A stretch of DNA of 64,000 nucleotides from Burkholderiales bacterium (GTDB taxonomy: Bacteria > Pseudomonadota > Gammaproteobacteria > Burkholderiales > Burkholderiaceae_C), in assembly GCA_017307855.1 (NCBI GenBank), contig JAFKGD010000016.1:18941-82940 (forward strand). The letters run 5' to 3'. Positions 1 through 64,000 of this stretch are shown here, piece after piece (the stretch's first letter is position 1; every line of letters starts with the position of its first letter). A model generated the notes under the pieces. It worked only from the letters and a program-made list of their open reading frames with translations. It searched no databases and had not been told where the DNA came from. A program made the position numbers and the translations under genes.

Positions 1-652
1 GATCGACCGGCTGGCCCGCGCGCATCCTGGCGACGTTCTTCTTCTGGCCGGGGATGATCCAGAAGAACACGTTGCCGCTCATGGTGGTGGCCATCATGGC
101 GCCCACCAGGATGAAGGCCGCGCGGCCCGCGAACCAGTGGCAGGCCAGCCACGAGGCGAAGCACACCAGCAGCGCCACGCCGATGCCGACGATGGTGTCG
201 CCATGCTTGCGGCGGCCGAACAGCTGGCAGATGCTGTCGTAGGCCATCCAGAACACGACGAAGAACGCCAGCGCCACGCCGATGGCCGCGCCGGGCGACC
301 AGTCCATCTTTGTCCGGTCGATGAGGTAGGTGCTCGCGTTGGCGAGATACGAGACCGTGAAGAGCGCGAAGCCGCTGATCCAGGTGCTGTAGCTTTCCCA
401 GAACGACCAGTGCAGGTTGTCGGGCAGCTTTTTGGGCGACAGCGAGTACTTCTGCATATTGTAGAAGCCGCCACCGTGCAGCGCCCATTGCTCGCCGCCC
501 ACGCCCTTGTCCAGCGATTCGGGGTCCTTGGGCTTTTCCAGGCTGCTGTCGAGCATGACGAAGTAGAGCGACGCGCCGATCCAGGCGATCGCGGTGACGA
601 CGTGGAGCCAGCGCAGCAGCAGGTTGGCCCAGTCGAGGTAGTAGCTGTCCAT
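1..652 (-). CDS. puuD: Membrane-bound urate hydroxylase PuuD, N-terminal part (runs off the window)
   Basis: Oxidises urate to 5-hydroxyisourate at the inner membrane; the family has an N-terminal multi-TM urate-oxidising part and a C-terminal cytochrome c domain. Only about 217 N-terminal residues are inside the window. The start reads MDSYYLDWANLLLRWLHVV, followed by a transmembrane helix with WIGASLYFV, the WALHGGGFYN segment typical of the family, and further hydrophobic helices ending in GNVFFWIIPGQ. The ATG at 650-652 is the first in-frame start. The gene lies downstream of xdhC on the same strand, but a 201-bp gap holding a GntR-type palindrome separates them, so it probably has its own promoter. 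The cytochrome domain cannot be seen here. Confidence 0.9.
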   Translation of the reverse strand, partial: MDSYYLDWANLLLRWLHVVTAIAWIGASLYFVMLDSSLEKPKDPESLDKGVGGEQWALHGGGFYNMQKYSLSPKKLPDNLHWSFWESYSTWISGFALFTVSYLANASTYLIDRTKMDWSPGAAIGVALAFFVVFWMAYDSICQLFGRRKHGDTIVGIGVALLVCFASWLACHWFAGRAAFILVGAMMATTMSGNVFFWIIPGQKKNVARMRAGQPVD

Positions 653-785
653 GTGTGTACCGGCGGATGGGCCGCCGTCTCATAGGCTTTCGTGCGTGCT
701 CACCACCGCGGGCGCTCTGAGCAGCTTGGGCCGCGAACCTGTGCGTGGGGATGGCACGTGCTCCGCTGCGACCTGTGTGCCAAAA

Positions 786-795
786 GTGTATACAC
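786..795. promoter_or_regulatory. GTGTATACAC palindrome upstream of puuD, candidate GntR operator
   Basis: A perfect 10-bp palindrome lies in the gap between the end of xdhC and the puuD start, about 135 bp upstream of puuD. The same core occurs between uraH and the GntR regulator at 4613-4622, and both copies keep the flank CAAAAGTGTATACAC or its complement. FCD-type GntR proteins commonly bind short palindromes of this kind. Binding is inference. Confidence 0.6.
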
Positions 796-853
796 GTTCA
801 TGCCGCGAGGCCAGCGCTTCGTCGGGCCGCTGCGGCACGGCCGCCACACACTT

Positions 854-1759
854 TCAGTCTTCCGGCAGCGTCTGCAATATCTGTGCCGCCACTGCCACGG
901 CGATCACTTCGGGCGCCTTGCCATGGATGCCCGGCACGCCGATCGGGCACGTGACATGGGCGAAGTCGGCCTCGTCGAAGCCGCGCGCCTGCAGCCGGTG
1001 GCGGAAGGTGGCCCACTTGGTCTTGCTGCCGATGAGGCCGATGTAGGGAAGATCGGCCCGCTCGCGCTGGCGGCGCAGGCAGGCGGCCACGATGTCGAGG
1101 TCTTCCGCGTGGCTGAAGCTCATGATGACCACGCGCGAGCCGGAAGCCAGGCCGGCCACCGCGCCCTGCACCGGATCGGAATGCTCCGCGCGCACCTGGG
1201 GCGGCAGCGCGGCCGGGAAGATGCCGTCGCGGCTGTCGATCCAGGTGACGGCCAGCGGCAGCGGCGCCAGTGCGTGCACCAGCGCCCAGCCCACGTGGCC
1301 GCCGCCGAACAGCGCCACTTCGGCGCGCGGCGCGGGCAGCAATGCGCGCAGGCGGCCGATGTCGTCGGCCGCCACGGGCTCGAAGCCCAGCACGACCACG
1401 CCGCCGCAGCACTGGCCCAGGCTGGGGCCGAGCACGAAGCGGCGCTCGCGCGGCAGCGCCGCGCCCGGGTCACGCAATATCGCGCGGGCATGGGCAATGG
1501 CCTCGTATTCCAGATGACCGCCGCCCACGGTGCCCAGCATGTCGGGGTCGCGGCCTTCGGGCGCGGTATCGCCGGGCGCCGCATCCACGCGTGGCCACAC
1601 GGCCATCCAGGCGCCGCTCTCGCGCGGCACCGATCCTTCGGTGGCGAGCACGCGCACCAGCACGGTCCGGCCGTCACGAACCAGCCGAGCCATCAGGCCG
1701 GCCGTGCCCCGGTTCCAGTTCTTGTTCGACAAGTCGCTCACCAACCGTTTCCATTTCAT
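854..1759 (-). CDS. xdhC: Xanthine dehydrogenase accessory protein XdhC
   Basis: Chaperone that binds and sulfurates the molybdenum cofactor and inserts it into xanthine dehydrogenase. The 301-residue protein has the N-terminal XdhC/CoxI region with GTVGGGHLE near residue 85, a CCGG cysteine pair, and a C-terminal Rossmann-like part opening with ALFGGGHVGWAL and continuing through GLIGSKTKW and PIGVPGIHGK, all hallmarks of the family. The start at 1759 (MKWKRLVSDL) was chosen because the open frame further upstream has no family-like sequence and would overlap the divergent lipoprotein gene. It is unlinked from xdhAB, which sit 35 kb away, but clusters with puuD and uraH. Confidence 0.9.
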   Translation of the reverse strand: MKWKRLVSDLSNKNWNRGTAGLMARLVRDGRTVLVRVLATEGSVPRESGAWMAVWPRVDAAPGDTAPEGRDPDMLGTVGGGHLEYEAIAHARAILRDPGAALPRERRFVLGPSLGQCCGGVVVLGFEPVAADDIGRLRALLPAPRAEVALFGGGHVGWALVHALAPLPLAVTWIDSRDGIFPAALPPQVRAEHSDPVQGAVAGLASGSRVVIMSFSHAEDLDIVAACLRRQRERADLPYIGLIGSKTKWATFRHRLQARGFDEADFAHVTCPIGVPGIHGKAPEVIAVAVAAQILQTLPED

Positions 1760-1818
1760 GGAGCCGCCTGCTCCGTTTGCGGCACAGTATGCGCTGCCCG
1801 CCACTTCGCGAAGACACC

Positions 1819-2379
1819 GTGCCCACATCACACATCCCGCCTGCCAAAGACACCGCAGCAGGCTCCGTGCCACGTCGGCGCGGCTGGCGCGCCGTCCTGG
1901 CCGCGGCAGCCGCCATCGCCGGCTGCACCACCGCACCCCCCGGTGGCCCGTCGCGCCCGCCGCTGCCGCCCGACGCACCGCCACCCGGCCTGGCCACGTT
2001 GCCGCCGCCCGAGACCGCTCCGGCCGTGCCCACCGTATCGACTGCCGCCACGCCGCGCGCCTACCGCGCCGATGCGGCGCGGCACCTCTACCGCCTCAAC
2101 GAAGCACGCATCTACCAGGGCAAGCTGCCGCCGCTGCTCTATGCCATCGGTGTGCTCAACGTGCAGATCGACCGCCAGGGCCGCGTTACCGGCCTCGACT
2201 GGATGCGGCCGCCACGGGCCCCCGAGGTACGCGCGGAGATCGAACGCACCGTGCGCGCCGCCGCGCCCTATCCGGTGCCGCAGCGCATGGGCCGCGTGGT
2301 CTACACCGATACCTGGCTGTTCGACAAAAGCGGCAAGTTCCAGCTCGACACGCTGACCGAAGGCCAGCTGGGCGGCTGA
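1819..2379 (+). CDS. Proline-rich lipoprotein with TonB-C-like domain
   Basis: Probably an outer-membrane or periplasm-facing lipoprotein of unknown function. A basic stretch (RRRGWR) and a short alanine-rich hydrophobic segment lead into the lipobox IAGC, then a proline-rich linker. The C-terminal part, from roughly residue 90, has the pattern of a TonB/energy-transducer C-terminal fold (IGVLNVQIDRQGRVTGLDW, later YTDTWLFDKSGKF). The start is uncertain: GTG 1819 gives a 36-residue leader; ATG 1789 and GTG 1867 are in-frame alternatives, the last giving the most standard lipoprotein leader. It is divergent from xdhC and nothing links it to purine metabolism. Confidence 0.7.
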   Translation: MPTSHIPPAKDTAAGSVPRRRGWRAVLAAAAAIAGCTTAPPGGPSRPPLPPDAPPPGLATLPPPETAPAVPTVSTAATPRAYRADAARHLYRLNEARIYQGKLPPLLYAIGVLNVQIDRQGRVTGLDWMRPPRAPEVRAEIERTVRAAAPYPVPQRMGRVVYTDTWLFDKSGKFQLDTLTEGQLGG

Positions 2380-2388
2380 CCCCGGCCC

Positions 2389-3564
2389 TCAGCCTGCCCG
2401 CAACGCCTCCAGACGAGCGCGCAGCGCCCGGATGCGCGCCTCCAGCCGGGCCGTCCGCGGTCCCCGTCCCCGCACCGCCACGCGCCGCAGCAGGCGCAGT
2501 TGCGCGCGCTGCAAATGCCACTTCAGCCGGCCTGCCTTCATGCCGTAGCGATTGCGCAGGTAGCGGCGCGCCATGAGGCGCTGCAAGGGTGAGCCCAGCC
2601 GCCTGCGTTCACTGTCGCTGATGAGTTCCCGCTCGGGCACGAAGTGGTCGGCCAGCGCACGCAACTGGCGCCCTTCTTCCCGGGTGGCCGCATGCCAGAA
2701 CAGCCAGGCGGCGGCCATCACCGGCACACCCTTCACCAGCAGCCACAGCAGGCGGCCGCCGGGCCATTGCAGCACCGCATCGACCAGCGGCGCATTCCAG
2801 AAGAAATGCAGCGCCCACGCCAGCAGCAGGCAGCCCGCGCCGCCGCCCGCGCGCTGCCACATCGGGCGCCGCGTCTGCAGCAGGCACCAGGCCACGCCCA
2901 TGGCCGCCACGGTGCTGTAGGCCGCATGACTCCAGAGCCCGCCGACGAGGCCGCGCGCAAACAGGTTGAGCAGCACCGGCTCGATCTGCTCGTCGCGCGG
3001 GAACACCAGCGAGGCATTGACCGAATAGCTGAAGTTCTCCACCACCTGAAAGCCCAGTCCCACCACGGCCCCGGCCGCCAGCACCGGCAGCGGCGTGCGG
3101 AACTGGTTGCGCGCCACCAGCACCAGCAGCACCACGCCGGCGAGCTTGAGCGGCTCCTCCACCGTCGGACCGGCGAGCGCCGCGCCCCAGCGCAGCGCGA
3201 AGTCGGGCGAGACCAGCTTGGCGCACAGGCTGAGGATCGCGGCATTGGAAGGAATGGCAAGAAACGCCGCGCCAAGTCCGCCCCAGGCGAAGGCCAGCAC
3301 GAGCGCAGTGTCGGGCAGCGGCTCCAGCAACTCGAAGCGGTGCAGCACCCACAGGAACAGCGCCGTGTACATCCCCCACGCCAGCAGGCCGAACAGCACC
3401 GTGGCCGGCACCACCGCGAAACCCAGTGCGAATGTGCGTGCCATGTCCCAGCTGCCCTGCGCAATGAGCAGCATGAGCAGCCAGAATGCCGCGCGGCGCG
3501 GCTGGACGAACGAATCGGTGCCGATGGGCGGGCCGGCCGGCGAAGGATCGGGCAGCGCGGTCAC
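2389..3564 (-). CDS. PrsW-family intramembrane metalloprotease
   Basis: Polytopic membrane protein of about 391 residues related to PrsW/CPBP-type intramembrane proteases. It has about eight hydrophobic helices and the expected motif residues: EEPLK near 136-140, FQVVE near 172-176, and histidines in membrane segments near 213 (SHAAYS) and 253 (ALHFFWN). The last 90 residues are soluble and strongly basic (many RLxxLRAR repeats), longer than the classic family. The GTG start at 3562-3564 overlaps the TGA of the upstream gene by four bases, which suggests translational coupling. Its substrate is unknown; the upstream single-TM protein is an obvious candidate partner. Confidence 0.8.
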   Translation of the reverse strand: MTALPDPSPAGPPIGTDSFVQPRRAAFWLLMLLIAQGSWDMARTFALGFAVVPATVLFGLLAWGMYTALFLWVLHRFELLEPLPDTALVLAFAWGGLGAAFLAIPSNAAILSLCAKLVSPDFALRWGAALAGPTVEEPLKLAGVVLLVLVARNQFRTPLPVLAAGAVVGLGFQVVENFSYSVNASLVFPRDEQIEPVLLNLFARGLVGGLWSHAAYSTVAAMGVAWCLLQTRRPMWQRAGGGAGCLLLAWALHFFWNAPLVDAVLQWPGGRLLWLLVKGVPVMAAAWLFWHAATREEGRQLRALADHFVPERELISDSERRRLGSPLQRLMARRYLRNRYGMKAGRLKWHLQRAQLRLLRRVAVRGRGPRTARLEARIRALRARLEALRAG

Positions 3565-4157
3565 TGGAGGAACAGGTCCATCGAATCGACCATCGCGCGG
3601 GCCTCGGCCAGATGGCTGGCATGCCCCGATCGCGCATCCTGGAAGTTCACCTGGATGACCAGGCCGGCTTTCGCATCGACCATCTGCCAGTAGCGCCCGG
3701 TGAGCTGGGCGCCGAAGTAGCGCACGCTCTGGCCCTGAAGGCCCCAGCCGTTGAGATAGGGCTCGGGGTCGCCGTCGATGTTCAGGCCCCGCGCGCGCTC
3801 CAGTATGCGCATCTGGCGCGCCATCGGGCCCTGCTCGCCGCCGCTCCACACGCTGGTGCTGACGATGAAGGCCGCACCATCCTTGTAGAGTGCCAGCGCA
3901 TTGCCGCTGCGCGAGGCCGGCAGGTTGATGCGCCAGCCCGGTGCAGGCGTGAAGCGTGCGCCCAGCCCCACCACCAGCGGCTGGTCTCCCTCGAGGTCGC
4001 GCAGCGCGGGTACGCTGCGGTCCCAGGCCTGCAGGCCTCCCGCGAACGTGACGAGGAAAACCAGCACGGCCAGCGTCCCAGGCCAGGTGGCATAAGCGGT
4101 GCGACGGGGCGGTTCCAGCATGCGCGCGATGGTGCCAGCCGGGGGCGCGCCCGGCAA
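3561..4157 (-). CDS. Single-TM hypothetical protein coupled to the PrsW-like gene
   Basis: A 198-residue protein I do not recognise. After a short cytoplasmic N-terminus it has one transmembrane helix (about residues 26-44, GTLAVLVFLVTFAGGL) and an extracytoplasmic domain of about 150 residues with no obvious catalytic motif; the region around YLNGWGLQGQSVRYF resembles small stress-response domains only loosely. Its stop overlaps the start of the PrsW-like protease (GTGA), so the two are almost certainly co-translated. A one-TM protein coupled to an intramembrane protease could be a substrate, an adaptor or an anti-sigma-like factor; no sigma factor gene is adjacent. Confidence 0.65.
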   Translation of the reverse strand: MPGAPPAGTIARMLEPPRRTAYATWPGTLAVLVFLVTFAGGLQAWDRSVPALRDLEGDQPLVVGLGARFTPAPGWRINLPASRSGNALALYKDGAAFIVSTSVWSGGEQGPMARQMRILERARGLNIDGDPEPYLNGWGLQGQSVRYFGAQLTGRYWQMVDAKAGLVIQVNFQDARSGHASHLAEARAMVDSMDLFLQ

Positions 4158-4172
4158 TGCGGCGCAGGTGGA

Positions 4173-4523
4173 TCAGGAGCCGCGGTAGGTGCTGTAGCTC
4201 CAGGGGCTCACGAGCAGCGGCACGTGGTAGTGCTGTTCGGCGTGGGCGACGCCGAAATCCAGGCTGACCTGGTCGAGGAAGCTGGGCTCGGGCAGCGCGA
4301 CGCCCCGGGCCTTGAAGTAGCCCGCCACATCGAACACCAGGCGGTAGGTGCCCACCTTCAGGCTGGCGTTGTCGAACAGCGGCGCGCCGGTGCGGCCGTC
4401 GTGATTGAGCGTGTGGCGCTGCAGCAGCGTGGCCTCGCCACCCTGCGTGCTGTAGAGGCTGACCTGCATGCCGGCGGCGGGGCAGCCATTCATGGTGTCC
4501 AGGACGTGGGTGCTCAGGCCCAT
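4173..4523 (-). CDS. uraH: 5-hydroxyisourate hydrolase (transthyretin-like)
   Basis: Hydrolyses 5-hydroxyisourate to 2-oxo-4-hydroxy-4-carboxy-5-ureidoimidazoline (OHCU), the step after PuuD. At 116 residues it has the usual length. The N-terminal STHVLD motif with its catalytic His, the DGRTG loop, and the C-terminal YRGS signature of transthyretin-like HIU hydrolases are all present. The ATG at 4521-4523 gives the canonical MGLSTHVLD start; the frame stays open upstream but runs through the operator. It is transcribed divergently from the GntR regulator, with the GTGTATACAC palindrome about 90 bp upstream, so it is probably controlled by that regulator. Confidence 0.95.
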   Translation of the reverse strand: MGLSTHVLDTMNGCPAAGMQVSLYSTQGGEATLLQRHTLNHDGRTGAPLFDNASLKVGTYRLVFDVAGYFKARGVALPEPSFLDQVSLDFGVAHAEQHYHVPLLVSPWSYSTYRGS

Positions 4524-4610
4524 GGCGAATCCTTCGGTGCGGCGCGCGGCCGTGGCGGTTGGAAGGTGGCACCGTCCGCGCTCGGGCGAAGCCGCCGATT
4601 TGTCGACAGC

Positions 4611-4624
4611 AAGTGTATACACTT
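4611..4624. promoter_or_regulatory. AAGTGTATACACTT palindrome between uraH and gntR
   Basis: A perfect 14-bp palindrome placed in the 116-bp divergent region, 15 bp before the regulator start and about 90 bp before uraH. The 10-bp core is identical to the site at 786-795 before puuD. Position and symmetry suggest autoregulation of the GntR gene and control of uraH. Confidence 0.65.
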
Positions 4625-4639
4625 TTGGCGCACGCAACT

Positions 4640-5335
4640 ATGATGGACGGCATGGACCAGCCCGTCGCTGCCCCGCCTTCCACCACGCGCGCCATCGTCG
4701 ATGCGCTCACGCGCGCCATCGCCACGCGCCGCCTGCTGCCTGGCAGCAAGCTGGCCGAGCAAAAGCTCGCCGACCACTTCGGCGTCTCGCGTACGCTGGT
4801 GCGGCAGGCGCTGTTCCAGCTCTCGCAGAACCGGCTGATCCGTCTGGAGCCGGCGCGTGGCGCCTTCGTGGCGGCACCGTCGGCAGCGGAGGCGCGCCAG
4901 GTTTTCGCCGTGCGCCGCATGCTGGAGGCCGGGATGACGCGTGCGTTCGTGCGCGAGGCCACGCCGGCCCGACTGCGCGCGCTGCGCGAGCATGTGGCGC
5001 ACGAGAAGGCTGCCATGGCGCGCGGCGACACGCAGGGCCGCAATGAACTGCTGGGCGACTTCCACGTGCGCATGGCCGAGCTGATGGGCAACGAGGTGCT
5101 GGCACAGATGCTGGGCGAGCTGGTGTCGCGCTGCGCCCTCATCACCCTCATGTACCAGAGCGAGAGCGCCGCCGAGCACTCGAGCGAGGAGCACGCCGGG
5201 ATCGTCCGGGCCCTCGCCGCGCGCGATGCCGGGCGCGCGGTGCAGCTCATGGACGAGCACCTGCAGAACGTCGAGCGCAATCTCGAGTTCGACCGCAAGC
5301 TGCCGGCGAGCGACATCTCGCTGGCCCTCTCCTGA
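4640..5335 (+). CDS. GntR-family (FadR/FCD) regulator of purine catabolism
   Basis: DNA-binding regulator of 231 residues. Residues about 15-75 form the GntR winged helix-turn-helix, with KLAEQKLADHFGVSRTLVRQAL as the recognition region, followed by an all-helical FCD ligand domain containing the metal-ligand pattern (D..FH near the DFHVRM segment, later H in SSEEHAGIV). The ATG at 4640 was chosen because an upstream extension would translate the operator. The gene faces uraH and is followed 17 bp later by puuE, so it likely heads the puuE/uraD-allC operon. The ligand is probably a pathway intermediate such as urate or allantoin; this is inference. Confidence 0.85.
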   Translation: MMDGMDQPVAAPPSTTRAIVDALTRAIATRRLLPGSKLAEQKLADHFGVSRTLVRQALFQLSQNRLIRLEPARGAFVAAPSAAEARQVFAVRRMLEAGMTRAFVREATPARLRALREHVAHEKAAMARGDTQGRNELLGDFHVRMAELMGNEVLAQMLGELVSRCALITLMYQSESAAEHSSEEHAGIVRALAARDAGRAVQLMDEHLQNVERNLEFDRKLPASDISLALS

Positions 5336-5352
5336 CCCTATTTCCTTCGACC

Positions 5353-6306
5353 ATGGCCCGGCACTACGACTCCACCCTGCCCTATCCCCGCGACCTGGTC
5401 GGCTACGGCCGCGACGTGCCGCACGCCCGCTGGCCCGGCGGCGCGCGCATCGCCGTGCAGTTCGTGCTCAACTACGAAGAAGGCGGCGAGAACGCCACGC
5501 TGCATGGCGACGCGGGCTCGGAGCAGTTCCTCTCCGAAATGTTCAATCCGGCCGCCTACCCCGACCGGCACATGAGCATGGAGGGCATCTACGAATACGG
5601 GTCGCGCGCGGGCGTGTGGCGCATCCTGCGCGAGTTCGAGCAGCGCGGCCTGCCGCTCACCGTGTTCGGCGTCAGCATGGCGCTGCAGCGGCACCCCGAG
5701 CTCACCGCCGCGTTCCGCGAGCTGGGCCACGAGATCGCCTGCCACGGCTGGCGCTGGATCCACTACCAGAACATCGACGAAGCCACCGAGCGCGAGCACA
5801 TGCAGGTGGGCATGCAGATCATCCGCGAGCTCACCGGTGAACGCCCGCTGGGCTGGTACACCGGCCGCGACAGCCCGCGCACCCACCGGCTGGTGGCCGA
5901 CTACGGCGGCTTCGAGTACGACAGCGACTACTACGGCGACGACCTGCCCTTCTGGATGAAGGTGCGCAAGACCGATGGCATCGTGGTGCCGCAGCTGGTC
6001 GTGCCCTACACGCTCGACACCAACGACATGCGCTTCTCGCTGCCGCAGGGCTTCGCGCAGGGCGACGACTTCTTCACGTACCTGCGCGACAGCTTCGATG
6101 CGCTCTACGCCGAAGGCGATCCGTCAGGTCTCGACCGCCCGAAGATGCTCAGCGTGGGCCTGCACTGCCGCCTGCTGGGCCGGCCCGGGCGCATCGTCGC
6201 GCTGCAGCGCTTCCTCGACCACGTGCAGAAGCACGACAAGGTGTGGGTGTGCCGCCGCATCGACATCGCGCGGCACTGGAAGCAGGCCCATCCGTTCACC
6301 GAATGA
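5353..6306 (+). CDS. puuE: Allantoinase PuuE (polysaccharide-deacetylase fold)
   Basis: Opens the hydantoin ring of allantoin to give allantoate. The 317-residue protein belongs to the PuuE class, unrelated to the amidohydrolase-type AllB, and has the typical start YPRDLVGYGRDVPHARWPGG, the VQFVLNYEEGGE segment, the EIACHGWRWIHYQ motif with metal-binding histidines, and the late GLHCRLLGRPGR segment. It sits between the GntR regulator and the uraD-allC fusion with only 3 bp to the latter, so they form one operon. Confidence 0.95.
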   Translation: MARHYDSTLPYPRDLVGYGRDVPHARWPGGARIAVQFVLNYEEGGENATLHGDAGSEQFLSEMFNPAAYPDRHMSMEGIYEYGSRAGVWRILREFEQRGLPLTVFGVSMALQRHPELTAAFRELGHEIACHGWRWIHYQNIDEATEREHMQVGMQIIRELTGERPLGWYTGRDSPRTHRLVADYGGFEYDSDYYGDDLPFWMKVRKTDGIVVPQLVVPYTLDTNDMRFSLPQGFAQGDDFFTYLRDSFDALYAEGDPSGLDRPKMLSVGLHCRLLGRPGRIVALQRFLDHVQKHDKVWVCRRIDIARHWKQAHPFTE

Positions 6307-6309
6307 CCC

Positions 6310-8127
6310 ATGAATGACGCGAGTCACGCCACCATGCCCCTGACACTCGAGCAGCTCAACACCGCCGACGCGGCGCAGGCCGTGGCCTGGCTGGGCGGCA
6401 TCTACGAACACTCGCCGTGGATCGCCGAGGCCGCGCTGGCGCAGCGCCCGTTCCGCTCGCTGGCCCACCTCAAGCACGCGATGGCGCAAGTGGTCACCGA
6501 AGCTGGCGACGCGCCGCAGCTCGCGCTGATCCGCGCCCACCCCGAACTGGCGGGCAAGGCCATGGTCAGCAAGACCCTCACCGCCGAATCCACGAACGAG
6601 CAGGGCAAGGCAGGCCTCACCGAGTGCACACCCGAAGAGTTCGCCACCCTGCAGAAACTCAACGCCGACTACAACGCGAAATTCGGCTTCCCCTTCATCG
6701 TGGCCGTGCGCGGGCCGCGCGGCAGCGGCATGACGCGCGGCGAGATCATCGCCACCTTCGCCCGGCGCCTGGCCAACCCGGTGGACTTCGAACGCGCCGA
6801 GGCGCTGCGCAACATCCACCGCATCGCCGAGATCCGGCTGGCCGACCTGTTCGACGCCGTGCCGTACACCGGCAACGAAGTGTGGGACTGGCACGAGCGC
6901 CTCGCGCAGCACAGCGACCCGGGTTTCGCCGAACGCGGCGAGCTCACCGTCACCTACCTCACCGACGCCCACCGCGCCTGCGCGCAGCAGATCGTGCAGG
7001 ACATGCGCGAGTGCGGCTTCGACGACGTGCACGTCGATGCCGTGGGCAACGTGGTGGGGCGCTACCACGCCAGTCTGCCGGATGCGAAGTACCTGCTCAC
7101 CGGTTCGCACTACGACACGGTGCGCAACGGCGGCAAGTACGATGGACGCCTGGGCATCTACGTGCCGCTGGCAGCCGTCAGGCAACTGGCAGCCACCGGC
7201 CGGCGGCTGCCGTTCGGCATCGAGGTGGTGGGATTCGCCGAAGAAGAGGGCCAGCGCTACAAGGCGACGTTCCTGGGATCGGGCGCGCTGACGGGCGACT
7301 TCAATCCCGCCTGGCTCGACCAGCAGGACGCCGACGGCGTGCCGATGCGCGAGGCCATTCGCCTGGCGGGGCTGGACGTGTCGGCCATCCCCGCGCTGCG
7401 CCGCGATGCGCGCGACTACCTCGGCTTCGTCGAGGTGCACATCGAGCAGGGGCCGGTGCTCAATGAGCTGAATCTGCCGCTGGGCATCGTCACCTCCATC
7501 AACGGCGGCGTGCGCTTCCAGGGGCAGGTTGTCGGCATGGCCAGCCACGCCGGCACCACGCCCATGGATCGCCGCCGCGACGCGGCCGCCGCCGTGGCCG
7601 AGCTCACGCTCTACGTCGAGCGCCGCGCCGCCCAGGACGGCGACTCGGTCGGCACCGTGGGCATCGTCGAGGTGCCCGGCGGCTCGATCAACGTCGTGCC
7701 CGGCCGCTGCCGCTTCACGCTCGACCTGCGCGCACCCGTCGACACGCAGCGCGACGCGCTGGTGGCCGAGGTGCTGGCCGAACTGCACGCGCTGTGCGAG
7801 CGGCGCGGCGTGCGCGTCGAGATCGAGGAAACCATGCGCGCCGCCGCGGCGCCCAGCGCGCCCGCGTGGCAGCAGCGCTGGGAGGCCGCCGTCGATGCGC
7901 TGGGCGTGCCGATCCACCGCATGCCCAGCGGCGCCGGCCACGACGCCATGAAGCTGCACCAGGTGATGCCGCAGGCGATGCTGTTCGTGCGCGGACAGAA
8001 CTCCGGCATCAGCCACAACCCGCTCGAATCCACCACGGCCGACGACATCCAGCTGGCCGTCGATGCCTTCTCGCACCTGCTCGGCCAACTGGCCGCCGAA
8101 CCCGCATCCACCGCTCCCCGCCCATGA
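6310..8127 (+). CDS. Bifunctional OHCU decarboxylase / allantoate amidohydrolase fusion
   Basis: A 605-residue fusion of two pathway enzymes that flank PuuE in the route. Residues about 10-165 are OHCU decarboxylase (UraD): RAHPELAGK near 75-83, then FGFPFIVAVRG and the helical RLAN segment. From about 185 to 595 it is an M20-type allantoate amidohydrolase (AllC): metal ligands in GSHYDTVRNGGKYDGRLG near 265-282, GFAEEEGQR, HIEQGP, the dimer-domain MASHAGTTPMDRR, and SGAGHDAM and SHNPLE near the end. The UraD part makes S-allantoin; the AllC part cleaves allantoate to ureidoglycine and then ureidoglycolate, releasing CO2 and ammonia. There is no frameshift between domains. The stop overlaps the next start by four bases. 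Confidence 0.93.
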   Translation: MNDASHATMPLTLEQLNTADAAQAVAWLGGIYEHSPWIAEAALAQRPFRSLAHLKHAMAQVVTEAGDAPQLALIRAHPELAGKAMVSKTLTAESTNEQGKAGLTECTPEEFATLQKLNADYNAKFGFPFIVAVRGPRGSGMTRGEIIATFARRLANPVDFERAEALRNIHRIAEIRLADLFDAVPYTGNEVWDWHERLAQHSDPGFAERGELTVTYLTDAHRACAQQIVQDMRECGFDDVHVDAVGNVVGRYHASLPDAKYLLTGSHYDTVRNGGKYDGRLGIYVPLAAVRQLAATGRRLPFGIEVVGFAEEEGQRYKATFLGSGALTGDFNPAWLDQQDADGVPMREAIRLAGLDVSAIPALRRDARDYLGFVEVHIEQGPVLNELNLPLGIVTSINGGVRFQGQVVGMASHAGTTPMDRRRDAAAAVAELTLYVERRAAQDGDSVGTVGIVEVPGGSINVVPGRCRFTLDLRAPVDTQRDALVAEVLAELHALCERRGVRVEIEETMRAAAAPSAPAWQQRWEAAVDALGVPIHRMPSGAGHDAMKLHQVMPQAMLFVRGQNSGISHNPLESTTADDIQLAVDAFSHLLGQLAAEPASTAPRP

Positions 8128-9377
8128 CGACCGCTTCCACCGACCACCAGAGACTCGACGCCTGGATCGACGCGCATTTCGACGACGAGGTCGCCTTCCT
8201 GCAGCAACTGGTGCGCGTGCCCACCGACACGCCGCCCGGCAACAACGCACCGCATGCCGAGCGCACGGCCGAGCTGCTGGCCGGCTTCGGCTGGCAGGCC
8301 GAGAAGTTTCCCGTGCCCGCCGACGAGGTGCGCGCCTACGGGCTCGAATCCATCACCAACCTGATCGTGCGCCGCCGCTTCGGCGAGGGCGGTCTGACCA
8401 TCGCCCTCAACGCCCACGGCGACGTGGTGCCGCCCGGCGAGGGCTGGACGCATGACCCCTACGGCGGCGAGATCGAGGAGGGACGCATGTACGGCCGCGC
8501 CACGGCCGTGAGCAAGAGCGACTTCGCCACGTTCAGCTTCGCGCTGCGCGCGCTGGAAGCGCTCGGCGCGCCGATCAAGGGCGCCGTGGAACTGCACTTC
8601 ACCTATGACGAGGAATTCGGCGGCGAGATGGGCCCGGGCTGGCTGCTGAAGAACGGGCACACGAAGCCCGACCTGATGATCGCCGCCGGCTTCAGCTACG
8701 AGGTCGTCACCGCGCACAACGGCTGCCTGCAGATGGAAGTGACGGTGCACGGCAAGATGGCGCACGCGGCCATCCCGTCCACGGGGGTCGATGCGCTGCA
8801 GGGCGCGGTGCACATCCTCTCGGCGCTCTACAGGCTCAACGATGGCTACCGTGCCATCACCTCGCAGGTGCCCGGCATCACCCACCCCTACCTCAACGTG
8901 GGCCGCATCGAAGGCGGCACCAACACCAACGTCGTGCCCGGCAAGGTGGTGTTCAAGCTCGACCGCCGCATGATCCCGGAAGAGAACCCGGCCGAGGTCG
9001 AAGCCGCCATCCGCGCCACCATCGCAGAGGCCGCCGCTGACTTCGGCGCGCGCGGCCCGGCCATCACGGTGGACATCCGCCGCCTGCTGCTCGCCCACTC
9101 GATGCGACCGCTGCCAGGCAACCGGCCGCTGGTCGAGGCCATCCAGCGCAACGGCGCCGAGGTGTTCGGCCAGCCGATCCCCGACGTGGGCACGCCGCTC
9201 TATACCGACGTGCGGCTCTACGGCGAGCACGGCGTGCCCGGCGTGATCTATGGCGCCGGCCCGCGCACGGTGCTCGAATCGCACGCCAAGCGCAGCGACG
9301 AGCGGCTGGAGCTGGACGACCTGCGCCGCGCCACGAAAGTGATCGCGCGCTCGCTGCTCGATTTGTTGGTGGCCTGA
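8124..9377 (+). CDS. M20-family metallopeptidase/amidohydrolase
   Basis: A 417-residue zinc-dependent amidohydrolase of the ArgE/DapE/CPG2 superfamily. Metal-binding motifs are visible: NAHGDVVPPGEGW (His about 98, Asp about 100), TYDEEFGGEMG around 165, and the C-terminal ESHAKRSDE region; the lid domain contains GKMAHAAIP. It overlaps the uraD-allC stop (ATGA), so it belongs to the purine operon. Because no ureidoglycolate lyase is visible, it could handle ureidoglycolate or another carbamoyl-type intermediate, but the sequence alone does not establish the substrate; a peptidase-like role is also possible. Confidence 0.8.
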   Translation: MTTASTDHQRLDAWIDAHFDDEVAFLQQLVRVPTDTPPGNNAPHAERTAELLAGFGWQAEKFPVPADEVRAYGLESITNLIVRRRFGEGGLTIALNAHGDVVPPGEGWTHDPYGGEIEEGRMYGRATAVSKSDFATFSFALRALEALGAPIKGAVELHFTYDEEFGGEMGPGWLLKNGHTKPDLMIAAGFSYEVVTAHNGCLQMEVTVHGKMAHAAIPSTGVDALQGAVHILSALYRLNDGYRAITSQVPGITHPYLNVGRIEGGTNTNVVPGKVVFKLDRRMIPEENPAEVEAAIRATIAEAAADFGARGPAITVDIRRLLLAHSMRPLPGNRPLVEAIQRNGAEVFGQPIPDVGTPLYTDVRLYGEHGVPGVIYGAGPRTVLESHAKRSDERLELDDLRRATKVIARSLLDLLVA

Positions 9378-9620
9378 GGCGCCTCGTGCGCCGCACGCAG
9401 CATCTTTTGCACGAGCCCGGGGCACCAACCTAGGGCAATCCGCGATTGAGCGGCTTCAATTTCGCCCTCAAATAGGGAAATCTGGATGAATTAATGGCCA
9501 GATCGCACCGCCGTGGCGCAATGGGTTCTCCCTGCCATGGTGCGCGCGTGGAGTGGGCAGGCATCGATTTTGCTATTCGATGTACTCAGACAAATTTCCT
9601 TCTATCCACGGAGTTCCTTC

Positions 9621-10643
9621 ATGAAGAAACGCGCTTTCCTGCAGACCGTCGCCGCCCTGGCCGCCACCGCCTCGTTCGGCGTGGCCCAGGCGCAGACGCC
9701 GATCAAGTTCCAGCTCGACTGGCGCTTCGAAGGCCCCGCCGCCCTGTTCCTCGTGCCCGCCGCCAAGGGCTACTTCAAGCAGGCCGGCCTGGACGTGACG
9801 GTGGATGCCGGCAACGGCTCGGGCGGTACCGTGACGCGCGTGGCCTCGGGCACCTATGACATTGGCTTCGCCGACATGGCGGCACTGATGGAATTCCACG
9901 CCAACAACCCCGACGCACCCAACAAGCCGGTCGCGGTGATGATGGTCTACAACAACACGCCCGCTTCGGTGATGGCGCTCAAGAAGAGCGGCATCAAGAC
10001 GCCGGCCGACCTCAACGGCAAGAAGCTCGGCGCACCGGTGTTCGACGCCGGCCGTCGTGCCTTCCCGATCTTCGCGGCCGCCAACAAGGTGACCGGCGTG
10101 CAGTGGACGGCCATGGATCCCCCGCTGCGCGAAACCATGCTGGTGCGTGGCGACATCGATGCCATCACCGGCTTCACCTTCACCTCGGTGCTCAACCTGG
10201 AGGCCCGCGGCGTCAAGGCCGAGGACGTGGTGGTGCTGCAGTACCCCGACTACGGCGTGAAGCTCTACGGCAACGCCATCATCGCCAGCCCCAAGCTGAT
10301 CAAGGAGAACCCGGCCGCAGTGAAGGCGTTCCTCGCCGCCTTCGCCAAGGGCATGAAGGATGTGCTGGCCAACCCCGCCGCCTCGATCGAGACGGTGAAG
10401 GCCCGCGACGGCATCATCAACGTGCCGCTCGAAACGCGCCGCCTGAAGATGGCCATCGACACCGTGATCAACAGTCCCGACGCGCGCGCCGAAGGTTTTG
10501 GCCAGATCAACCCCGGCCGCATGTCGCTGATGGCTTCGCAAGTGTCCGACGCCTTCTCCACCAAGACCCGCGTCAACCCCGCGACCGTCTGGGACGGCTC
10601 GTTCCTGCCTACCAAGGCCGAACTGGACGTCCTGAAGAAGTAA
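9621..10643 (+). CDS. ABC transporter substrate-binding protein, NMT1/THI5-like
   Basis: Periplasmic binding protein of 340 residues for a nitrate/taurine/pyrimidine-class importer. A Sec signal peptide covers about residues 1-21 (KKRAFLQTVAALAATASFG then AQA). The mature part begins with IKFQLDWRFEGPAALFLVPAAKGYF, the NMT1/THI5-like pattern, with the typical GNGSGGTV ligand-binding loop near residue 60 and ADLNGKKLG further on. The ATG at 9621 was chosen for the signal peptide. It is followed by ATPase and permease genes. Close paralogue of the protein at 15147-16172. The ligand is probably a nucleobase or similar ring compound, given the deaminases nearby. Confidence 0.87.
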   Translation: MKKRAFLQTVAALAATASFGVAQAQTPIKFQLDWRFEGPAALFLVPAAKGYFKQAGLDVTVDAGNGSGGTVTRVASGTYDIGFADMAALMEFHANNPDAPNKPVAVMMVYNNTPASVMALKKSGIKTPADLNGKKLGAPVFDAGRRAFPIFAAANKVTGVQWTAMDPPLRETMLVRGDIDAITGFTFTSVLNLEARGVKAEDVVVLQYPDYGVKLYGNAIIASPKLIKENPAAVKAFLAAFAKGMKDVLANPAASIETVKARDGIINVPLETRRLKMAIDTVINSPDARAEGFGQINPGRMSLMASQVSDAFSTKTRVNPATVWDGSFLPTKAELDVLKK

Positions 10644-10649
10644 ATCAGG

Positions 10650-10760
10650 CTCGCCCCCCAGGCTTGCCCACTTCGTGCAGCCGCCACCCCCCTACCCGGG
10701 GGGACGGCGACTGCGGCCTGGCAAAGCCAGTGCCGCGGCGCCCCCGCTTTCTGAAAGACC
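10650..10760 (+). repeat. Intergenic structured repeat, copy 1 (between binding-protein and ATPase genes)
   Basis: The 120-bp gap between the binding-protein stop and the ATPase start holds C-rich and G-rich runs that can pair (CCCCCC with GGGGGG around 10687-10702) and the block CTGCGGCCTGGCAAAGCCAG. The complement of 30920-31029 shows the same order of blocks (CCCCCAGGCT, CTTCG-like loop, CCCCCCT, CTGCGGCCnGGCAAnGCC, CCGCGG). Both copies follow a binding-protein gene in the same orientation. Likely a REP-like mRNA element. Confidence 0.6.
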
Positions 10761-10763
10761 GCC

Positions 10764-11597
10764 TTGAACGACGCCGCCTCCCCATCCTCATCCTTCGTCG
10801 ACTTCCGCGACGTCTGGCTGGCCTACAACGACGAGTTGCTGGCGCAGAACCACTTCGCGGTCGAAGCCATCAACCTGCAGGTGAAGAAGGGCGAGTTCAT
10901 CGCCATCGTCGGACCCTCGGGCTGCGGCAAGTCCACCTTCATGAAGCTCACGACGGGGCTGCGCATGCCCTCGATGGGCAAGATCCTGATCGACGGCCAG
11001 CCGGTCACCGGCCCGCTCAAGATCTCGGGCATGGCATTCCAGGCGCCCTCGCTGCTGCCCTGGCGCACCACGGTCGACAACGTGCTGCTGCCGCTGGAGA
11101 TCGTCGAGCCCTATCGCAGCAACTTTTCGAAGAACCGCAAGCAGTACGAGGAGCGTGCCCGCAAGCTGCTGCAGAAGGTGGGCCTGGGCGGCTATGAGGA
11201 CAAGTTCCCCTGGCAGCTCTCGGGCGGCATGCAGCAGCGCGCCAGTATCTGCCGCGCGCTCATCCACGAACCCAAGATGCTGCTGCTCGACGAGCCCTTC
11301 GGCGCGCTCGACGCGTTCACGCGCGAGGAGCTGTGGTGCATCCTGCGCGACCTCTGGACCGAACAGCAGTTCAACGTGATCCTGGTCACGCACGACCTGC
11401 GCGAGAGCGTGTTCCTGGCCGACACCGTGTACGTGATGAGCAAGAGCCCGGGCCGCTTCGTGGTCAAGCGCGAGATCGACCTGCCGCGCCCGCGCGATCT
11501 GGAAGTCACCTACACCAAAGAATTCACCGACATCGTGCTCGAACTGCGCGGCCACATCGGCGCGATCCGCAAGACCGGCGCCGCGATCAACCAGTAA
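10764..11597 (+). CDS. ABC transporter ATP-binding protein (nitrate/sulfonate/nucleobase class)
   Basis: Cytoplasmic ATPase of 277 residues energising the importer with the flanking binding protein and permease. Walker A GPSGCGKST near residue 51, Q-loop in MAFQAPSLLPW, signature LSGGMQQR, Walker B MLLLDEPFGALD and the H-loop VTHDLRES are all present. The start is TTG at 10764, read in frame with no better ATG; the leader is serine-rich. An insertion (EPYRSNFSKNRKQYEERA) between Q-loop and signature is characteristic of this subgroup. The operon order is binding protein, repeat, ATPase, permease, deaminase. Confidence 0.9.
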   Translation: MNDAASPSSSFVDFRDVWLAYNDELLAQNHFAVEAINLQVKKGEFIAIVGPSGCGKSTFMKLTTGLRMPSMGKILIDGQPVTGPLKISGMAFQAPSLLPWRTTVDNVLLPLEIVEPYRSNFSKNRKQYEERARKLLQKVGLGGYEDKFPWQLSGGMQQRASICRALIHEPKMLLLDEPFGALDAFTREELWCILRDLWTEQQFNVILVTHDLRESVFLADTVYVMSKSPGRFVVKREIDLPRPRDLEVTYTKEFTDIVLELRGHIGAIRKTGAAINQ

Positions 11598-11615
11598 GAA
11601 GTACGGACCCGCACA

Positions 11616-12386
11616 ATGGCAAACAAGAAACAGATCGAGATCTGGTCGCCCTGGATCCTGCTGGTCGCCGTGATCCTGCTGTGGCAGATCATCTGCTCGG
11701 CGTTCAACGTCTCCGAATTCATCTTCCCGAGCCCGGCCCGCATCTGGGAACAGTTCTGGGAATTCAAGCTCATCATCGCCGGCCATGCCTGGCGCACGTA
11801 CTGGGTGACGATGGCCGGCTTCGGCCTGGCGATCGTGGTCGGCGTGCTGCTGGGCTTCGTGATCGGCAGTTCGCGCCTGGCCTACGCGGCGATGTACCCG
11901 CTGATGACGGCGTTCAACGCGCTGCCCAAGGCCGCCTTCGTGCCCATCCTCGTGGTGTGGTTCGGCATCGGCGTCGGCCCGGCCATCCTTACGGCATTCC
12001 TGATCAGCTTCTTCCCGATCATGGTGAACATCGCCACCGGCCTGGCCACGCTCGAGCCCGAGCTCGAAGACGTGCTGCGCGTGCTGGGCGCCAAGCGCTG
12101 GGACGTGCTGATCAAGGTCGGCCTGCCTCGCTCGATGCCCTACTTCTTCGGCTCGCTGAAGGTCGCGATCACGCTGGCCTTCGTGGGCACCACGGTGTCG
12201 GAGATGACGGCGGCCAACGAAGGCATCGGCTACCTGCTGATTTCGGCCGGCTCGGCCATGCAGATGGGCCTGGCGTTCGCCGGCCTGCTGGTGGTGGGTG
12301 CGATGGCCATGCTGATGTATGAGCTGTTCAGCTTCATCGAGAAGCACACCACCGCCTGGGCGCACCGCGGAAGCCAGAACCAGTGA
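11616..12386 (+). CDS. ABC transporter permease, nitrate/taurine/pyrimidine class
   Basis: Inner-membrane permease of 256 residues with six predicted helices. The EAA-type cytoplasmic loop is clear at about residues 155-175 (LEDVLRVLGAKRWDVLIKVGLPRS). The start ATG at 11616 lies 18 bp after the ATPase stop, and the TGA overlaps the GTG of the downstream deaminase, so transport and deamination genes are translationally linked. That linkage is the main argument that the cargo carries an exocyclic amine. Confidence 0.9.
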   Translation: MANKKQIEIWSPWILLVAVILLWQIICSAFNVSEFIFPSPARIWEQFWEFKLIIAGHAWRTYWVTMAGFGLAIVVGVLLGFVIGSSRLAYAAMYPLMTAFNALPKAAFVPILVVWFGIGVGPAILTAFLISFFPIMVNIATGLATLEPELEDVLRVLGAKRWDVLIKVGLPRSMPYFFGSLKVAITLAFVGTTVSEMTAANEGIGYLLISAGSAMQMGLAFAGLLVVGAMAMLMYELFSFIEKHTTAWAHRGSQNQ

Positions 12387-12859
12387 GCCCGGAGCAACAG
12401 ATCGCGGCCCTGCGGCGCGCCGACGCCGTGGCGCGCCGTGCCATGGCGATGGGCCGGCATCCCTTCGGCGCGCTGCTGCTGGCGCCGGACGGTGAAACGG
12501 TACTGGCCGAGCAGGGCAACATCGACACGGTGAACCACGCCGAGTCGACGCTCGCGCGCACGGCCGCCGCCAACTATCCTGGCGAGTACCTTGCGCGCTG
12601 CACGCTGGTGACCACGTTCGAGCCCTGCGCCATGTGTGCAGGAACGATCTACTGGGCCGGCATCGGGCGCGTGCTGTACGGGGCGGAGGAAACCGAACTA
12701 CTCGCTCTCACGAACGACCACCCCGAGAACCCGACGCTGAGTCTCCCGTGCCGCGACGTGTTTGCGCGCGGTCAGCGGGCGGTGGAGGTGGTCGGTCCGG
12801 TGGCCGCCGTGCGGGCGGAGATGGTGGCGACCCACCAGGGCTTCTGGCAGGCCCGCTGA
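12383..12859 (+). CDS. Nucleoside/nucleobase deaminase (CDA superfamily), copy A
   Basis: Zinc-dependent deaminase of 158 residues. The zinc site is intact: HAE in the TVNHAEST segment (His and catalytic Glu, near residue 53) and PCAMCAGTIYW (two cysteines, near 84). The FGALL and GRHPF segments are typical of the guanine/tRNA-adenosine/cytosine deaminase group. It starts with GTG overlapping the permease stop by four bases. A paralogue lies at 17188-17706. The substrate could be guanine, cytosine or a modified base; sequence cannot decide between these. Confidence 0.85.
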   Translation: MSPEQQIAALRRADAVARRAMAMGRHPFGALLLAPDGETVLAEQGNIDTVNHAESTLARTAAANYPGEYLARCTLVTTFEPCAMCAGTIYWAGIGRVLYGAEETELLALTNDHPENPTLSLPCRDVFARGQRAVEVVGPVAAVRAEMVATHQGFWQAR

Positions 12860-12874
12860 GATCGCGCGGCGGCG

Positions 12875-13510
12875 TCAGCCCTGCTCGCGCCACCAGGCGT
12901 GCAACGCCTCGATCTCCCCGGAACACAGCAGCGGCATGGCGTCGCGGATGCGCTCGATCGGCCAATCCCACCAGCGCATCTGCAGCAGCAGCGCGATCCG
13001 CTCGTCCGGGAAACGCTTCCTGATCGTGCGCGCCGGGTTGCCGCCGACGATGGCGTAGGGCTCGACATCGCGCGTCACCACCGCGCGGCTTGCGATGACG
13101 GCACCGTCGCCGATGGTCACACCAGCCATCACGATGGCTTCGGCGCCCATCCAGACATCGTTGCCCACGACGGTATCTCCGGCAGGCTGCCAGGCATCGA
13201 GCGCCTGGGCGAAAGCGGGCTCCTCCTTCATGTAGAAGAAGGGGAACGACGACACCCAGTCGTACCGGTGTCCCTGGTTGCCGGCCATCACGAAAGACAC
13301 GCCCGTGCCGATCGAGCAGAAGCTCCCGATGCGCAGGCGATCGGCCGCCGCGCCAGGCTCGGGCGAGAGGTAACGGGCGCAGTCGTCAAAAGAGTGCCCG
13401 TGGTAGTAGCCCGAGTAGTAGCTGTAGCGGCCCACCTCGATGTTGGGATTGGTGACCTGCTCCGAAAGGAGCCGGCCCTTGAAGGGGCTGTCGAAGAAGT
13501 TGTCGCGCAT
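12875..13510 (-). CDS. CatB-related hexapeptide O-acetyltransferase
   Basis: Left-handed beta-helix acetyltransferase of 211 residues in the xenobiotic acetyltransferase (CatB/Vat) family. The pattern [16 protein letters not shown], the catalytic-His region near [11 protein letters not shown], and hexapeptide repeats from [20 protein letters not shown] through [12 protein letters not shown] are visible, with WWDWP in the C-terminal helix region. The ATG at 13510 was chosen because the upstream extension lacks family similarity. Chromosomal CatB-like proteins of this kind often have unknown substrates; antibiotic resistance should not be assumed. It is convergent with deaminase A. Confidence 0.85.
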
Positions 13511-13595
13511 GCTCCCGATTGTCGTCGGCACACGCACCGCCGGGCCGGCCGGCAAGGGCAAGCGCGCGGCGCGCCCGAAGGCACGCCGCCGGTCC

Positions 13596-14585
13596 TCAGT
13601 ACTTCTTGTTGAAATTGGCGCGGATGCGTTCGGCCAGATAGTCCCCGGCCGTGATCGGCGGGTACTTGCCGGAAGGCGACTCGATCAGCGCATCGGTATT
13701 GGCCTGGCAGAAGAACGCCAGGCTGTAGCGCGGCCCCATGTATTCGCCCGGCAGTGGGTTCTTCACGCGGTGGAAGTTGCTGGGCAGCTGGTCGTCGCTC
13801 CAGCGCATCAGCATGTCGCCGATGTTGCAGGTGATGTAGTCCTCCTCGGGCGGGATGGACGTCCACTCCTGCGCGTCCATCTCCTTGCCCGGGCACACCT
13901 GCAAGCCGCCCTGGCCCTGGCGCTGGTAGAGCAGCGTGAGGCAGTCGAAGTCGGTGTGGGCACCGGCGCGCCACAGGTCGAGCTTGTCCTGCGCTTCGGG
14001 CGGGATGGCGTAGTAGTGCAGCATGCGCAGCGTGCTCTGATAGGTCTCGCTCGACGGGTCGTGGGCCCGCGTGAAGAACTCGCGGTCGAAGCCGAGCTTG
14101 TCGGCGAAGCACGAGAGCACGCGCATGCCGACGGCCCAGCTCGCCTCCTCGAAAGCCAGCATGGTCGCCTTGAAGCCCGGCAGCTCTTCCTCGGTGGGAT
14201 AGAGCCCGGCCATGCGCGGGCGCGTGATCTGGTAGCTCTCCTTCTGGTCGGCCGTGCCGGTGGAAGGACGCACCTGCTTGCGGCTTTCCCAGCCGGCGTT
14301 GCGCGCCAGCGGATACTGGCCCTTGACCTCGTCGGGCAGCGCGAAGAACTTCTCGCTCATGGCGAAGGCCTCGCGCATCTGCGCCAGCGGGACGCCGTGG
14401 TTCTTGAGCTGGAAGAAGCCCACGTCGATGGAGGCGTCCCAGAGCTGGTCGGCGATCTCGGCGCGCCGGTTCTCGAAGTCGGCAAGATCGATGACGCGGA
14501 TCTCGCGCGTGGTGTTCTCCGAACCCATCGCGCCCATGCGCGATTCCTTCTGCAGTTCGGCCATGTCGTAGGTGGCGGTGCTCAT
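13596..14585 (-). CDS. 2-oxoglutarate/Fe(II) oxygenase, isopenicillin N synthase-like, copy A
   Basis: Non-haem iron oxygenase of 329 residues. The N-terminal DIOX_N part contains IRVIDLADF and [11 protein letters not shown]; the C-terminal 2OG-FeII part carries the iron triad in [14 protein letters not shown] (HxD near residue 210) and FHRVKNP (distal His), followed by RYSLAFF, the RxS 2OG-binding pair. It is divergent from the second binding-protein gene across a 561-bp region with a matched pair of 17-bp sites. Relatives include fungal thymine 7-hydroxylase and plant hormone oxidases; here oxidation of a nucleobase substituent is a reasonable guess given the deaminases and transporter. Confidence 0.85.
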
Positions 14586-14729
14586 GTGTCGTGCTCCTGA
14601 ATCGGTCGTCGAAAACGTCGGGGGTGAACAGGCTGCAGCCCGTGACGCAAAGACCGTGGAAGCAGGGAGCAGGCCGGGATGTGGCTGACTCGCACGAACT
14701 CCTGAAGTCTTCTCGCTCGGACGCGAACC

Positions 14730-14746
14730 TCAAGAGCAATTCCCGG
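14730..14746 (-). promoter_or_regulatory. 17-bp site, copy facing oxygenase A
   Basis: Read toward the oxygenase gene the element is CCGGGAATTGCTCTTGA, about 145 bp before its start. It matches 16 of 17 positions of the copy at 15039-15055, and each copy has the same orientation relative to its own downstream gene. This suggests a shared activator or repressor site for the two divergent transcripts. Confidence 0.55.
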
Positions 14747-15038
14747 ACAGCCGATACATCGATCCGGCTGGTGAACGCTTCTACTCTTGCGCGGATTATG
14801 CAAACGCCCCGCCGCAAGCTCAAGCAGAAAAAGCAGGAACGGCGCGGCTTTTACACATCGCACCATCGCGGCGCGCGGACGCCAGCCGCGCGGCATGCCC
14901 ATGCATCGTCATGGACATCGTGGCGCCGCGCGTTGGTGCACGCAGCACGCGGCGCGCCTCCGCCGGGCATGGCATGGAAGCTGCAACGAGGAACATCACG
15001 GAGTAGAAGCGTTCAGCGCGGGGCCATCGGCCTTTCGC

Positions 15039-15055
15039 CCGGAAATTGCTCTTGA
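15039..15055 (+). promoter_or_regulatory. 17-bp site, copy facing binding protein 2
   Basis: CCGGAAATTGCTCTTGA, about 92 bp before the binding-protein ATG, with one mismatch to the copy facing the oxygenase gene. See the copy at 14730-14746. Confidence 0.55.
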
Positions 15056-15146
15056 AGCGGTGGCGCCTTCCGCAGGGAAAGCCACTGTCGTGGTGCTGCA
15101 CGCGCAGCATCGTTCAACGAGTCCGTTTCCTTCAGGAGAGCTTCAC

Positions 15147-16172
15147 ATGCAACGCCGTTCGATCCTCCGCGCCGCTGGCGCCGCCTCGATGCTCGCCGCC
15201 ACGCCGTTCGTGCGCGCGCAGGGTTCGCTCAAGCCCTTCAAGTTCAACCTCGGCTGGAAGGTCGAAGCCTCGGGCGCGGGGTTCCTGCTGGCGCATCAGC
15301 GCGGCTACTACAAGGACGCCGGCCTCGATGTGGCCATCGACACGGGCAACGGCTCGGCCGCCGCGATCAGCCTGGTGGGCAGCGGCGCCTACGACGTGGC
15401 CTCGGCCGACCTGTCGTCGATGATCGAGTTCAACGTGGCCAACCCGCAGGCCGCGCTCAAGGCCGTCGCGATCCAGTACGACCTGAACCCCAACGCCATC
15501 ATCGTGCGCCGCGATGGCCCCATCAAGAAGCCGTCCGACCTGGCCGGCAAGACGCTGCTGGGCCAGCCTTTCAACGCCTCGCGCAAGCTGTTCCCCGTGT
15601 TTGCCAAGGCCCAGGGCTTCGATGGATCGGGCGTGAAGTGGGAGAACGTCGCGCCCGACATCGGCGACACCCGCTTCGTCAAGGGCGACTTCGACGGCTC
15701 GGCCTACTTCTTCTTCACCGGCCTGCTCAACCTGAAGGCGCGCGGCATGACGCCCGAGCAGCTGACCGTGTTCCGCTTCTCCGACTACGGCATGAAGTCG
15801 TATGGCAACGGCCTGGTCGCCAATGCCAAGAGCATGGAGCAGGCCGACGCGATGCGCGCCTTCGTCAAGGCCACCACGCGCGGCTGGATCGAATGCATCG
15901 CCGACCCGAAGGCGGGCGGCGCCGCCATCAAGGCGCGCGAGCCGCTGGCCAATCAGGACATCGAGACCGAACGCCTGCAACTCATCGTTGATGGCACGAT
16001 GAAGACGCCCGACGTGCGCGCCAACGGCTGGGGCGCGGCGACGCCGGCCCGCCTGCAGGCCACCATCGACGAAACGGTGGGCGCCTTCGGCCTCAAGAGC
16101 ACGCCCACGGTGGCCGACTTCTTCACCGACCGCTTCCTGCCTTCGGCCGCCGATCGCAAGCTCAAGGCCTGA
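15147..16172 (+). CDS. ABC transporter substrate-binding protein 2, NMT1/THI5-like (orphan)
   Basis: Periplasmic binding protein of 341 residues, paralogous to the one at 9621. The leader QRRSILRAAGAASMLAAT resembles a Tat- or Sec-type signal with RR. The mature part starts FKFNLGWKVEASGAGFLLAHQRGYY and keeps the GNGSAAAISLV loop. The ATG at 15147 follows AGGAG. No ATPase or permease is adjacent; the nearest are 3-5 kb upstream, so it may dock to that transporter or act with components elsewhere. It is followed 32 bp later by oxygenase B and then deaminase B, so uptake, oxidation and deamination are in one transcript. Confidence 0.85.
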   Translation: MQRRSILRAAGAASMLAATPFVRAQGSLKPFKFNLGWKVEASGAGFLLAHQRGYYKDAGLDVAIDTGNGSAAAISLVGSGAYDVASADLSSMIEFNVANPQAALKAVAIQYDLNPNAIIVRRDGPIKKPSDLAGKTLLGQPFNASRKLFPVFAKAQGFDGSGVKWENVAPDIGDTRFVKGDFDGSAYFFFTGLLNLKARGMTPEQLTVFRFSDYGMKSYGNGLVANAKSMEQADAMRAFVKATTRGWIECIADPKAGGAAIKAREPLANQDIETERLQLIVDGTMKTPDVRANGWGAATPARLQATIDETVGAFGLKSTPTVADFFTDRFLPSAADRKLKA

Positions 16173-16204
16173 TCGCCGATCACAGCCATCGCAGGAGTCG
16201 CATC

Positions 16205-17191
16205 ATGGGCATTCCGGTCATCGACCTGGAAGGCGCTCGGGCGCCGGGCGGTCCGCGCAGCGCCGAGGTGGCGCAGGCGTTCCGCGCGGCGGCCATGGCG
16301 TCCGGGTTCTTCTACATCCGCAATCATGGCGTCGCGGCCGAGCTGATCGCCGCGCAGTTCGAGGCGACGCGCGCGCTCATGGCGCTGCCGGTCGGGCGGC
16401 GCGAGCAGTTGTCGATCAAGCGCTCGCCCATCATGCGGGGCTTCGAGGGGCTGGGCGCGCAGACGCTCGATGCCGCGATGAACCCCGACCTCAAGGAGAG
16501 CTTCTACTGCGGCATGGACTGGCCGGCCGACCATCCGTACGTGAAGGCCGGCTACCAGACCTATGGCCCGAGCCAGTGGCCCGAAGAACTGCCCGCCGTG
16601 CGCCCGCAGTGCGAGGCCTACATCGACGCGATGAACACGCTGTCGCTGCGGCTGATGCAGCTGATGGCGCTCTCGCTCGGACTGCCCGAGGATTACTTCG
16701 ACGCCGCCTGCAAGGACCCGATGGTCACCTTGCGCATGGTGCGCTATCCGCCGCATCCCGAGAATGCCGACGAGCGCACCTTCGGCGCCGGTGCGCACAC
16801 CGACTGGGGCGCGGTGACCATCCTCGCGCAGGATTCGCATGGCGGCCTGGAGGTGCAGATGCCCGATGGCTCCTGGGTGGCGGCCACGCCGATGGAGGGC
16901 ACCTTCGTGGTCAACCTCGGCGACATGATTCCGCGCTGGACCAACGGCCTCTACCACTCCAACCCGCACCGCGTGCGCAACACGTTCTCGGGCGGGGCGG
17001 CACGCTATTCGATCCCGTTCTTCTACGAGCCCGAGTTCACCGCGCGGATCGTGGCCGTGCCCGGCACCGTGCCCGTCGGCGAGCTGCCGCGCTTTGCGCC
17101 CTGCACTGCCGGCGAGCACCTGGAAGAGATGTATCGCAAGTCGTACAACCTCAAGGAACTGCCGCGCGAGACCGCCGGGGTCGAGGCATGA
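16205..17191 (+). CDS. 2-oxoglutarate/Fe(II) oxygenase, isopenicillin N synthase-like, copy B
   Basis: Non-haem iron oxygenase of 328 residues. It opens with IPVIDLEGAR and has GFFYIRNHGV in the DIOX_N part; the iron triad is GAHTDWGAVTILAQ near residue 200 and NPHRVRN near 260, with RYSIPFF for 2OG binding. It is a diverged paralogue of copy A: same fold and motif set but clearly different mid-region (KESFYCGMDWP against [11 protein letters not shown]), so the two probably act on different substrates or successive steps. The stop overlaps the deaminase B start by four bases. Confidence 0.85.
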   Translation: MGIPVIDLEGARAPGGPRSAEVAQAFRAAAMASGFFYIRNHGVAAELIAAQFEATRALMALPVGRREQLSIKRSPIMRGFEGLGAQTLDAAMNPDLKESFYCGMDWPADHPYVKAGYQTYGPSQWPEELPAVRPQCEAYIDAMNTLSLRLMQLMALSLGLPEDYFDAACKDPMVTLRMVRYPPHPENADERTFGAGAHTDWGAVTILAQDSHGGLEVQMPDGSWVAATPMEGTFVVNLGDMIPRWTNGLYHSNPHRVRNTFSGGAARYSIPFFYEPEFTARIVAVPGTVPVGELPRFAPCTAGEHLEEMYRKSYNLKELPRETAGVEA

Positions 17192-17706
17192 GCAAAGAAG
17201 CTCGCGACACCTTCCCCGCAGAGCAGGCGCTGTCCGAGCGCGACGCGCTCTATCTACGCCAGGCCATTGCCGTCTCGCGCACGGCGCGCGAGCGCGGCAA
17301 CCGGCCGTTCGGCGCCGTCATCGTGGCGGCTGACGGCAGCGTGCTGCAGGAAGCCTGGAACGCCAACATGGAGAGCGGCGACTGCACGGCGCATGCCGAG
17401 ACCAGCGCCGTGCGCCTGGCGAGCCCGAAGTTCAGCCGCGAGCAGCTCGCAGGGGCCACGCTCTACTCGTCGGGAGAGCCCTGCGTGATGTGCGCCGGTG
17501 CGATCTTCTGGTCCAACATCCGACGCGTGGTGTTCGGCATCGACGCAGAACGCCTGCGGGTGTTCCGTGGCGAGCGGCAGGAGCAGCGCGATGCCGAACT
17601 CTCATGCCGCGACGTGTTCGACGCCTCGCCGCACGCGATCGAGTGCATCGGTCCCGCGCTCATCGACGAGTCGAGCGCGCCGCACGTCGGGCACTGGAAG
17701 ACCTGA
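17188..17706 (+). CDS. Nucleoside/nucleobase deaminase (CDA superfamily), copy B
   Basis: Zinc deaminase of 172 residues with an intact site: TAHAETSAV (His, Glu) near residue 70 and PCVMCAGAIFW near 99. GNRPFGAVIVAADG matches the guanine deaminase/tRNA deaminase group. The ATG overlaps the oxygenase B stop. It is a paralogue of copy A (12383-12859); both end with the CRDVFA/CRDVFD block and a VVGP/CIGP strand, which marks a shared recent ancestry. Substrate unknown; an aminated ring compound delivered by the linked binding protein is likely. Confidence 0.85.
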   Translation: MSKEARDTFPAEQALSERDALYLRQAIAVSRTARERGNRPFGAVIVAADGSVLQEAWNANMESGDCTAHAETSAVRLASPKFSREQLAGATLYSSGEPCVMCAGAIFWSNIRRVVFGIDAERLRVFRGERQEQRDAELSCRDVFDASPHAIECIGPALIDESSAPHVGHWKT

Positions 17707-17866
17707 TTCGTGCGCCCATGTCACGATAGATGACACGAAGCTCATCCCTTTTCTGAACAATCGTTAAACGACTTTCACGCCCCCTCTCCGCCCGATAGCC
17801 TCGCGCGCGGTTCGTGGCCATGCCGGCCGCGACACAACATGCGAGAGCAGAGAAGGAGAGCGTGCA

Positions 17867-18556
17867 ATGAAATCGTCAGGAGCGGAATTCCTGGGCACTT
17901 TCTGGCTGGTGCTGGGCGGCTGCGGCAGCGCCGTGCTGGCCGCGGCGTTCCCGCAGGTGGGCATCGGCCTGCTGGGCGTGTCGCTGGCCTTCGGCCTCAC
18001 GGTGCTGACCATGGCGTATGCCATCGGCCCGATTTCGGGCTGCCACCTCAATCCGGCCGTGTCGGTGGGCCTGTGGGCGGCGGGCCGCTTTCCGGCGTCG
18101 CGCCTGCTGCCTTACATCGGCGCGCAGGTGCTGGGCGCCTTGGCGGCAGGCGGCGTGCTGTTCGTCATCGCATCGGGTGCTCCCGGCTTCGACGTCAACG
18201 CGGGTTTTGCTTCCAACGGCTGGGGCGCGCATTCGCCGGGCGGCTATTCGTTCACATCGGCGCTGGTGGTCGAAGTGGTGATGACGCTGTTCTTCCTGCT
18301 GGTCATTCTGGGCGCCACCGCCAGGCGCGCACCGGCCGGCTTCGCGCCGCTGGCCATCGGTCTGGCGCTCACGCTGATCCTCCTGATCTCGATTCCCGTT
18401 ACCAACACATCCGTCAATCCGGCGCGCAGCACGGGCGTCGCGCTGTTCGTGGGCGACTGGGCCGTGCAGCAGCTGTGGCTGTTCTGGGCCGCGCCCATCG
18501 CGGGCGCGGTGCTCGGCGCGCTGGCCTGGCGGCTGATTGCATCGAAGGACGACTGA
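17867..18556 (+). CDS. aqpZ: Aquaporin Z
   Basis: Water channel of the MIP family, 229 residues, six helices and two half-helices. Both NPA signatures are present: HLNPAVSVG near residue 63 and SVNPARSTG near 185, the latter with the arginine of the selectivity filter. The N-terminus ([19 protein letters not shown]) is nearly the family consensus. A ribosome-binding site GAAGGAG lies just upstream. A short inverted repeat (TGTCA/TGACA, 17719-17735) is in the upstream gap, of unknown relevance. A strong hairpin terminator follows the gene. Confidence 0.95.
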
Positions 18557-18586
18557 CACGGCCGGCGCACGCCGCCGTCACCGCAG

Positions 18587-18633
18587 GGGCGGTGGTGCGA
18601 ACTGCCAGAATGGCGGGCGCACCACCGCCCTTT
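18587..18633 (+). terminator. Hairpin terminator after aqpZ
   Basis: A perfect 13-bp stem, GGGCGGTGGTGCG (18587-18599) with CGCACCACCGCCC (18618-18630), is followed by TTT. The loop is 18 nt. It lies between aqpZ and the LysE gene and can stop aqpZ transcripts, though the short T-run makes it a moderate candidate. Confidence 0.6.
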
Positions 18634-18662
18634 GACCTTCTTCCGTTGCTGCGAGCCGACCC

Positions 18663-19301
18663 ATGATCCCTGCCCACGATCTGCTCCTCTTCGCCGGCGC
18701 CGCCGTGCTGATCGCCCTCACGCCCGGACCCAACATGATCTACGTGACCTCGCGCTCCATCAGCCAGGGGCGCCGTGCGGGCGTGACGTCGCTGCTGGGT
18801 GTGATCGTCGGCTTCCTCGCGCACATGTTCGCGGCGGCGGCTGGCCTCACGGCGCTGTTCCTCGCCGTGCCGCTGGCCTACGAAATCCTCAAGTGGGCCG
18901 GCGCAGCCTACCTGCTGTGGATGGCCTGGCAGGCGGTGAAACCCGGCGCCAGCTCGCCTTTCGAGATGCGCAGCCTGCCGCCCGATTCGCCCCGGCGCCT
19001 GTTCGCCATGGGCCTGATCACCAACCTGCTCAACCCCAAGATCGCGGTGTTCTACCTGGCCGTGTTCCCGCAGTTCGTCTCGCCCGCGCACGGCTCGGTG
19101 TTCGCGCAGAGCCTGGTGCTGGGTTTCATCCAGATCGTGAGCAGCTTTGCGGTCAACTTCACGCTGGTGATGTGTGCCGGCGGGCTGGCCGGCTGGTTCG
19201 CACGCCATCCGGTGTGGATGGCCGTACAGCGCTGGGTGACGGGCTCGGTGCTGGCGGCGCTGGCCGTGCGGCTGGCGCTGGAACCGCGCCGCGGCGCGTG
19301 A
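18663..19301 (+). CDS. LysE-family amino acid/metabolite exporter
   Basis: Inner-membrane exporter of the LysE/RhtB type, 212 residues with about six helices. The family start LLLFAGAAVLIALTPGPNM with the invariant TPGPN, the GRRAGVTSLLGV loop and the mid-protein LLNPKIAVFYLAVFPQF are all present. Substrate is not predictable from sequence. It is separated from the DUF2164 gene by 19 bp and probably co-transcribed with it. Confidence 0.9.
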   Translation: MIPAHDLLLFAGAAVLIALTPGPNMIYVTSRSISQGRRAGVTSLLGVIVGFLAHMFAAAAGLTALFLAVPLAYEILKWAGAAYLLWMAWQAVKPGASSPFEMRSLPPDSPRRLFAMGLITNLLNPKIAVFYLAVFPQFVSPAHGSVFAQSLVLGFIQIVSSFAVNFTLVMCAGGLAGWFARHPVWMAVQRWVTGSVLAALAVRLALEPRRGA

Positions 19302-19320
19302 ACCGCAAGGAGCGTGCACC

Positions 19321-19584
19321 ATGACCATCCAACTCGACCGGGAGCAGCGCGACCAGGCCGTCGCCTCCATCGAGCGCTGGTTCCGCGAGGAACAGGGCGA
19401 AAAGATCGGCAACATCGCCGCCGGGGCGCTGCTGGGCTTTTTCCTCGCCGAGATCGGACCCGTGATCTACAACCGCGGCGTAGCCGACGTGCAGGAGAGG
19501 TTGCGCTCGCGCGTCGACGAGATCGACATCGAAGTGCACGAGGACGAGTTCGGCTACTGGAAGACGGCAGGCGGGCGCCGCTGA
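19321..19584 (+). CDS. DUF2164 family small protein
   Basis: An 87-residue soluble protein. The sequence from QLDREQRDQAVASIERWF through LGFFLAEIGPVIYNRGVAD to the C-terminal EDEFGYWK matches the DUF2164 pattern end to end. Function of the family is unknown. It ends 22 bp before the convergent DUF1854 gene. Confidence 0.85.
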   Translation: MTIQLDREQRDQAVASIERWFREEQGEKIGNIAAGALLGFFLAEIGPVIYNRGVADVQERLRSRVDEIDIEVHEDEFGYWKTAGGRR

Positions 19585-19606
19585 CGCAACCTGTCCCGCA
19601 GCGCCT

Positions 19607-20089
19607 TCAAAGGAACCGCTCGAGCAGGCGCCGCGATGCACGGTCCAGCGCCGTGAGGTCGGGCACGCGGAACTGCACGCCGCTGGCCGACAGGATCAGC
19701 AGCCGCGTGCGCGAGAGGCGGCGGATGTCTTCCTCGCCGCTGAGCGTGAACTCGGTTTCGCCGCGATCCGTCTCCACGCGCCACACGCTGGGCGTGGAGA
19801 AGGTGGACACCGACATCAGCTGCCGGATCTCGGGCGCGAACTCGCGCACCGCCAGCTCCTGCTCGATCAGCGCGCGCGCGGCAGCGGGCAGCGCATCGAA
19901 GCTCGCCACCCAGGCCACTTCGTGGCCACCCTCGCCGACCAGCGACAGGCCTTCGCCCGGCGACGTCAGGGGAAAAGCACGCACCGGCAGCACGCCCGCG
20001 TGGAGGGTGCCGTCGGCCTGCGTGAGCACCAGGCGGCCGAAGGCGTCGCGTGCGAGGGTGAAGTCGGCGGGTTCGGTCATCGCGGTCAT
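19607..20089 (-). CDS. DUF1854 protein associated with cyanophycin metabolism
   Basis: A 160-residue cytoplasmic protein of the DUF1854 family, often found beside cphA genes. Visible blocks are DAFGRLVLTQADG near the N-terminus, GVLPVRAFPLTSPGEG, and FAPEIRQLMSVSTFSTPSVW in the middle. Its ATG overlaps the TGA of the ABC protein upstream (ATGA, 20086-20089), so the two are co-translated and may form a complex. No catalytic residue pattern is evident. Role in cyanophycin handling is by association. Confidence 0.85.
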   Translation of the reverse strand: MTAMTEPADFTLARDAFGRLVLTQADGTLHAGVLPVRAFPLTSPGEGLSLVGEGGHEVAWVASFDALPAAARALIEQELAVREFAPEIRQLMSVSTFSTPSVWRVETDRGETEFTLSGEEDIRRLSRTRLLILSASGVQFRVPDLTALDRASRRLLERFL

Positions 20090-22335
20090 TCCAGCAACTC
20101 CTTGGCGTGGCGCTGCTGCGCGTCGTACAGGCGCCAGTAGGCCCCGCGCCTGTCCATCAGCTCGTCGTGCGCCCCCACCTCGACGATGCGGCCACGGTCC
20201 ATCACCACGAGGCGGTCGGCCTTGCGCAGCGTGGAGAGGCGGTGGGCGATGGCGATGGTGGTGCGGCCGCGAACGAGGTTGTCCAGGGCCTTCTGGATTT
20301 CCTGCTCGGTCTCGGTGTCCACGCTGGAAGTGGCCTCGTCCAGGATGAGGATGCGCGGATCGATCAGCAGCGCGCGCGCGATGCTGATGCGCTGGCGCTC
20401 GCCGCCCGACAGGCCCTGGCCGCGCTCGCCCACCAGCGAGTCGTAGCCGTGCGGCAGGCGCAGGATGAATTCGTGCGCATGGGCGGCGCGCGCGGCGGCG
20501 ACGATTTCGGCGCGCGTGGCGCCGGGCCGGCCGTACGCGATGTTCTCGGCCACGGTGCCGAAGAACAGGAAGGGCTCCTGCAGCACCAGGCCCATGTGGC
20601 GGCGCCAGTCCTGCACCCGGTAGCGGCGGATGTCGTGGCCGTCGACCATGATGGCGCCGTCGGTCACGTCATAGAAGCGGCAGATGAGGTTGACCAGCGT
20701 GCTCTTGCCGGAGCCACTGTGGCCCACCAGGCCGATCATTTCGCCCGGCTCGATCTTCAGGTCAAGCCCACGGATCACCGATCGGCTGCCGTAGCGGAAG
20801 CCCACGCCGCGCAGCTCGATGCGGCCCTCGGCGTGATCGAAGGGCACCGGGTTCGCCGGCTCGGGCACGTTGGATTGATGGTCGAGGATGTCGAAGATGC
20901 GCTTGGCGCCGGCGGCGGCCTTCTGCGTGACGGAGACGATGCGGCTCATGGAATCGAGCCGCGTGTAGAAGCGCCCGATGTAGGCGATGAAGGCCGTGAG
21001 CACGCCCACCGTGATCTGCTGGCGCGACACCAGCCAGATGCCGAAGGCCCACACCACCAGCAGGCCGATCTCGGTCAGCAGCGTGACGGTGGGAGAAAAC
21101 AGCGACCAGGTCTTGTTGAGCCGGTCGTTGACGGCGAGGTTGTGGGCATTGGCGTCTTCGAAGCGCTGCGATTCGCGCTTCTCCTGCGCGAAGGCCTTGA
21201 CCACACGGATGCCGGGAATGGTGTCGGCCAGCACGTTGGTGACTTCGCCCCACACGCGATCGATCTTCTCGAAGCCGGTGCGCAGCCGGTCGCGCACCAC
21301 GTGGATCATCCATGCGATGAAGGGCAGCGGCAGCAGGGTGACCAGCGCCAGCCACGGGTTGATGGAAAACAGGATGGCCGACGTCATGAGGATCATCACG
21401 ACGTCGTTGGCGAAGTCGAGCGCATGCAGCGAAAGGAAGACGCAGATGCGGTCGGTCTCGGAGCCGATCCGCGACATCAGGTCGCCCGTGCGCTTGGCAC
21501 CGAAGTAGTCGAGCGACAGGCCCAGCAGGTGGTCAAAGGTGGCCGTGCGCAGGTCGGCGCCGATGCGCTCGGATACCAGCGCGAGCAGCCAGGTGCGCGC
21601 CCAGCCCAGGCCCCAGGCCAGGAGGGCCGAACCCAGCAGGCCGCCCAGCAGAAGCGCCACCATGCTGCGATCGATGGGCTGGCCGTTCTGATAGGGAATC
21701 AGCACGTCGTCCATCAGCGGAATGGTCAGGTAGGGCGGCACCAGCGTGGCGGCCGTGGAAGCCAGCGTGAGCAGCAGCCCCAGCAGCAACTGGTGGCGGT
21801 ACGGCTTGGCGAAGCGCCACAGCCGCAGCAGCACCCAGGTGGATGGCGGCGGCTCGGCCGCCTCGACGCCTTCGTCCGCGCTGGTCGCAACGTCGGCGGC
21901 ATCCGGATCGGCCGCCAGGCCGCTTTCGGCCAGCCGCAACAGCGCGGCGTCGAAGGCGCGCACGAGGGCCAGGGCCTGAGCTTGGCTCGAAAGTGTGAAA
22001 CGCCAGCGGCCCAGCAGCGATGCTGCATCGCACAAATCGAGCGTGCCCACGCCAGCGTGGTCGGTGGTGCGCAGGTGCAAACCCCCGGCCAGGGGCCAGG
22101 ACTGCCACTCGCCTTTTTTGTCGCCGTGCGGCGACAAATCGGACGCCTGAAGGGCAGGACGGGCCAGCAAACGCCGGTTTGTCAGCACCAACTCGCCCGT
22201 TGCGAAGCGCAGTTGCGCATCGAGGTCAACCGCCAGCCGGGCCAGCACGTTCTCACCCTCTGCGAGCAAGGAAAGCCGGTCGCCAGACCCTCCATCGGGG
22301 AAGTGGGCGGGGGCCGCGGAAGAAAGGTTCTGCAT
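20086..22335 (-). CDS. Cyanophycin-associated ABC transporter (fused TMD-NBD)
   Basis: A 749-residue half-transporter of the exporter type. Residues 1-150 form an unusual soluble N-terminal domain (AEGENVLARLAVDLDAQLRF, ANRRLLAR-like strand pattern) seen in cyanophycin-linked members; about 165-470 is a six-helix exporter TMD; about 510-745 is the ATPase with Walker A GHSGSGKST, signature LSGGERQR, Walker B ILILDEAT and an IAHRLSTL switch. The ATG at 22333-22335 was chosen because the frame upstream is antisense to cphA'. It is divergent from cphA' with a 120-bp shared promoter region. Transport of cyanophycin or its dipeptide has not been shown; a peptide or lipid export role remains possible. 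Confidence 0.88.
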   Translation of the reverse strand: MQNLSSAAPAHFPDGGSGDRLSLLAEGENVLARLAVDLDAQLRFATGELVLTNRRLLARPALQASDLSPHGDKKGEWQSWPLAGGLHLRTTDHAGVGTLDLCDAASLLGRWRFTLSSQAQALALVRAFDAALLRLAESGLAADPDAADVATSADEGVEAAEPPPSTWVLLRLWRFAKPYRHQLLLGLLLTLASTAATLVPPYLTIPLMDDVLIPYQNGQPIDRSMVALLLGGLLGSALLAWGLGWARTWLLALVSERIGADLRTATFDHLLGLSLDYFGAKRTGDLMSRIGSETDRICVFLSLHALDFANDVVMILMTSAILFSINPWLALVTLLPLPFIAWMIHVVRDRLRTGFEKIDRVWGEVTNVLADTIPGIRVVKAFAQEKRESQRFEDANAHNLAVNDRLNKTWSLFSPTVTLLTEIGLLVVWAFGIWLVSRQQITVGVLTAFIAYIGRFYTRLDSMSRIVSVTQKAAAGAKRIFDILDHQSNVPEPANPVPFDHAEGRIELRGVGFRYGSRSVIRGLDLKIEPGEMIGLVGHSGSGKSTLVNLICRFYDVTDGAIMVDGHDIRRYRVQDWRRHMGLVLQEPFLFFGTVAENIAYGRPGATRAEIVAAARAAHAHEFILRLPHGYDSLVGERGQGLSGGERQRISIARALLIDPRILILDEATSSVDTETEQEIQKALDNLVRGRTTIAIAHRLSTLRKADRLVVMDRGRIVEVGAHDELMDRRGAYWRLYDAQQRHAKELLE

Positions 22336-22455
22336 GTGTTTTGACTGCTGCACGGCACCCCTGGGGCGGGGCCACGAGCGGGAGCCGGCGATTCTCGCCG
22401 ATGCCACCCAACGGCGAAGCCATCGCTTCGGTTGACCTCTCTGATTGCATTGCGA

Positions 22456-24678
22456 ATGACTACCCACGCCTTCGACATCCGCCTGGAACGCGTCAATTAC
22501 CTGCGCGGCCCCAACATCTGGACGTACCGCTCGGTGCTGGAGGTCTGGCTCGACCTCGGCGAACTCGAGAACTGGCCGTCCAGTCGCCTTCCCGGTTTCA
22601 ACGATCGCCTCACCGCCCTGCTTCCCACGCTGGAAGAACATCATTGCGGCGTAGGCGAGCGCGGCGGCTTCCTGCAGCGCCTGCACGAGGGCACCTGGAT
22701 GGGCCACGTGCTCGAACACGTGGTGATCGAGCTGCTGAACCTGGCCGACATGCCCACGGCCTTCGGCCAGACCCGCTCCACCTCGCGCGCCGGCGTCTAC
22801 CGCATGGTGTTCCGCGCCCGCGACGAGCAGGTCGCCCGCGTGGCCCTGGCCGAGGGCCACGCCCTGCTGATGGCGGTGATCCGCAGCCAGCCCTTCGGCC
22901 AGGAGCAGGTGCAGGCCGCCGTCGGCCGCATCCGCACCACGGTGGACGACTGCTACCTCGGCCCTTCCACGGCCGCCATCGTCAACGCGGCGGCCGACCG
23001 CCGCATTCCGCACATCCGCCTGAACGACGGCAACCTGGTCCAGCTGGGTTACGGCGCCGCGCAGCGCCGCATCTGGACGGCCGAGAGCGACTCCACCAGC
23101 GCCATCGGCGAGAGCATCGCCGGCGACAAGGACCTCACCAAGACGCTGCTGGCCGCCTGCGGCATCCCGGTGCCCGAAGGCCAGGTGGTCGAATCGGCCG
23201 CCGCCGCCTGGGAAGCCGCCGAGGACATCGGCCTGCCCGTGGCCGTGAAGCCGTCCGACGCCAACCACGGCACCGGCGTCTCGCTCGACCTGCGCACGCA
23301 GGCCGAAGTGGAGGCCGCCTTCGCCATCGCCGAGCCGCAGGGCAGCGAGGTCATCGTCGAGCGGTTCGTGCCCGGCATCGATCACCGCCTGCTGGTGGTG
23401 GGCGGCCGCGTGGTGGCCGCCTCGCGCGGTCAACTCACCACGGTCACCGGCGACGGCCGCTGCACCGTGGCCGAGCTGATCGACAGCCAGCTCAACAGCG
23501 ACCCGCGCCGTGGCGTGGAAGAAGACTTTCCGCTCTCGCGCATCGAGCTCGACCAGGAACCGGTGATCGTCCTGGAGCTGCAGCGCCAGGGCCTGTCCGC
23601 CGGGTCCATACCTGCCGCCGGCCGTGAGGTCATCGTGCAGCGCAACGGAAACCTGTCGGAAGATTGCACCGACGACGTCCACCCGGAAGTGGCGCATGCC
23701 GCCACGCTGGCCGCCCGCGTGGTCGGCCTGGACATCGCCGGCATCGACATCGTCTGCCGTGACATCGGCCGGCCGCTGGCCGCGCAGGGCGGGGCCATCG
23801 TCGAAGTGAACGCCGGCCCCGGCCTGCTGATGCACCTCAAGCCCGCCATGGGCGCGCCCCGCCCGGTGGGACGCGCCATCTGCGAGCACCTGTTCCCCGA
23901 AGACGAAGCCGACGACGGCGCCGGCAGCGGGCGCATCCCCGTGGTGGGTATCACCGGCACGCGCGACACCGCGACGGTGGCACGCCTGGTGGCATGGCTG
24001 CTGCAGTTGTCGGGCCGCTACACGGGCCTGGCCTGCGCCAAGGGCCTGTACCTGGACAACCGCCAGGTCGAACGCGAGGACAGCGCCCACTTCGACGCCG
24101 CCCACCGCCTGCTGATCAACCGCAACGTGCAGGCGGCCGTGATCGAGAACGGCCCGGCCAGCATCCTGCGCGACGGCCTGGCCTACGACCGCTGCCAGAT
24201 CGGCATCGTGACCGACATGGACGGCGCCGATGCCCTCACCGCCTGGGACGTGCAGGGCGACGAGCAGATGTACAAGGTGATCCGCTCGCAGGTGGACGTG
24301 GTGCTGCCCGGCGGCACGGCCGTGCTGGCCGCCACGCTGCCGCGCGCGCTCGACCTGGCCGAGCTGTCCGACGGCGATGCCATCCTCTACGGCATGGACC
24401 CGGCGCTGGCCGCCATCGGCGACCACCGCTCGCGAGGCGGCCGCGCAGTGTTCGTGCGCCAGCAACGCGTGGTGCTGGCCACCGGCGCCAGCGAAGTCTT
24501 CCTCCCCGACCTGGGCAAGATGATCAATGGCCATGGCCGGGGCCAGAGCGCCACCGTCTCGCTGCTGGCCGCCGTGGCCGCCGCCTGGGCGCTGGGCATT
24601 GCGCCGGCGCTCATCGGCGCGGGCATCGAGGCTTTCGAGGAAATGCAGGCTCGCGCTGAAGCGCAGAAGGTGTCGTGA
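22456..24678 (+). CDS. Cyanophycin synthetase-like protein CphA', degenerate Mur-ligase P-loop
   Basis: A 740-residue CphA paralogue. The N-terminal domain and ATP-grasp region (about 215-480, including VAVKPSDANHGTGVSLD and IVEVNAGPGLLMHLKP) are intact, so the aspartate-adding type of site looks functional. The Mur-ligase part begins IPVVGITGTRDTATVARL near 495-510: where CphA has GTNGKTTT, this protein has GTRDTATV, losing the P-loop lysine. It also stops about 130 residues early, lacking the C-terminal Mur lobe. The arginine-ligating site is therefore probably dead. The ATG at 22456 is preferred over an upstream in-frame start. It abuts cphA by 2 bp. Confidence 0.9.
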   Translation: MTTHAFDIRLERVNYLRGPNIWTYRSVLEVWLDLGELENWPSSRLPGFNDRLTALLPTLEEHHCGVGERGGFLQRLHEGTWMGHVLEHVVIELLNLADMPTAFGQTRSTSRAGVYRMVFRARDEQVARVALAEGHALLMAVIRSQPFGQEQVQAAVGRIRTTVDDCYLGPSTAAIVNAAADRRIPHIRLNDGNLVQLGYGAAQRRIWTAESDSTSAIGESIAGDKDLTKTLLAACGIPVPEGQVVESAAAAWEAAEDIGLPVAVKPSDANHGTGVSLDLRTQAEVEAAFAIAEPQGSEVIVERFVPGIDHRLLVVGGRVVAASRGQLTTVTGDGRCTVAELIDSQLNSDPRRGVEEDFPLSRIELDQEPVIVLELQRQGLSAGSIPAAGREVIVQRNGNLSEDCTDDVHPEVAHAATLAARVVGLDIAGIDIVCRDIGRPLAAQGGAIVEVNAGPGLLMHLKPAMGAPRPVGRAICEHLFPEDEADDGAGSGRIPVVGITGTRDTATVARLVAWLLQLSGRYTGLACAKGLYLDNRQVEREDSAHFDAAHRLLINRNVQAAVIENGPASILRDGLAYDRCQIGIVTDMDGADALTAWDVQGDEQMYKVIRSQVDVVLPGGTAVLAATLPRALDLAELSDGDAILYGMDPALAAIGDHRSRGGRAVFVRQQRVVLATGASEVFLPDLGKMINGHGRGQSATVSLLAAVAAAWALGIAPALIGAGIEAFEEMQARAEAQKVS

Positions 24679-24680
24679 TC

Positions 24681-27266
24681 ATGGAAATCAAGCGCATCCG
24701 GGCCCTGCGTGGCCCCAACCTCTGGAGCCGCAACACCTCGCTCGAGGCCATCGTCAAGCTCTCGGAGCAGGCCCGCACCATCGCCAGCGAGCCCGCGTTC
24801 GAAGTGCGCCTGCGCGAGTTGTTCCCCACCATCGGCGGCATCCGCCCACAGGGGTACGAAGGCCCGCTGTCGCTGGCCCACGTGTTCGAGGCCGCCGCCC
24901 TGGCGCTTCAGGCGCAGGCCGGCTGCCCCGTCACCTTCAGCCGCACTACCGAGACGGTGGAACCCTGCATCTTCCAGGTGGTGGTGCAGTACAGCGAAGA
25001 GGCCGTCGGCCGTGCCGCGCTGGCGCAGGCCGAGACCCTGGTTCGCGCCGCCATGGAAGGCGGCAGCTTCGACTCCGCCACTGCCATCGCGCTGCTGCGC
25101 GAACTGGATGAAGACGAGCGCCTGGGCCCCAGCACCGGCAACATCGTCGATGCGGCCGTGGCGCGCGGCATCCCCTATCGCCGGCTCACGCGCGGCAGTC
25201 TGGTGCAGTTCGGCTGGGGCTCACGCGCACGGCGCATCCAGGCGGCCGAGATCGACGGCACCAGCGCCATCGCCGAATCCATCGCCCAGGACAAGGACCT
25301 GACCAAGAAGCTGCTTCGCGCGGCAGGCGTGCCGGTGCCGCTGGGCCTGCCGGTCGACAACGTGGATGCCGCCTGGACGGCGGCGCTCTCCATCGGGCTG
25401 CCGGTGGTGGTCAAGCCGCAGGACGGCAACCAGGGCAAGGGCGTCACGGTCAACATCGTGAGCCGCGAGCATCTGGACATTGCCTTCCGCGTCGCGGCCG
25501 AATACGGCCAGGTGATGGTCGAGAAGTTCCTGCCCGGCAACGACTTCCGGCTGCTCGTGGTGGGCAACAAGCTGGTGGCGGCCTCGCGCCGCGATCCGCC
25601 GCAGGTCATCGGCGACGGCGAGCACACCGTGCGAGAGCTGGTGGACATCGTCAATCTCGATCCGCGCCGTGGCGAGGGGCACGCCACATCCCTCACCAAG
25701 ATCCGCTTCGACGACATCGCCGTGGCCCGCCTCTCGGTGCAGGGCCTCACGCCCGAATCCGTGCCGGCCAGGGGCCAGCGCGTGGTGCTGCGCAACAACG
25801 CCAACCTTTCCACCGGCGGCACCGCCACCGACGTCACCGACGACGTCCATCCCGACGTGGCCGCGCGCGCCGTGGCAGCGGCGCAGATGGTGGGCCTGCA
25901 CATCTGCGGCGTGGACGTGGTGTGCGAAACGGTGCTGCGGCCGCTCGAAGAGCAGTCGGGCGGCATCGTCGAAGTGAACGCCGCGCCGGGCCTGCGCATG
26001 CATGTCTCGCCCTCGTACGGACGCGGTCGCAACGTCGGCGCGGCCGTGATCGACGAGATGTTCGAGCATGGCGACGACGGGCGCATCCCGGTGGTGGCCG
26101 TCACCGGCACCAACGGCAAGACCACCACCACGCGCCTGATCAACCACATCATCGCCGCCAGCGGCCGTGTGACGGGCATGACCAACACCGATGGCGTCTA
26201 CATCGGCGGACGGCAGACCGACAGCGGCGACTGCAGCGGCCCCAAGAGCGCGCGCAACGTGCTCATGCATCCTGACGTCGATGCCGCCGTGTTCGAGGTG
26301 GCGCGCGGCGGCGTGCTGCGCGAGGGTCTGGGCTTCGACCGCTGCGACGTGGCCGTGGTGACCAACGTGGGCGCCGGCGACCATCTGGGCCTGAACTACA
26401 TCACCACGGTCGAGGACCTGGCGGTGCTCAAGCGCGTCATCGTGCAGAACGTGGCATCCACCGGTTATGCCGTGCTCAACGCGGCCGACCCCATCGTCGC
26501 CAACATGGCGGCCGTGGCCACCGGGCAGGTGATCTTCTTCGCGCCCGACCGCATGCACCCCGTGATGTCGGCGCACCGCGCGCAGGGCCACCGCACGGTG
26601 TACCGCGACGGCGACGCCATCGTGGTGGCCGAGGGCTCGTGGCGCGAACGCCTGATGCTGCGCGATATTCCGATCACGCGCGGAGGCGTCATCGGCTTCC
26701 AGGTCGAGAACGTGATGGCTGCGGTGGCCGCCGTCTGGGCTGTGGGCATCGACTGGGACACGGTGCGCAGCGGCCTGGCCAGCTTCGCCAGCGACACAGA
26801 CAACGTACCGGGCCGATTCAACGTGCTGCACTACCGCGGCGCCACGCTGATCGCCGACTACGGCCACAACCCCGACGCCATGCGCGCCCTGGTGGCCGCC
26901 GTCGAGGCCATGCCGGCCCGGCGCCGCAGCGTGGTCATCAGTGGGGCCGGTGACCGCCGCGACCGCGACATCGTCGAGCAGACGGTGATCCTGGGTGCCG
27001 CGTTCGACGACGTCATCCTCTACCAGGACGCGGCCCAGCGCGGCCGCGCCGACGGCGAGGTGATGGCGCTGCTGCGCGAAGGCCTGGCCGGTGCCGCCCG
27101 CACCAGCCACGTCCAGGAAATCCGCGGTGAATTCACTGCCATCGACGCCGCGCTCGAACGCCTGGAGCCGGGCGACCTGTGCCTGGTGCTGGTGGATCAG
27201 GTGGAAGAAGCGCTGGCCCACCTCAACCAGCGCGTGGCGGAGAGCACCGAAGGCGCATCCGCCTGA
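24681..27266 (+). CDS. cphA: Cyanophycin synthetase CphA
   Basis: Builds cyanophycin, a nitrogen-storage polymer of an aspartate backbone with arginine side chains, using two ATP sites. The 861-residue protein has the N-terminal domain, an ATP-grasp domain (about 205-460: VVVKPQDGNQGKGVTVN, IVEVNAAPGLRMH) and a complete Mur-ligase domain with P-loop VTGTNGKTTTTRL near 475-485, EVARGGVLREGLGFD, and the C-terminal YGHNPDAMRALV and GAGDRRDRD blocks. ATG 24681 is chosen; GTG 24675, overlapping the cphA' stop, is two codons upstream. It is the second gene of a cphA'-cphA operon and is convergent with guaD. Confidence 0.95.
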   Translation: MEIKRIRALRGPNLWSRNTSLEAIVKLSEQARTIASEPAFEVRLRELFPTIGGIRPQGYEGPLSLAHVFEAAALALQAQAGCPVTFSRTTETVEPCIFQVVVQYSEEAVGRAALAQAETLVRAAMEGGSFDSATAIALLRELDEDERLGPSTGNIVDAAVARGIPYRRLTRGSLVQFGWGSRARRIQAAEIDGTSAIAESIAQDKDLTKKLLRAAGVPVPLGLPVDNVDAAWTAALSIGLPVVVKPQDGNQGKGVTVNIVSREHLDIAFRVAAEYGQVMVEKFLPGNDFRLLVVGNKLVAASRRDPPQVIGDGEHTVRELVDIVNLDPRRGEGHATSLTKIRFDDIAVARLSVQGLTPESVPARGQRVVLRNNANLSTGGTATDVTDDVHPDVAARAVAAAQMVGLHICGVDVVCETVLRPLEEQSGGIVEVNAAPGLRMHVSPSYGRGRNVGAAVIDEMFEHGDDGRIPVVAVTGTNGKTTTTRLINHIIAASGRVTGMTNTDGVYIGGRQTDSGDCSGPKSARNVLMHPDVDAAVFEVARGGVLREGLGFDRCDVAVVTNVGAGDHLGLNYITTVEDLAVLKRVIVQNVASTGYAVLNAADPIVANMAAVATGQVIFFAPDRMHPVMSAHRAQGHRTVYRDGDAIVVAEGSWRERLMLRDIPITRGGVIGFQVENVMAAVAAVWAVGIDWDTVRSGLASFASDTDNVPGRFNVLHYRGATLIADYGHNPDAMRALVAAVEAMPARRRSVVISGAGDRRDRDIVEQTVILGAAFDDVILYQDAAQRGRADGEVMALLREGLAGAARTSHVQEIRGEFTAIDAALERLEPGDLCLVLVDQVEEALAHLNQRVAESTEGASA

Positions 27267-27285
27267 GGCACCTGCCCCGGCAGGC

Positions 27286-28569
27286 TCAGCCGGCCTGCGC
27301 GATGACCGTGCGCTCGATCAGCCGGTCGTCGCCCAGCACGATCATCGAGAACAGCAGTTCGGCCAGGTCGCGCGCCTGCGCCGTCTTGCGCGCCAGCAGC
27401 GGCGTCGCCTGTGGGTTGAGCACGAGGAAATCCGCGTCGCAGCCGCGCCGCAGGTTGCCCACCACGCCCTCCAGCCCCAGCGCGCGCGCGGCACCCGCCG
27501 TGTGCAGCCACCACAGCCGCCCGGGCGACAGCGACAGGCCGGGCTTGGTCTGCCCTTCGCGGCCCACGTAGTAGGCGGCCAGCATGGTATGGAACGGACT
27601 GAAGCTGGTGCCGCCGCCCACGTCGCTGGCCAGCCCGTGCAGGTAGCCCACGCGGTCGGCGCCCTCGAAGTCGAAGAAGCCGCTGCCCAGGAACAGGTTG
27701 CTGGTCGGGCTGACGGCGGCGGCCGTGCCGGTGGCGCGCATCAGCGCGCGGTCTTCGTCATCGAAGTGGATGCAATGCGCGTACACCGCGCGCTCGCGCA
27801 TCAGGCCGAAGCCTTCGTACACGGCAAGGTAACTGCGTGCGTCGGGAAACAGCTCGTGGGCCCAGCGCACCTCGTCGAGGTTTTCGGCCACGTGCGACTG
27901 GATCCACACGTCGGGGTGCTTCGCCGCCAGCTCGCCCGCGCCCGCCAGCTGCGCGTCGGTGCAGCTGGGCGCGAAGCGCGGCGTGATGGCGTAGCCGAGC
28001 CGGCCGACGCCGTGCCACTTGCGGATCAGCGATTCGGTGTCGATCAGGCTCTGCTCGGTGTCGTCGCGCACGCCGTCGGGGCTGTGGCGGTCCTGCAGGC
28101 ATTTGCCGGTGATCAGGCGCAGGCCACGCGCCTGCGCGGCGCCGAACAGCGCATCGACCGACGCCGGATGCGAGGTGGAGAACGTGAGCGCCGTGGTGAC
28201 GCCATTGCGTGCCAGCTCGTCGAGGAAGAACCCGGCCGTGGCCGCGGCGTAGGCGCCGTCGGCGAAGCGCGATTCATGCGGAAAGGTGTAGTTCTCGAGC
28301 CAGGGCAGCAGGCCGGGCGCGGGCGCGCCGATCACGTCGGTCTGAGGGTAGTGGATGTGCATGTCCACGAAGCCGGGCGCGAGGATGCGGCCGGGCAGGT
28401 GCTCCACCGCCACGCCGGCGTAGTCGGCGTGCAGCGCCTGCCAGTTGCCGGCCGCACGGATGACCTGGCTGCCCTGAGCGTCGGGCCCCACGACCAGCAG
28501 GCCATCGGACTCGAACTGGGGCTGGCCCTCGTCGTCGAAATTCAGCAGGCTGGCACGGTAGGCTTTCAT
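27286..28569 (-). CDS. guaD: Guanine deaminase
   Basis: Converts guanine to xanthine and ammonia. The 427-residue amidohydrolase has the first metal motif in APGFVDMHIHYPQTDVIG near residue 70, the family-specific PWLENYTFPHE, the second metal/His group in WIQSHVAEN, and FHTMLAAYYVG with the preceding DVGGGTSFSPF. The ATG at 28567-28569 is used; an upstream TTG would add three residues. It is downstream of a BMP binding protein and Add in a purine salvage string. Confidence 0.93.
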   Translation of the reverse strand: MKAYRASLLNFDDEGQPQFESDGLLVVGPDAQGSQVIRAAGNWQALHADYAGVAVEHLPGRILAPGFVDMHIHYPQTDVIGAPAPGLLPWLENYTFPHESRFADGAYAAATAGFFLDELARNGVTTALTFSTSHPASVDALFGAAQARGLRLITGKCLQDRHSPDGVRDDTEQSLIDTESLIRKWHGVGRLGYAITPRFAPSCTDAQLAGAGELAAKHPDVWIQSHVAENLDEVRWAHELFPDARSYLAVYEGFGLMRERAVYAHCIHFDDEDRALMRATGTAAAVSPTSNLFLGSGFFDFEGADRVGYLHGLASDVGGGTSFSPFHTMLAAYYVGREGQTKPGLSLSPGRLWWLHTAGAARALGLEGVVGNLRRGCDADFLVLNPQATPLLARKTAQARDLAELLFSMIVLGDDRLIERTVIAQAG

Positions 28570-28634
28570 GAGGCGCAAGCTTAAGGGCTGGTGGGCCGGC
28601 GCACATATGGCTGCGCGGATGGCAGCTATTCAGG

Positions 28635-29723
28635 TCAGCGCGCGACGCGTCCCTGCACGCCCTCGGCCAGCCAGTTCATGCCCAGGATCTGCTCGTCGGA
28701 AAGTGTCTGGCCGGCGGCGATCACCGGCCGGCCCTCGTTGTCGCGCACGGCCTGGCGCGCATGGAAGGGATGCAGCTTGCCGGCGGCGATGTCGCGCTGG
28801 CGCGCCAGCACTTCGTCCCGCACGGCGGCGGGCACCCTGGGGCCGAAATCGCCGACGCGGATCATCCCTTCGCGCACGCCGCCCCACACGTTGCCGCTCT
28901 TCCAGCTGCCATCCATCGCCGCGCGGATGCGGCGCAGGTAGTAGTCGCCCCACTGGTGGGTGACGGCCACGATCTGCGCATCGGGCGCAACCTTGCGCAT
29001 GTCGGAGTGATAGGCCACCGCCATCTTGCCGCGCTCCTGGGCGGCGGCCATCACGGCCGTGCTGCCGGTGTGGAAAGCGATGACGTCCACGTCCTGGTTG
29101 AACAGGGCCATGGCGGCGTCGCGCTCGCGCGGCGGGTCGAACCACACGTCGAGCCACACCACCTTCACCTGCGCGGCCGGATTGACCGACCGCATGCCCA
29201 GCGTGAAGGCATTGATGCCCTGCAGCACCTCGGGGATGGGAAAGCCCGCCACGTAGCCCGCGACGTTCGTCTTCGTCATGCGGCCCGCGGCGATGCCGGC
29301 GAGATAGCGGCCTTCGTAGTAACGCGCATTGGCGGCGGCCACGTTGGCGGCCGTCTTGTAGCCGGTGATGGATTCGAACTTCACGTCGGGAAAGTCGCGC
29401 GCCACGCGCAGCGTGGGCTCCATGTAGCCGAAGCTGGGCGTGAAGATGATCTTGTGGCCGGTGGCGGCCAGGTCGCGGATCACGCGCTCGGCATCGGCGC
29501 CTTCGGCCACGTTCTCCACGTAGGCCGTCTTCACGCGGTCGCCCAGTGCGGCCTGGGCGGCCCGGCGGGCGTCCTCGTGCTGGCGCACCCAGCCAGCATC
29601 GGTGATGGGCGCGACGTAGACGAAGCCGGCCTTGAACGGCTCGGAAGCGGTGGTCTGGCTGTGCGCCGCGGGGGATAGCAAAAGACAGGCGGCCGCGAGC
29701 GCGGCTGCGAGGTTTTTGTACAT
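28635..29723 (-). CDS. BMP-family (nucleoside) binding protein, secreted form
   Basis: Periplasmic binding protein of 362 residues of the Bmp/PnrA purine-nucleoside family. A Sec signal covers about residues 1-22 (NLAAALAAACLLLSPAAHS). The mature protein has FVYVAPITDAGWVRQHE, then FTPSFGYMEPTLRVA and GYKTAANVAAANARYYEGRYLAG-type blocks expected of the family. Unlike the paralogue at 31030-32184 there is no lipobox cysteine. It has no dedicated permease of its own here and may feed the transporter encoded at 32280-35798. Confidence 0.9.
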   Translation of the reverse strand: MYKNLAAALAAACLLLSPAAHSQTTASEPFKAGFVYVAPITDAGWVRQHEDARRAAQAALGDRVKTAYVENVAEGADAERVIRDLAATGHKIIFTPSFGYMEPTLRVARDFPDVKFESITGYKTAANVAAANARYYEGRYLAGIAAGRMTKTNVAGYVAGFPIPEVLQGINAFTLGMRSVNPAAQVKVVWLDVWFDPPRERDAAMALFNQDVDVIAFHTGSTAVMAAAQERGKMAVAYHSDMRKVAPDAQIVAVTHQWGDYYLRRIRAAMDGSWKSGNVWGGVREGMIRVGDFGPRVPAAVRDEVLARQRDIAAGKLHPFHARQAVRDNEGRPVIAAGQTLSDEQILGMNWLAEGVQGRVAR

Positions 29724-29830
29724 GGTGTTCCTCTACATGGTCCCGTTGAATGAAAACGGCGCCACCGCGGGACAGCGGCAGCGCCGGGGCAGGATTCTAC
29801 GGGGGCACGGCGATCCGTGCCGGCGCAGGG

Positions 29831-30895
<1,065 letters not shown>

Positions 30896-30919
30896 TCAAA
30901 GCGACCCTCTGAGATCCCC

Positions 30920-31029
30920 CGCGATGCGAGGCCAGGGCCACCGCGGAACCGGCCTTGCCGGGCCGCAGGTGGCGCGCCCTCGCAGGGGGGAGGCGAACCT
31001 CGCAACGCGAGGGTAGCCTGGGGGTGGGC
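30920..31029 (-). repeat. Intergenic structured repeat, copy 2 (after BMP lipoprotein gene)
   Basis: The complement of this gap aligns block by block with 10650-10760: CCCCCAGGCT, a CCC run, CCCCCCT, CTGCGGCCnGGCAAnGCC, then CCGCGG. It starts immediately after the stop of the BMP lipoprotein gene and lies before add. The region can form strong GC hairpins and probably acts on mRNA level rather than encoding anything. Confidence 0.6.
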
Positions 31030-32184
31030 TTACTTTCCGGGGACCTTGCCTTCCACACCCTTGATGTAGAAGTTCACACCGCCCAGGAACTTGTCGTCGG
31101 CGACGGCGTCCTTGGCGAGGATTTCCTTGCCGTCCTGGCCGACGATCGGGCCCTTCCAGATGTTGTAGGTGCCTGCCTTGAGGCCGGCGCGGATCTCGTC
31201 GACCTTGGCCTTGGTTTCTGCCGGCACGTCAGCCGCGACGGACACGAGGTCGATCGCGCCTTCCTTCACGCCCCACCAGCTGCCCGTGTTGGACCAGGTG
31301 CCTTCCAGCGCGTCCTTGGTGGCCTTGATGTAGTACGGGCCCCAGTTGATCACGGCCGAACCCAGGTGGGCCTTGGGGCCGTAGGCGGTCATGTCGCTGT
31401 CCCAGCCGAAGCCGCGCTTGCCCATCTTCTCGGCCGTCTGCAGCACGGCCGACGAGTCGGTGTTCTGCATCAGGATGTCGGCGCCGCCGTTGATCAGCGA
31501 GGTGGCCGCTTCGGTTTCCTTGGGCGGGTTGAACCATTCGTTGACCCACACCACCTTGGTCTTGACCTTGGGGTTCACCGACTGCGCACCCAGCGTGAAG
31601 CTGTTGATGTTGCGGATCACTTCGGGAATCGGAATGGAAGCCACCACACCCAGGGTGTTGGTCTTGGTCATGGCACCGGCGATCACGCCGGCCATGTAGG
31701 CGCCTTCATACGTGCGGCTGTCGTACGTGCGCATGTTGTCGGCGTTCTTGTAGCCGGTGGCGTGCTCGAACTTCACGTCCTTGAAGTCGCCTGCGACCTT
31801 GAGCATGGGCTCCATGTAGCCGAAGGTGGTGCCGAAGATCAGCTTGTTGCCTTGCTGGGCCATGTCGCGGATCACGCGCTCGGCATCGGCCGACTCGGGC
31901 ACCGACTCGACGAAGCTGGTGACGATGCGGTCGCCGAATTCCTTCTCCAGCGCCTTGCGGCCGTTGTCGTGGGCGAAGGTCCAGCCGCCATCGCCCACCG
32001 GGCCGACGTAGGCGAACGCGATCTTCAGCGGCTCGGGCTTGGGAGCGGGCGCCGCGGCAGCAGGCGCGGGGGCCGGTGCCGGAGCCGGCGGCGGTTCTTC
32101 CTTGCCGCAGCCCACCAGGGCGGCAGCGGCCATGGCGGACAGCGCGGCCACCTTGAGCAGCGAGCGTTTGTTCAGGTCAGTCAT
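31030..32184 (-). CDS. BMP-family (nucleoside) ABC binding lipoprotein
   Basis: Membrane-anchored binding protein of 384 residues for purine nucleosides. A lipoprotein signal ends in the lipobox LVGC near residue 26, followed by a long Pro/Ala linker (about 28-55). The mature domain starts KIAFAYVGPVGDGGWTFAHD and contains FGTTFGYMEPMLKVA, GYKNADNMRTYDSRTYEG-type sequence and NGGADILMQNTDSSAV, as in the family. The ATG at 32184 follows AAGGA. It lies downstream of two permeases and an ATPase and completes an importer of the NupABC/PnrA type. Confidence 0.93.
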   Translation of the reverse strand: MTDLNKRSLLKVAALSAMAAAALVGCGKEEPPPAPAPAPAPAAAAPAPKPEPLKIAFAYVGPVGDGGWTFAHDNGRKALEKEFGDRIVTSFVESVPESADAERVIRDMAQQGNKLIFGTTFGYMEPMLKVAGDFKDVKFEHATGYKNADNMRTYDSRTYEGAYMAGVIAGAMTKTNTLGVVASIPIPEVIRNINSFTLGAQSVNPKVKTKVVWVNEWFNPPKETEAATSLINGGADILMQNTDSSAVLQTAEKMGKRGFGWDSDMTAYGPKAHLGSAVINWGPYYIKATKDALEGTWSNTGSWWGVKEGAIDLVSVAADVPAETKAKVDEIRAGLKAGTYNIWKGPIVGQDGKEILAKDAVADDKFLGGVNFYIKGVEGKVPGK

Positions 32185-32279
32185 TTCTTTTCCTTCGTCG
32201 AAAGGCAGTTGCGGTGGGAGAAAAAACTCGGGTGTGATTATGTAACCAATCTGCCGTACAGCGGCCTCATTCCAGAAGG

Positions 32280-33200
32280 CTAGGCCCCTGGATGGAACGG
32301 CTTGCCCAGCGAGGCCGGCATGTTCACGCGTATCCACGCCGGGTTACGCGAAATCAATGCCAGCACCACGATGGTCGCCACGTAGGGCAGCATCGAGAGG
32401 AACTGGCTGGGCACGTCGACGCCGCGGCTCTGCAGGTGGAACTGCAGCATCGTCACCCCGCCGAAGATGTAGGCACCCAGCAGCACGCGTGCCGGCCGCC
32501 AGGTGGCGAAGGTCGTGAGCGCCAGCGCGATCCAGCCTTTGCCGGCCACCATGCCTTCCACCCACAGTGGCGTGTAGATGATGGAAAGGTAGGCGCCGGC
32601 CAGGCCGCACAGTGCGCCGCCGGCCACCACCGCCGCCAGGCGGATGCGCCGCACGCCATAGCCCAGCGCATGCGCCGACTCGGGCGATTCGCCGACCGAG
32701 CGCAGCACCAGTCCCGAGCGCGAGCGGTAGAGGAACCAGATCAGCCACAGCGCGAACGCCACCGTGAGATAGACCATGGGATGCTGGCGGAACAGCGCCG
32801 GACCGACGAAGGGAATATCGCCCAGCACCGGGATGGCGAAGTGCATGCGCTCGGGCAGCTTCTCCTGCACGTAGCCGATGCCCACGAAGGCCGAGAAGCC
32901 GGTGCCGAACAGGCTGAGCGCCAGGCCCGTGGCGTACTGGTTGGTGCCCAGCCAGATCACCAGCAGGCCGAAGATGGCCGCCAGCAACGCGCCAGCGCCA
33001 GCGCCGGCCGCGAAGCCCGCCAGGTCGCTGCCGGTGTGCACCACCGCCGCGAAGCCCGCGATGGCGGCGCACAGCATCATGCCTTCTGCACCCAGATTGA
33101 CGATGCCAGCCTTCTCATTGATGAGCAAACCCAGAGCAGCGATGGCCAGCACCGTGCCCGCGTTGAGCGTGGCCGCCAGCAGGAGTGCGTACGAATCCAT
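32280..33200 (-). CDS. Nucleoside ABC transporter permease 2 (NupC/YufQ type)
   Basis: Inner-membrane permease, 306 residues, about nine hydrophobic segments. Family blocks LGLLINEKAGIVNLGAEGMM near residue 25 and SVGESPESAHALGYGV near 190 are clear. The ATG at 33198-33200 shares one base with the TGA of the upstream permease (33200-33202), so the two are coupled. A 95-bp gap leads to the binding-protein gene. Confidence 0.92.
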   Translation of the reverse strand: MDSYALLLAATLNAGTVLAIAALGLLINEKAGIVNLGAEGMMLCAAIAGFAAVVHTGSDLAGFAAGAGAGALLAAIFGLLVIWLGTNQYATGLALSLFGTGFSAFVGIGYVQEKLPERMHFAIPVLGDIPFVGPALFRQHPMVYLTVAFALWLIWFLYRSRSGLVLRSVGESPESAHALGYGVRRIRLAAVVAGGALCGLAGAYLSIIYTPLWVEGMVAGKGWIALALTTFATWRPARVLLGAYIFGGVTMLQFHLQSRGVDVPSQFLSMLPYVATIVVLALISRNPAWIRVNMPASLGKPFHPGA

Positions 33201-34267
33201 CACAGGCCTGCCTTTCTGCTCCAGCGCACGCGATAAGCGATCAAGGTGTCGCAGGCCAGCAGCGTGAACAGCAGCAGGCCCTGGAACACGCCGGTGAGCG
33301 ACTTGGGCAGGCCCAGCCGCGACTGCGCCAGCTCGCCGCCGATGTAGAACATGCTCATCAGGATGGCCGAGAACACCATGCCCACCGGGTGCAGCCGCCC
33401 CACGAAGGCCACGATGATGGCCGCGAAGCCGTAGCCGGCGGGCACATACGGTGTGAGTTGTCCGATGGGGCCCGCCACTTCGAGCGCGCCGGCCAGACCC
33501 GCCGCGCCGCCCGAGATCAACAGCGCCGTCCAGAGGGCGCGCCGCGACGAGAAACCCGCGTAGCGCGCCGCCGCCGGAGCGAGGCCGCCCACCTGCTGCG
33601 CGAAGCCCGCGCGCGTGCGGAACAGGAACACCCACAGCACGCCCGCACCCAGCAGCGCCAGCAGCAGGCCGATCGACACGCGCGAGCCCTGCATCAGGCG
33701 CGGGATGCGCGTGGCGGCCTCGAAGGTCTTGGTCTGCGGGAAGTTGTAGCCCATCGGGTCCTTCCACGGACCGTAGACGAGGAAATAAAGCAGCTGCACC
33801 GCCACGTACACCAGCATCAGGCTGACCAGGATCTCATTGGCGTTGAAACGATCGCGCAGCAGTGCCACGATGCCCGCCCACAGCATGCCGCCCAGGATGC
33901 CGGCCATCAGGATGGGCACGACGATCCACGCGCCCGTGCCGGGCGTGGCCAGCAGCGCCACACCGCCACCGGCCACGGCGCCGATGACGAACTGGCCTTC
34001 GGCGCCGATGTTCCACACGTTGGAGCGGAAGCACACGGCCAGCCCCAGCGCCACGATCAGCAGCGGCGTGGCCTTGACCATCAGCTCGGACAGCGCATAG
34101 GCGTTCTTGACCGGTTCCCAGAAGAAAACCGACAGCCCGCGCACGGGATCCTTGCCCAGCGCCACGAACAGGATCACGCCGAGCACCACGGTGACGGCCA
34201 GGGCGAGCAGTGGCGAGCACGCGCTCCAGGCGCGCGAAGGTTGCGGACGGGGCTCAAGCCGGAGCAT
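33200..34267 (-). CDS. Nucleoside ABC transporter permease 1 (NupB/YufP type)
   Basis: Inner-membrane permease of 355 residues. Characteristic blocks are LIVALGLAVCFRSNVWNIGAEG-type sequence near residue 75, MAGILGGMLWAG, and FNANEILVSLMLVYVA. It overlaps the ATPase gene by 14 bp upstream and permease 2 by one base downstream, as usual in these operons. Confidence 0.92.
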   Translation of the reverse strand: MLRLEPRPQPSRAWSACSPLLALAVTVVLGVILFVALGKDPVRGLSVFFWEPVKNAYALSELMVKATPLLIVALGLAVCFRSNVWNIGAEGQFVIGAVAGGGVALLATPGTGAWIVVPILMAGILGGMLWAGIVALLRDRFNANEILVSLMLVYVAVQLLYFLVYGPWKDPMGYNFPQTKTFEAATRIPRLMQGSRVSIGLLLALLGAGVLWVFLFRTRAGFAQQVGGLAPAAARYAGFSSRRALWTALLISGGAAGLAGALEVAGPIGQLTPYVPAGYGFAAIIVAFVGRLHPVGMVFSAILMSMFYIGGELAQSRLGLPKSLTGVFQGLLLFTLLACDTLIAYRVRWSRKAGL

Positions 34268-35798
34268 GGGCGGCCTCCACAGTTGCCGGCTGGCTGGGGG
34301 CGTGCTCCCACAGCCCGCTCATCCATTCGCCAATGCGCTCCACCGTGGCATCGGCCCTGGCGATCGGCGGCGACAGCCGGCCCCGGGCGATGACGTAGAG
34401 CCGGTCGCTGATCTCGAACAGCTCGTCGAGCTCTTCGCTGACCACCAGCACGGCGCAGCCCGCGTCGCGCAGCGCCAGCAGCTCGCCGCGGATCTGCGCG
34501 GCCGCGCCCACGTCCACGCCCCACGTGGGCTGCGAGACGATGAGCAGGCGCGGGCGCGCGTCGATCTCGCGCCCGACGATGAACTTCTGCAGGTTGCCGC
34601 CCGACAGCGATTTCGCCGCCGCCTGCGGCCCGCCCGCCTTGACGTTGAAGCGCGCGATGATGTCGGCCGCCTGCCGCTGCAGCTGGCCGGTGCGGATCCA
34701 GCCGCCCCGCCCCACGGCATCGCGCCGCGTGAGCAGCAGGTTGTGCGCCAGGCCCAGCGTGGGCACGGCGCCACGGCCCAGGCGCTCCTCGGGCACGAAG
34801 TTCACGCCCAGCGCACGGCGGCGCTGCGGGCCCAGATGGCCGACGGCCTGGCCGAACACTTCGACCATGCTGCGTTCGGCCCGCGTGTCTTCGCCCGAGA
34901 GCGCATACAGCAGCTCTTTCTGGCCATTGCCCGAGACGCCCGCGATGCCCACGACCTCGCCCGCGTGCACTTCGAGCGAGAGCGCATCCAGGTCGATGCC
35001 GAAAGGCGATTCGCGCGGCAGCGAGAGCGAGCGCACGCGCAGCACGGTCTGCCCGGCTTCGGTGGGCCGGTGCTCCAGCGCCGGAGGCTCGGCGCCGATC
35101 ATCAGGCGCGAGAGCGAGGCGTTGGTTTCCTCGCGCGGATCGCACACGCCCGTCACCTTGCCGCCGCGCAGCACCGTGCAGGCCGTGCACAGCTCGCGGA
35201 TCTCGTGCAGCTTGTGGCTGATGTAGAGGATGCTGCAGCCTTCGCTGGCCAGCTGTTTGAGCACGACGAACAGCTTCTCGACCGCCTGCGGCGTGAGCAC
35301 CGAGGTGGGCTCGTCCAGGATCAGCAGCCTGGGGTTGGTGAGCAGCGCGCGGATGATCTCCACGCGCTGCATCTCGCCCACCGACAGCGTGTGCACCGGG
35401 CGGTCGGGATCGATGTCCAGCCCGTACTCGGCGGCCTTGGCGCGCACGCGGGCGGACACCTCGGCCAGCTTGAGCCCACGATCCAGGCCCAGCCAGACGT
35501 TCTCGGCCACCGTCAGCGTATCGAACAGGCTGAAGTGCTGGAACACCATGCTGATGCCCAGGTGGCGCGCTTCCTGCGGATTGCGGATATGCACGGGCTG
35601 GCCGTCGAACAGCATCGAGCCTTCGTCGGGCTTGACCGAGCCGTAGATGATCTTCATGAGCGTGGATTTGCCGGCCCCGTTCTCGCCCAGCACCGCGTGG
35701 GTCTGGCCGGGCATCACCGTGAGCGACACGTCGCTGTTGGCCACCACGGCCGGGTACCGCTTGGTGATGTGGGCCAGTTGCAGGCGCGGGTGAGTCAT
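34254..35798 (-). CDS. Nucleoside ABC transporter ATP-binding protein (two NBDs)
   Basis: A 514-residue protein with two ATPase domains, as in YufO/NupA. The first has Walker A GENGAGKST near residue 37 and signature LSVGEMQR; the second is degenerate in its P-loop region (GVSGNGQKEL near 285) but has LSGGNLQKF near 400, typical of the family. It is 16 bp downstream of the LysR gene on the same strand, so LysR may be the first cistron. Energises the two permeases. Confidence 0.93.
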   Translation of the reverse strand: MTHPRLQLAHITKRYPAVVANSDVSLTVMPGQTHAVLGENGAGKSTLMKIIYGSVKPDEGSMLFDGQPVHIRNPQEARHLGISMVFQHFSLFDTLTVAENVWLGLDRGLKLAEVSARVRAKAAEYGLDIDPDRPVHTLSVGEMQRVEIIRALLTNPRLLILDEPTSVLTPQAVEKLFVVLKQLASEGCSILYISHKLHEIRELCTACTVLRGGKVTGVCDPREETNASLSRLMIGAEPPALEHRPTEAGQTVLRVRSLSLPRESPFGIDLDALSLEVHAGEVVGIAGVSGNGQKELLYALSGEDTRAERSMVEVFGQAVGHLGPQRRRALGVNFVPEERLGRGAVPTLGLAHNLLLTRRDAVGRGGWIRTGQLQRQAADIIARFNVKAGGPQAAAKSLSGGNLQKFIVGREIDARPRLLIVSQPTWGVDVGAAAQIRGELLALRDAGCAVLVVSEELDELFEISDRLYVIARGRLSPPIARADATVERIGEWMSGLWEHAPSQPATVEAAHAPA

Positions 35799-35814
35799 GC
35801 GGTGGTTGTCCTCG

Positions 35815-36756
35815 TCATTCTTTGGCGTCCTTGCGCAATTCGGCGGCCACCGACTTCACGCGCTCGCGCAGCCAGCGCGCCGAGCTCGACGCGTGCGTGC
35901 GTTCGTGCCACAACTGGTAGTACATCATGCGCGGCAAATCCACGGGGCATGGCAGCACCTGCACCGGCAGGCTGGAGGTGAAGCGCTCGCAGTACTGCCG
36001 GCCGGTGGTGAGCACGAGCAAGCTCGATGCCACCATGGCCGGGATCAGTCCGAAATGCGGACAGCGGGCGGTGATGTTGCGCGCCAGGCCCAGCTCCGCC
36101 AGCAACTCGTCGACCACGCCGCGCGCGCCAGGGTGGGTAGGCGTGGGCGCAATGTGCTCGGCCGACAGCCATTCGTCCTGGTCCCAGCCGCGCCGCACGG
36201 CCGGGTGGTCAGTCGCCACCAGCGAGACCACCTCGTCGCCGAAAAGGCGCGCCATGTGCAGGTCGTCGGGCGGCTTGCGCCAGTTGCCCACCACCACGTC
36301 CACGCGGCCCTGCGCCAGATGGGCGCGGTAGTCGGAATCGGCGGTGAGCGGGTGGATCTCGATCTGGCAGGCCGGCGCCTGGGCCTTGATCTGCGCGACC
36401 AGACGCGGCAGGAACAACGGATCGAGGTAGTCGCTGGCCGCCACGCGGAAGGTGTTGATGGCCGTCTGCGGATCGAAGCCTCGCGCGTCGGCGAACATGA
36501 CCTCGGCGGCACGGAGAATGCTGGCAGACGGCTCGATCATGCGCAGGCCGGCATCGGTGGGCACCATTCCGGAGCCCGAGCGCACCAGCAGCGGATCGCC
36601 GGCCAGCTCGCGCAGCCGTTTCAGGGCGGCCGAAACCGCGGGCTGGTACATGCCCAGGCGGATGGCGGCTCGCGAAACGCTGCGTTCTGTCAGCACGGTA
36701 TGCAAGACCCTGATGAGGTGGAGGTCTATCTTGTCGAAAAGCGACTGGTCTCTCAT
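35815..36756 (-). CDS. LysR-family regulator between nucleoside importer and xdhAB
   Basis: A 313-residue LTTR. The N-terminal HTH spans about residues 10-65 (VLTERSVSRAAIRLGMYQPAVSAAL), followed by the ligand-binding part from about 95 (FRVAASDYLDPLFLPRLV). It is divergent from xdhA across 128 bp and co-directional with the ABC importer genes, so it is positioned to control purine uptake and xanthine oxidation together. The inducer is probably a purine; not shown by sequence. Confidence 0.88.
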   Translation of the reverse strand: MRDQSLFDKIDLHLIRVLHTVLTERSVSRAAIRLGMYQPAVSAALKRLRELAGDPLLVRSGSGMVPTDAGLRMIEPSASILRAAEVMFADARGFDPQTAINTFRVAASDYLDPLFLPRLVAQIKAQAPACQIEIHPLTADSDYRAHLAQGRVDVVVGNWRKPPDDLHMARLFGDEVVSLVATDHPAVRRGWDQDEWLSAEHIAPTPTHPGARGVVDELLAELGLARNITARCPHFGLIPAMVASSLLVLTTGRQYCERFTSSLPVQVLPCPVDLPRMMYYQLWHERTHASSSARWLRERVKSVAAELRKDAKE

Positions 36757-36776
36757 ACCTGCGTCCGCATTCGCGT

Positions 36777-36794
36777 CATATGCGAAGCCATATG
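36777..36794. promoter_or_regulatory. CATATG-N6-CATATG element in the lysR/xdhA divergent region
   Basis: Two CATATG hexamers separated by CGAAGC form a symmetric 18-bp element 20 bp from the LysR start and about 90 bp from the xdhA start. A weaker CGTATG follows. Spacing and dyad symmetry fit an LTTR operator. Binding is inference. Confidence 0.45.
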
Positions 36795-36884
36795 CAATGG
36801 CCGTATGTCAGGGACTACCCTCATGTCATGGCGCCCCCCCTGGCGCGTCGAATGCTGCATTCTGATTGTTGTGCCGAACCCACC

Positions 36885-38348
36885 ATGAATACCCGACCCA
36901 TCCGCTTTGTCCGCCGGGGCGAGCTCGTCACGCTCGGCAATGTATCACCCGACCGCACGCTGCTGGAGGTGCTGCGCGAGGACCTCGGCTGCACCGGCAC
37001 CAAGGAGGGCTGCGGCGAAGGTGACTGCGGCGCCTGCACCGTCGTGCTGGGCGAGGCCGAGGGCGACCGCGTGTCGTACAAGGCCGTCAACAGCTGCATC
37101 CGCCTAGCCCACTCCGTGGACGGTCTGGCCGTTTGGACGGTGGAAGACCTGGCGCAGGACGACGGCAGCTTGCACCCGGTGCAGCAGTCGATGGTGGACT
37201 GCCACGGCAGCCAGTGCGGCTTCTGCACGCCGGGCTTCGTGATGAGCCTGTTCGGCATGTACAACAACAAGGTGTGCCGCGGCCAGGCCGTCGGCCGCGA
37301 AGAGGCCCGGCGTGACCTCTCGGGCAACCTCTGCCGCTGCACCGGCTACCGCCCGATCCTCGACGCGGCCGAGCAGATGTTGCAGCTGCCGCCCGTGCGC
37401 GTCCATGAAGCCGCGTTGCTGGCGCAGTTGCGCGAGATCGCACCACAGCACGCGGACGGTGGTTACCTGGCCCCGGCCACCCTGCCCGCCCTGCTGCAGG
37501 CGCGCGCCGACCATCCGGGCGCCCAGGTCGTGGCCGGCACCACCGACGTGGGCCTGTGGATCACCAAGATGCACCGCCAGTACGACACCGTGCTGGATGT
37601 GACCCGCGCGGCCGAGCTGCGCCGCGTGGAGCGCTACCCGCACCACATCGCCATCGGGGCCGCCGTGACGCTGCACGAGGCCTTCGACGCCCTGGTGGCC
37701 GACCGGCCTCAACTCGCCACGTTCGCCCAGCGCTTCGCCGGCTTGCCCGTGCGCAATTCGGGCACGCTGGGCGGCAACGTGGCCAACGGCTCGCCCATCG
37801 GCGACTCGATGCCGCTGCTGATCTCGCTGGGCGCGAGCGTGGTGCTGATGAGCATGCGGCGCGGCACGATGCGGCACCGTGAGTTGCCGCTGGAACAGCT
37901 CTACACCGGCTACCGCCAGAACGTCATGGCGCCCGACGAACTGCTGGCGTGGATCAAGGTGCCGTTGCCGACGACCGGAGAGTTCCTCAGGGCCTACAAG
38001 ATTTCCAAGCGCTACGACGACGACATCTCGGCCGTGTGCCTGGCCGTGCGCCTGCACCTGCAGGACGGCGTGGTGAGCCAGGCCTCCATCGGTGCCGGCG
38101 GCGTGGCCGCCACGCCGGTGCGCGCCACGCAGGCAGAAGCCGCACTTGTCGGCCAGCCCTGGACCGAAGCGGCGGCCCGCGCCGCCGGCGCCGCGCTGCA
38201 GGCGCAGTTCCAGCCGATCTCCGACATGCGCGCCTCGGCGGCCTATCGCCGGCAACTGCTGGCCAACCTGATGCAGCGCCTCTGGCTGGAAAGCCAGGGC
38301 GCCACGCGCATCAATCTCGAGAGCTTCGCGCTGGAGGGAACGCAATGA
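36885..38348 (+). CDS. xdhA: Xanthine dehydrogenase small subunit (2Fe-2S, FAD)
   Basis: Electron-transfer subunit, 487 residues. First [2Fe-2S] ligands: GCGEGDCGACTVV near residue 45; second cluster: CGFCTPGFVMS near 115 and NLCRCTGYRPI near 150. The FAD domain begins about 190 and includes AGTTDVGLWITK, PVRNSGTLGGNVANGSPIGD and the CO_deh_flav_C part at the end. The ATG at 36885 gives MNTRPIRF; an upstream frame extension is not family-like. The stop overlaps the xdhB start (ATGA). With XdhB it oxidises hypoxanthine and xanthine to urate. Confidence 0.95.
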   Translation: MNTRPIRFVRRGELVTLGNVSPDRTLLEVLREDLGCTGTKEGCGEGDCGACTVVLGEAEGDRVSYKAVNSCIRLAHSVDGLAVWTVEDLAQDDGSLHPVQQSMVDCHGSQCGFCTPGFVMSLFGMYNNKVCRGQAVGREEARRDLSGNLCRCTGYRPILDAAEQMLQLPPVRVHEAALLAQLREIAPQHADGGYLAPATLPALLQARADHPGAQVVAGTTDVGLWITKMHRQYDTVLDVTRAAELRRVERYPHHIAIGAAVTLHEAFDALVADRPQLATFAQRFAGLPVRNSGTLGGNVANGSPIGDSMPLLISLGASVVLMSMRRGTMRHRELPLEQLYTGYRQNVMAPDELLAWIKVPLPTTGEFLRAYKISKRYDDDISAVCLAVRLHLQDGVVSQASIGAGGVAATPVRATQAEAALVGQPWTEAAARAAGAALQAQFQPISDMRASAAYRRQLLANLMQRLWLESQGATRINLESFALEGTQ

Positions 38349-40651
38349 ACGCGCCCGACAAGATCCCCACAACGCTCGCCGTGGCCGGCGTCTCGCGGCC
38401 TCACGAAAGCGCGGCGGCCCAGGTCGCCGGTGGCGCTAGCTACGTGGACGACATACCCGAGATCAAGGGCACGCTGTTCGCCGCGCCCATCCTGTCCACG
38501 GTGGCCCACGGGCGACTCAGGGGCATCGACGACGCGGCCGCGCGCGCCCTGCCGGGGGTGCGCGGCATCGTCTATGCCGCCGATGTGCCGGGTGACAAGA
38601 TCCTGGGCAACTTCGCGCACGATGAGCCCATCTTCGCGCTGGACACGGTGCAGTTCATCGGCCAGGTGGTCGGCCTGGTGGTGGCCGACAGCGTGATGCA
38701 GGCGCGCCGCGCGGCCCGTCGCGTCAAGCTCGACATCGAAGAGCTGCCCGCAGTACTGACTGTGCACGAGGCCCTCGCAGCCGAAAGCTACGTGCTGCCG
38801 CCGGTGTTCGTTCGACGGGGCGACGCGGCCGCCGCGCTGGCCGCCGCGCCGCATCAGCTCACGGGCGCGTTCGAGGTCGGCGGGCAGGAGCACTTCTACC
38901 TGGAAGGCCAGATTGCCTACGCGCTGCCGCTGGAGCAGAACCAGTGGTGGATCTATTCGAGCACGCAGCACCCGGGCGAGGTGCAGCACTGGGTGGCGCA
39001 CGCGCTGGCCATCGAGAACAACGCGGTCACCGTCGAATGCCGGCGCATGGGCGGTGGCTTCGGCGGCAAGGAAACACAGAGCGGCCACCTGGCCGTGTGG
39101 GCCGCCATCGCGGCCAACCGCTTCAAGCGGCCGGTCAAGCTGCGGCTGGACCGCGATGACGACTTCATGGTCACCGGCAAGCGCCACCCGTTCGCCTACG
39201 AATACACCGCGGGCTACGACGACACCGGCCGGCTGCAGGGCTTGAAGCTCATGCTGGCGGCCAACTGCGGCTTCTCGGCTGACCTCTCGGGCCCGGTGGC
39301 CGACCGCGCGGTGTTCCACGTCGACAATGCCTACCACCTGGCCGACGTCGAGATCGCCTCGTACCGCTGCAAGACCCACACGCAGAGCCACACGGCCTTC
39401 CGCGGCTTCGGCGGCCCGCAGGGCGTGATCCTGATCGAAGCCATCCTCTCGGACATCGCGCGCGCGCTCGGCATCGATCCGCTCACCGTGCGCCAGCGCA
39501 ATTTCTACGACAAGGACGCGCGCGACACCACGCACTACGGCATGCGGGTGGAGGACAACATCCTCGAGCCGCTGGTGTCCCGCCTGGCCCAGACGAGCGG
39601 CTACCAAGCGCGCCGCGACGCCATCGCCGCGTGGAATGCCGCCAACCCGGTCATCAAGCGCGGCATCGCCATCACGCCGGTGAAGTTCGGCATCTCGTTC
39701 ACCGCCACCTTCTTCAACCAGGCCGGCGCGCTGGTGCACGTGTACACCGACGGTAGCGTGCAGGTGAACCACGGTGGCACCGAGATGGGCCAGGGCCTGA
39801 ACACCAAGGTGGCGCAGATCGTGGCCGACGAGCTGGGCCTGCCCTTCCACCGCGTGCTGTGCACGGCCAGCGACACCAGCAAGGTGCCCAACGCCAGCGC
39901 CACGGCCGCATCCAGCGGCACCGACCTCAACGGCAAAGCCGCCCAGGCGGCGGCGCGCACCGTGCGCGAGCGCCTGGCCGCCTTCGTGGCCGAGCGCTCG
40001 GGCTGCCAGCCGGGTCAGGTGGTGTTCGCCGCCGGCCAGGTGAGCACGCCGCAAGCCGCGATGACCTGGGAGCAGGTGATCGACGATGCCTATCACGCGC
40101 GCGTGCAGCTGTGGAGCGACGGCTTCTACAAGACACCCAAGATCCACTACGACGCCAAGACCCTCACCGGCCGGCCGTTCTACTACTTCGCCTACGGCGC
40201 CGCCTGCAGCGAGGTGGCGATCGACACGCTGACCGGCGAGAGCCGCGTGCTGAAAGTGGACATCCTTCACGACGTGGGCACCAGCATCAACCCGGCGCTG
40301 GACATCGGCCAGGTCGAAGGCGGCTTCGTGCAGGGCATGGGCTGGCTCACCACCGAGGAGCTGGTGTGGAATGCCAAGGGTTACCTCTCCACCCACGCGC
40401 CCAGCACCTACAAGATCCCTGCCACGGGCGATATCCCGGACCATTTCAGGACCGAACTCTGGCCCGAGCCGAACCCCGAGGACTCCGTGTTTCGCAGCAA
40501 GGCCGTGGGCGAGCCGCCGTTCATGCTGGCGATCAGCGTGTGGGAAGCCATACGCGACGCAGTGGCCGTCACGCGTGCCGACCGTCGCGCGCGACTCGAC
40601 GCCCCAGCGACGGCCGAGCGCGTCCTGAGCGCTTTGCAGCTCGATGGCTGA
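38345..40651 (+). CDS. xdhB: Xanthine dehydrogenase molybdopterin-binding subunit
   Basis: Catalytic molybdenum subunit, 768 residues. Family blocks include SYVDDIPEIKGTLFAAP near the N-terminus, CRRMGGGFGGKETQS near 235, AFRGFGGPQG near 350, GGTEMGQGLNTKVAQI near 480 and the C-terminal GEPPFMLAISVWEAI with the catalytic-Glu region AVGEPPF. It pairs with xdhA and needs XdhC, encoded at 854-1759, for cofactor loading. Confidence 0.95.
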   Translation: MNAPDKIPTTLAVAGVSRPHESAAAQVAGGASYVDDIPEIKGTLFAAPILSTVAHGRLRGIDDAAARALPGVRGIVYAADVPGDKILGNFAHDEPIFALDTVQFIGQVVGLVVADSVMQARRAARRVKLDIEELPAVLTVHEALAAESYVLPPVFVRRGDAAAALAAAPHQLTGAFEVGGQEHFYLEGQIAYALPLEQNQWWIYSSTQHPGEVQHWVAHALAIENNAVTVECRRMGGGFGGKETQSGHLAVWAAIAANRFKRPVKLRLDRDDDFMVTGKRHPFAYEYTAGYDDTGRLQGLKLMLAANCGFSADLSGPVADRAVFHVDNAYHLADVEIASYRCKTHTQSHTAFRGFGGPQGVILIEAILSDIARALGIDPLTVRQRNFYDKDARDTTHYGMRVEDNILEPLVSRLAQTSGYQARRDAIAAWNAANPVIKRGIAITPVKFGISFTATFFNQAGALVHVYTDGSVQVNHGGTEMGQGLNTKVAQIVADELGLPFHRVLCTASDTSKVPNASATAASSGTDLNGKAAQAAARTVRERLAAFVAERSGCQPGQVVFAAGQVSTPQAAMTWEQVIDDAYHARVQLWSDGFYKTPKIHYDAKTLTGRPFYYFAYGAACSEVAIDTLTGESRVLKVDILHDVGTSINPALDIGQVEGGFVQGMGWLTTEELVWNAKGYLSTHAPSTYKIPATGDIPDHFRTELWPEPNPEDSVFRSKAVGEPPFMLAISVWEAIRDAVAVTRADRRARLDAPATAERVLSALQLDG

Positions 40652-40699
40652 AGCAACGAGGAACGGCAGACCGCGCAGAGGTGCGGCCCACGCCGGCAG

Positions 40700-41152
40700 T
40701 CAGGCGGCGTGCTCGCCGGCGCGCAGCGTAAGGAACTCGGCTTCGTAGACTCGCGCCAGATCGGTCTTCTGGCGTTCGGTGAGCACCTTGCCAGCCTGCT
40801 GGAAGAACTTCCGCTCTTCTTCTTCGAGATGGTGGTTCACCTTGTGAGCGAGCTTCTTCGCATGCTCCATCCACGCGGCGCCGCCGGCCTGCAGTTTCTC
40901 CATGTCCTCCACCATCTCGTCCATCTCGTGGTGCTCGGCAATGGCGTGGCGCGAGGCGTCCACCGTGGCGTCGTGCTCGAACAGCGGCACGTAAAAGCAC
41001 CGCTCCTCTGCCGTTTCGTGCGCGAGCAGCTCGCGCTTGAGGTCGCCGAACACTCGCTCGCGCTCCTCTGCGCTCACTTGGGCGGCGGTGAGGCGCGCGG
41101 CGAGCTCGCGCTGGGTATCGTGGCTGACTCGCAGGGCTTCGAAGATATTCAT
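40700..41152 (-). CDS. Hemerythrin HHE domain protein
   Basis: A 150-residue four-helix di-iron protein. Iron-ligand histidines and glutamates are spaced as expected: SHDTQRE near residue 10, HETAEERCF near 48, EHHEMDEM near 75 and HHLEEEERKFF near 110. Such proteins bind oxygen or NO or help repair iron centres. No operon partner is adjacent. The ATG at 41152 gives the standard start. Confidence 0.9.
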   Translation of the reverse strand: MNIFEALRVSHDTQRELAARLTAAQVSAEERERVFGDLKRELLAHETAEERCFYVPLFEHDATVDASRHAIAEHHEMDEMVEDMEKLQAGGAAWMEHAKKLAHKVNHHLEEEERKFFQQAGKVLTERQKTDLARVYEAEFLTLRAGEHAA

Positions 41153-41277
41153 GCGGTGCAGTTTCGGCGCTACGGATGGCAGGCGATGTAGGCATTCGCC
41201 CCACGTACCTGCCGGAACGCGCCGGTCATCGGGCCTTCCTATACTGGGCGCTTCGATGCGCGACGCGGAGGTGAGGC

Positions 41278-41763
41278 ATGCGTGTGGCAGGGAAGCTGAC
41301 GGTATGGGATGCGCAGGGGCGCTTCGGCGTCATTGCGCCCGATGACGGAAGCGACGAGGTTTTCGTGGAAGCGGCGGATGGCCTGGACGGGCCACCGCCG
41401 CTGCTGGGCGAGTTGCTCGTGTTCGACGTGGTGCGCAACCGCGACGGCACGCGCCGGGCCATGAACGTGAGCCGTCCTTCCCGCGACAGTGCGGACCTCG
41501 AGCTCGACATCCTGAAGCCGACGCCTGCGACGCCCGCCCCCTTGCACAGGGTCGCGCCGGCGCGGCCCGCGCGCCGCGTCCGGACAGCCTGGAGCTTCGG
41601 CCGGATGCTCGTGACGGCCGTGGTCGTGCTGGGCATGGCCCTCGTGCTGTTCAGCCACCGCGACAAGCTGATCGCCCTGTCGGTGGAAGACCTCGATCCT
41701 TCGAAGCTGCTGCCGCAAGCCACGGCCGATGCGCCAGCGCCGCGCGAGCAACTGACGAACTAG
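41278..41763 (+). CDS. Cold-shock-domain-like protein with C-terminal TM segment
   Basis: A 161-residue protein. Residues about 1-65 resemble a nucleic-acid-binding cold-shock/OB fold (GKLTVWDAQGRFGVIAPDDGSDEVFVEA, then LLVFDVVRNRDGTRRAMNV). A basic linker follows (PARPARRVRT), then one TM helix at about 110-128 (MLVTAVVVLGMALVLF) and a short tail. This matches CSD-plus-membrane proteins of betaproteobacteria whose function is not known. It may tether RNA near the membrane; inference. Confidence 0.75.
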   Translation: MRVAGKLTVWDAQGRFGVIAPDDGSDEVFVEAADGLDGPPPLLGELLVFDVVRNRDGTRRAMNVSRPSRDSADLELDILKPTPATPAPLHRVAPARPARRVRTAWSFGRMLVTAVVVLGMALVLFSHRDKLIALSVEDLDPSKLLPQATADAPAPREQLTN

Positions 41764-41782
41764 ACCCTGCCTGGGCCCTGCC

Positions 41783-42682
41783 TCATTCGGCGAACAGCTC
41801 CATCACAACGCTGCGCAGCCAGCGGTTGCCGGCATCGCCGTCGAAGCGGCGGCTCCAGTGAAGGGACACGGTGAAGTCGCGCAGCGGGAACATCGGCTCG
41901 ATGATGGTGTAGCCGCCGTTCACCGCGAAGCCCTGCGCGATGGTCTTGGGCATCACCACCGCGAGGTCAGTGGCCCGCACGATCGAGGGCAGCACCATGA
42001 AGTGTTCGGCCGTCAGGCGCACGCGCGTTTCCAGCTTGAGCAATTGCAGGATGCGCAGCGTGTCGGCATGCGTGCGCACCGACACGAATTCGAGTTGGTG
42101 CAGATCGGCCAGCAAGGCCTGGCTGTTGCGCCGTTTGCCCGTGAACGGATGCCCTTCGCGCAGCAGGATGATGTAGCGGTCGTTGGTCAGTCGCGCGCGC
42201 AGCGTGTCCTTCACCGTCGGCAGGAAGCCGAAGGCCATGTCGATGCTGCCCGCGTCCAGCGCGGCCGTGATGTCCTCGCGCGGCAAGGGCAACGTGTCCA
42301 CACGCACGCCGGGCGCGCGTTCGCGCAGCGCGGGCATCAGCTCGGGCAGGAAGCGACCCTCGCCGATGTCGCTCATGTGGATGCGGAAGGTGCGCTCGGA
42401 CTGCGCCGGATCGAAATCCGATGCGTCGCCCAGCGCCTGCTCCAGCGTGGCCAGCGCCGTGCGCACGGCGCTGGCCAGGCGCTGTGCGCGTGGGGTGGGC
42501 CGCACACCGCCGGGGGCGCGCACGAACAGCGGGTCTTTCATCAGCAGGCGCAGCCGGGTCAGGCCCTGGCTGGCCGCGGGCTGCGTCACGTCGAGCAGGT
42601 CGGCCGCGCGGCTCACGCTGCCGGCGCGATAGACCGCATCGAAGAGGCGCAGCAGGTTGAGGTCGATGTCTTTGATATGCAT
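41783..42682 (-). CDS. LysR-family regulator divergent from iorAB
   Basis: A 299-residue LTTR with HTH at about residues 9-65 (AVYRAGSVSRAADLLDVTQPAASQGL) and a ligand domain starting FRIHMSDIGEGRFLPELMPAL near 92. It is divergent from the iorAB operon with a symmetric operator in the 96-bp gap, so it is likely the operon's regulator, perhaps sensing an aromatic acid. Confidence 0.9.
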   Translation of the reverse strand: MHIKDIDLNLLRLFDAVYRAGSVSRAADLLDVTQPAASQGLTRLRLLMKDPLFVRAPGGVRPTPRAQRLASAVRTALATLEQALGDASDFDPAQSERTFRIHMSDIGEGRFLPELMPALRERAPGVRVDTLPLPREDITAALDAGSIDMAFGFLPTVKDTLRARLTNDRYIILLREGHPFTGKRRNSQALLADLHQLEFVSVRTHADTLRILQLLKLETRVRLTAEHFMVLPSIVRATDLAVVMPKTIAQGFAVNGGYTIIEPMFPLRDFTVSLHWSRRFDGDAGNRWLRSVVMELFAE

Positions 42683-42703
42683 TTATCTAATGCTGCTTAG
42701 TTT

Positions 42704-42726
42704 CTTCATTTTATTGATTGATGAAG
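42704..42726. promoter_or_regulatory. CTTCAT-N11-ATGAAG LysR-type operator
   Basis: A 6-bp perfect inverted repeat with an 11-bp A/T-rich spacer sits midway in the LysR/iorA intergenic region. Length and spacing fit the T-N11-A consensus for LTTR binding boxes. Confidence 0.55.
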
Positions 42727-42778
42727 CGGCCCGCGACAAGATCGGCATCGACAAACCCTACCCACGGAGACAAGAGCC

Positions 42779-44944
42779 TTGGAAGTTTCTTTCAGCAAGG
42801 AAGTGGAACTGCTGCGCCTGAAAAACGGCGACACCTTCCACGGCGAGGGCATCCTCGCGATCACCAAGGCCCTGCTCCAGTCGGGCGTGGCCTACGTCGG
42901 CGGCTACCAGGGCGCGCCGGTGTCCCACCTGCTCGACGTGATGGTCCAGGCCGAGTCGTACATGAACGAGTTGGGCGTGCACGTCGAGGCCTGCTCCAAC
43001 GAAGCCTCGGCCGCGGCCATGCTGGGCGCCTCCATCCACTATCCGCTGCGTGGCGCCGTGACGTGGAAGTCCATCGTGGGCACGAACGTGGCCTCCGATG
43101 CGCTGTCCAACCTCTCGTCGCCCGGCGTCACCGGCGGTGCGCTGATCGTGGTGGGCGAGGACTACGGCGAAGGCGCCTCGGTGATCCAGGAGCGCACCCA
43201 CGCCTACGCGCTCAAGTCGAGCATGTGCCTGCTCGACCCGCGTCCCGACCTGCCCGTGATGGTGCGCATGGTGGAACACGGCTTCCGCCTGTCCGAAGCC
43301 TCCAACATGCCCTGCATCCTGGAGCTGCGCATCCGCGCCTGCCACGTGCGCGGCAGCTTCGAGGCCAGCGACAACGTGCCGCCGCCCATTTCCACACGCA
43401 CGTTGATGGAAGATCCGGCCGCCTTCGATTACATGCGGCTGGCGCACCCGCCGGTCACTTTCCGCCACGAGAAGCTCAAGGGCGAGGAGCGCATTCCGGC
43501 CGCGCGCCGCTACATCGCCGAGAACGGGCTCAACGAACTGATGCCCGGCCGCCACGAGCGCATGGGCATCATCGTGCAGGGCGGCCTCTACAACGCGCTG
43601 ATCCGCAGCCTGCAGCAGCTGGGCCTGGCCGACGCCTTCGGCCAGAGCGAGATTCCGCTGCTGGTGCTCAACGTCGCCTGGCCCATCGTGCCCGAACAGG
43701 TGGCCGAGTTCTGCATGGGCAAGGACGGCGTGCTGGTGGTGGAAGAAGGCCAGCCCGAATACATCGAGCAGGAAATCGCCACGCTGCTGCGCCGGCGAGA
43801 CATCCAGACGCCGCTGCACGGCAAGGACCTGCTGCCCGCCGCGGGCGAGTACACCGTCGAGGTGCTGGCCAGCGGGCTGGCGGCCTTCGCGCAACGCTAC
43901 CTGCCCGATGCCGCACGCGAGGCGGCCACGGGTTCGGCCCGTGCGTGGCTGGACGGCAACCAGGCGCGCCGCGCCGAGGTCTCGCGCCTGCTGGGCGAGC
44001 CGCTACCGGCGCGCCCGCCGGGCTTTTGCGTCGGCTGCCCGGAGCGTCCCGTGTTCTCGGCTCTCAAGCTGGCGCAGCAGGAGGTGGGCAAGGTGCACGT
44101 GGCGGCCGACATCGGCTGCCATGCGTTCGGCACCTTCGAGCCGTTCTCCCAGGGCCACTCGATCCTGGGCTACGGCATGAGCCTGGCCAGCCGCGCGGGC
44201 GTCTCGCCCATGATGCAGCGGCGCACCCTGGCCATCATGGGCGACGGCGGCTTCTGGCACAACGGCCTGCTCACGGGCGTTCAGAGCGCGCTGTTCAACA
44301 AGGACGACGCGGTGCTGCTGATCTTCAAGAACGGCTACACCTCGGCCACCGGCACGCAGGACATCATCTCCACGCCCGACGACGAGATCAAGGAGCGTGC
44401 GCGCGACAAGCAGCAGAGCCTGGTCGACAAGAACCAGACCATCGAAGCCACGCTGGAAGGCCTGGGCGTGGAGTGGATGCGCACGGTTCACACCTACGAC
44501 GTGGACCGCATGCGCAAGACGGTCACCGAGGCGTTCACCAGCGACTTCAACGGCCTGAAGGTCATCGTGGCCGAAGGCGAATGCCAGTTGGAGCGCCAGC
44601 GTCGCATCAAGCCCTGGCTGGCCGGCCTGCTCTCGCGCGGCGAACGCGTGGTACGCGTGAAATACGGCGTGGACGAGGACGTCTGCAATGGCGATCACGC
44701 CTGCATCCGCCTGTCGGGCTGCCCCACCCTCACGCTCAAGGACAACCCCGATCCGCTGAAGGTCGATCCGGTGGCCACCGTGATCGACGGCTGCGTGGGG
44801 TGCGGCCTGTGCGGCGCCAATGCGCATGCGGCCACGCTGTGCCCGAGCTTCTACCGCGCCGAGGTGGTACAGAACCCCAAATGGCACGAACGCCTGCTGG
44901 CCGGCCTGCGCGGCGCCGTCGTGCGCGCGCTGCAGCCGGCCTGA
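42779..44944 (+). CDS. iorA: Indolepyruvate:ferredoxin oxidoreductase, alpha subunit
   Basis: Decarboxylates aryl-2-oxoacids such as indolepyruvate or phenylpyruvate to the aryl-acetyl-CoA, passing electrons to ferredoxin. The 721-residue subunit has the N-terminal POR-type domain (GVAYVGGYQGAPVSHLLDV), a TPP-binding domain with CVGCPERPVFSAL near 415 and MGDGGFWHNGLL near 485, and a C-terminal ferredoxin-like part with CVGCGLCGANAH near 675. The start appears to be TTG at 42779 following a GGAG. It is the first gene of the operon. Confidence 0.9.
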   Translation: MEVSFSKEVELLRLKNGDTFHGEGILAITKALLQSGVAYVGGYQGAPVSHLLDVMVQAESYMNELGVHVEACSNEASAAAMLGASIHYPLRGAVTWKSIVGTNVASDALSNLSSPGVTGGALIVVGEDYGEGASVIQERTHAYALKSSMCLLDPRPDLPVMVRMVEHGFRLSEASNMPCILELRIRACHVRGSFEASDNVPPPISTRTLMEDPAAFDYMRLAHPPVTFRHEKLKGEERIPAARRYIAENGLNELMPGRHERMGIIVQGGLYNALIRSLQQLGLADAFGQSEIPLLVLNVAWPIVPEQVAEFCMGKDGVLVVEEGQPEYIEQEIATLLRRRDIQTPLHGKDLLPAAGEYTVEVLASGLAAFAQRYLPDAAREAATGSARAWLDGNQARRAEVSRLLGEPLPARPPGFCVGCPERPVFSALKLAQQEVGKVHVAADIGCHAFGTFEPFSQGHSILGYGMSLASRAGVSPMMQRRTLAIMGDGGFWHNGLLTGVQSALFNKDDAVLLIFKNGYTSATGTQDIISTPDDEIKERARDKQQSLVDKNQTIEATLEGLGVEWMRTVHTYDVDRMRKTVTEAFTSDFNGLKVIVAEGECQLERQRRIKPWLAGLLSRGERVVRVKYGVDEDVCNGDHACIRLSGCPTLTLKDNPDPLKVDPVATVIDGCVGCGLCGANAHAATLCPSFYRAEVVQNPKWHERLLAGLRGAVVRALQPA

Positions 44945-44991
44945 AGCCAGCGACCCGCCGCAATGACGACAAGAACGAAACGAGACCCTCG

Positions 44992-46668
44992 ATGAACGCC
45001 ACTGCCTCTCCATCGGCCAACGCCGCCCGCCCGCTCACCCTGCTGATCTGCGCCCTGGGAGGCGAAGGCGGCGGCGTGATGACCGAGTGGCTGTCCGAGA
45101 TCGCCCGCCACGCGGGCTACGCTGCGCAGGCCACGTCGATTCCCGGCGTGGCGCAGCGCACCGGCGCCACCACCTACTACATCGAGGTGTTCCCGATCCC
45201 GGTGTCGCAGCTGGGCGGCCGCCGCCCGGTGTTCAGCCTGAACCCGGTGGCCGGCGCGCTCGACGCCATCGTGTCGTCCGAGCTGCTGGAAACCGCCCGC
45301 CAGGTGGGCAACGGCATGTCGTCGCCCGCGCGCACCACGGTCATCACCTCGTCGGCCCGCACGCTCACCACCTCCGAGCGCATGGACCTCGGCGACGGCC
45401 GCGCCGACAGCGCGCGCCTGGCCGACGTCGTCAAGTCGCAGAGCCGCGAACACCACATCCTGGACATGGCCACGCTGGCGCGCGAGTCCGGCACCATCGT
45501 GAGCGCGGTGATGCTGGGCGCGGTGGCGGGCAGCGGCGTGTTCCCGTTCACCCGCGAGGACTACGAGCACGTGATCCGCGAGACAGGCCGCACCCGCGAC
45601 GGCAAGGTGGGCCGCGCGGCCGAAGCCAGCCTGCGCGGCTTCGCGCGCGCCTACGACGCCGTGAGCGCGCCGCGCGCCCAGGCCGCCTACGTGAACGAAT
45701 TGCTCGAAGGCGACGACGATGCCGCCGCCGCACCGTCGGCCGGCCAGCACGCGCCCGCGCGCACGCTGCCGCCCGAAGTCGCGCGCCAGTTCCCGCCGGC
45801 ACTGCACGACATCCTGTCGCTGGGTCACGCGCGCCTGGTCGACTACCAGGGCGAGACCTATGCGCGCCTGTATGTCGAGCGCCTGGCACGCGTGCTGGCC
45901 GCCGAGCAGGCGGCGGACCCGGCCGGCGCCGGCGCGCTGACCACCACGCGCGAGACCGCGCGCTGGCTGGCCCTGTGGATGGCCTTCGACGACATCGTGC
46001 GCGTGGCCGATCTCAAGAGCCGCGCCAGCCGCTGGCGCCGCGTGCAGGGCGAAGTCAAGGCCAAGGACCAGGACCTGCTGCACATCTACGACCACTTCAA
46101 GCCCGGTGCGCCCGAATTCGCCGCACTGCTGCCCCAGGGCCTGGCCGACCGCGTCATGCGCTGGGACGCGCGCCGCCGCGCCAGCGGCAAGGGTCCGTGG
46201 GAGATGCCGCTGAAGATCGGCACGCACTCCGTCTTCGGCATGGTGGCGCTGCGTACGCTGTCGAACCTGAAGTGGCTGCGCGTGCGCGGCAGCCGCTACG
46301 CCACCGAGCAGGCGCTGATCGGCCAGTGGCTGGACGGCGTGGAGGCCGGCACGCGCGCGCGCTGGCAACTGGGCCACGAGCTCGCCCAGTGCGGCCGCCT
46401 GATCAAGGGCTACGGCAGCACCAACGAGCGCGGCAAGGAAAACCTGCTGCACGTGCTGCACCACCTCGCCCGCGGCACCGATGCGCAAGCCGCCGCCCAG
46501 GCCGTGGCTGCCGCGCGCGCCGCCGCGCTGGCAGACGACGCAGGCCGCGCGCTCGACGCCACGCTGGTCGCACATGGCGCGCCGGCGCGGCCGGTGAAGG
46601 CGCAGCCGATCCGCTGGATGAAGAACCCGCGCGCAGCCAAGGCGCCTGGCGCCACACAAAGCGCCTGA
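44992..46668 (+). CDS. iorB: Indolepyruvate oxidoreductase subunit beta with DUF6537 extension
   Basis: Partner subunit of 558 residues, much longer than archaeal IorB (about 200). Residues about 15-220 are the gamma/beta POR domain (LICALGGEGGGVMTEWLSEIA, AQRTGATTYYIEVFP). The remainder, about 240-545, is a helical DUF6537-like domain (ALHDILSLGHARLVDYQG, GRLIKGYGSTNERGKENL). ATG at 44992. The extension is typical of proteobacterial forms and may replace part of the electron-transfer scaffold. Confidence 0.88.
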   Translation: MNATASPSANAARPLTLLICALGGEGGGVMTEWLSEIARHAGYAAQATSIPGVAQRTGATTYYIEVFPIPVSQLGGRRPVFSLNPVAGALDAIVSSELLETARQVGNGMSSPARTTVITSSARTLTTSERMDLGDGRADSARLADVVKSQSREHHILDMATLARESGTIVSAVMLGAVAGSGVFPFTREDYEHVIRETGRTRDGKVGRAAEASLRGFARAYDAVSAPRAQAAYVNELLEGDDDAAAAPSAGQHAPARTLPPEVARQFPPALHDILSLGHARLVDYQGETYARLYVERLARVLAAEQAADPAGAGALTTTRETARWLALWMAFDDIVRVADLKSRASRWRRVQGEVKAKDQDLLHIYDHFKPGAPEFAALLPQGLADRVMRWDARRRASGKGPWEMPLKIGTHSVFGMVALRTLSNLKWLRVRGSRYATEQALIGQWLDGVEAGTRARWQLGHELAQCGRLIKGYGSTNERGKENLLHVLHHLARGTDAQAAAQAVAAARAAALADDAGRALDATLVAHGAPARPVKAQPIRWMKNPRAAKAPGATQSA

Positions 46669-46721
46669 TGTCGTTGGCATCAGGAAGATTTCCCCACGAA
46701 AACCCAGAAGGAGACCACCCC

Positions 46722-47693
46722 ATGACTCACCCCATCCGCCGCAGCCTGCTGGCGCTCGCCCTGTGTGCCGGCCTCGTGCCCGCGGCCATGGCGCAAGCCT
46801 GGCCGTCCAAGCCGATCAAGCTCGTCGTCAACTTTCCGCCCGGCGGCGCGGCTGATCAGCTCGCGCGCATGGTGGGCCAGCCCCTGTCGGACGCGCTGGG
46901 CCAGCCGGTGGTGATCGAGAACCGCGGCGGCGCGGGCGGCAACATCGGCGGCGACGCCGTGGCCAAGTCGCCGGCCGACGGTTACACGCTGCTGATGAGC
47001 TCGGGCGGCATGGTGTCGATCAACCCTTACCTGTACGCGCGCATGCCCTTCGATCCGGCCAAGGACATCGTGCCGGTAGCCTCGGTGGCGCGCATCGCGG
47101 TGTATCTGGTCACCAAGCCCGACCTGCCCGCGAAGAACGTGCCCGAGTTCGTGGCGCACTTGAAGGCCAACCCGGGCAAGCTGTCGTTCGGTTCGCCCGG
47201 CAACGGCAGCTCGCCGCACCTGGCGGCCGAGATGCTCAAGTCGATGACCGGTACCTTCGCCACGCACGTGCCCTACCGTGGCGGCGGCCCCGCCCTGCAG
47301 GATCTGCTGGGCGGCCAGTTCGACTTCTGGTTCGACCCGGGTGTCGGCCTGCCCCACGTGCGCACCGGCAAGCTCAAGCTTCTGGCCGTGGGCAGCCCCA
47401 AGCGTTCGCCGCTTTTCCCGGACGTGCCCACGCTCGATGAAGCGGGCCTCAAGGGCTTTGATGCCGACTCCTACTTCGGCCTCTACGCCCCGGCGGGCAC
47501 GCCTGCGGAGGTGATCACGCGCGTCAACACCGAAGTCAACAAGATCCTGGCCAACGCGTCGATCAAGGAACGCATCGTGGCGCTCGGTGGCGAGGCGGCG
47601 CCCGACACCCCCGCCGGCTTCGGCGCACGCGCCGCGACGGACAGCAAGCGCTTCGGCGAGCTGATCAGGTCGCGCGGCATCAAGGCCGAATGA
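46722..47693 (+). CDS. Tripartite tricarboxylate transporter binding protein (Bug family)
   Basis: Periplasmic binding protein of 323 residues. Signal peptide about 1-24 ending AAMAQA; mature start WPSKPIKLVVNFPPGGAAD is the Bug-family consensus, with ENRGGAGGNIGGDAVAKSPADGY following. AGAAGG spaced before the ATG. No TctA/TctB membrane genes are present here, as is common in this family. Placement between iorB and a thioesterase suggests it collects an aromatic acid for the pathway. Confidence 0.9.
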   Translation: MTHPIRRSLLALALCAGLVPAAMAQAWPSKPIKLVVNFPPGGAADQLARMVGQPLSDALGQPVVIENRGGAGGNIGGDAVAKSPADGYTLLMSSGGMVSINPYLYARMPFDPAKDIVPVASVARIAVYLVTKPDLPAKNVPEFVAHLKANPGKLSFGSPGNGSSPHLAAEMLKSMTGTFATHVPYRGGGPALQDLLGGQFDFWFDPGVGLPHVRTGKLKLLAVGSPKRSPLFPDVPTLDEAGLKGFDADSYFGLYAPAGTPAEVITRVNTEVNKILANASIKERIVALGGEAAPDTPAGFGARAATDSKRFGELIRSRGIKAE

Positions 47694-48034
47694 GCGCGAG
47701 CCCCGCCGTGATCGTCGAGATCGTCAGCTTCGCCAACCCGCCGGGCGCCTCGCGCGAGCAACTGCTCGAGGGTGCCCGGGCCACGCTGCCGCGCTGGCAG
47801 GCGAACCGCGACCTGGTGCGCAAGCACTACGCGGCCAGCCTGGACGGCAGCCGTGGCATGGGCATCTACCTGTGGCCTTCGGTCGAGGCAGCGAAGGCCG
47901 GCCACGACGCGGCCTGGGTCGCGGCGGCCGAGGCGCGCACCGGTGCGCCGGTGAGCATCACCTATCATGATCTGCTGATGGTGCTGGACAACGAAACCGG
48001 CACCGTGACCGAGCCGCCAGCCTCGACGCGCTGA
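47690..48034 (+). CDS. Small protein with ferredoxin-like alpha/beta fold (function unknown)
   Basis: A 114-residue protein I do not recognise with confidence. It starts with ATG overlapping the Bug stop. The strand-helix pattern (VIVEIVSFANPPGASREQLL, then RDLVRKHYAAS, GMGIYLWPSVEAAKAGHD) resembles dimeric alpha/beta-barrel monooxygenase-like proteins such as the YdhR group. Operon position suggests a role in arylpyruvate metabolism. A hairpin terminator follows. Confidence 0.65.
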   Translation: MSASPAVIVEIVSFANPPGASREQLLEGARATLPRWQANRDLVRKHYAASLDGSRGMGIYLWPSVEAAKAGHDAAWVAAAEARTGAPVSITYHDLLMVLDNETGTVTEPPASTR

Positions 48035-48051
48035 CGGCACGCGCTTGACCC

Positions 48052-48076
48052 GGCCCCGCCGCGCGCGGGGCCTTTT
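48052..48076 (+). terminator. Rho-independent terminator after the iorAB operon
   Basis: GGCCCCGC (48052-48059), loop CGCGC, GCGGGGCC (48065-48072), then TTTT. It ends the iorA-iorB-Bug-small protein transcript, and the thioesterase gene starts 23 bp later, so that gene may have its own promoter or use read-through. Confidence 0.75.
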
Positions 48077-48098
48077 CGTTCGACACAAGGATCCCGGC

Positions 48099-48548
48099 AT
48101 GACCGACAGCCCCGCGCCGCGTACCGTCACCTACACCGTGCGCGTCGAATTCGGCGACTGCGACCCCGCGCGCATCGTCTGGTTTCCCAACTTCTTCCGC
48201 TGGATCGACGCCGCCTCGCGCCACTTCTTCGTGGGCTGCGGCGTGCCGCCGTGGCATGAGACCGAGCGCACGATCGGCGTGATCGGCACGCCGCTGGTCG
48301 ACACGCACGCGAAGTTCGTCAAGACCGCCAGCTACGGCGACACGCTGAACATCCACGTGCACATCGCCGAATGGCGCGACAAGAGTTTCGTGCAGCGCTA
48401 CCGCATCGAGCGCGCCAACGAGGACGGCAGCGTGGACGCCATCATGGAATGCGACGAGGTCCGCATCTTCGCGGCCCGCCGCGAAGGCAGCGCCACGGGC
48501 ATCCGCGCCGTCCCGATTCCGGAATCGATTCGCCAGGCCTGCCGCTGA
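48099..48548 (+). CDS. Acyl-CoA thioesterase, 4-hydroxybenzoyl-CoA thioesterase class
   Basis: Hotdog-fold thioesterase of 149 residues. The motif VEFGDCDPARIVWFPNFFRW near residue 15 carries the catalytic Asp of the 4HBT family. The ATG at 48099 fits the family start. It follows the IorAB operon and could release arylacetate from arylacetyl-CoA, the IorAB product, which would complete an arylpyruvate-to-arylacetate route. Confidence 0.88.
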   Translation: MTDSPAPRTVTYTVRVEFGDCDPARIVWFPNFFRWIDAASRHFFVGCGVPPWHETERTIGVIGTPLVDTHAKFVKTASYGDTLNIHVHIAEWRDKSFVQRYRIERANEDGSVDAIMECDEVRIFAARREGSATGIRAVPIPESIRQACR

Positions 48549-48622
48549 CGGCACGCGGACGCCCCGGGGCCGTCGCGCCACAATACGGGGCTCCGCGATT
48601 CCGTCCTGACCGCCGCCACGCC

Positions 48623-49399
48623 ATGAAACTCGCCACCTGGAACGTCAACTCCCTCACGGCCCGCCTGCCACACGTTTTGAAGTGGCTCGAGGCCAACCCG
48701 GTCGACGTGCTGTGCCTGCAGGAGCTCAAGCTCACCGACGACAAGTTCCCGCTCGACGCATTGAAGGCCGTGGGCTACGAGGCCGCGGTGTTCGGTCAGA
48801 AGACATACAACGGCGTCGCCATCCTCAGCCGCACTCCGCTGGCTGGCGTGGCGCGCAACATCGAGGGATTCACCGACGAGCAGTCGCGAGTGATCGCCGG
48901 CACGCTGGACACCACGGAAGGCCCGTTGCGCGTGGTCAACGGCTATTTCGTCAACGGCCAGGAGCCGGGCAGTGAAAAGTTCACCTACAAGATGGACTGG
49001 CTCGATGCGCTGCAGGCCTGGCTCAAGACCGAACTCGCCACGCATGACCGCCTGCTGCTGGTGGGCGACTTCAACATCACGCCTGAAGACCGCGACTCGT
49101 TCGATCCCGAAGGCCTGCGCGGGACCATCCACCACACGAGCGAGGAACGCGCTCACTTCCAGGCCTTGCTGGACCTGGGCCTGACGGATGCGTTCCGCCT
49201 GTTCGACCAGCCCGAGAAAAGCTTCTCATGGTGGGACTACCGCATGCTGGGCTACCAGAAGAACCGCGGCCTGCGCATCGACCACATCTTGGTCAGCCAG
49301 CCGCTGGTGCCCAAGGTGCGCTCGTGCGTGATCGACCGCGTGCCGCGCAAGTGGGAAAAGCCGAGCGACCATGCGCCGGTGATCGTCGAGATCGATTGA
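48623..49399 (+). CDS. xthA: Exodeoxyribonuclease III
   Basis: AP endonuclease and 3'-5' exonuclease in base excision repair, 258 residues. Catalytic blocks: MKLATWNVNSLTARLPHV start, LCLQELKLTDDKFP with the metal Glu near 35, LLLVGDFNITPEDRD near 148, the WDYR and QKNRGLRIDHILVS region near 220, and the C-terminal PSDHAPVIVEI with the catalytic His. A strong hairpin terminator follows. Confidence 0.95.
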   Translation: MKLATWNVNSLTARLPHVLKWLEANPVDVLCLQELKLTDDKFPLDALKAVGYEAAVFGQKTYNGVAILSRTPLAGVARNIEGFTDEQSRVIAGTLDTTEGPLRVVNGYFVNGQEPGSEKFTYKMDWLDALQAWLKTELATHDRLLLVGDFNITPEDRDSFDPEGLRGTIHHTSEERAHFQALLDLGLTDAFRLFDQPEKSFSWWDYRMLGYQKNRGLRIDHILVSQPLVPKVRSCVIDRVPRKWEKPSDHAPVIVEID

Positions 49400-49417
49400 G
49401 CCAGCGCAGGCGCCATG

Positions 49418-49447
49418 AAAAAAGCGCGCCGGAGGGCGCGCTTTTTT
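49418..49447. terminator. Bidirectional terminator between xthA and ntrC
   Basis: GCGCGCC (49424-49430), loop GGAG, GGCGCGC (49435-49441), flanked by A6 on the left and T6 on the right. It can stop both xthA and the convergent ntrC transcript. Confidence 0.9.
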
Positions 49448-49475
49448 CTTGCAGGCCACTTCACTGCGACGGGTT

Positions 49476-51056
49476 CTATTCGAGGCCCAGTTCCTGAATC
49501 TTGCGCGTGATGGTGTTGCGGCCGATACCGAGCTTCTGAGCCGCTTCGATGCGGCGGCCACGCGTGTTGCCGAGCGCCGTGAGGATGAGGCGCGATTCGA
49601 AACGGCGCGTCAGCAGATCCCACACATCGTGGCGCCCGGCGGCCAGCAACTCCTGGGCTTCGGCTTCGAGGCCCGACTCCCAGCTGGCAGGAGACGCGGC
49701 GCCATTCAACGGCATGGCATGCGAGGTCGACGGCATCGCCATGGCCTCGCCGCCCGCAGGCAGATGGCCGCGCGATTCGAAGGCCGCCTGCGGCTCGGCC
49801 GGGGCGCTGACCACCGCTCGCGGCACGACCGGCTCTTCGGTGCGGGCAGCGGACTCGGGCATGGCCGAACCCAGGCGCGGGCCTTCGGAGGCCATACCGA
49901 GCACTTCCGGAGGCAGATCCTTGGCTTCGATCACCTGCGCGGGAGCCATCACCGTGAGCCAGTGGCAGATGTTCTCGAGCTGACGCACGTTGCCTGGAAA
50001 ACCGAAGCTCCCGAGCTGCGCGATCGCGGCATCGGAAATGCGCTTGGGCTCCACGCCCAGTTGCTTGGCGCTTTGCTGCAGGAAGTGGCGCGTGAGCATG
50101 GGCACGTCTTCCTTGCGTTCGCGCAGCGCGGGCAGACGCAGGCGGATGACGTTGAGGCGATGGAACAAGTCTTCGCGGAACACGCCCTGCTTGACCCGCT
50201 CTTCCAGGTTCTGGTGGGTGGCGGCGATCACACGCACGTTGGCCTTGACCGCACTGTGGCCGCCGACGCGATAGAAGTGGCCGTCCGACAGCACACGCAG
50301 CAGACGGGTCTGCAGATCGAAGGGCATGTCGCCGATTTCGTCGAGGAACAGCGTGCCGCCTTCGGCCTGCTCGAAGCGGCCGCGGCGCATGGTCTGCGCG
50401 CCCGTGAAGGCGCCGCGCTCATGGCCGAACAGTTCGCTCTCGAGCAGATCCTTGGGGATGGCGGCGGTGTTGATGGCCACGAACGGCCCATTCGCTCGCG
50501 GCGAATGCTTGTGCAGCGCCCGGGCCACGAGTTCCTTGCCCGAGCCCGATTCACCCGTGATCATCACCGTGACGTTGCTCTGCGAGAGGCGGCCGATGGC
50601 GCGGAACACGTCCTGCATCGCCGGTGCCTGGCCCAGCATCTCGGGCGCGGCGCTCATTCGCTCTTCGGCGACCTCCTCGCGCTGGCTTTCCTCGACTGCG
50701 CGGCGGATGAGCTCCACGGCCTTGGGCAGATCGAACGGCTTGGGCAAGTATTCGAAGGCGCCCCCCTGGAAGGCGCTGACGGCGCTGTCCAGGTCGGAGA
50801 AGGCCGTCATGATGATGACGGGCAGGCCGGGATGGCGTTCCTTCACCTTGCCCAGCAGATCGAGTCCGGAACCGCCGGGCATGCGAATGTCGCTCACCAG
50901 GACTTGCGGGCCTTCGTCGTCGTTGGCGGCTTCGAGCGCCTGCAGCACCTCCCGGGGATTGGTGAAGCTGCGGGTGGGCAGGTCTTCACGCAGCAAGGCC
51001 TTCTCCAGCACGAAGCGGATGGATTGGTCATCGTCTACGATCCAGATCGGCTTCAT
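49476..51056 (-). CDS. ntrC: Nitrogen regulation response regulator NtrC
   Basis: Sigma-54 activator of 526 residues. The receiver domain (1-120) has the phospho-acceptor Asp about 56 in VLVSDIRMPGG. The AAA+ domain (about 145-390) has Walker A GESGSGKE, the sigma-54-contacting GAFTGA and LFLDEIGDMP. A long linker leads to a Fis-type HTH ending in GRNTITRKIQELGLE. It is downstream of ntrB with a 28-bp gap and responds to nitrogen limitation, activating glnA. Confidence 0.96.
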   Translation of the reverse strand: MKPIWIVDDDQSIRFVLEKALLREDLPTRSFTNPREVLQALEAANDDEGPQVLVSDIRMPGGSGLDLLGKVKERHPGLPVIIMTAFSDLDSAVSAFQGGAFEYLPKPFDLPKAVELIRRAVEESQREEVAEERMSAAPEMLGQAPAMQDVFRAIGRLSQSNVTVMITGESGSGKELVARALHKHSPRANGPFVAINTAAIPKDLLESELFGHERGAFTGAQTMRRGRFEQAEGGTLFLDEIGDMPFDLQTRLLRVLSDGHFYRVGGHSAVKANVRVIAATHQNLEERVKQGVFREDLFHRLNVIRLRLPALRERKEDVPMLTRHFLQQSAKQLGVEPKRISDAAIAQLGSFGFPGNVRQLENICHWLTVMAPAQVIEAKDLPPEVLGMASEGPRLGSAMPESAARTEEPVVPRAVVSAPAEPQAAFESRGHLPAGGEAMAMPSTSHAMPLNGAASPASWESGLEAEAQELLAAGRHDVWDLLTRRFESRLILTALGNTRGRRIEAAQKLGIGRNTITRKIQELGLE

Positions 51057-51084
51057 GTTGTGCTTGTCGTCCAGTGGTTATGCG

Positions 51085-52155
51085 TCAGGGCAGCGGGATC
51101 AATATCTTGAAATCTGTCCGGCCCGCGACGCTCTCGCACTCGATCAGGCCGTGGTGTTGCTGCACGAAGGTTTGCGCCAGCGTGAGCCCCAGCCCTGAAC
51201 CACCATCCCGCCCTGACACCAGCGGATAAAAAATGCGGTCTTTGATCGAATCCGGAACGCCCGGACCGTTGTCAATGACATGCAATTCCAATGCCAGTCG
51301 AAAGCGCTGTTTTCCAAAAGTTACCTGCCGGGCAATGCGTGAGCGGAACACGATTTCGGCGTCGCCCGCCGTGATGCGGTCGGCCAGTGCCTGCGCGGCG
51401 TTGTGGGCGATGTTGAGCACGGCCTGGATCAACTGCTCGCGATCGCCACGGAATTCGGGAATGGAGGTGTCGTAGTCCCGCACCACGCGCAAGCCGCGCG
51501 GAAACTCGGCAAGGATGAGCGAACGCACGCGCTCGCACACCTCGTGGATGTTGACGTCGCCCACGACATGCGGACGGCGGTGCGGCGCCAGCAGGCGATC
51601 GACCAGCGTCTGCAGGCGGTCGGCCTCGTGGATGATGACTTGCGTGTATTCGGTGAGCTCACGCGAGTCGATTTCCATCTGCAGCAACTGCGCCGCGCCC
51701 CGGATGCCGCCCAGCGGATTCTTGATCTCGTGGGCGAGGTTGCGGATCAGTTCCTTGTTGGCCTGCGCCTGGTCGATGAGGCGCTCCTCGCGGTCCTGCC
51801 GGGCCTGCTGCTCCAGCGGCAGCAGTTCGACGATGAACTCGTCGGCCACGTCGGACTGCGCAACGACCACATGGACCTGCTGGCTGTCCTGATTGGGCCG
51901 TTTGAGGCGGGCGTCGTACCGCAGCGCCGCGAACTCGTTGTTGGCAGCACCTGCCAGTGCCGTGCGCAACACCTGCGGTTCGTTGAAGCTCTCGGGCAAC
52001 TGCGAGCCTTCGATGGTGCGACGCGAGATGCCCAACGCGTCCTCGAGCGCGGCGTTGGCGAACAGGACGGTGCCGTCACGGTGGACCACGGCCACCAGAG
52101 TGGCCAGCAGATCGAAAGGCAGATAGCGCGCGAGCGCGTTCGCAGCGGTGTCCAA
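51085..52155 (-). CDS. glnL: Nitrogen regulation sensor kinase NtrB
   Basis: Cytosolic sensor kinase/phosphatase of about 356 residues. A PAS domain (about 15-120: LLATLVAVVHRDGTVLFANAALE) is followed by the H-box NLAHEIKNPLGGIRGAAQL near 145 and the HATPase_c part with N-box AVLNIAHNAAQAL, GPGVPDSIKDRIFYPLVSG and GGSGLGLTLAQ. The start is probably TTG at 52153-52155, because no ATG or GTG gives a normal N-terminus before the upstream stop. It is co-transcribed after the DUF4124 gene and before ntrC. Confidence 0.92.
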   Translation of the reverse strand: MDTAANALARYLPFDLLATLVAVVHRDGTVLFANAALEDALGISRRTIEGSQLPESFNEPQVLRTALAGAANNEFAALRYDARLKRPNQDSQQVHVVVAQSDVADEFIVELLPLEQQARQDREERLIDQAQANKELIRNLAHEIKNPLGGIRGAAQLLQMEIDSRELTEYTQVIIHEADRLQTLVDRLLAPHRRPHVVGDVNIHEVCERVRSLILAEFPRGLRVVRDYDTSIPEFRGDREQLIQAVLNIAHNAAQALADRITAGDAEIVFRSRIARQVTFGKQRFRLALELHVIDNGPGVPDSIKDRIFYPLVSGRDGGSGLGLTLAQTFVQQHHGLIECESVAGRTDFKILIPLP

Positions 52156-52163
52156 GGGAGGAC

Positions 52164-52697
52164 TCAGCGATGCACGGGCAGGCGGGAGAGTTCCCGCTTC
52201 AGGCCCTCGATGTCGGCGTCGTTGCGGGCGATCTGGGCCTTCATGTCGGCGACGCGATCGAGATAGCGCTGGTGATTGCGCGACTCGATGCCCATCTTCT
52301 CGGGCTCGCCGTTGTTGTAGTCCTTGAGCAACTGGTCGCGGCGTGCCTCGGCGCGCTTGAGCTCGGTCTCGAGGATCATGCGCGCGTCGTTGTCGCGGGC
52401 GCGCTGGTCTGCGGAGTCGACGCGCGGCGAGCCCGCGGGCGAAGCGGTCGCCGCAGGGGAGCGGACGGGCGCCGCAGCCGGACCGGCTGCCGGGCCGGTG
52501 GCGCCCGCGCCCTGCACCACCGTCACATTGCCGCCTTCGACCAGCTTGCAGCCGCGCTGCTGCGCCGCAGTGGCGTTGTTGGTGTACTCGTTGCCGGGGC
52601 AACGGTAGATGCGATCCTGTGCCTGGGCGCCCAGGCTTGCGCCCGCGCAGACGGCGAACAGGAAGCTCAAGCGCAGGACGGTGGACGTTGTTTTCAC
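52164..52697 (-). CDS. DUF4124-type periplasmic protein
   Basis: A 177-residue exported protein. Signal peptide about 1-27 (STVLRLSFLFAVCAGASLGAQA), then the DUF4124 pattern YRCPGNEYTNN with cysteine-rich short domain, a Pro/Ala-rich linker, and a charged coiled coil at the C-terminus (LETELKRAEARRDQLLKDY, later RNDADIEGLKREL). GTG start at 52697 fits the signal peptide. It is located between glnA and ntrB on the same strand, a common betaproteobacterial arrangement; its role is unknown. Confidence 0.82.
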   Translation of the reverse strand: MKTTSTVLRLSFLFAVCAGASLGAQAQDRIYRCPGNEYTNNATAAQQRGCKLVEGGNVTVVQGAGATGPAAGPAAAPVRSPAATASPAGSPRVDSADQRARDNDARMILETELKRAEARRDQLLKDYNNGEPEKMGIESRNHQRYLDRVADMKAQIARNDADIEGLKRELSRLPVHR

Positions 52698-52783
52698 GGA
52701 GGGTTGAGACGGAGGAACTCGGTCTGGCAGTATCCCCGAATCGGGGACCGGATCAAAGTTCCGAAGCAATGCCCGGAAAGCAG

Positions 52784-52809
52784 AAAAGGACGGCCTGAGC
52801 CGTCCTTTT
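52784..52809 (-). terminator. Terminator after glnA
   Basis: AAAAGGACGGC (52784-52794), loop CTGA, GCCGTCCTTTT (52799-52809): an 11-bp perfect stem with T-run on either strand. It closes the glnA transcript and separates it from the DUF4124-ntrBC genes. Confidence 0.85.
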
Positions 52810-52827
52810 CGTGACATATGCCCTGGA

Positions 52828-54243
52828 TTACAGGGAGTAGTACATGTCGAACTCGATCGGGTGCGTGGTCATGCGGAAACGCGTGACTTCCTGCATCTTC
52901 AGGTCGATGTAGGCATCGATGAACGAGTCGGTGAACACGCCGCCCTTGGTCAGGAAGCTGCGGCCCTTGTCGAGGTACTCGAGTGCCTGGTCAAGGCTGT
53001 GGCACACGGTCGGCACCTTCGCGTCTTCTTCCGGCGGCAGGTGGTACAGATCCTTGGTGGCGGCTTCGCCAGGATGGATCTTGTTTTCCACGCCGTCCAG
53101 GCCAGCCATCATCAGCGCCGAGAAGGCGAGGTACGGGTTGGCCAGGGGATCCGGGAAGCGCGCTTCGATGCGGCGGCCCTTGGGGTTGGACACGAACGGG
53201 ATGCGGATCGAAGCCGAGCGGTTCTTGGCCGAATAGGCCAGCTTCACCGGGGCTTCGAAGCCGGGCACCAGGCGCTTGTAGCTGTTGGTACCGGGGTTGG
53301 TGATGGCGTTCAGTGCACGGGCGTGCTTGATGATGCCGCCGATGTAGTACAGCGCGAAGTCGGACAGGCCCGCATAGCCGTCGCCGGCGAACAGGTTCTT
53401 GCCATCCTTCCAGATCGACTGGTGAACGTGCATGCCGGAGCCGTTGTCGCCGACGATGGGCTTGGGCATGAAGGTGGCCGTCTTGCCGTAGGAGTGGCAG
53501 ACATTCCAGATCACGTACTTGAGCTTCTGCGTCCAGTCGGCGCGCTCGACCAGCGTGCTGAACTTGGTGCCGATTTCGTTCTGGCCGGCGCCCGCCACTT
53601 CGTGGTGGAACACTTCGACCGGGATGCCCAGCGATTCGAGCACGAGCGAGATCTCGGCGCGGATGTCCTGTGCGCTGTCGACCGGGGGCACGGGGAAGTA
53701 GCCGCCCTTGACGGTGGGACGATGGCCATGGTTGCCGCCGTCGAACTTCTTGCCGGTGTTCCACGAGGCTTCGTCGGCGTCGATCTTGACGAAGCTGCCG
53801 GACATGTCCGAGCCCCAGCGCACGTCGTCGAAGATGAAGAATTCGGGTTCCGGACCGAAGAAGGCGGTGTCGCCCAGGCCCGATGCCTTCAGATAGGCTT
53901 CGGCCTTCTTGGCGATGGAGCGGGGGTCGCGATCGTAGGGCTTGCCGTCGGCGGGCTCGAGCACGTCGCAGGTCAGGTTGAGGGTGGTTTCCTCGAAGAA
54001 CGGATCGATGACGGCCGTGTTCGGATCCGGCATGAGCAGCATGTCGGAAGCTTCGATGCCCTTCCAGCCAGCGATGGAGGAGCCGTCGAAAGCGTGGCCG
54101 GAGCTGAACTTGTCTTCATCGAAATGCGACACGGGCACGGTGACGTGCTGTTCCTTGCCACGGGTGTCGGTGAAGCGGAAATCGACGAACTTGACCTCGT
54201 TTTCCTTCACGAGTTTGAGCACGTCGGCGACGGACTTGGCCAT
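52828..54243 (-). CDS. glnA: Glutamine synthetase type I
   Basis: Makes glutamine from glutamate and ammonia. 471 residues, the standard GSI length. [17 protein letters not shown] near 50, catalytic GPEPEFF near 130, [10 protein letters not shown] near 265, the ATP-binding [10 protein letters not shown] and the adenylylation-site region [10 protein letters not shown] near 397 are present. ATG at 54241-54243 follows AGGAG. Upstream lies a good sigma-54 promoter and NtrC-like boxes. Confidence 0.97.
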
Positions 54244-54289
54244 CTGGTTCTCCTGTTGGATGGGTTGCTGGAAAGTAACGCTGAGGGAA

Positions 54290-54306
54290 TGCACTAAGTG
54301 TGCCAA
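54290..54306 (-). promoter_or_regulatory. Sigma-54 promoter of glnA
   Basis: On the minus strand TTGGCACACTTAGTGCA fits the -24/-12 consensus: GG at -24 and GC at -12 with the required 12-bp offset. It puts transcription start about 36 nt before the glnA ATG. NtrC-type boxes lie further upstream. Confidence 0.8.
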
Positions 54307-54435
54307 AGCTGGTGCACCGTCAGAGGCAGCGCGCAGGGGGTTTCGGCGCCGAAAGAGGGCCGAACGGTGGCTAAATCACGAGAGAAGCATCAGGCCCAGG
54401 CCGAATGTGCACCAATACAGATCAAAAAAAGAGAA

Positions 54436-54450
54436 TCACCAAAATAGTGC
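54436..54450. promoter_or_regulatory. NtrC-binding-site-like element upstream of glnA
   Basis: TCACCAAAATAGTGC differs from the NtrC consensus GCACCAAAATGGTGC at two positions. It is about 140 bp upstream of the sigma-54 element, a normal enhancer distance. Extra half-sites (TGCACCA) occur near 54407 and at 54312-54318. Confidence 0.55.
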
Positions 54451-54455
54451 ATTAT

Positions 54456-55265
54456 TCATCGCACCAATTCGGGGCCCAACTCCGAGCCATGGGCTCGCAG
54501 TCCGGCCAGCAGTTCGGCATAGGCCGCCAGGGCCGGCGCCGGCTCCCCTTTGACCCCCAACTCGATGTGGCGCCCATACTGCGGATGGTCCACGCTGGGC
54601 AGACTGAACACCTTGATGCCGGCGAAATCACGCTCGATGCGCTCCATGAGCGGCGTCAAAGTCGCCTCCATCGAGCCGAACACGATCACTGACCGCTCGA
54701 CGCGTGCCCCCACGGAAGCGAGGTGGCCGTAGCGATTGTCGAGCACCCACTCCACCATGGGCCAGGCCATCACGGGAAAGCCCGGCACGAAGTGGACGTC
54801 GCCCACCGAGAAACCGGGAATCTTGTTGTACGGGTTGGGAATGATCGAAGCGCCTTCCGGAAACACACCCATGTTGAGGCGGTGGACGTTGTCGGCGCGG
54901 TCAGGTTCGTAGGGCACGCCCTGCTCGCGTGCCGTGTCCTGCATGCGCTCGCGGATCAGGCGCTCGGCCTCGGGGTGGAGCGCCAGCGGCACGCCCAGAG
55001 CTGCGGCAGCGCACTGGCGCGTGTGGTCGTCAGGGGTCGCGCCGATGCCGCCGGTGGAGAACACCACTTCCCCTCCCGCGAACGCGCGGCGCAGAGCATC
55101 GGTGATGAGAGCCGGATCGTCGCCCACGTATTCCGCGCGCGAGAGCGACAGGCCGCGCGCGCCCAGCAGTTCGATGATGCGCGGCAGGTGTTTGTCGGCA
55201 CGCTTGCCGGAGAGGATTTCGTCGCCCACGATGATGAGGGCGAAGCGCTGGGTATCGGCGGTCAT
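54456..55265 (-). CDS. Competence/damage-inducible protein CinA-like, MoCF domain only
   Basis: A 269-residue protein with the molybdopterin-binding (MoCF_biosynth) fold of CinA: IIVGDEILSGKRADKHLP, EYVGDDPALI, and FSTGGIGATPDDHT near 70. The C-terminal nicotinamide-nucleotide deamidase domain of full CinA is absent. Family short forms are of uncertain enzymatic role (possibly nucleotide pyrophosphatase). It ends just before the glnA regulatory region. Confidence 0.88.
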   Translation of the reverse strand: MTADTQRFALIIVGDEILSGKRADKHLPRIIELLGARGLSLSRAEYVGDDPALITDALRRAFAGGEVVFSTGGIGATPDDHTRQCAAAALGVPLALHPEAERLIRERMQDTAREQGVPYEPDRADNVHRLNMGVFPEGASIIPNPYNKIPGFSVGDVHFVPGFPVMAWPMVEWVLDNRYGHLASVGARVERSVIVFGSMEATLTPLMERIERDFAGIKVFSLPSVDHPQYGRHIELGVKGEPAPALAAYAELLAGLRAHGSELGPELVR

Positions 55266-55288
55266 GGAAGTTCGGGCAAAGGGTGCTG

Positions 55289-56206
55289 TCAGGGGCGCGG
55301 AGGCGGCAGGCTGCGGGGTTCGTCGATCACGGTGACCGGCTCGGGCTCGGCCACCGGCGGCGCTGCGGTTTCTTCAGGCACGATGACCGTCGATGCGAAC
55401 ACGGTGGCGGCGGTCTCGTTGCGCAGGCGCTGGAGGGCGTCCAGGCAGTAATGTGAAAACCAGAGCGACGAGAACGCGAACACCAGCGTGTAGATCCAGA
55501 TCGCCACCGGCACCAGCACGTAGAACGCCGCCACGAACAGTACGCCCGACGCCCAGACCAAGCTGGGTGCCGCACCCAGATATCCCGTGAGAATACCGAT
55601 GCCCAGCAGCCAGCCACGGTGGCGGCGCAGCAGCTCGCGCCGCTCGTCGGCACTGGCATGCTCGGCCAATGCATCGAAGCTCATGACGCGGTAGGTCAGC
55701 CAGCCCCAGATCAGCGGCGGCAGCACGAGGATGAGCGGCGGCACCAGCCACAGCGGCATCGACACCACCAGCGCGAGCAACGCCATCAGCAAGGCGCCGA
55801 GCGAGCGCATGGCGCCGCCGAAGAACGAGCCGCCCTTCTTGCGTTCGAGTTGCGGGAAGCGGCGCTCGGCCACCAGCGCGGCCAGCGCGGGCGTCATGAA
55901 GGCGGCCACCACGAGCAGCACCACCAGCACGATCAGGGGCGTCGCCACGATGACGAGCAGCATGGGAGCCAGCATGTCGCGCATGCCACCGGCACCCAGG
56001 CGCTCGAGCCAGCCCCATACGCTGGCGAGCCACGTCCAGCTGTCGAGCATGGCGCGAACGCCCGCCAGCGCGGCGTCCCAATAGAAGTAGCCGAGCGCGA
56101 AGCCCGCGCCCAGCATCAGGGCCAGTGGCAGCAGCGACAGCGCGATGACCCGCGGATGCAGGCAATACGCCACCGCGCGCCAGAAGGAGTCGAGAAGCAG
56201 TCCCAT
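55289..56206 (-). CDS. EI24/CysZ-like membrane protein
   Basis: A 305-residue inner-membrane protein with about five to six helices and the EI24-type pattern (LLLDSFWRAVAYCLHPRVIALSLLPL start; LPPLIWGWLTYRVMSFDALAEHA near 175). Function in bacteria is unclear; the E. coli relative CysZ is linked to sulfate uptake. A proline-rich cytoplasmic tail closes it. ATG at 56206 gives the natural MGLLLDSFW start. Confidence 0.82.
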   Translation of the reverse strand: MGLLLDSFWRAVAYCLHPRVIALSLLPLALMLGAGFALGYFYWDAALAGVRAMLDSWTWLASVWGWLERLGAGGMRDMLAPMLLVIVATPLIVLVVLLVVAAFMTPALAALVAERRFPQLERKKGGSFFGGAMRSLGALLMALLALVVSMPLWLVPPLILVLPPLIWGWLTYRVMSFDALAEHASADERRELLRRHRGWLLGIGILTGYLGAAPSLVWASGVLFVAAFYVLVPVAIWIYTLVFAFSSLWFSHYCLDALQRLRNETAATVFASTVIVPEETAAPPVAEPEPVTVIDEPRSLPPPRP

Positions 56207-56238
56207 GGCCGGCAGCATACCGCGAGCCGCCACCCGGC

Positions 56239-57201
56239 TCAGCCCCTACCCAGCAGCCGCTTGAGGCCCAGCCACTGCTGGGAGAGGAAGCCGCGGCCAT
56301 AGTCACGACCGCGCTCCACCTGATCACGGATGCCGGTGGGTTCGTAGCGCAACTGGAAGTCGGCGGTGCCGAACAGCATGTCCCACCAGGGCAGCAGCAC
56401 GCCGAAGTTGCAGCCGCCCAGACGCACGCCTGTGCCCGTCGCGGTTTCGTGTCCGATCCCCACGCTGTGGTGCCGCCGATGGAAGCGCGGGCTGATCCAG
56501 AGCCGCTCGCCCACGCGGCCGAACCACAGCCGCAGGTTGGCGTGTTGCAGGTTTTCGCTGAGCTGCGTGATGGCGACCACCGCCACGAACTGGCCCGGCG
56601 GCACGCCGATGGCGAAGGCCACTGCCACCAGCACGAGGTCGCGCAGCAGGTCGTCGAGCAGGTGGTTGCGGCTGTCGCTCCACATCGTCATCTGGCGCTG
56701 CGAATGGTGCAGCGCATGCAGGCTCCACCACCAGCGCCACTGATGCTGGCCGCGATGAATCCAGTAATCGACGAAATCGAACACCAGCAGGTAGATGAAG
56801 AAGGCGATCCACGGGCTGTCGGTCACACCGGGCCACAGCTCGTCGAGATGCAACGTCGGCCAGCCGGCCACGCGCAGCCCGCCGAGCAGCGGATCGACCC
56901 ACGGCGTGATACCGAAGAACAGCGCCAGCCGGAACAGTCCGAGGCGATGGATCAGCGTGTAGAGCACATCGACGCGGATGGCCGCGCGATCGGTCACGGC
57001 TTCCACCGGGCGCCAGCGTTGCAGCGGCGCGATCACCAGCAACAACACGGCCAACTGCAGCAGCCCGACCAGCAACCATCCGGTGGCGGCGAAGCCATCC
57101 TCGAGCAGGTTGGCCAGCCCCAGAGAAAACATCGCAGGCTGCACGGCAGCTTCGAAGAGCCATTGCTGGGCCTGGGCGAAGAGATCGATCAAGACGTCCA
57201 T
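56239..57201 (-). CDS. Sterol desaturase / fatty acid hydroxylase family protein
   Basis: Membrane di-iron oxygenase of 320 residues. The histidine clusters are present: HRGQH near 145, HALHHS near 160 and HRRHHS near 240, with four to five helices around them. Substrate unknown; proteobacterial members act on lipids such as hopanoids or ether lipids. Confidence 0.9.
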   Translation of the reverse strand: MDVLIDLFAQAQQWLFEAAVQPAMFSLGLANLLEDGFAATGWLLVGLLQLAVLLLVIAPLQRWRPVEAVTDRAAIRVDVLYTLIHRLGLFRLALFFGITPWVDPLLGGLRVAGWPTLHLDELWPGVTDSPWIAFFIYLLVFDFVDYWIHRGQHQWRWWWSLHALHHSQRQMTMWSDSRNHLLDDLLRDLVLVAVAFAIGVPPGQFVAVVAITQLSENLQHANLRLWFGRVGERLWISPRFHRRHHSVGIGHETATGTGVRLGGCNFGVLLPWWDMLFGTADFQLRYEPTGIRDQVERGRDYGRGFLSQQWLGLKRLLGRG

Positions 57202-57207
57202 GGCCGA

Positions 57208-58041
57208 TCAGCGCGCTGGACGAGGATGCGACGCGACCCAGGCTGCGTAGTCGGGATGCTGATCGAGCGTGCGGAAGCAGAATCCGCGCGATTTCAGACC
57301 GGCGATCAAGGGCTCGAGCACGGCGGGCGCCCACGGGTCGCGCCGCGACCAGATGCCCAGGTGTGCCAGCAGCACGTCACCACCGCGGATTTCTCTGAGC
57401 GCTTTGGCCAGCAGCGCCTCGTTGCTCGCGGTTTCGCTGGGCAGTTCATCCCCCAGGAAACCGGCCGGTGACCACCCCGCATGAGCCCAGCCACATCCCC
57501 GGGCGGTCGCGAGCAGGGCCGGCGACGTCTTGCCGCCCGGTGCGCGGTACATCGGGAGCACGGGTTTTCCGGTGATCTGCTGCAGCCGCTGGGCGGCATG
57601 GTCGATCTCCTGGCAATAGCGGGTGCCGCTCCAGACCTGGTCACGCCCCGCCTGGCTACCGGCGGAGGTGCGGATGCGAAAGCGTGCCGAGCCATCGGCG
57701 GCGGGCGCAAGATCGGCACGCCAGTAGGCGTGCTCCCAGGTGTGGGAGGCAAAGGCATGGCCTTCGGCCGCGCGCGCTCGCCACCAGGCCGCCCAGGCAT
57801 CGTCCAGGCTCGACCCGCCGGTTAGCGTCTTCTCGTTGGCGGCGAAGAATGTCACCCGCACCTGCTGGCGATGCAGCACCTCGGCCACCAGCGGGGCCAC
57901 ACCCATGTGGCCGGTATCGAAGGTGAGATAGAGCGGACGGTCGCAGGTGGCCTGGGGGATCGGTGCACCCTGGGCCCACGCGATGGCCGCCGAGGCCAGC
58001 AGCGCAGGCGCGGCGACCCCTGCCAGGCTAGCGCGCCGCAT
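57208..58041 (-). CDS. Polysaccharide deacetylase-like exported protein with altered motif 1
   Basis: A 277-residue NodB-fold protein. The first family motif reads LTFDTGHMG instead of TFDDG, so the second metal-related Asp is replaced by Thr. Motif 2 is SHTWEH (HxxxH) and motif 3 is RAPGGKTSP. A signal peptide (about 1-24) and a mature start GAPIPQATC suggest export. ATG 58041 overlaps the upstream beta-propeller gene by 14 bp. It may act on a glycan; the altered Asp could reduce activity. Confidence 0.82.
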   Translation of the reverse strand: MRRASLAGVAAPALLASAAIAWAQGAPIPQATCDRPLYLTFDTGHMGVAPLVAEVLHRQQVRVTFFAANEKTLTGGSSLDDAWAAWWRARAAEGHAFASHTWEHAYWRADLAPAADGSARFRIRTSAGSQAGRDQVWSGTRYCQEIDHAAQRLQQITGKPVLPMYRAPGGKTSPALLATARGCGWAHAGWSPAGFLGDELPSETASNEALLAKALREIRGGDVLLAHLGIWSRRDPWAPAVLEPLIAGLKSRGFCFRTLDQHPDYAAWVASHPRPAR

Positions 58042-59017
58042 GGTCCAGCGTCCACACGCCATGCGGCGATGTGCCCACCTTGACCTGGCGCACGACCTTG
58101 CGCGCAGCGGTGTCGATCACGGTGAGTTTGCGAGCCCAGCGCGAAGTGACAAGCAGCCAGCGGCCATCAGCCGACAGATCCATGCAATCCGGGCCGCCTG
58201 GCGCCGGGAAGCTGGCCACGACTTCGAGTGTATGGAAGTCGATCTGGCTGATGGTGTTGCCGACGCGGTTGCTCACGAACACGTGCTGGCGGTCGCCCGC
58301 CGACCGGAAAGCGTGTGCGCCGGCGGCTGTCTTGATCTTGCGGATGGAACGGGGCGTGCCGCCCGAAACGTCGAACACTTCCACGCCATCGCTGCCCGTC
58401 AGGCCGACCAGCAGCAAGCGGTCGTCGGGGGTACCGAAGACGTCGGCCGGCATCGGGCCGGTCTTCACGCGCCAGCGGATCGCCTGCGTGGCGAGGTCCA
58501 CGGCGACCAGTTCGTCGCTGTCCTGCATCGTCACGTAGGCCGTGGTACTGCGGCTGTCGATCCAGATGTGGCTGGGCGTTTTGCCCGACGGTATGCGCTT
58601 GGCCAGCGTGAGCTCGCGGCCGTCCCACCGGTAGAGGTCGATGTGGTTGAGGCGGTTGGCGGCCGTCACGAACCACTTCATGTCGGGCGAGAAGCGCAGG
58701 TGATAGGGGTCGAGCGTGCCGCGCACGGTACGCTGGACCTGGGCGGTGCGCGGATCGACGAACAGCAGCGAGTCTCCGGCCGAGTTGGCGATCACCAGCG
58801 ACTTTTCGTCCGGCGTGAGGTAGAGATGGTGCGGCTCCTTGCCGGTGGGAATGCGCTGCTTTTCGGTCCAGGTGACCGGATCGATCACGCTGACCGTGGC
58901 GTCGAGCGAATTGAGGACGAACACGGGGCTGCGCAGCGAGGTGTCCTGCGCCTGGGCGGTCATTCCCGCGGCAGCCAGCAGAACCAGACACAAGAGGAGA
59001 CGCACGGGAGACTTCAC
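58028..59017 (-). CDS. Exported YncE-like beta-propeller protein
   Basis: A 329-residue protein with a signal peptide (LLLCLVLLAAAGMTAQAQ) and about seven WD-like repeats with the motif DPVTW, ANSAGDSLLFVDPRTAQ, DLATQAIRWRV and TIDTAARKVV. Similar proteins occur near cytochrome or quinoprotein systems, but none is visible here. The start is probably GTG at 59017; GTG 59005 is an alternative. It shares 14 bp with the deacetylase-like gene and they form an operon. Confidence 0.78.
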   Translation of the reverse strand: MKSPVRLLLCLVLLAAAGMTAQAQDTSLRSPVFVLNSLDATVSVIDPVTWTEKQRIPTGKEPHHLYLTPDEKSLVIANSAGDSLLFVDPRTAQVQRTVRGTLDPYHLRFSPDMKWFVTAANRLNHIDLYRWDGRELTLAKRIPSGKTPSHIWIDSRSTTAYVTMQDSDELVAVDLATQAIRWRVKTGPMPADVFGTPDDRLLLVGLTGSDGVEVFDVSGGTPRSIRKIKTAAGAHAFRSAGDRQHVFVSNRVGNTISQIDFHTLEVVASFPAPGGPDCMDLSADGRWLLVTSRWARKLTVIDTAARKVVRQVKVGTSPHGVWTLDHAAR

Positions 59018-59082
59018 GGGAGGAGGGAACAGTGCGGCAGTGTAAGCCGGAGACCAGGGGCGACGCCTGCTAGCATGGTTCG

Positions 59083-59892
59083 ATGGAGACCATTCGTATC
59101 GACGGCGTCGGACTGGAGGTTCAACGGCTGGAGGCACCCCCTGGTTTACCGCCGTTACCACCGCTCGTCTTCCTGCATGAAGGTCTCGGATCGGTGAGCA
59201 TGTGGCGCGACTGGCCTGCCCGCCTGTGCCAGGCCACAGGGCGCGCCGGCATCGTGTATTCGCGCCAGGGTTACGGCCAATCGGACACCCGGCCCGACGT
59301 GCGCGGACCGACTCGTGAACACGACGGACGCCGTGCGGGACGGCTGCCGCCAGACTACATGCACAACGAAGCCTGGCATGTCCTGCCGGCGCTGTTGCAG
59401 GCGCTGGAAGTGCAGCGGCCGGTGCTGATCGGCCATTCAGACGGCGGCACCATCGCCCTGCTGCACGCTGCGAGCCACGCGGTAGAGGCCTGCGTGGTCA
59501 TGGCACCGCACGTCATCGTCGAGCAGGTATCGATCGACTCGATCGCCGAAGCACGCGACGCTTATGGCACGGGCCTGCGCGCGCGCCTGGCACGCTACCA
59601 CGCCGACGTCGATACGGCGTTCTGGCAATGGAACGACGTCTGGTTGAGCGAAGCCTTCCGTTCGTTTGACATCCGTGCGGATTGCTGCGATATCGAGGCG
59701 CCGGTGCTGGCGATCCAGGGCGAGGACGATCCGTACGGCACCCTGGCCCAGATCGGGGAGATCCATCCAGCGGGTGTCATCGAACGCTGCGTGCTGGCCC
59801 GTTGTGGCCACTCGCCGCACCGGGATCAGGCCGAGGCCACGACCGGTGCCATCCGCGATTTCCTGGCGCGCCAGGTGTTGCCGGGCCGCTAG
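59083..59892 (+). CDS. Alpha/beta hydrolase
   Basis: A 269-residue hydrolase. Nucleophile elbow GHSDGGTIAL near residue 112, oxyanion segment VFLHEGLGSVSMW near 30, late Asp in GEDDPYGT near 230 and the terminal HSPHRDQ with the catalytic His. Substrate cannot be predicted. The stop overlaps the end of the convergent rsuA gene by 4 bp. Confidence 0.85.
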   Translation: METIRIDGVGLEVQRLEAPPGLPPLPPLVFLHEGLGSVSMWRDWPARLCQATGRAGIVYSRQGYGQSDTRPDVRGPTREHDGRRAGRLPPDYMHNEAWHVLPALLQALEVQRPVLIGHSDGGTIALLHAASHAVEACVVMAPHVIVEQVSIDSIAEARDAYGTGLRARLARYHADVDTAFWQWNDVWLSEAFRSFDIRADCCDIEAPVLAIQGEDDPYGTLAQIGEIHPAGVIERCVLARCGHSPHRDQAEATTGAIRDFLARQVLPGR

Positions 59893-60623
59893 GGTTTCAG
59901 CAGGGCCAGCTCGTCGGGCCCGAGCCAGCGCCAGCCCCCCGGCGGAAGGTCCGGCGGCAGGGCCAGTCCCCCGATGCGCGAGCGGTGCAGGCCCTCCACC
60001 CGGTTGCCGACGGCAGCGAGCATGCGCTTGACCTGGTGGTACTTGCCCTCCGTCAGCGTCAGACGCAGGGTGAGTTCGCCGGTCGCTTCGCACGCAGCGG
60101 CGCGCACCGGCTTCGGATCGTCGTCGAGCACCACACCATCGAGCAGGCGGCGCACCTGACGATCGTCCACCGGATGCTTGAGCGCGACCTCGTACACCTT
60201 CGGGACGTGATGGCGCGGCGAGCTCATGCGGTGGATGAACTGGCCGTCATCGGTCAGCAGCAGCATCCCCGTGGTGTCCTGGTCGAGCCGGCCCACGGCC
60301 TGCACGCCCTGCACGGCGCCTTTCTGGGGACGCTGTCGCAACGGCGCTGGCAGCAGCGTGTAGATGCTCGGCCAGGTCGAAGGCTTCTGCGAGCACTCGG
60401 TGCCTGCCGGCTTGTTGAGGAGCACATAGGCGCTGGCATGGAATCGCCAGGCCTGACCCATCACCTCGAAATCGAGTCCGTCGACGGCGTCGAACCGCTC
60501 CGAGGCGTCGGCGCACACCCGTCCGTTCACGCGCACGTGACCCTGCTGTGCCAAGCCGGCGCAAACGCGGCGCGTGCCGAATCCCTGCGAATACAAAATA
60601 TCCTGTAGCTGCATCGATGCCAT
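59889..60623 (-). CDS. rsuA: 16S rRNA pseudouridine synthase RsuA
   Basis: Isomerises a uridine in 16S rRNA. The 244-residue protein has an N-terminal S4 domain (FGTRRVCAGLAQQGHVRVNG) and the catalytic block VGRLDQDTTGMLLLTDDG near 110 with the essential Asp. The terminal GKYHQVKRMLAAVGNRVEGLHR is typical. The frame starts MASMQLQDILYS at 60623; MQLQD at 60614 is equally likely and matches relatives better. Confidence 0.9.
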   Translation of the reverse strand: MASMQLQDILYSQGFGTRRVCAGLAQQGHVRVNGRVCADASERFDAVDGLDFEVMGQAWRFHASAYVLLNKPAGTECSQKPSTWPSIYTLLPAPLRQRPQKGAVQGVQAVGRLDQDTTGMLLLTDDGQFIHRMSSPRHHVPKVYEVALKHPVDDRQVRRLLDGVVLDDDPKPVRAAACEATGELTLRLTLTEGKYHQVKRMLAAVGNRVEGLHRSRIGGLALPPDLPPGGWRWLGPDELALLKP

Positions 60624-60730
60624 GCGCTATTTTCGGCCACCCAACCCCCGGGCTTGGCGATTTCGGGCCTCATGGCCGCGAAGGCCGGAGTTACAATTTC
60701 ACACACTCAGGTCAGGCAAACGTCGAAACG

Positions 60731-61444
60731 ATGGACATCCCTCAGTGGCTGGTGGCCGCCAGCATTGCTTTGCTGGCCGGAGTAGCGCTCGGCGCGCTGG
60801 CGCAACGCGCGTGGAACCACCGCGTGCTGCGTTTGCGCCGACGGCTGCCAACCTACTGGCCACTCTCTACGCGGGCCATCGCCAACTCCGAAGAGCGCCG
60901 CGTCTGGCGCTGGCTCACGCGTGCGTTCTTCGACCACCATGTCATGCTCAAGCTGCCGATGACGCGGTTCACGGCGCCGCGCGACAGGAGTGGCGGACAG
61001 GATTGGTACGAACTGCTCAACAGCGCCTATTGCACCTTCACCATCTGCAGCTCTGACGGGCGCGTGGTGGGTTGTGTGGACGTTCCGGGCAACAGCGGCA
61101 TCAGCAAGACGACGCGCATGCTCAAACAGTCGCTGCTGGAGCAGAGCGACATCGGTTACTGGGTGGTGACGTCAGGCAGCTTGCCATCGACGCGCGACAT
61201 CCGGACCGAATTCTTGGGCGACGCACTGGGCGCGCTCGAACCCCGTACCGCCGTTGCGCCCGGCCCTGCGGCCGCGATACCGGCATCATCGGCAAGCAGG
61301 CCGCGGCCGCGCATTGGCCAGATCGACCCCATGGCGGGCGACCCGGCGCGCTTCACGCGCGTGCCCGGCGAGGAATTCGACCCCGAAGGGGAACCGAATT
61401 CATTCCTGGCGCCGCTCGACAGCCGGCTCGGCCCTCTGGCCTGA
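60731..61444 (+). CDS. DUF2726-type membrane-anchored protein
   Basis: A 237-residue protein with one N-terminal TM (LVAASIALLAGVALGALA, about 6-24) and a DUF2726-like domain at about 45-150 (NSEERRVWRWLTRAFFDHHVM, LNSAYCTFTICSSDGRVVGC). A disordered Pro/Ala-rich tail follows with a short conserved end. DUF2726 is related to restriction-like nuclease folds and topoisomerase-associated domains; activity is unproven. It is followed by a strong hairpin. Confidence 0.75.
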   Translation: MDIPQWLVAASIALLAGVALGALAQRAWNHRVLRLRRRLPTYWPLSTRAIANSEERRVWRWLTRAFFDHHVMLKLPMTRFTAPRDRSGGQDWYELLNSAYCTFTICSSDGRVVGCVDVPGNSGISKTTRMLKQSLLEQSDIGYWVVTSGSLPSTRDIRTEFLGDALGALEPRTAVAPGPAAAIPASSASRPRPRIGQIDPMAGDPARFTRVPGEEFDPEGEPNSFLAPLDSRLGPLA

Positions 61445-61465
61445 CGCTGGACCGGGAAAAAGAAA

Positions 61466-61497
61466 AAGGCCAACCACCGCGAACGGTGGTTGGCCTT
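61466..61497 (+). terminator. Long hairpin after the DUF2726 gene
   Basis: A 14-bp stem AAGGCCAACCACCG / CGGTGGTTGGCCTT with loop CGAA, preceded by A-rich sequence. The downstream T-run is short, so strength is moderate. It is the last high-GC feature before the low-GC tail. Confidence 0.6.
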
Positions 61498-61507
61498 GAT
61501 CGGCAAG

Positions 61508-61521
61508 TGGTGGAGCTGGGG
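61508..61521 (-). other. tmRNA-3'-end-like fragment, candidate attachment site
   Basis: Read on the minus strand the segment is CCCCAGCTCCACCA, which is the acceptor-stem 3' end of typical ssrA genes; tmRNA 3' ends are common integrase targets. A full tmRNA is not present: the 350 bp that would hold it are intergenic then coding. It may be one att site of the low-GC insert. No integrase is in the window. Confidence 0.4.
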
Positions 61522-61800
61522 TCACAAAAAATCTATTGATATTCAATAAGATAGCAACGAATTCGGCAGAGTTACCCTCATTCTTACCCACCATTTTGTA
61601 GGCATGATGGTCTTGGGGCGGCCAAGACGACCACCACAGACAATACCCACTCAATTTTTCCTGGCGGGTGAGCAGCCTCGCAGAGCACGTAGCGCATGAA
61701 TCAGCGCCGATGACAGTGAAAAGGGCCCCTGCGTGAGGCGCGAGGTCAGCGCCTTGGGCTTACATTAGCGGCAGAAGCCGCAGAAGTACTAGGAAGCCAC

Positions 61801-62475
61801 ATGTCAAATTACCGTGCCCCAGAACCTCGTCATGAGCCTACCTGCCGGTTCTGTGCTCTTCTTGCAGGCAAAAACGATACGTTTGACTCAGTTTGGTTGC
61901 GGGGGGAGCACTTCCAGGCAATGGTCTCAATAGGCGCGCTCATCCCGGGTTGGACGCTCCTTGTTCCCCGCGATCACGCTACTAATATGAGCGACGCCTA
62001 TGAGCGCTCGGAGTTCTGGGAGTTTGCCGGAGCAGCAGCAGAGACTGTGGAGTCAACGTATGGCCAGGTCACCCTCTTTGAGCATGGCCCATCGCACAGC
62101 GCGTCACTGACCGGCTGTGGTGTGGACCATGCGCACACTCACCTAGTCCCACTCAGGTTTTCTCTAGAGGCACTTGCTCGCCTCGAAGAGCCTGAGCTTC
62201 GTTGGGAAGACTGTCGAGTCGACGAGGTGCGCGCGCGAGCTAATGGTTGCGAGTATCTCTATGTGGCATCGGATTTCAATGGAAGCTCCACTCAAGGATC
62301 GCTCGCGCGTTTAGAGCAACCCACTTCCCAGTTCTTCCGCAAACTTATCGCTCGCCAGACCGGATTAGCTGCATCCTGGGACTACAAGCTGTTTCCCATG
62401 CTTGAGGTCTCCTCCGGCTCTGCTGCACGCCTCCGCGCGCAGGCAGGCGCAACGGAGCTCGAAAGCGCTGCATGA
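61801..62475 (+). CDS. HIT-family nucleotide-binding protein in low-GC tail
   Basis: A 224-residue protein with a histidine triad: GCGVDHAHTHLVPL near residue 105 (HxHxH). An N-terminal CRFC pair may bind metal, as in other HIT proteins. HIT proteins hydrolyse or transfer nucleotidyl groups. Beyond the HIT fold (about 15-125) there is an extra C-terminal region of about 90 residues. GC content and codon use are lower than in the backbone. The stop overlaps the next start (ATGA), so it is operonic with the membrane protein. Confidence 0.8.
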   Translation: MSNYRAPEPRHEPTCRFCALLAGKNDTFDSVWLRGEHFQAMVSIGALIPGWTLLVPRDHATNMSDAYERSEFWEFAGAAAETVESTYGQVTLFEHGPSHSASLTGCGVDHAHTHLVPLRFSLEALARLEEPELRWEDCRVDEVRARANGCEYLYVASDFNGSSTQGSLARLEQPTSQFFRKLIARQTGLAASWDYKLFPMLEVSSGSAARLRAQAGATELESAA

Positions 62476-63140
62476 CGATCGGCGGAGGCTCCCCTATGGA
62501 ACGCCAGATCCGTCCCTCGGCTCAGTCCTCCAATCAGTCCGCAGCATTCGGGACTACTGCAGATGCCGACGTCTTAACGGGAGGTTCTGATGGCGATCAT
62601 CTGAACACCGATGAACGCGATAAAGGCAACTGGGAGTCGCGTTATTCCGATAGGGCGAAACGAAGCATTCGCATCGACGCGATTTATGTTGCCATAGTCT
62701 TGGCGCTCACTCTGACGGCTCTGGTGCTTACCTGGAAAGGGACGCTGTATTCATGGATCGCCGGCGATTGCACGACGTGCAGTCAAGAGAGCTTCAATCA
62801 GTATGCCTATTTTTATCTAGGTGGACAGCTCGGCGGCACGCTTTTTGGCGTGAAGTATCTCTACAACGTGGTGGCACGTGGGTGGTGGAATATTGATCGC
62901 CGGCTTTGGAGGCTGTTTTCGCCATTCCTATCTGGCGGGCTGGCCGTAGCGGTCGGAGCACTCTTCGATTCTGGCATTCTTGGTCTGACGACAAAGACTT
63001 CGTCAGGCTCCGCCTACTTCTCGCTGGGTTTCATCGCTGGCTACTTCGCTGACAGTGCGCTTCGCAAGATGAAAGAGATTGCGGACACTATCTTTGGCTC
63101 GCCGGAGAATCATGGCGGCTCAAAGAATCTGTCGAAGTAG
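62472..63140 (+). CDS. Multi-TM protein of unknown function in low-GC tail
   Basis: A 222-residue protein I do not recognise. A hydrophilic N-terminus of about 65 residues leads to TM helices at about 70-90 (AIYVAIVLALTLTALVLTW), a second hydrophobic stretch near 110-130 (YFYLGGQLGGTLFGVKYLY), and two more near 150-170 and 180-200. A CTTC pair lies in a loop near 100. It is coupled to the HIT gene by a 4-bp overlap and followed 7 bp later by the PEP-synthase-like gene. Confidence 0.7.
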   Translation: MTIGGGSPMERQIRPSAQSSNQSAAFGTTADADVLTGGSDGDHLNTDERDKGNWESRYSDRAKRSIRIDAIYVAIVLALTLTALVLTWKGTLYSWIAGDCTTCSQESFNQYAYFYLGGQLGGTLFGVKYLYNVVARGWWNIDRRLWRLFSPFLSGGLAVAVGALFDSGILGLTTKTSSGSAYFSLGFIAGYFADSALRKMKEIADTIFGSPENHGGSKNLSK

Positions 63141-63147
63141 TAGCGGT

Positions 63148-63852
63148 ATGTCCAGTACCCAGTCGCCAGCAGTTGTAAAACGAAGCCCGAGACCTTTAGA
63201 ACCAAGAGTTGAGGTTCTCTTCGTCGACGGAGGCGAGTTAAGAACGTTCCAACCAAACGCTATCACACCTGATTCGGTCGGGCAGAAGGCGTATGGACTT
63301 GCAACTCTACCCAGCAACTGGACACTCCCGTTCTTCGTCATCTCTGGCCGCTCTAGGCCTGAACCTGGCGCGGTCGCAGAGGCTATGGAGCGCACAGGTA
63401 TTGACGCCCCTTTCAAGGTGATCGTCAGATCCAGCGGTGTTGATGAGTCTATGGAGGAGCGCGGATCGCTTGACTCTATTGAATGTGAAATCAATGACGT
63501 AGTCAGTGCGTTGTTATCCCTAGAGTCACGATTGCAAAATCGGTTGGCAGCCACGGGAAACTGCGTTCACTGGGTGGTGCAACAGTTAGTTCCGGTCTCA
63601 GCGAAGGGCCACCTCTCAAACGAAAGCCGTGTAGCCGAAGATAAGAGGGATTGGCTCGCAGAGGCGGAGGCGTCTCCTGGAAAGGCGCATGAAGCGCGGC
63701 CGATCTCGCTTAGGCCATGGCGTGATAGCCGTCCGCCGCATGAAGATCCGTTGACATGCCGATTCCGTGAACAGTATGTCAAGTGTCTCGGAGCGGTGGC
63801 TCGGTGGGCCTATGACCGGTTGATCCGCGTTCACTTTGAATGGGTATGGGAT
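63148..63852 (+). pseudogene. PEP synthase/PPDK N-terminal-like gene, interrupted by an IS3-family element
   Basis: From the ATG at 63148 the frame encodes about 235 residues before the transposon end. Sequence features match a PEP/pyruvate-binding ATP-grasp domain: LPFFVISG, FKVIVRSSGVDESMEERGSLDS near 90-108, HWVVQQLVPVSAKGHLS near 138, and RVHFEWVWD at the end, just where PPDK_N members continue. The frame stays open into the IS by chance, so the protein ends with foreign residues. Compare the intact copy elsewhere to judge function. It is the third gene of the HIT-membrane-protein operon. Confidence 0.75.
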
Positions 63853-64000
63853 GACCCTGCCTCGTTTCCACGTACATCAAGTCATGCAGCCAAGCGGGTG
63901 CTCTCCCAGATCACTGGGGGCAGGAAACCGTTGGCCGAGTGCAAGCGCTGGCGGTTGTACCAGCCTTCGATCCAATTGACGATGTCCAGCCTGGCCTGCG
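63852..64000 (-). mobile_element. IS3-family insertion sequence, one end (cut by the window)
   Basis: The end begins around TGACCCTGCCTCG at 63852 (typical TG terminus) and reads into the C-terminal part of an OrfB transposase on the minus strand. The other end, the target duplication and OrfA are beyond the window. The boundary is estimated from where the PEP-synthase-like homology stops. Confidence 0.7.
63882..64000 (-). CDS. IS3-family transposase OrfB, C-terminal fragment
   Basis: Minus-strand frame ending in TGA at 63882-63884 and open to the window edge. It reads ARLDIVNWIEGWYNRQRLHS followed by ANGFLPPVIWE, the well-known integrase-core C-terminus of IS3-type OrfB. About 39 residues are visible. 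Confidence 0.85.
   Translation of the reverse strand, partial: QARLDIVNWIEGWYNRQRLHSANGFLPPVIWESTRLAA

Follow-up and report, generated by a model that had tools for sequence, protein, structure and literature searches.

What compound is taken up and degraded by the products of a gene cluster that combines an ABC transporter, two Fe(II)/2OG oxygenases and two zinc deaminases beside a urate pathway in a member of the Burkholderiales? We analysed the window (the whole 64,000-nucleotide stretch of DNA), starting from an original prediction of oxidation and deamination of a modified nucleobase. All genes named in that prediction are open frames of the families it assigned (Table 1), and the GTGA overlap of permease and DeamA and the ATGA overlap of OxyB and DeamB are both real. 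Its description of the genes as paralogous sets had to be abandoned: the identity of A to B proteins is only 31–39% (OxyA/OxyB 31%, NMT1a/NMT1b 37%, DeamA/DeamB 39%), which rules out duplicated sets, and the two form separate modules elsewhere. The gene order NMT1a–ATPase–permease–DeamA is found again in relatives, where NMT1a orthologues (68–85% identical) precede the same ATPase and permease, while NMT1b adjoins OxyB in nine of the ten other OxyB-encoding genomes.

Table 1. Features of the locus and of the purine pathway around it (positions in the window; profile matches are E-values unless given in bits)
Feature	Position	Strand	Match
Urate pathway: HiuH (minus strand), GntR, PuuE allantoinase, UraD-AllC fusion, M20 hydrolase	4173..9377		
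NMT1a, periplasmic binding protein (NMT1/THI5 family)	9621..10643	+	PF09084 1.9e-36
ABC transporter ATPase	10764..11597	+	PF00005 1.1e-32
ABC transporter permease	11616..12386	+	PF00528 1.4e-24
DeamA, CDA-type zinc deaminase	12383..12859	+	PF00383 8.1e-16
Hexapeptide acetyltransferase	12875-13513	-	
OxyA, Fe(II)/2OG oxygenase, thymine-7-hydroxylase-like	13596..14585	-	PF03171/PF14226 (2OG-FeII_Oxy + DIOX_N)
Xanthine riboswitch aptamer, OxyA leader	14729..14791	-	RF03054 49.1 bits
Xanthine riboswitch aptamer, NMT1b-OxyB-DeamB leader	14996..15056	+	RF03054 48.3 bits
NMT1b, periplasmic binding protein	15147..16172	+	PF09084 2.6e-34
OxyB, Fe(II)/2OG oxygenase, IPNS-like family	16205..17191	+	PF14226/PF03171 (DIOX_N + 2OG-FeII_Oxy)
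DeamB, CDA-type zinc deaminase	17188..17706	+	PF00383 4.1e-24
Guanine deaminase, canonical amidohydrolase type	27289..28569	-	TIGR02967 465.8 bits (cut-off 375.4)
Xanthine dehydrogenase large subunit XdhB (G000:C8:57327-59576)	38387..40636	+	TIGR02965 1174.3 bits (cut-off 849.5)

The divergent gap between OxyA and NMT1b contains two xanthine riboswitches that the original prediction had overlooked. Both aptamers exceed the RF03054 gathering score of 36, lie directly upstream of OxyA and of NMT1b-OxyB-DeamB, and were also recovered by a search of the genome; according to the predicted folding, the 3′ strand of the aptamer can pair with downstream sequence. The locus is therefore a member of the published xanthine-riboswitch (NMT1 motif) regulon. 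Our pattern search for the riboswitch recovered 55 of 55 check Rfam matches (44 of them from the 51 rows of the genome search, the others falling beyond the analysed loci or belonging to the own genome, G000) and none in mononucleotide shuffles. Thirty of 150 genomes carry the riboswitch, and 29 of these encode either OxyA or a Rieske oxygenase. In the neighbourhood survey, the oxygenases recurred beyond the family, in further orders and classes of the phylum, frequently accompanied by genes for transport and deamination and placed under xanthine riboswitches. The general outline of the predicted pathway, in which a nucleobase-like compound is taken up, oxygenated and deaminated to feed xanthine and urate, is supported, and the unit itself is well supported.

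The closest solved relative of OxyA is thymine 7-hydroxylase (T7H; 5c3p, profile E-value 1.1e-44), which is also the top match of its predicted structure (TM 0.79, 31–33% identity), and the predicted fold offered no functional hint beyond T7H. Residues H210, D212, H272, R286 and S288 of OxyA are invariant in 17 orthologues, as are H198, D200, H255, R267 and S269 of OxyB in nine; the best solved relative of OxyB is 9ovh, a reconstructed ancestral enzyme going by its title. In an alignment matched by eye with a two-residue offset, T7H (5C3P–5C3S) residues R190, Y194, H214, D216, H271, R286, S288 and F292 are kept in OxyA, which thus has the 2OG and iron ligands and the base-stacking Phe/Tyr named in the part of PMC4787775 cited here. 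Y217 of T7H corresponds to F213, and Phe is found at this position in some species (PMC4787775). The residues making water-mediated contacts to thymine are replaced (E122 by Q119, N294 by Q294), so OxyA is, by its residues, T7H-like and not T7H proper; unlike T7H, it is bacterial and riboswitch-controlled.

Most T7H residues being kept (as listed from PMC4787775), one might think of a pyrimidine pathway, in which OxyA would oxidise the methyl group of thymine, 5-methylcytosine or the thiamine pyrimidine and a deaminase would yield a uracil; NMT1/THI5 relatives, going by their names, bind thiamine-type pyrimidines. Such a pathway is very improbable under xanthine riboswitch control and among purine-pathway neighbours, and the aptamer showed no modulation with compounds from thiamin biosynthesis (PMC7373994, cited in part). 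The riboswitch likewise led us to reject uptake of thiamine or HMP, suggested by the NMT1/THI5 name.

Comparison of relatives showed that OxyA and a Rieske oxygenase are mutually exclusive. The OxyA slot is occupied by OxyA in 35 and by the Rieske enzyme in 38 of 80 named loci, by both in none and by neither in seven, although the stretch available for some of the named loci spans less than 20 kb, where 'neither' may mean that the slot was cut off. The DeamB clade (at least 54% identity) is present in 28 of the 150 family genomes, a set that has some genomes in common with the named one; 14 of the 28 encode OxyA, 12 the Rieske enzyme, two neither and none both (p 3e-6, ignoring shared ancestry). 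Over all 150 genomes the same comparison gives p 0.075, which is not significant alone and likewise ignores shared ancestry. These counts leave out a weaker Rieske paralogue present in addition to OxyA in two genomes (46% identical in G000 and 48% in G053), DeamB-like matches below 54% and c20-like matches at 40–44%. We infer that OxyA and the Rieske enzyme carry out the same reaction. The Rieske substitute matches SxtT/SxtDIOX first and the methylxanthine N-demethylases NdmA/NdmB next; SxtT and NdmA/NdmB are its closest solved relatives, by sequence match only (E-values of about 1e-28 to 1e-31). With this NdmA/NdmB-like substitute and a T7H-like OxyA, oxidative removal of a methyl or alkyl group, as originally proposed, may occur, but the partner deaminases in relatives point to pteridines.

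The deaminases alternate as well: the partner is either CDA-type, as in the window, or, in other operons, a member of the isoxanthopterin deaminase family (PRK12393), which is a different protein family, and rarely both. DeamA and DeamB resemble guanine, guanosine and tRNA-adenosine deaminases, and the HAE and PCxxC zinc motifs of DeamB are intact, with H69, E71, C99 and C102 invariant in 23 sequences. All seven tested amidohydrolases from OxyA or Rieske operons exceed the PRK12393 cut-off of 543 bits (609–753 bits) and fall below that for 8-oxoguanine deaminase. The solved member of the family, 2PAJ, is 40–83% identical to eight partner proteins; the protein from locus L171 scores 645 bits against 2paj and 267 bits against 3hpa and is thus closer to 2PAJ. 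2PAJ presumably belongs to the family studied by Hall et al. in 2010. Enzymes of PRK12393 from that study deaminate isoxanthopterin and pterin-6-carboxylate (Hall et al., 2010; PMC5270733, cited in part).

PRK12393 exceeds its cut-off in 10 of the 150 genomes, eight of which encode an oxygenase, compared with 37 of 150 overall (p 2e-4). Setting aside six genomes with matches below the cut-off, it is commoner without DeamB (6/11) than with it (2/26; Fisher p 0.004). The types coexist in locus L174, which has both, and in G108 and G147, which carry DeamB and PRK12393; G000 gave no PRK12393 match at 1e-120. Around distant OxyA or Rieske genes, eight of 20 stretches have a labelled isoxanthopterin deaminase and another eight have no labelled deaminase, the gene calls in relatives coming from a codon-usage script that misses genes, above all at lower G+C. 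One of the latter eight (L187) has a 40% CDA-type match beside the permease. In L209 and L211, the PRK12393 gene lies, as judged by eye, beside BMP-type and NCS2-like transporters, which is a purine context.

The rival closest to the original idea is salvage of modified guanine, in which the oxygenase would N-demethylate, for example, 7-methyl-, 1-methyl- or N2-methylguanine, or make 8-oxoguanine, and the deaminase would lead to xanthine or urate. It would suit the NdmA/NdmB likeness of the Rieske enzyme, the T7H likeness of OxyA, the guanine deaminase-like deaminases, the purine-type transporters beside some PRK12393 genes and a riboswitch for xanthine or urate as product; an aptamer that rejects N-methylated xanthines (PMC7373994, cited in part) could read the product without the substrate. 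We nevertheless consider it unlikely, as the alternative deaminase belongs to the isoxanthopterin/pterin-6-carboxylate family and scores below the 8-oxoguanine deaminase cut-off. N-demethylation would, moreover, require genes that deal with formaldehyde. The literature searched yielded nothing on 7-methylguanine catabolism by a guanine deaminase or demethylase.

HpxDE-type purine oxidation acts instead of xanthine dehydrogenase, a feature that is not seen here: of the 37 genomes with an oxygenase, 36 encode an XdhB that scores above the cut-off (in G019 as joined pieces) and the remaining one holds a fragment, so we rejected the oxygenase as a substitute for that enzyme. Plain purine oxidation, with the oxygenases converting hypoxanthine to xanthine and urate and the deaminases acting on guanine or adenine, has been proposed together with the riboswitch by analogy to Klebsiella HpxDE (PMC7373994, cited in part; the only relevant paper among the matches listed for hpxD/hpxE) and would fit feedback by xanthine or urate. 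It seems rather improbable, since the module would be redundant beside xanthine dehydrogenase and guanine deaminase; the own genome also encodes an 8-oxoguanine deaminase. In the adjacent urate pathway, identification of the M20 enzyme as a folate carboxypeptidase G is not supported: among NCBIfam families it resembles the ArgE/DapE type most, and all 25 matches listed, of 56, stay below their cut-offs.

The best reading, to which we assign a probability of about 50%, is that a pteridine or a base resembling guanine is taken up, oxygenated and deaminated to feed xanthine and urate. The locus would encode a scavenging system under xanthine riboswitch control, in which the NMT1-type periplasmic proteins and the single ABC transporter bring in a bicyclic heterocycle with 2-amino and 4-oxo groups; a pteridine, for instance pterin or isoxanthopterin, is the likeliest. 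Hydroxylation of this compound would fall to OxyA, or to the Rieske oxygenase in relatives, and DeamB or DeamA (isoxanthopterin deaminase in other operons) would remove the ring amino group. The product might then be converted to xanthine and enter the neighbouring xanthine dehydrogenase/urate/allantoin pathway, and rising xanthine or urate would act through the two riboswitches to shut off OxyA and NMT1b-OxyB-DeamB, a product feedback. Pteridines are indicated by the isoxanthopterin/pterin-6-carboxylate family of the partner deaminases, and we put a pteridine substrate at even odds.

Work on Alcaligenes faecalis in the 1960s reportedly traced isoxanthopterin through tetraoxypteridine and xanthine-8-carboxylate (EC 5.5.1.3) to xanthine, a route to which, to our knowledge, no gene has been assigned. 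We tentatively suggest that the riboswitch-associated oxygenases could be missing genes of a pteridine-to-purine route of hydroxylation, deamination and contraction to xanthine, which would explain both the shut-off by xanthine and the co-occurrence with complete xanthine dehydrogenase/urate pathways. Neither an enzyme that would contract the pteridine ring to a purine nor a decarboxylase acting on the product of that step was identified. The operon of L173 consists of transporter, deaminase and oxygenase genes only, and the literature searched held nothing relevant on xanthine-8-carboxylate or tetraoxypteridine. Several observations count against a pteridine: methyl groups, on thymine and on methylxanthines, are what is oxidised by the nearest solved relatives of OxyA and, next to SxtT, of the Rieske enzyme; the riboswitch binds a purine; DeamA and DeamB have a purine-type likeness, as do the contexts of PRK12393 in L209 and L211; and there are the coexisting deaminases, the own genome lacking PRK12393 and the eight stretches without a labelled deaminase. 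Isoxanthopterin was among the compounds purchased for the riboswitch ligand tests, with no report of it as a ligand found in the cited part of that work, and the titles and abstract beginnings searched revealed no tie between xanthine riboswitches and pterins.

Contrary to the original statement that no named system has this set, the gene types and their association with the NMT1/xanthine riboswitch had already been published: the same RNA precedes pcbC (IPNS-like), NMT1, hcaE/PDR, PRK12393 and tadA (PMC7373994, cited in part; structure in PMC8266621), and the oxygenases of the regulon have no established function there. Added here are the OxyA/Rieske swap, the deaminase alternation, the co-occurrence with xanthine dehydrogenase and guanine deaminase, and a link to a pterin deaminase; the abstract and sections 5, 6 and 8 of PMC7373994 contain neither the oxygenase mutual exclusion nor the deaminase alternation nor the pterin link. 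The swap patterns and the pterin deaminase tie give a short list of substrates for testing and may connect folate/pterin turnover to purine catabolism.

In nine of the 80 named loci, DeamB is followed by a set of transporter, FMN reductase and FAD oxidase genes. Among the homologues of this set in G121, a probable Variovorax, is a gene for a 400-aa amidohydrolase, directly followed by an L-PSP gene; by description, it corresponds to the pterin deaminase assayed from Variovorax (PMC9513972, cited in part). The G121 version, which is outside the window, is 39–40% identical to the one linked to the riboswitch–oxygenase system. For the published regulon the proposed function is purine oxidation by analogy (PMC7373994, in the part cited), whereas the partner deaminases of relatives point to pteridines.

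All genes named in the original prediction (two NMT1-type binding proteins, an ATPase, a permease, two oxygenases and two deaminases) are present at 9621-17706, as are both start/stop overlaps that it listed, GTGA joining the permease to the CDA-type deaminase DeamA and ATGA joining the IPNS-like oxygenase OxyB to the second such deaminase, DeamB. The usual route through guanine, xanthine, urate and allantoin is encoded nearby; DeamA, DeamB, OxyB and the thymine-7-hydroxylase-like OxyA are additions to it. The hexapeptide acetyltransferase of the locus forms a cluster of one among the family loci, and the two cyanophycin synthetase-like genes would place a nitrogen store beside purine genes.

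Genes of the locus and its purine surroundings
Feature	Position in window	Strand	Remarks
HiuH, GntR, PuuE, UraD-AllC fusion, M20 hydrolase	upstream of 9621-17706		
NMT1a, ATPase, permease, DeamA	within 9621-17706	plus	in that order
Hexapeptide acetyltransferase (12875-13513), then OxyA	between DeamA and NMT1b	minus	
NMT1b, OxyB, DeamB	end of 9621-17706	plus	
Two large neighbouring genes	22432-27266		cyanophycin synthetase-like by eye
Canonical guanine deaminase	27289-28569		465.8 bits (cut-off 375.4)
XdhB	38387-40636		
PuuD-like protein	at and past window edge		judged by eye; no NCBIfam match
8-oxoguanine deaminase	at and past window edge		705.7 bits (cut-off 532)

The description of these genes as paralogous sets did not hold. 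The A and B proteins are only 31-39% identical (OxyA vs OxyB 31%, DeamA vs DeamB 39%, NMT1a vs NMT1b 37%) and the pieces move as separate modules in relatives, which rules out duplicated sets; the genome itself has 11 matches to the OxyA/OxyB family. One module comprises NMT1a, ATPase and permease, frequently with DeamA attached. The second, NMT1b-OxyB, occurs in 9 of the 10 other genomes having OxyB and is followed by a glyoxalase-like gene in six of the ten, while the third has OxyA opposite DeamB and a further binding protein, NMT1d. Several modules share one stretch in L180 and L181, and the window looks like the NMT1a, NMT1b-OxyB and OxyA/DeamB modules packed together with NMT1d absent. 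The small glyoxalase/VOC-like protein that overlaps or directly trails OxyB (L031, L032, L033, L046, L052, L059), possibly an isomerase, has its slot occupied by DeamB in the window. At L180:11018-12600 (G529), NMT1d-DeamB precedes an OxyB-type gene (71%), which makes OxyB and DeamB neighbours in that genome as well, in the reverse of the window's order. A ureD (urease accessory) cluster is found near DeamB in 46 of the 80 named loci (L037, L043, L051, L059, L070 and others), with 44 members labelled.

The OxyA slot is filled by either of two oxygenase types, OxyA itself or, in other relatives, a Rieske oxygenase (PF00355). Among 150 family genomes, OxyA orthologues (E <= 1e-60) were found in 17 and the slot Rieske (at least 55% identity) in 20, a count that omits two weaker matches, one from the window's own genome; no genome has both at these thresholds. 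The 28 genomes with DeamB (at least 54%) divide into 14 with OxyA, 12 with Rieske, none with both and two with neither, a lack of overlap that has a chance of 3e-6 assuming independence; this and the other p values presume independence in genomes that are akin to one another and include some MAGs, with rough gene calls in relatives. G020 and G147 differ in oxygenase status within one genus. After a scan for DeamB, 80 named loci were retained, from Variovorax, Acidovorax, Paracidovorax, Comamonas, Hydrogenophaga, Pigmentiphaga and others; OxyA is present in 35 and Rieske in 38, none has both and seven have neither. Across the phylum, 14 of 398 genomes have OxyA (E <= 1e-80), with families beyond the order and beyond the class among them; seven of the 398 match the Rieske profile (E <= 1e-60), one of these matches being the weaker paralogue of the window's genome. 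That genome carries, at about 8495-9418 of L186 (G000:C4:212500-231000), a Rieske oxygenase that shares 46% identity with the slot enzyme; genes for an ABC transporter and an NMT1-like protein are close by. The nearest solved relatives of the slot enzyme are SxtT/SxtDIOX, followed by the methylxanthine demethylases NdmA/NdmB.

Two xanthine riboswitches (RF03054; 49.1 and 48.3 bits in Rfam, cut-off 36) lie back to back in the OxyA/NMT1b gap, one per leader. This RNA is present in 30 of the 150 family genomes, 29 of which carry OxyA or Rieske; in the exception, G074 (L060:6417-7585), it precedes an amidohydrolase piece, a 76-residue stretch (Rieske C-terminus-like by eye, with no Pfam match), DeamB and DeamA. 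A search pattern that finds all 55 of 55 Rfam hits again gave 214 hits in the fetched loci, whose sets have genomes in common. These hits are followed by NMT1-type genes (100), OxyA (54), Rieske (48), DeamB (3), or an isoxanthopterin-deaminase type, another amidohydrolase and an unlabelled OxyA-like gene (one each); six had no called gene inside 800 bases. The link between this riboswitch and the gene types of the window is already known, contrary to the claim that no named system has them: Yu and Breaker (PMC7373994) describe it as an OFF switch that responds to xanthine and urate and precedes pcbC, NMT1, tauA, hcaE, PRK12393 and tadA genes; they propose purine oxidation by analogy with HpxDE and state that the precise functions are not established. 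By that analogy the oxygenases would be hypoxanthine or xanthine hydroxylases. However, XdhB is over cut-off in 36 of the 37 OxyA/Rieske genomes (in G019 as joined pieces), which would make such a hydroxylase redundant; the remaining genome, G041, is 80% complete and shows an XdhB fragment. In the family as a whole XdhB is over cut-off in 124 of 150 genomes.

The favoured reading of the substrate, a pteridine, is suggested by the deaminases in the surroundings of OxyA or Rieske genes, for which 20 stretches were fetched. An amidohydrolase is labelled close to the oxygenase in eight of them (L171, L172, L174, L182, L184, L185, L189, L190) and a CDA-type deaminase in five (L173, where xdh genes adjoin, L174, which carries both types, L180, L181, L188), whereas eight have no labelled deaminase (L175, L176, L177, L178, L179, L183, L186, L187), a CDA-type match missed by the gene caller being present in L187 by separate search. 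NMT1, ATPase and permease accompany one or other deaminase, or nearly so, in 12 of the 20. Seven of these amidohydrolases were scored, and every one passes the cut-off for PRK12393 but not that for 8-oxoguanine deaminase. Among solved structures their relative is 2PAJ, to which L184 is 83% and seven others 40-70% identical, compared with 37% for the 8-oxoguanine deaminase of the window's genome. 2PAJ is reportedly Sgx9339a, which Hall et al. 2010 described as isoxanthopterin deaminase. According to PMC5270733, isoxanthopterin and pterin-6-carboxylate are deaminated by enzymes of this family. Ten of the 150 genomes have a PRK12393 match above the cut-off, and eight of these also have OxyA or Rieske, vs a background of 37/150 (p 2e-4). 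Among oxygenase genomes PRK12393 occurs in 6/11 without DeamB vs 2/26 with DeamB (p 0.004), the distribution to be expected if it stands in for DeamB. In L209 and L211 it adjoins, by eye, BMP-type and NCS2-like transporters, and the family may act on purines too.

A second pterin link comes from nine of the 80 named loci, where DeamB is followed in constant order by genes for TetR, FMN reductase, the amidohydrolase c20, L-PSP, a creatininase-like protein and a binding protein, and in eight of the nine by an FAD oxidase. In L087, L093, L095 and L096 DeamB is a tandem pair (about 9950-11180), the second copy directly preceding this set. Relatives of the TetR/FMN reductase/c20 set accompany Rieske and/or isoxanthopterin-deaminase genes in L189, L206, L207 and L210, and c20 itself (at least 54%) occurs in 10 of 150 genomes, nine of which also carry one of the two oxygenases, OxyA or Rieske (p 1e-5). 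The window's genome has two c20 copies near an OxyB-like oxygenase (L199). A TetR/amidohydrolase/creatininase-like/binding protein/ABC/FAD-oxidase set occurs twice in that genome, at L199 (G000:C12:247000-266900) and L200, with that oxygenase (45%) beside it, and is a candidate for a further pteridine or related pathway.

Alongside the observed gene content, control elements and exchange patterns, we propose that a 2-amino-4-oxo bicyclic base would be imported, hydroxylated and deaminated, and that the product would enter at xanthine/urate and feed back on the operons. In insects XDH converts pterin to isoxanthopterin, as PMC11121863 reports, and such activity would fit the company that XDH keeps here. 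The pteridine mechanism is weakest where a deaminated pteridine has to become xanthine. Tetrahydroxypteridine cycloisomerase (EC 5.5.1.3) is reportedly known from Alcaligenes faecalis; no gene for it or for this step was found, and no paper in the literature searched. Should pteridines prove wrong, the second choice of substrate would be modified guanines.

Among known systems, the nearest solved relative of OxyA is thymine 7-hydroxylase (T7H), both by profile and by predicted structure (pLDDT 83.5; TM 0.79). OxyA keeps most T7H residues, but the positions of T7H E122 and N294 are Gln in OxyA (residue roles as given in PMC4787775). A 40% relative of c20 in G121 (400 residues) and G146 (398 residues) sits among homologues of the TetR/FMN reductase/c20 set, with an L-PSP gene directly downstream, and fits, by description alone (length and downstream genes), the assayed Variovorax pterin deaminase, which has 399 residues and, in V. 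paradoxus, endoribonuclease genes downstream (PMC9513972).
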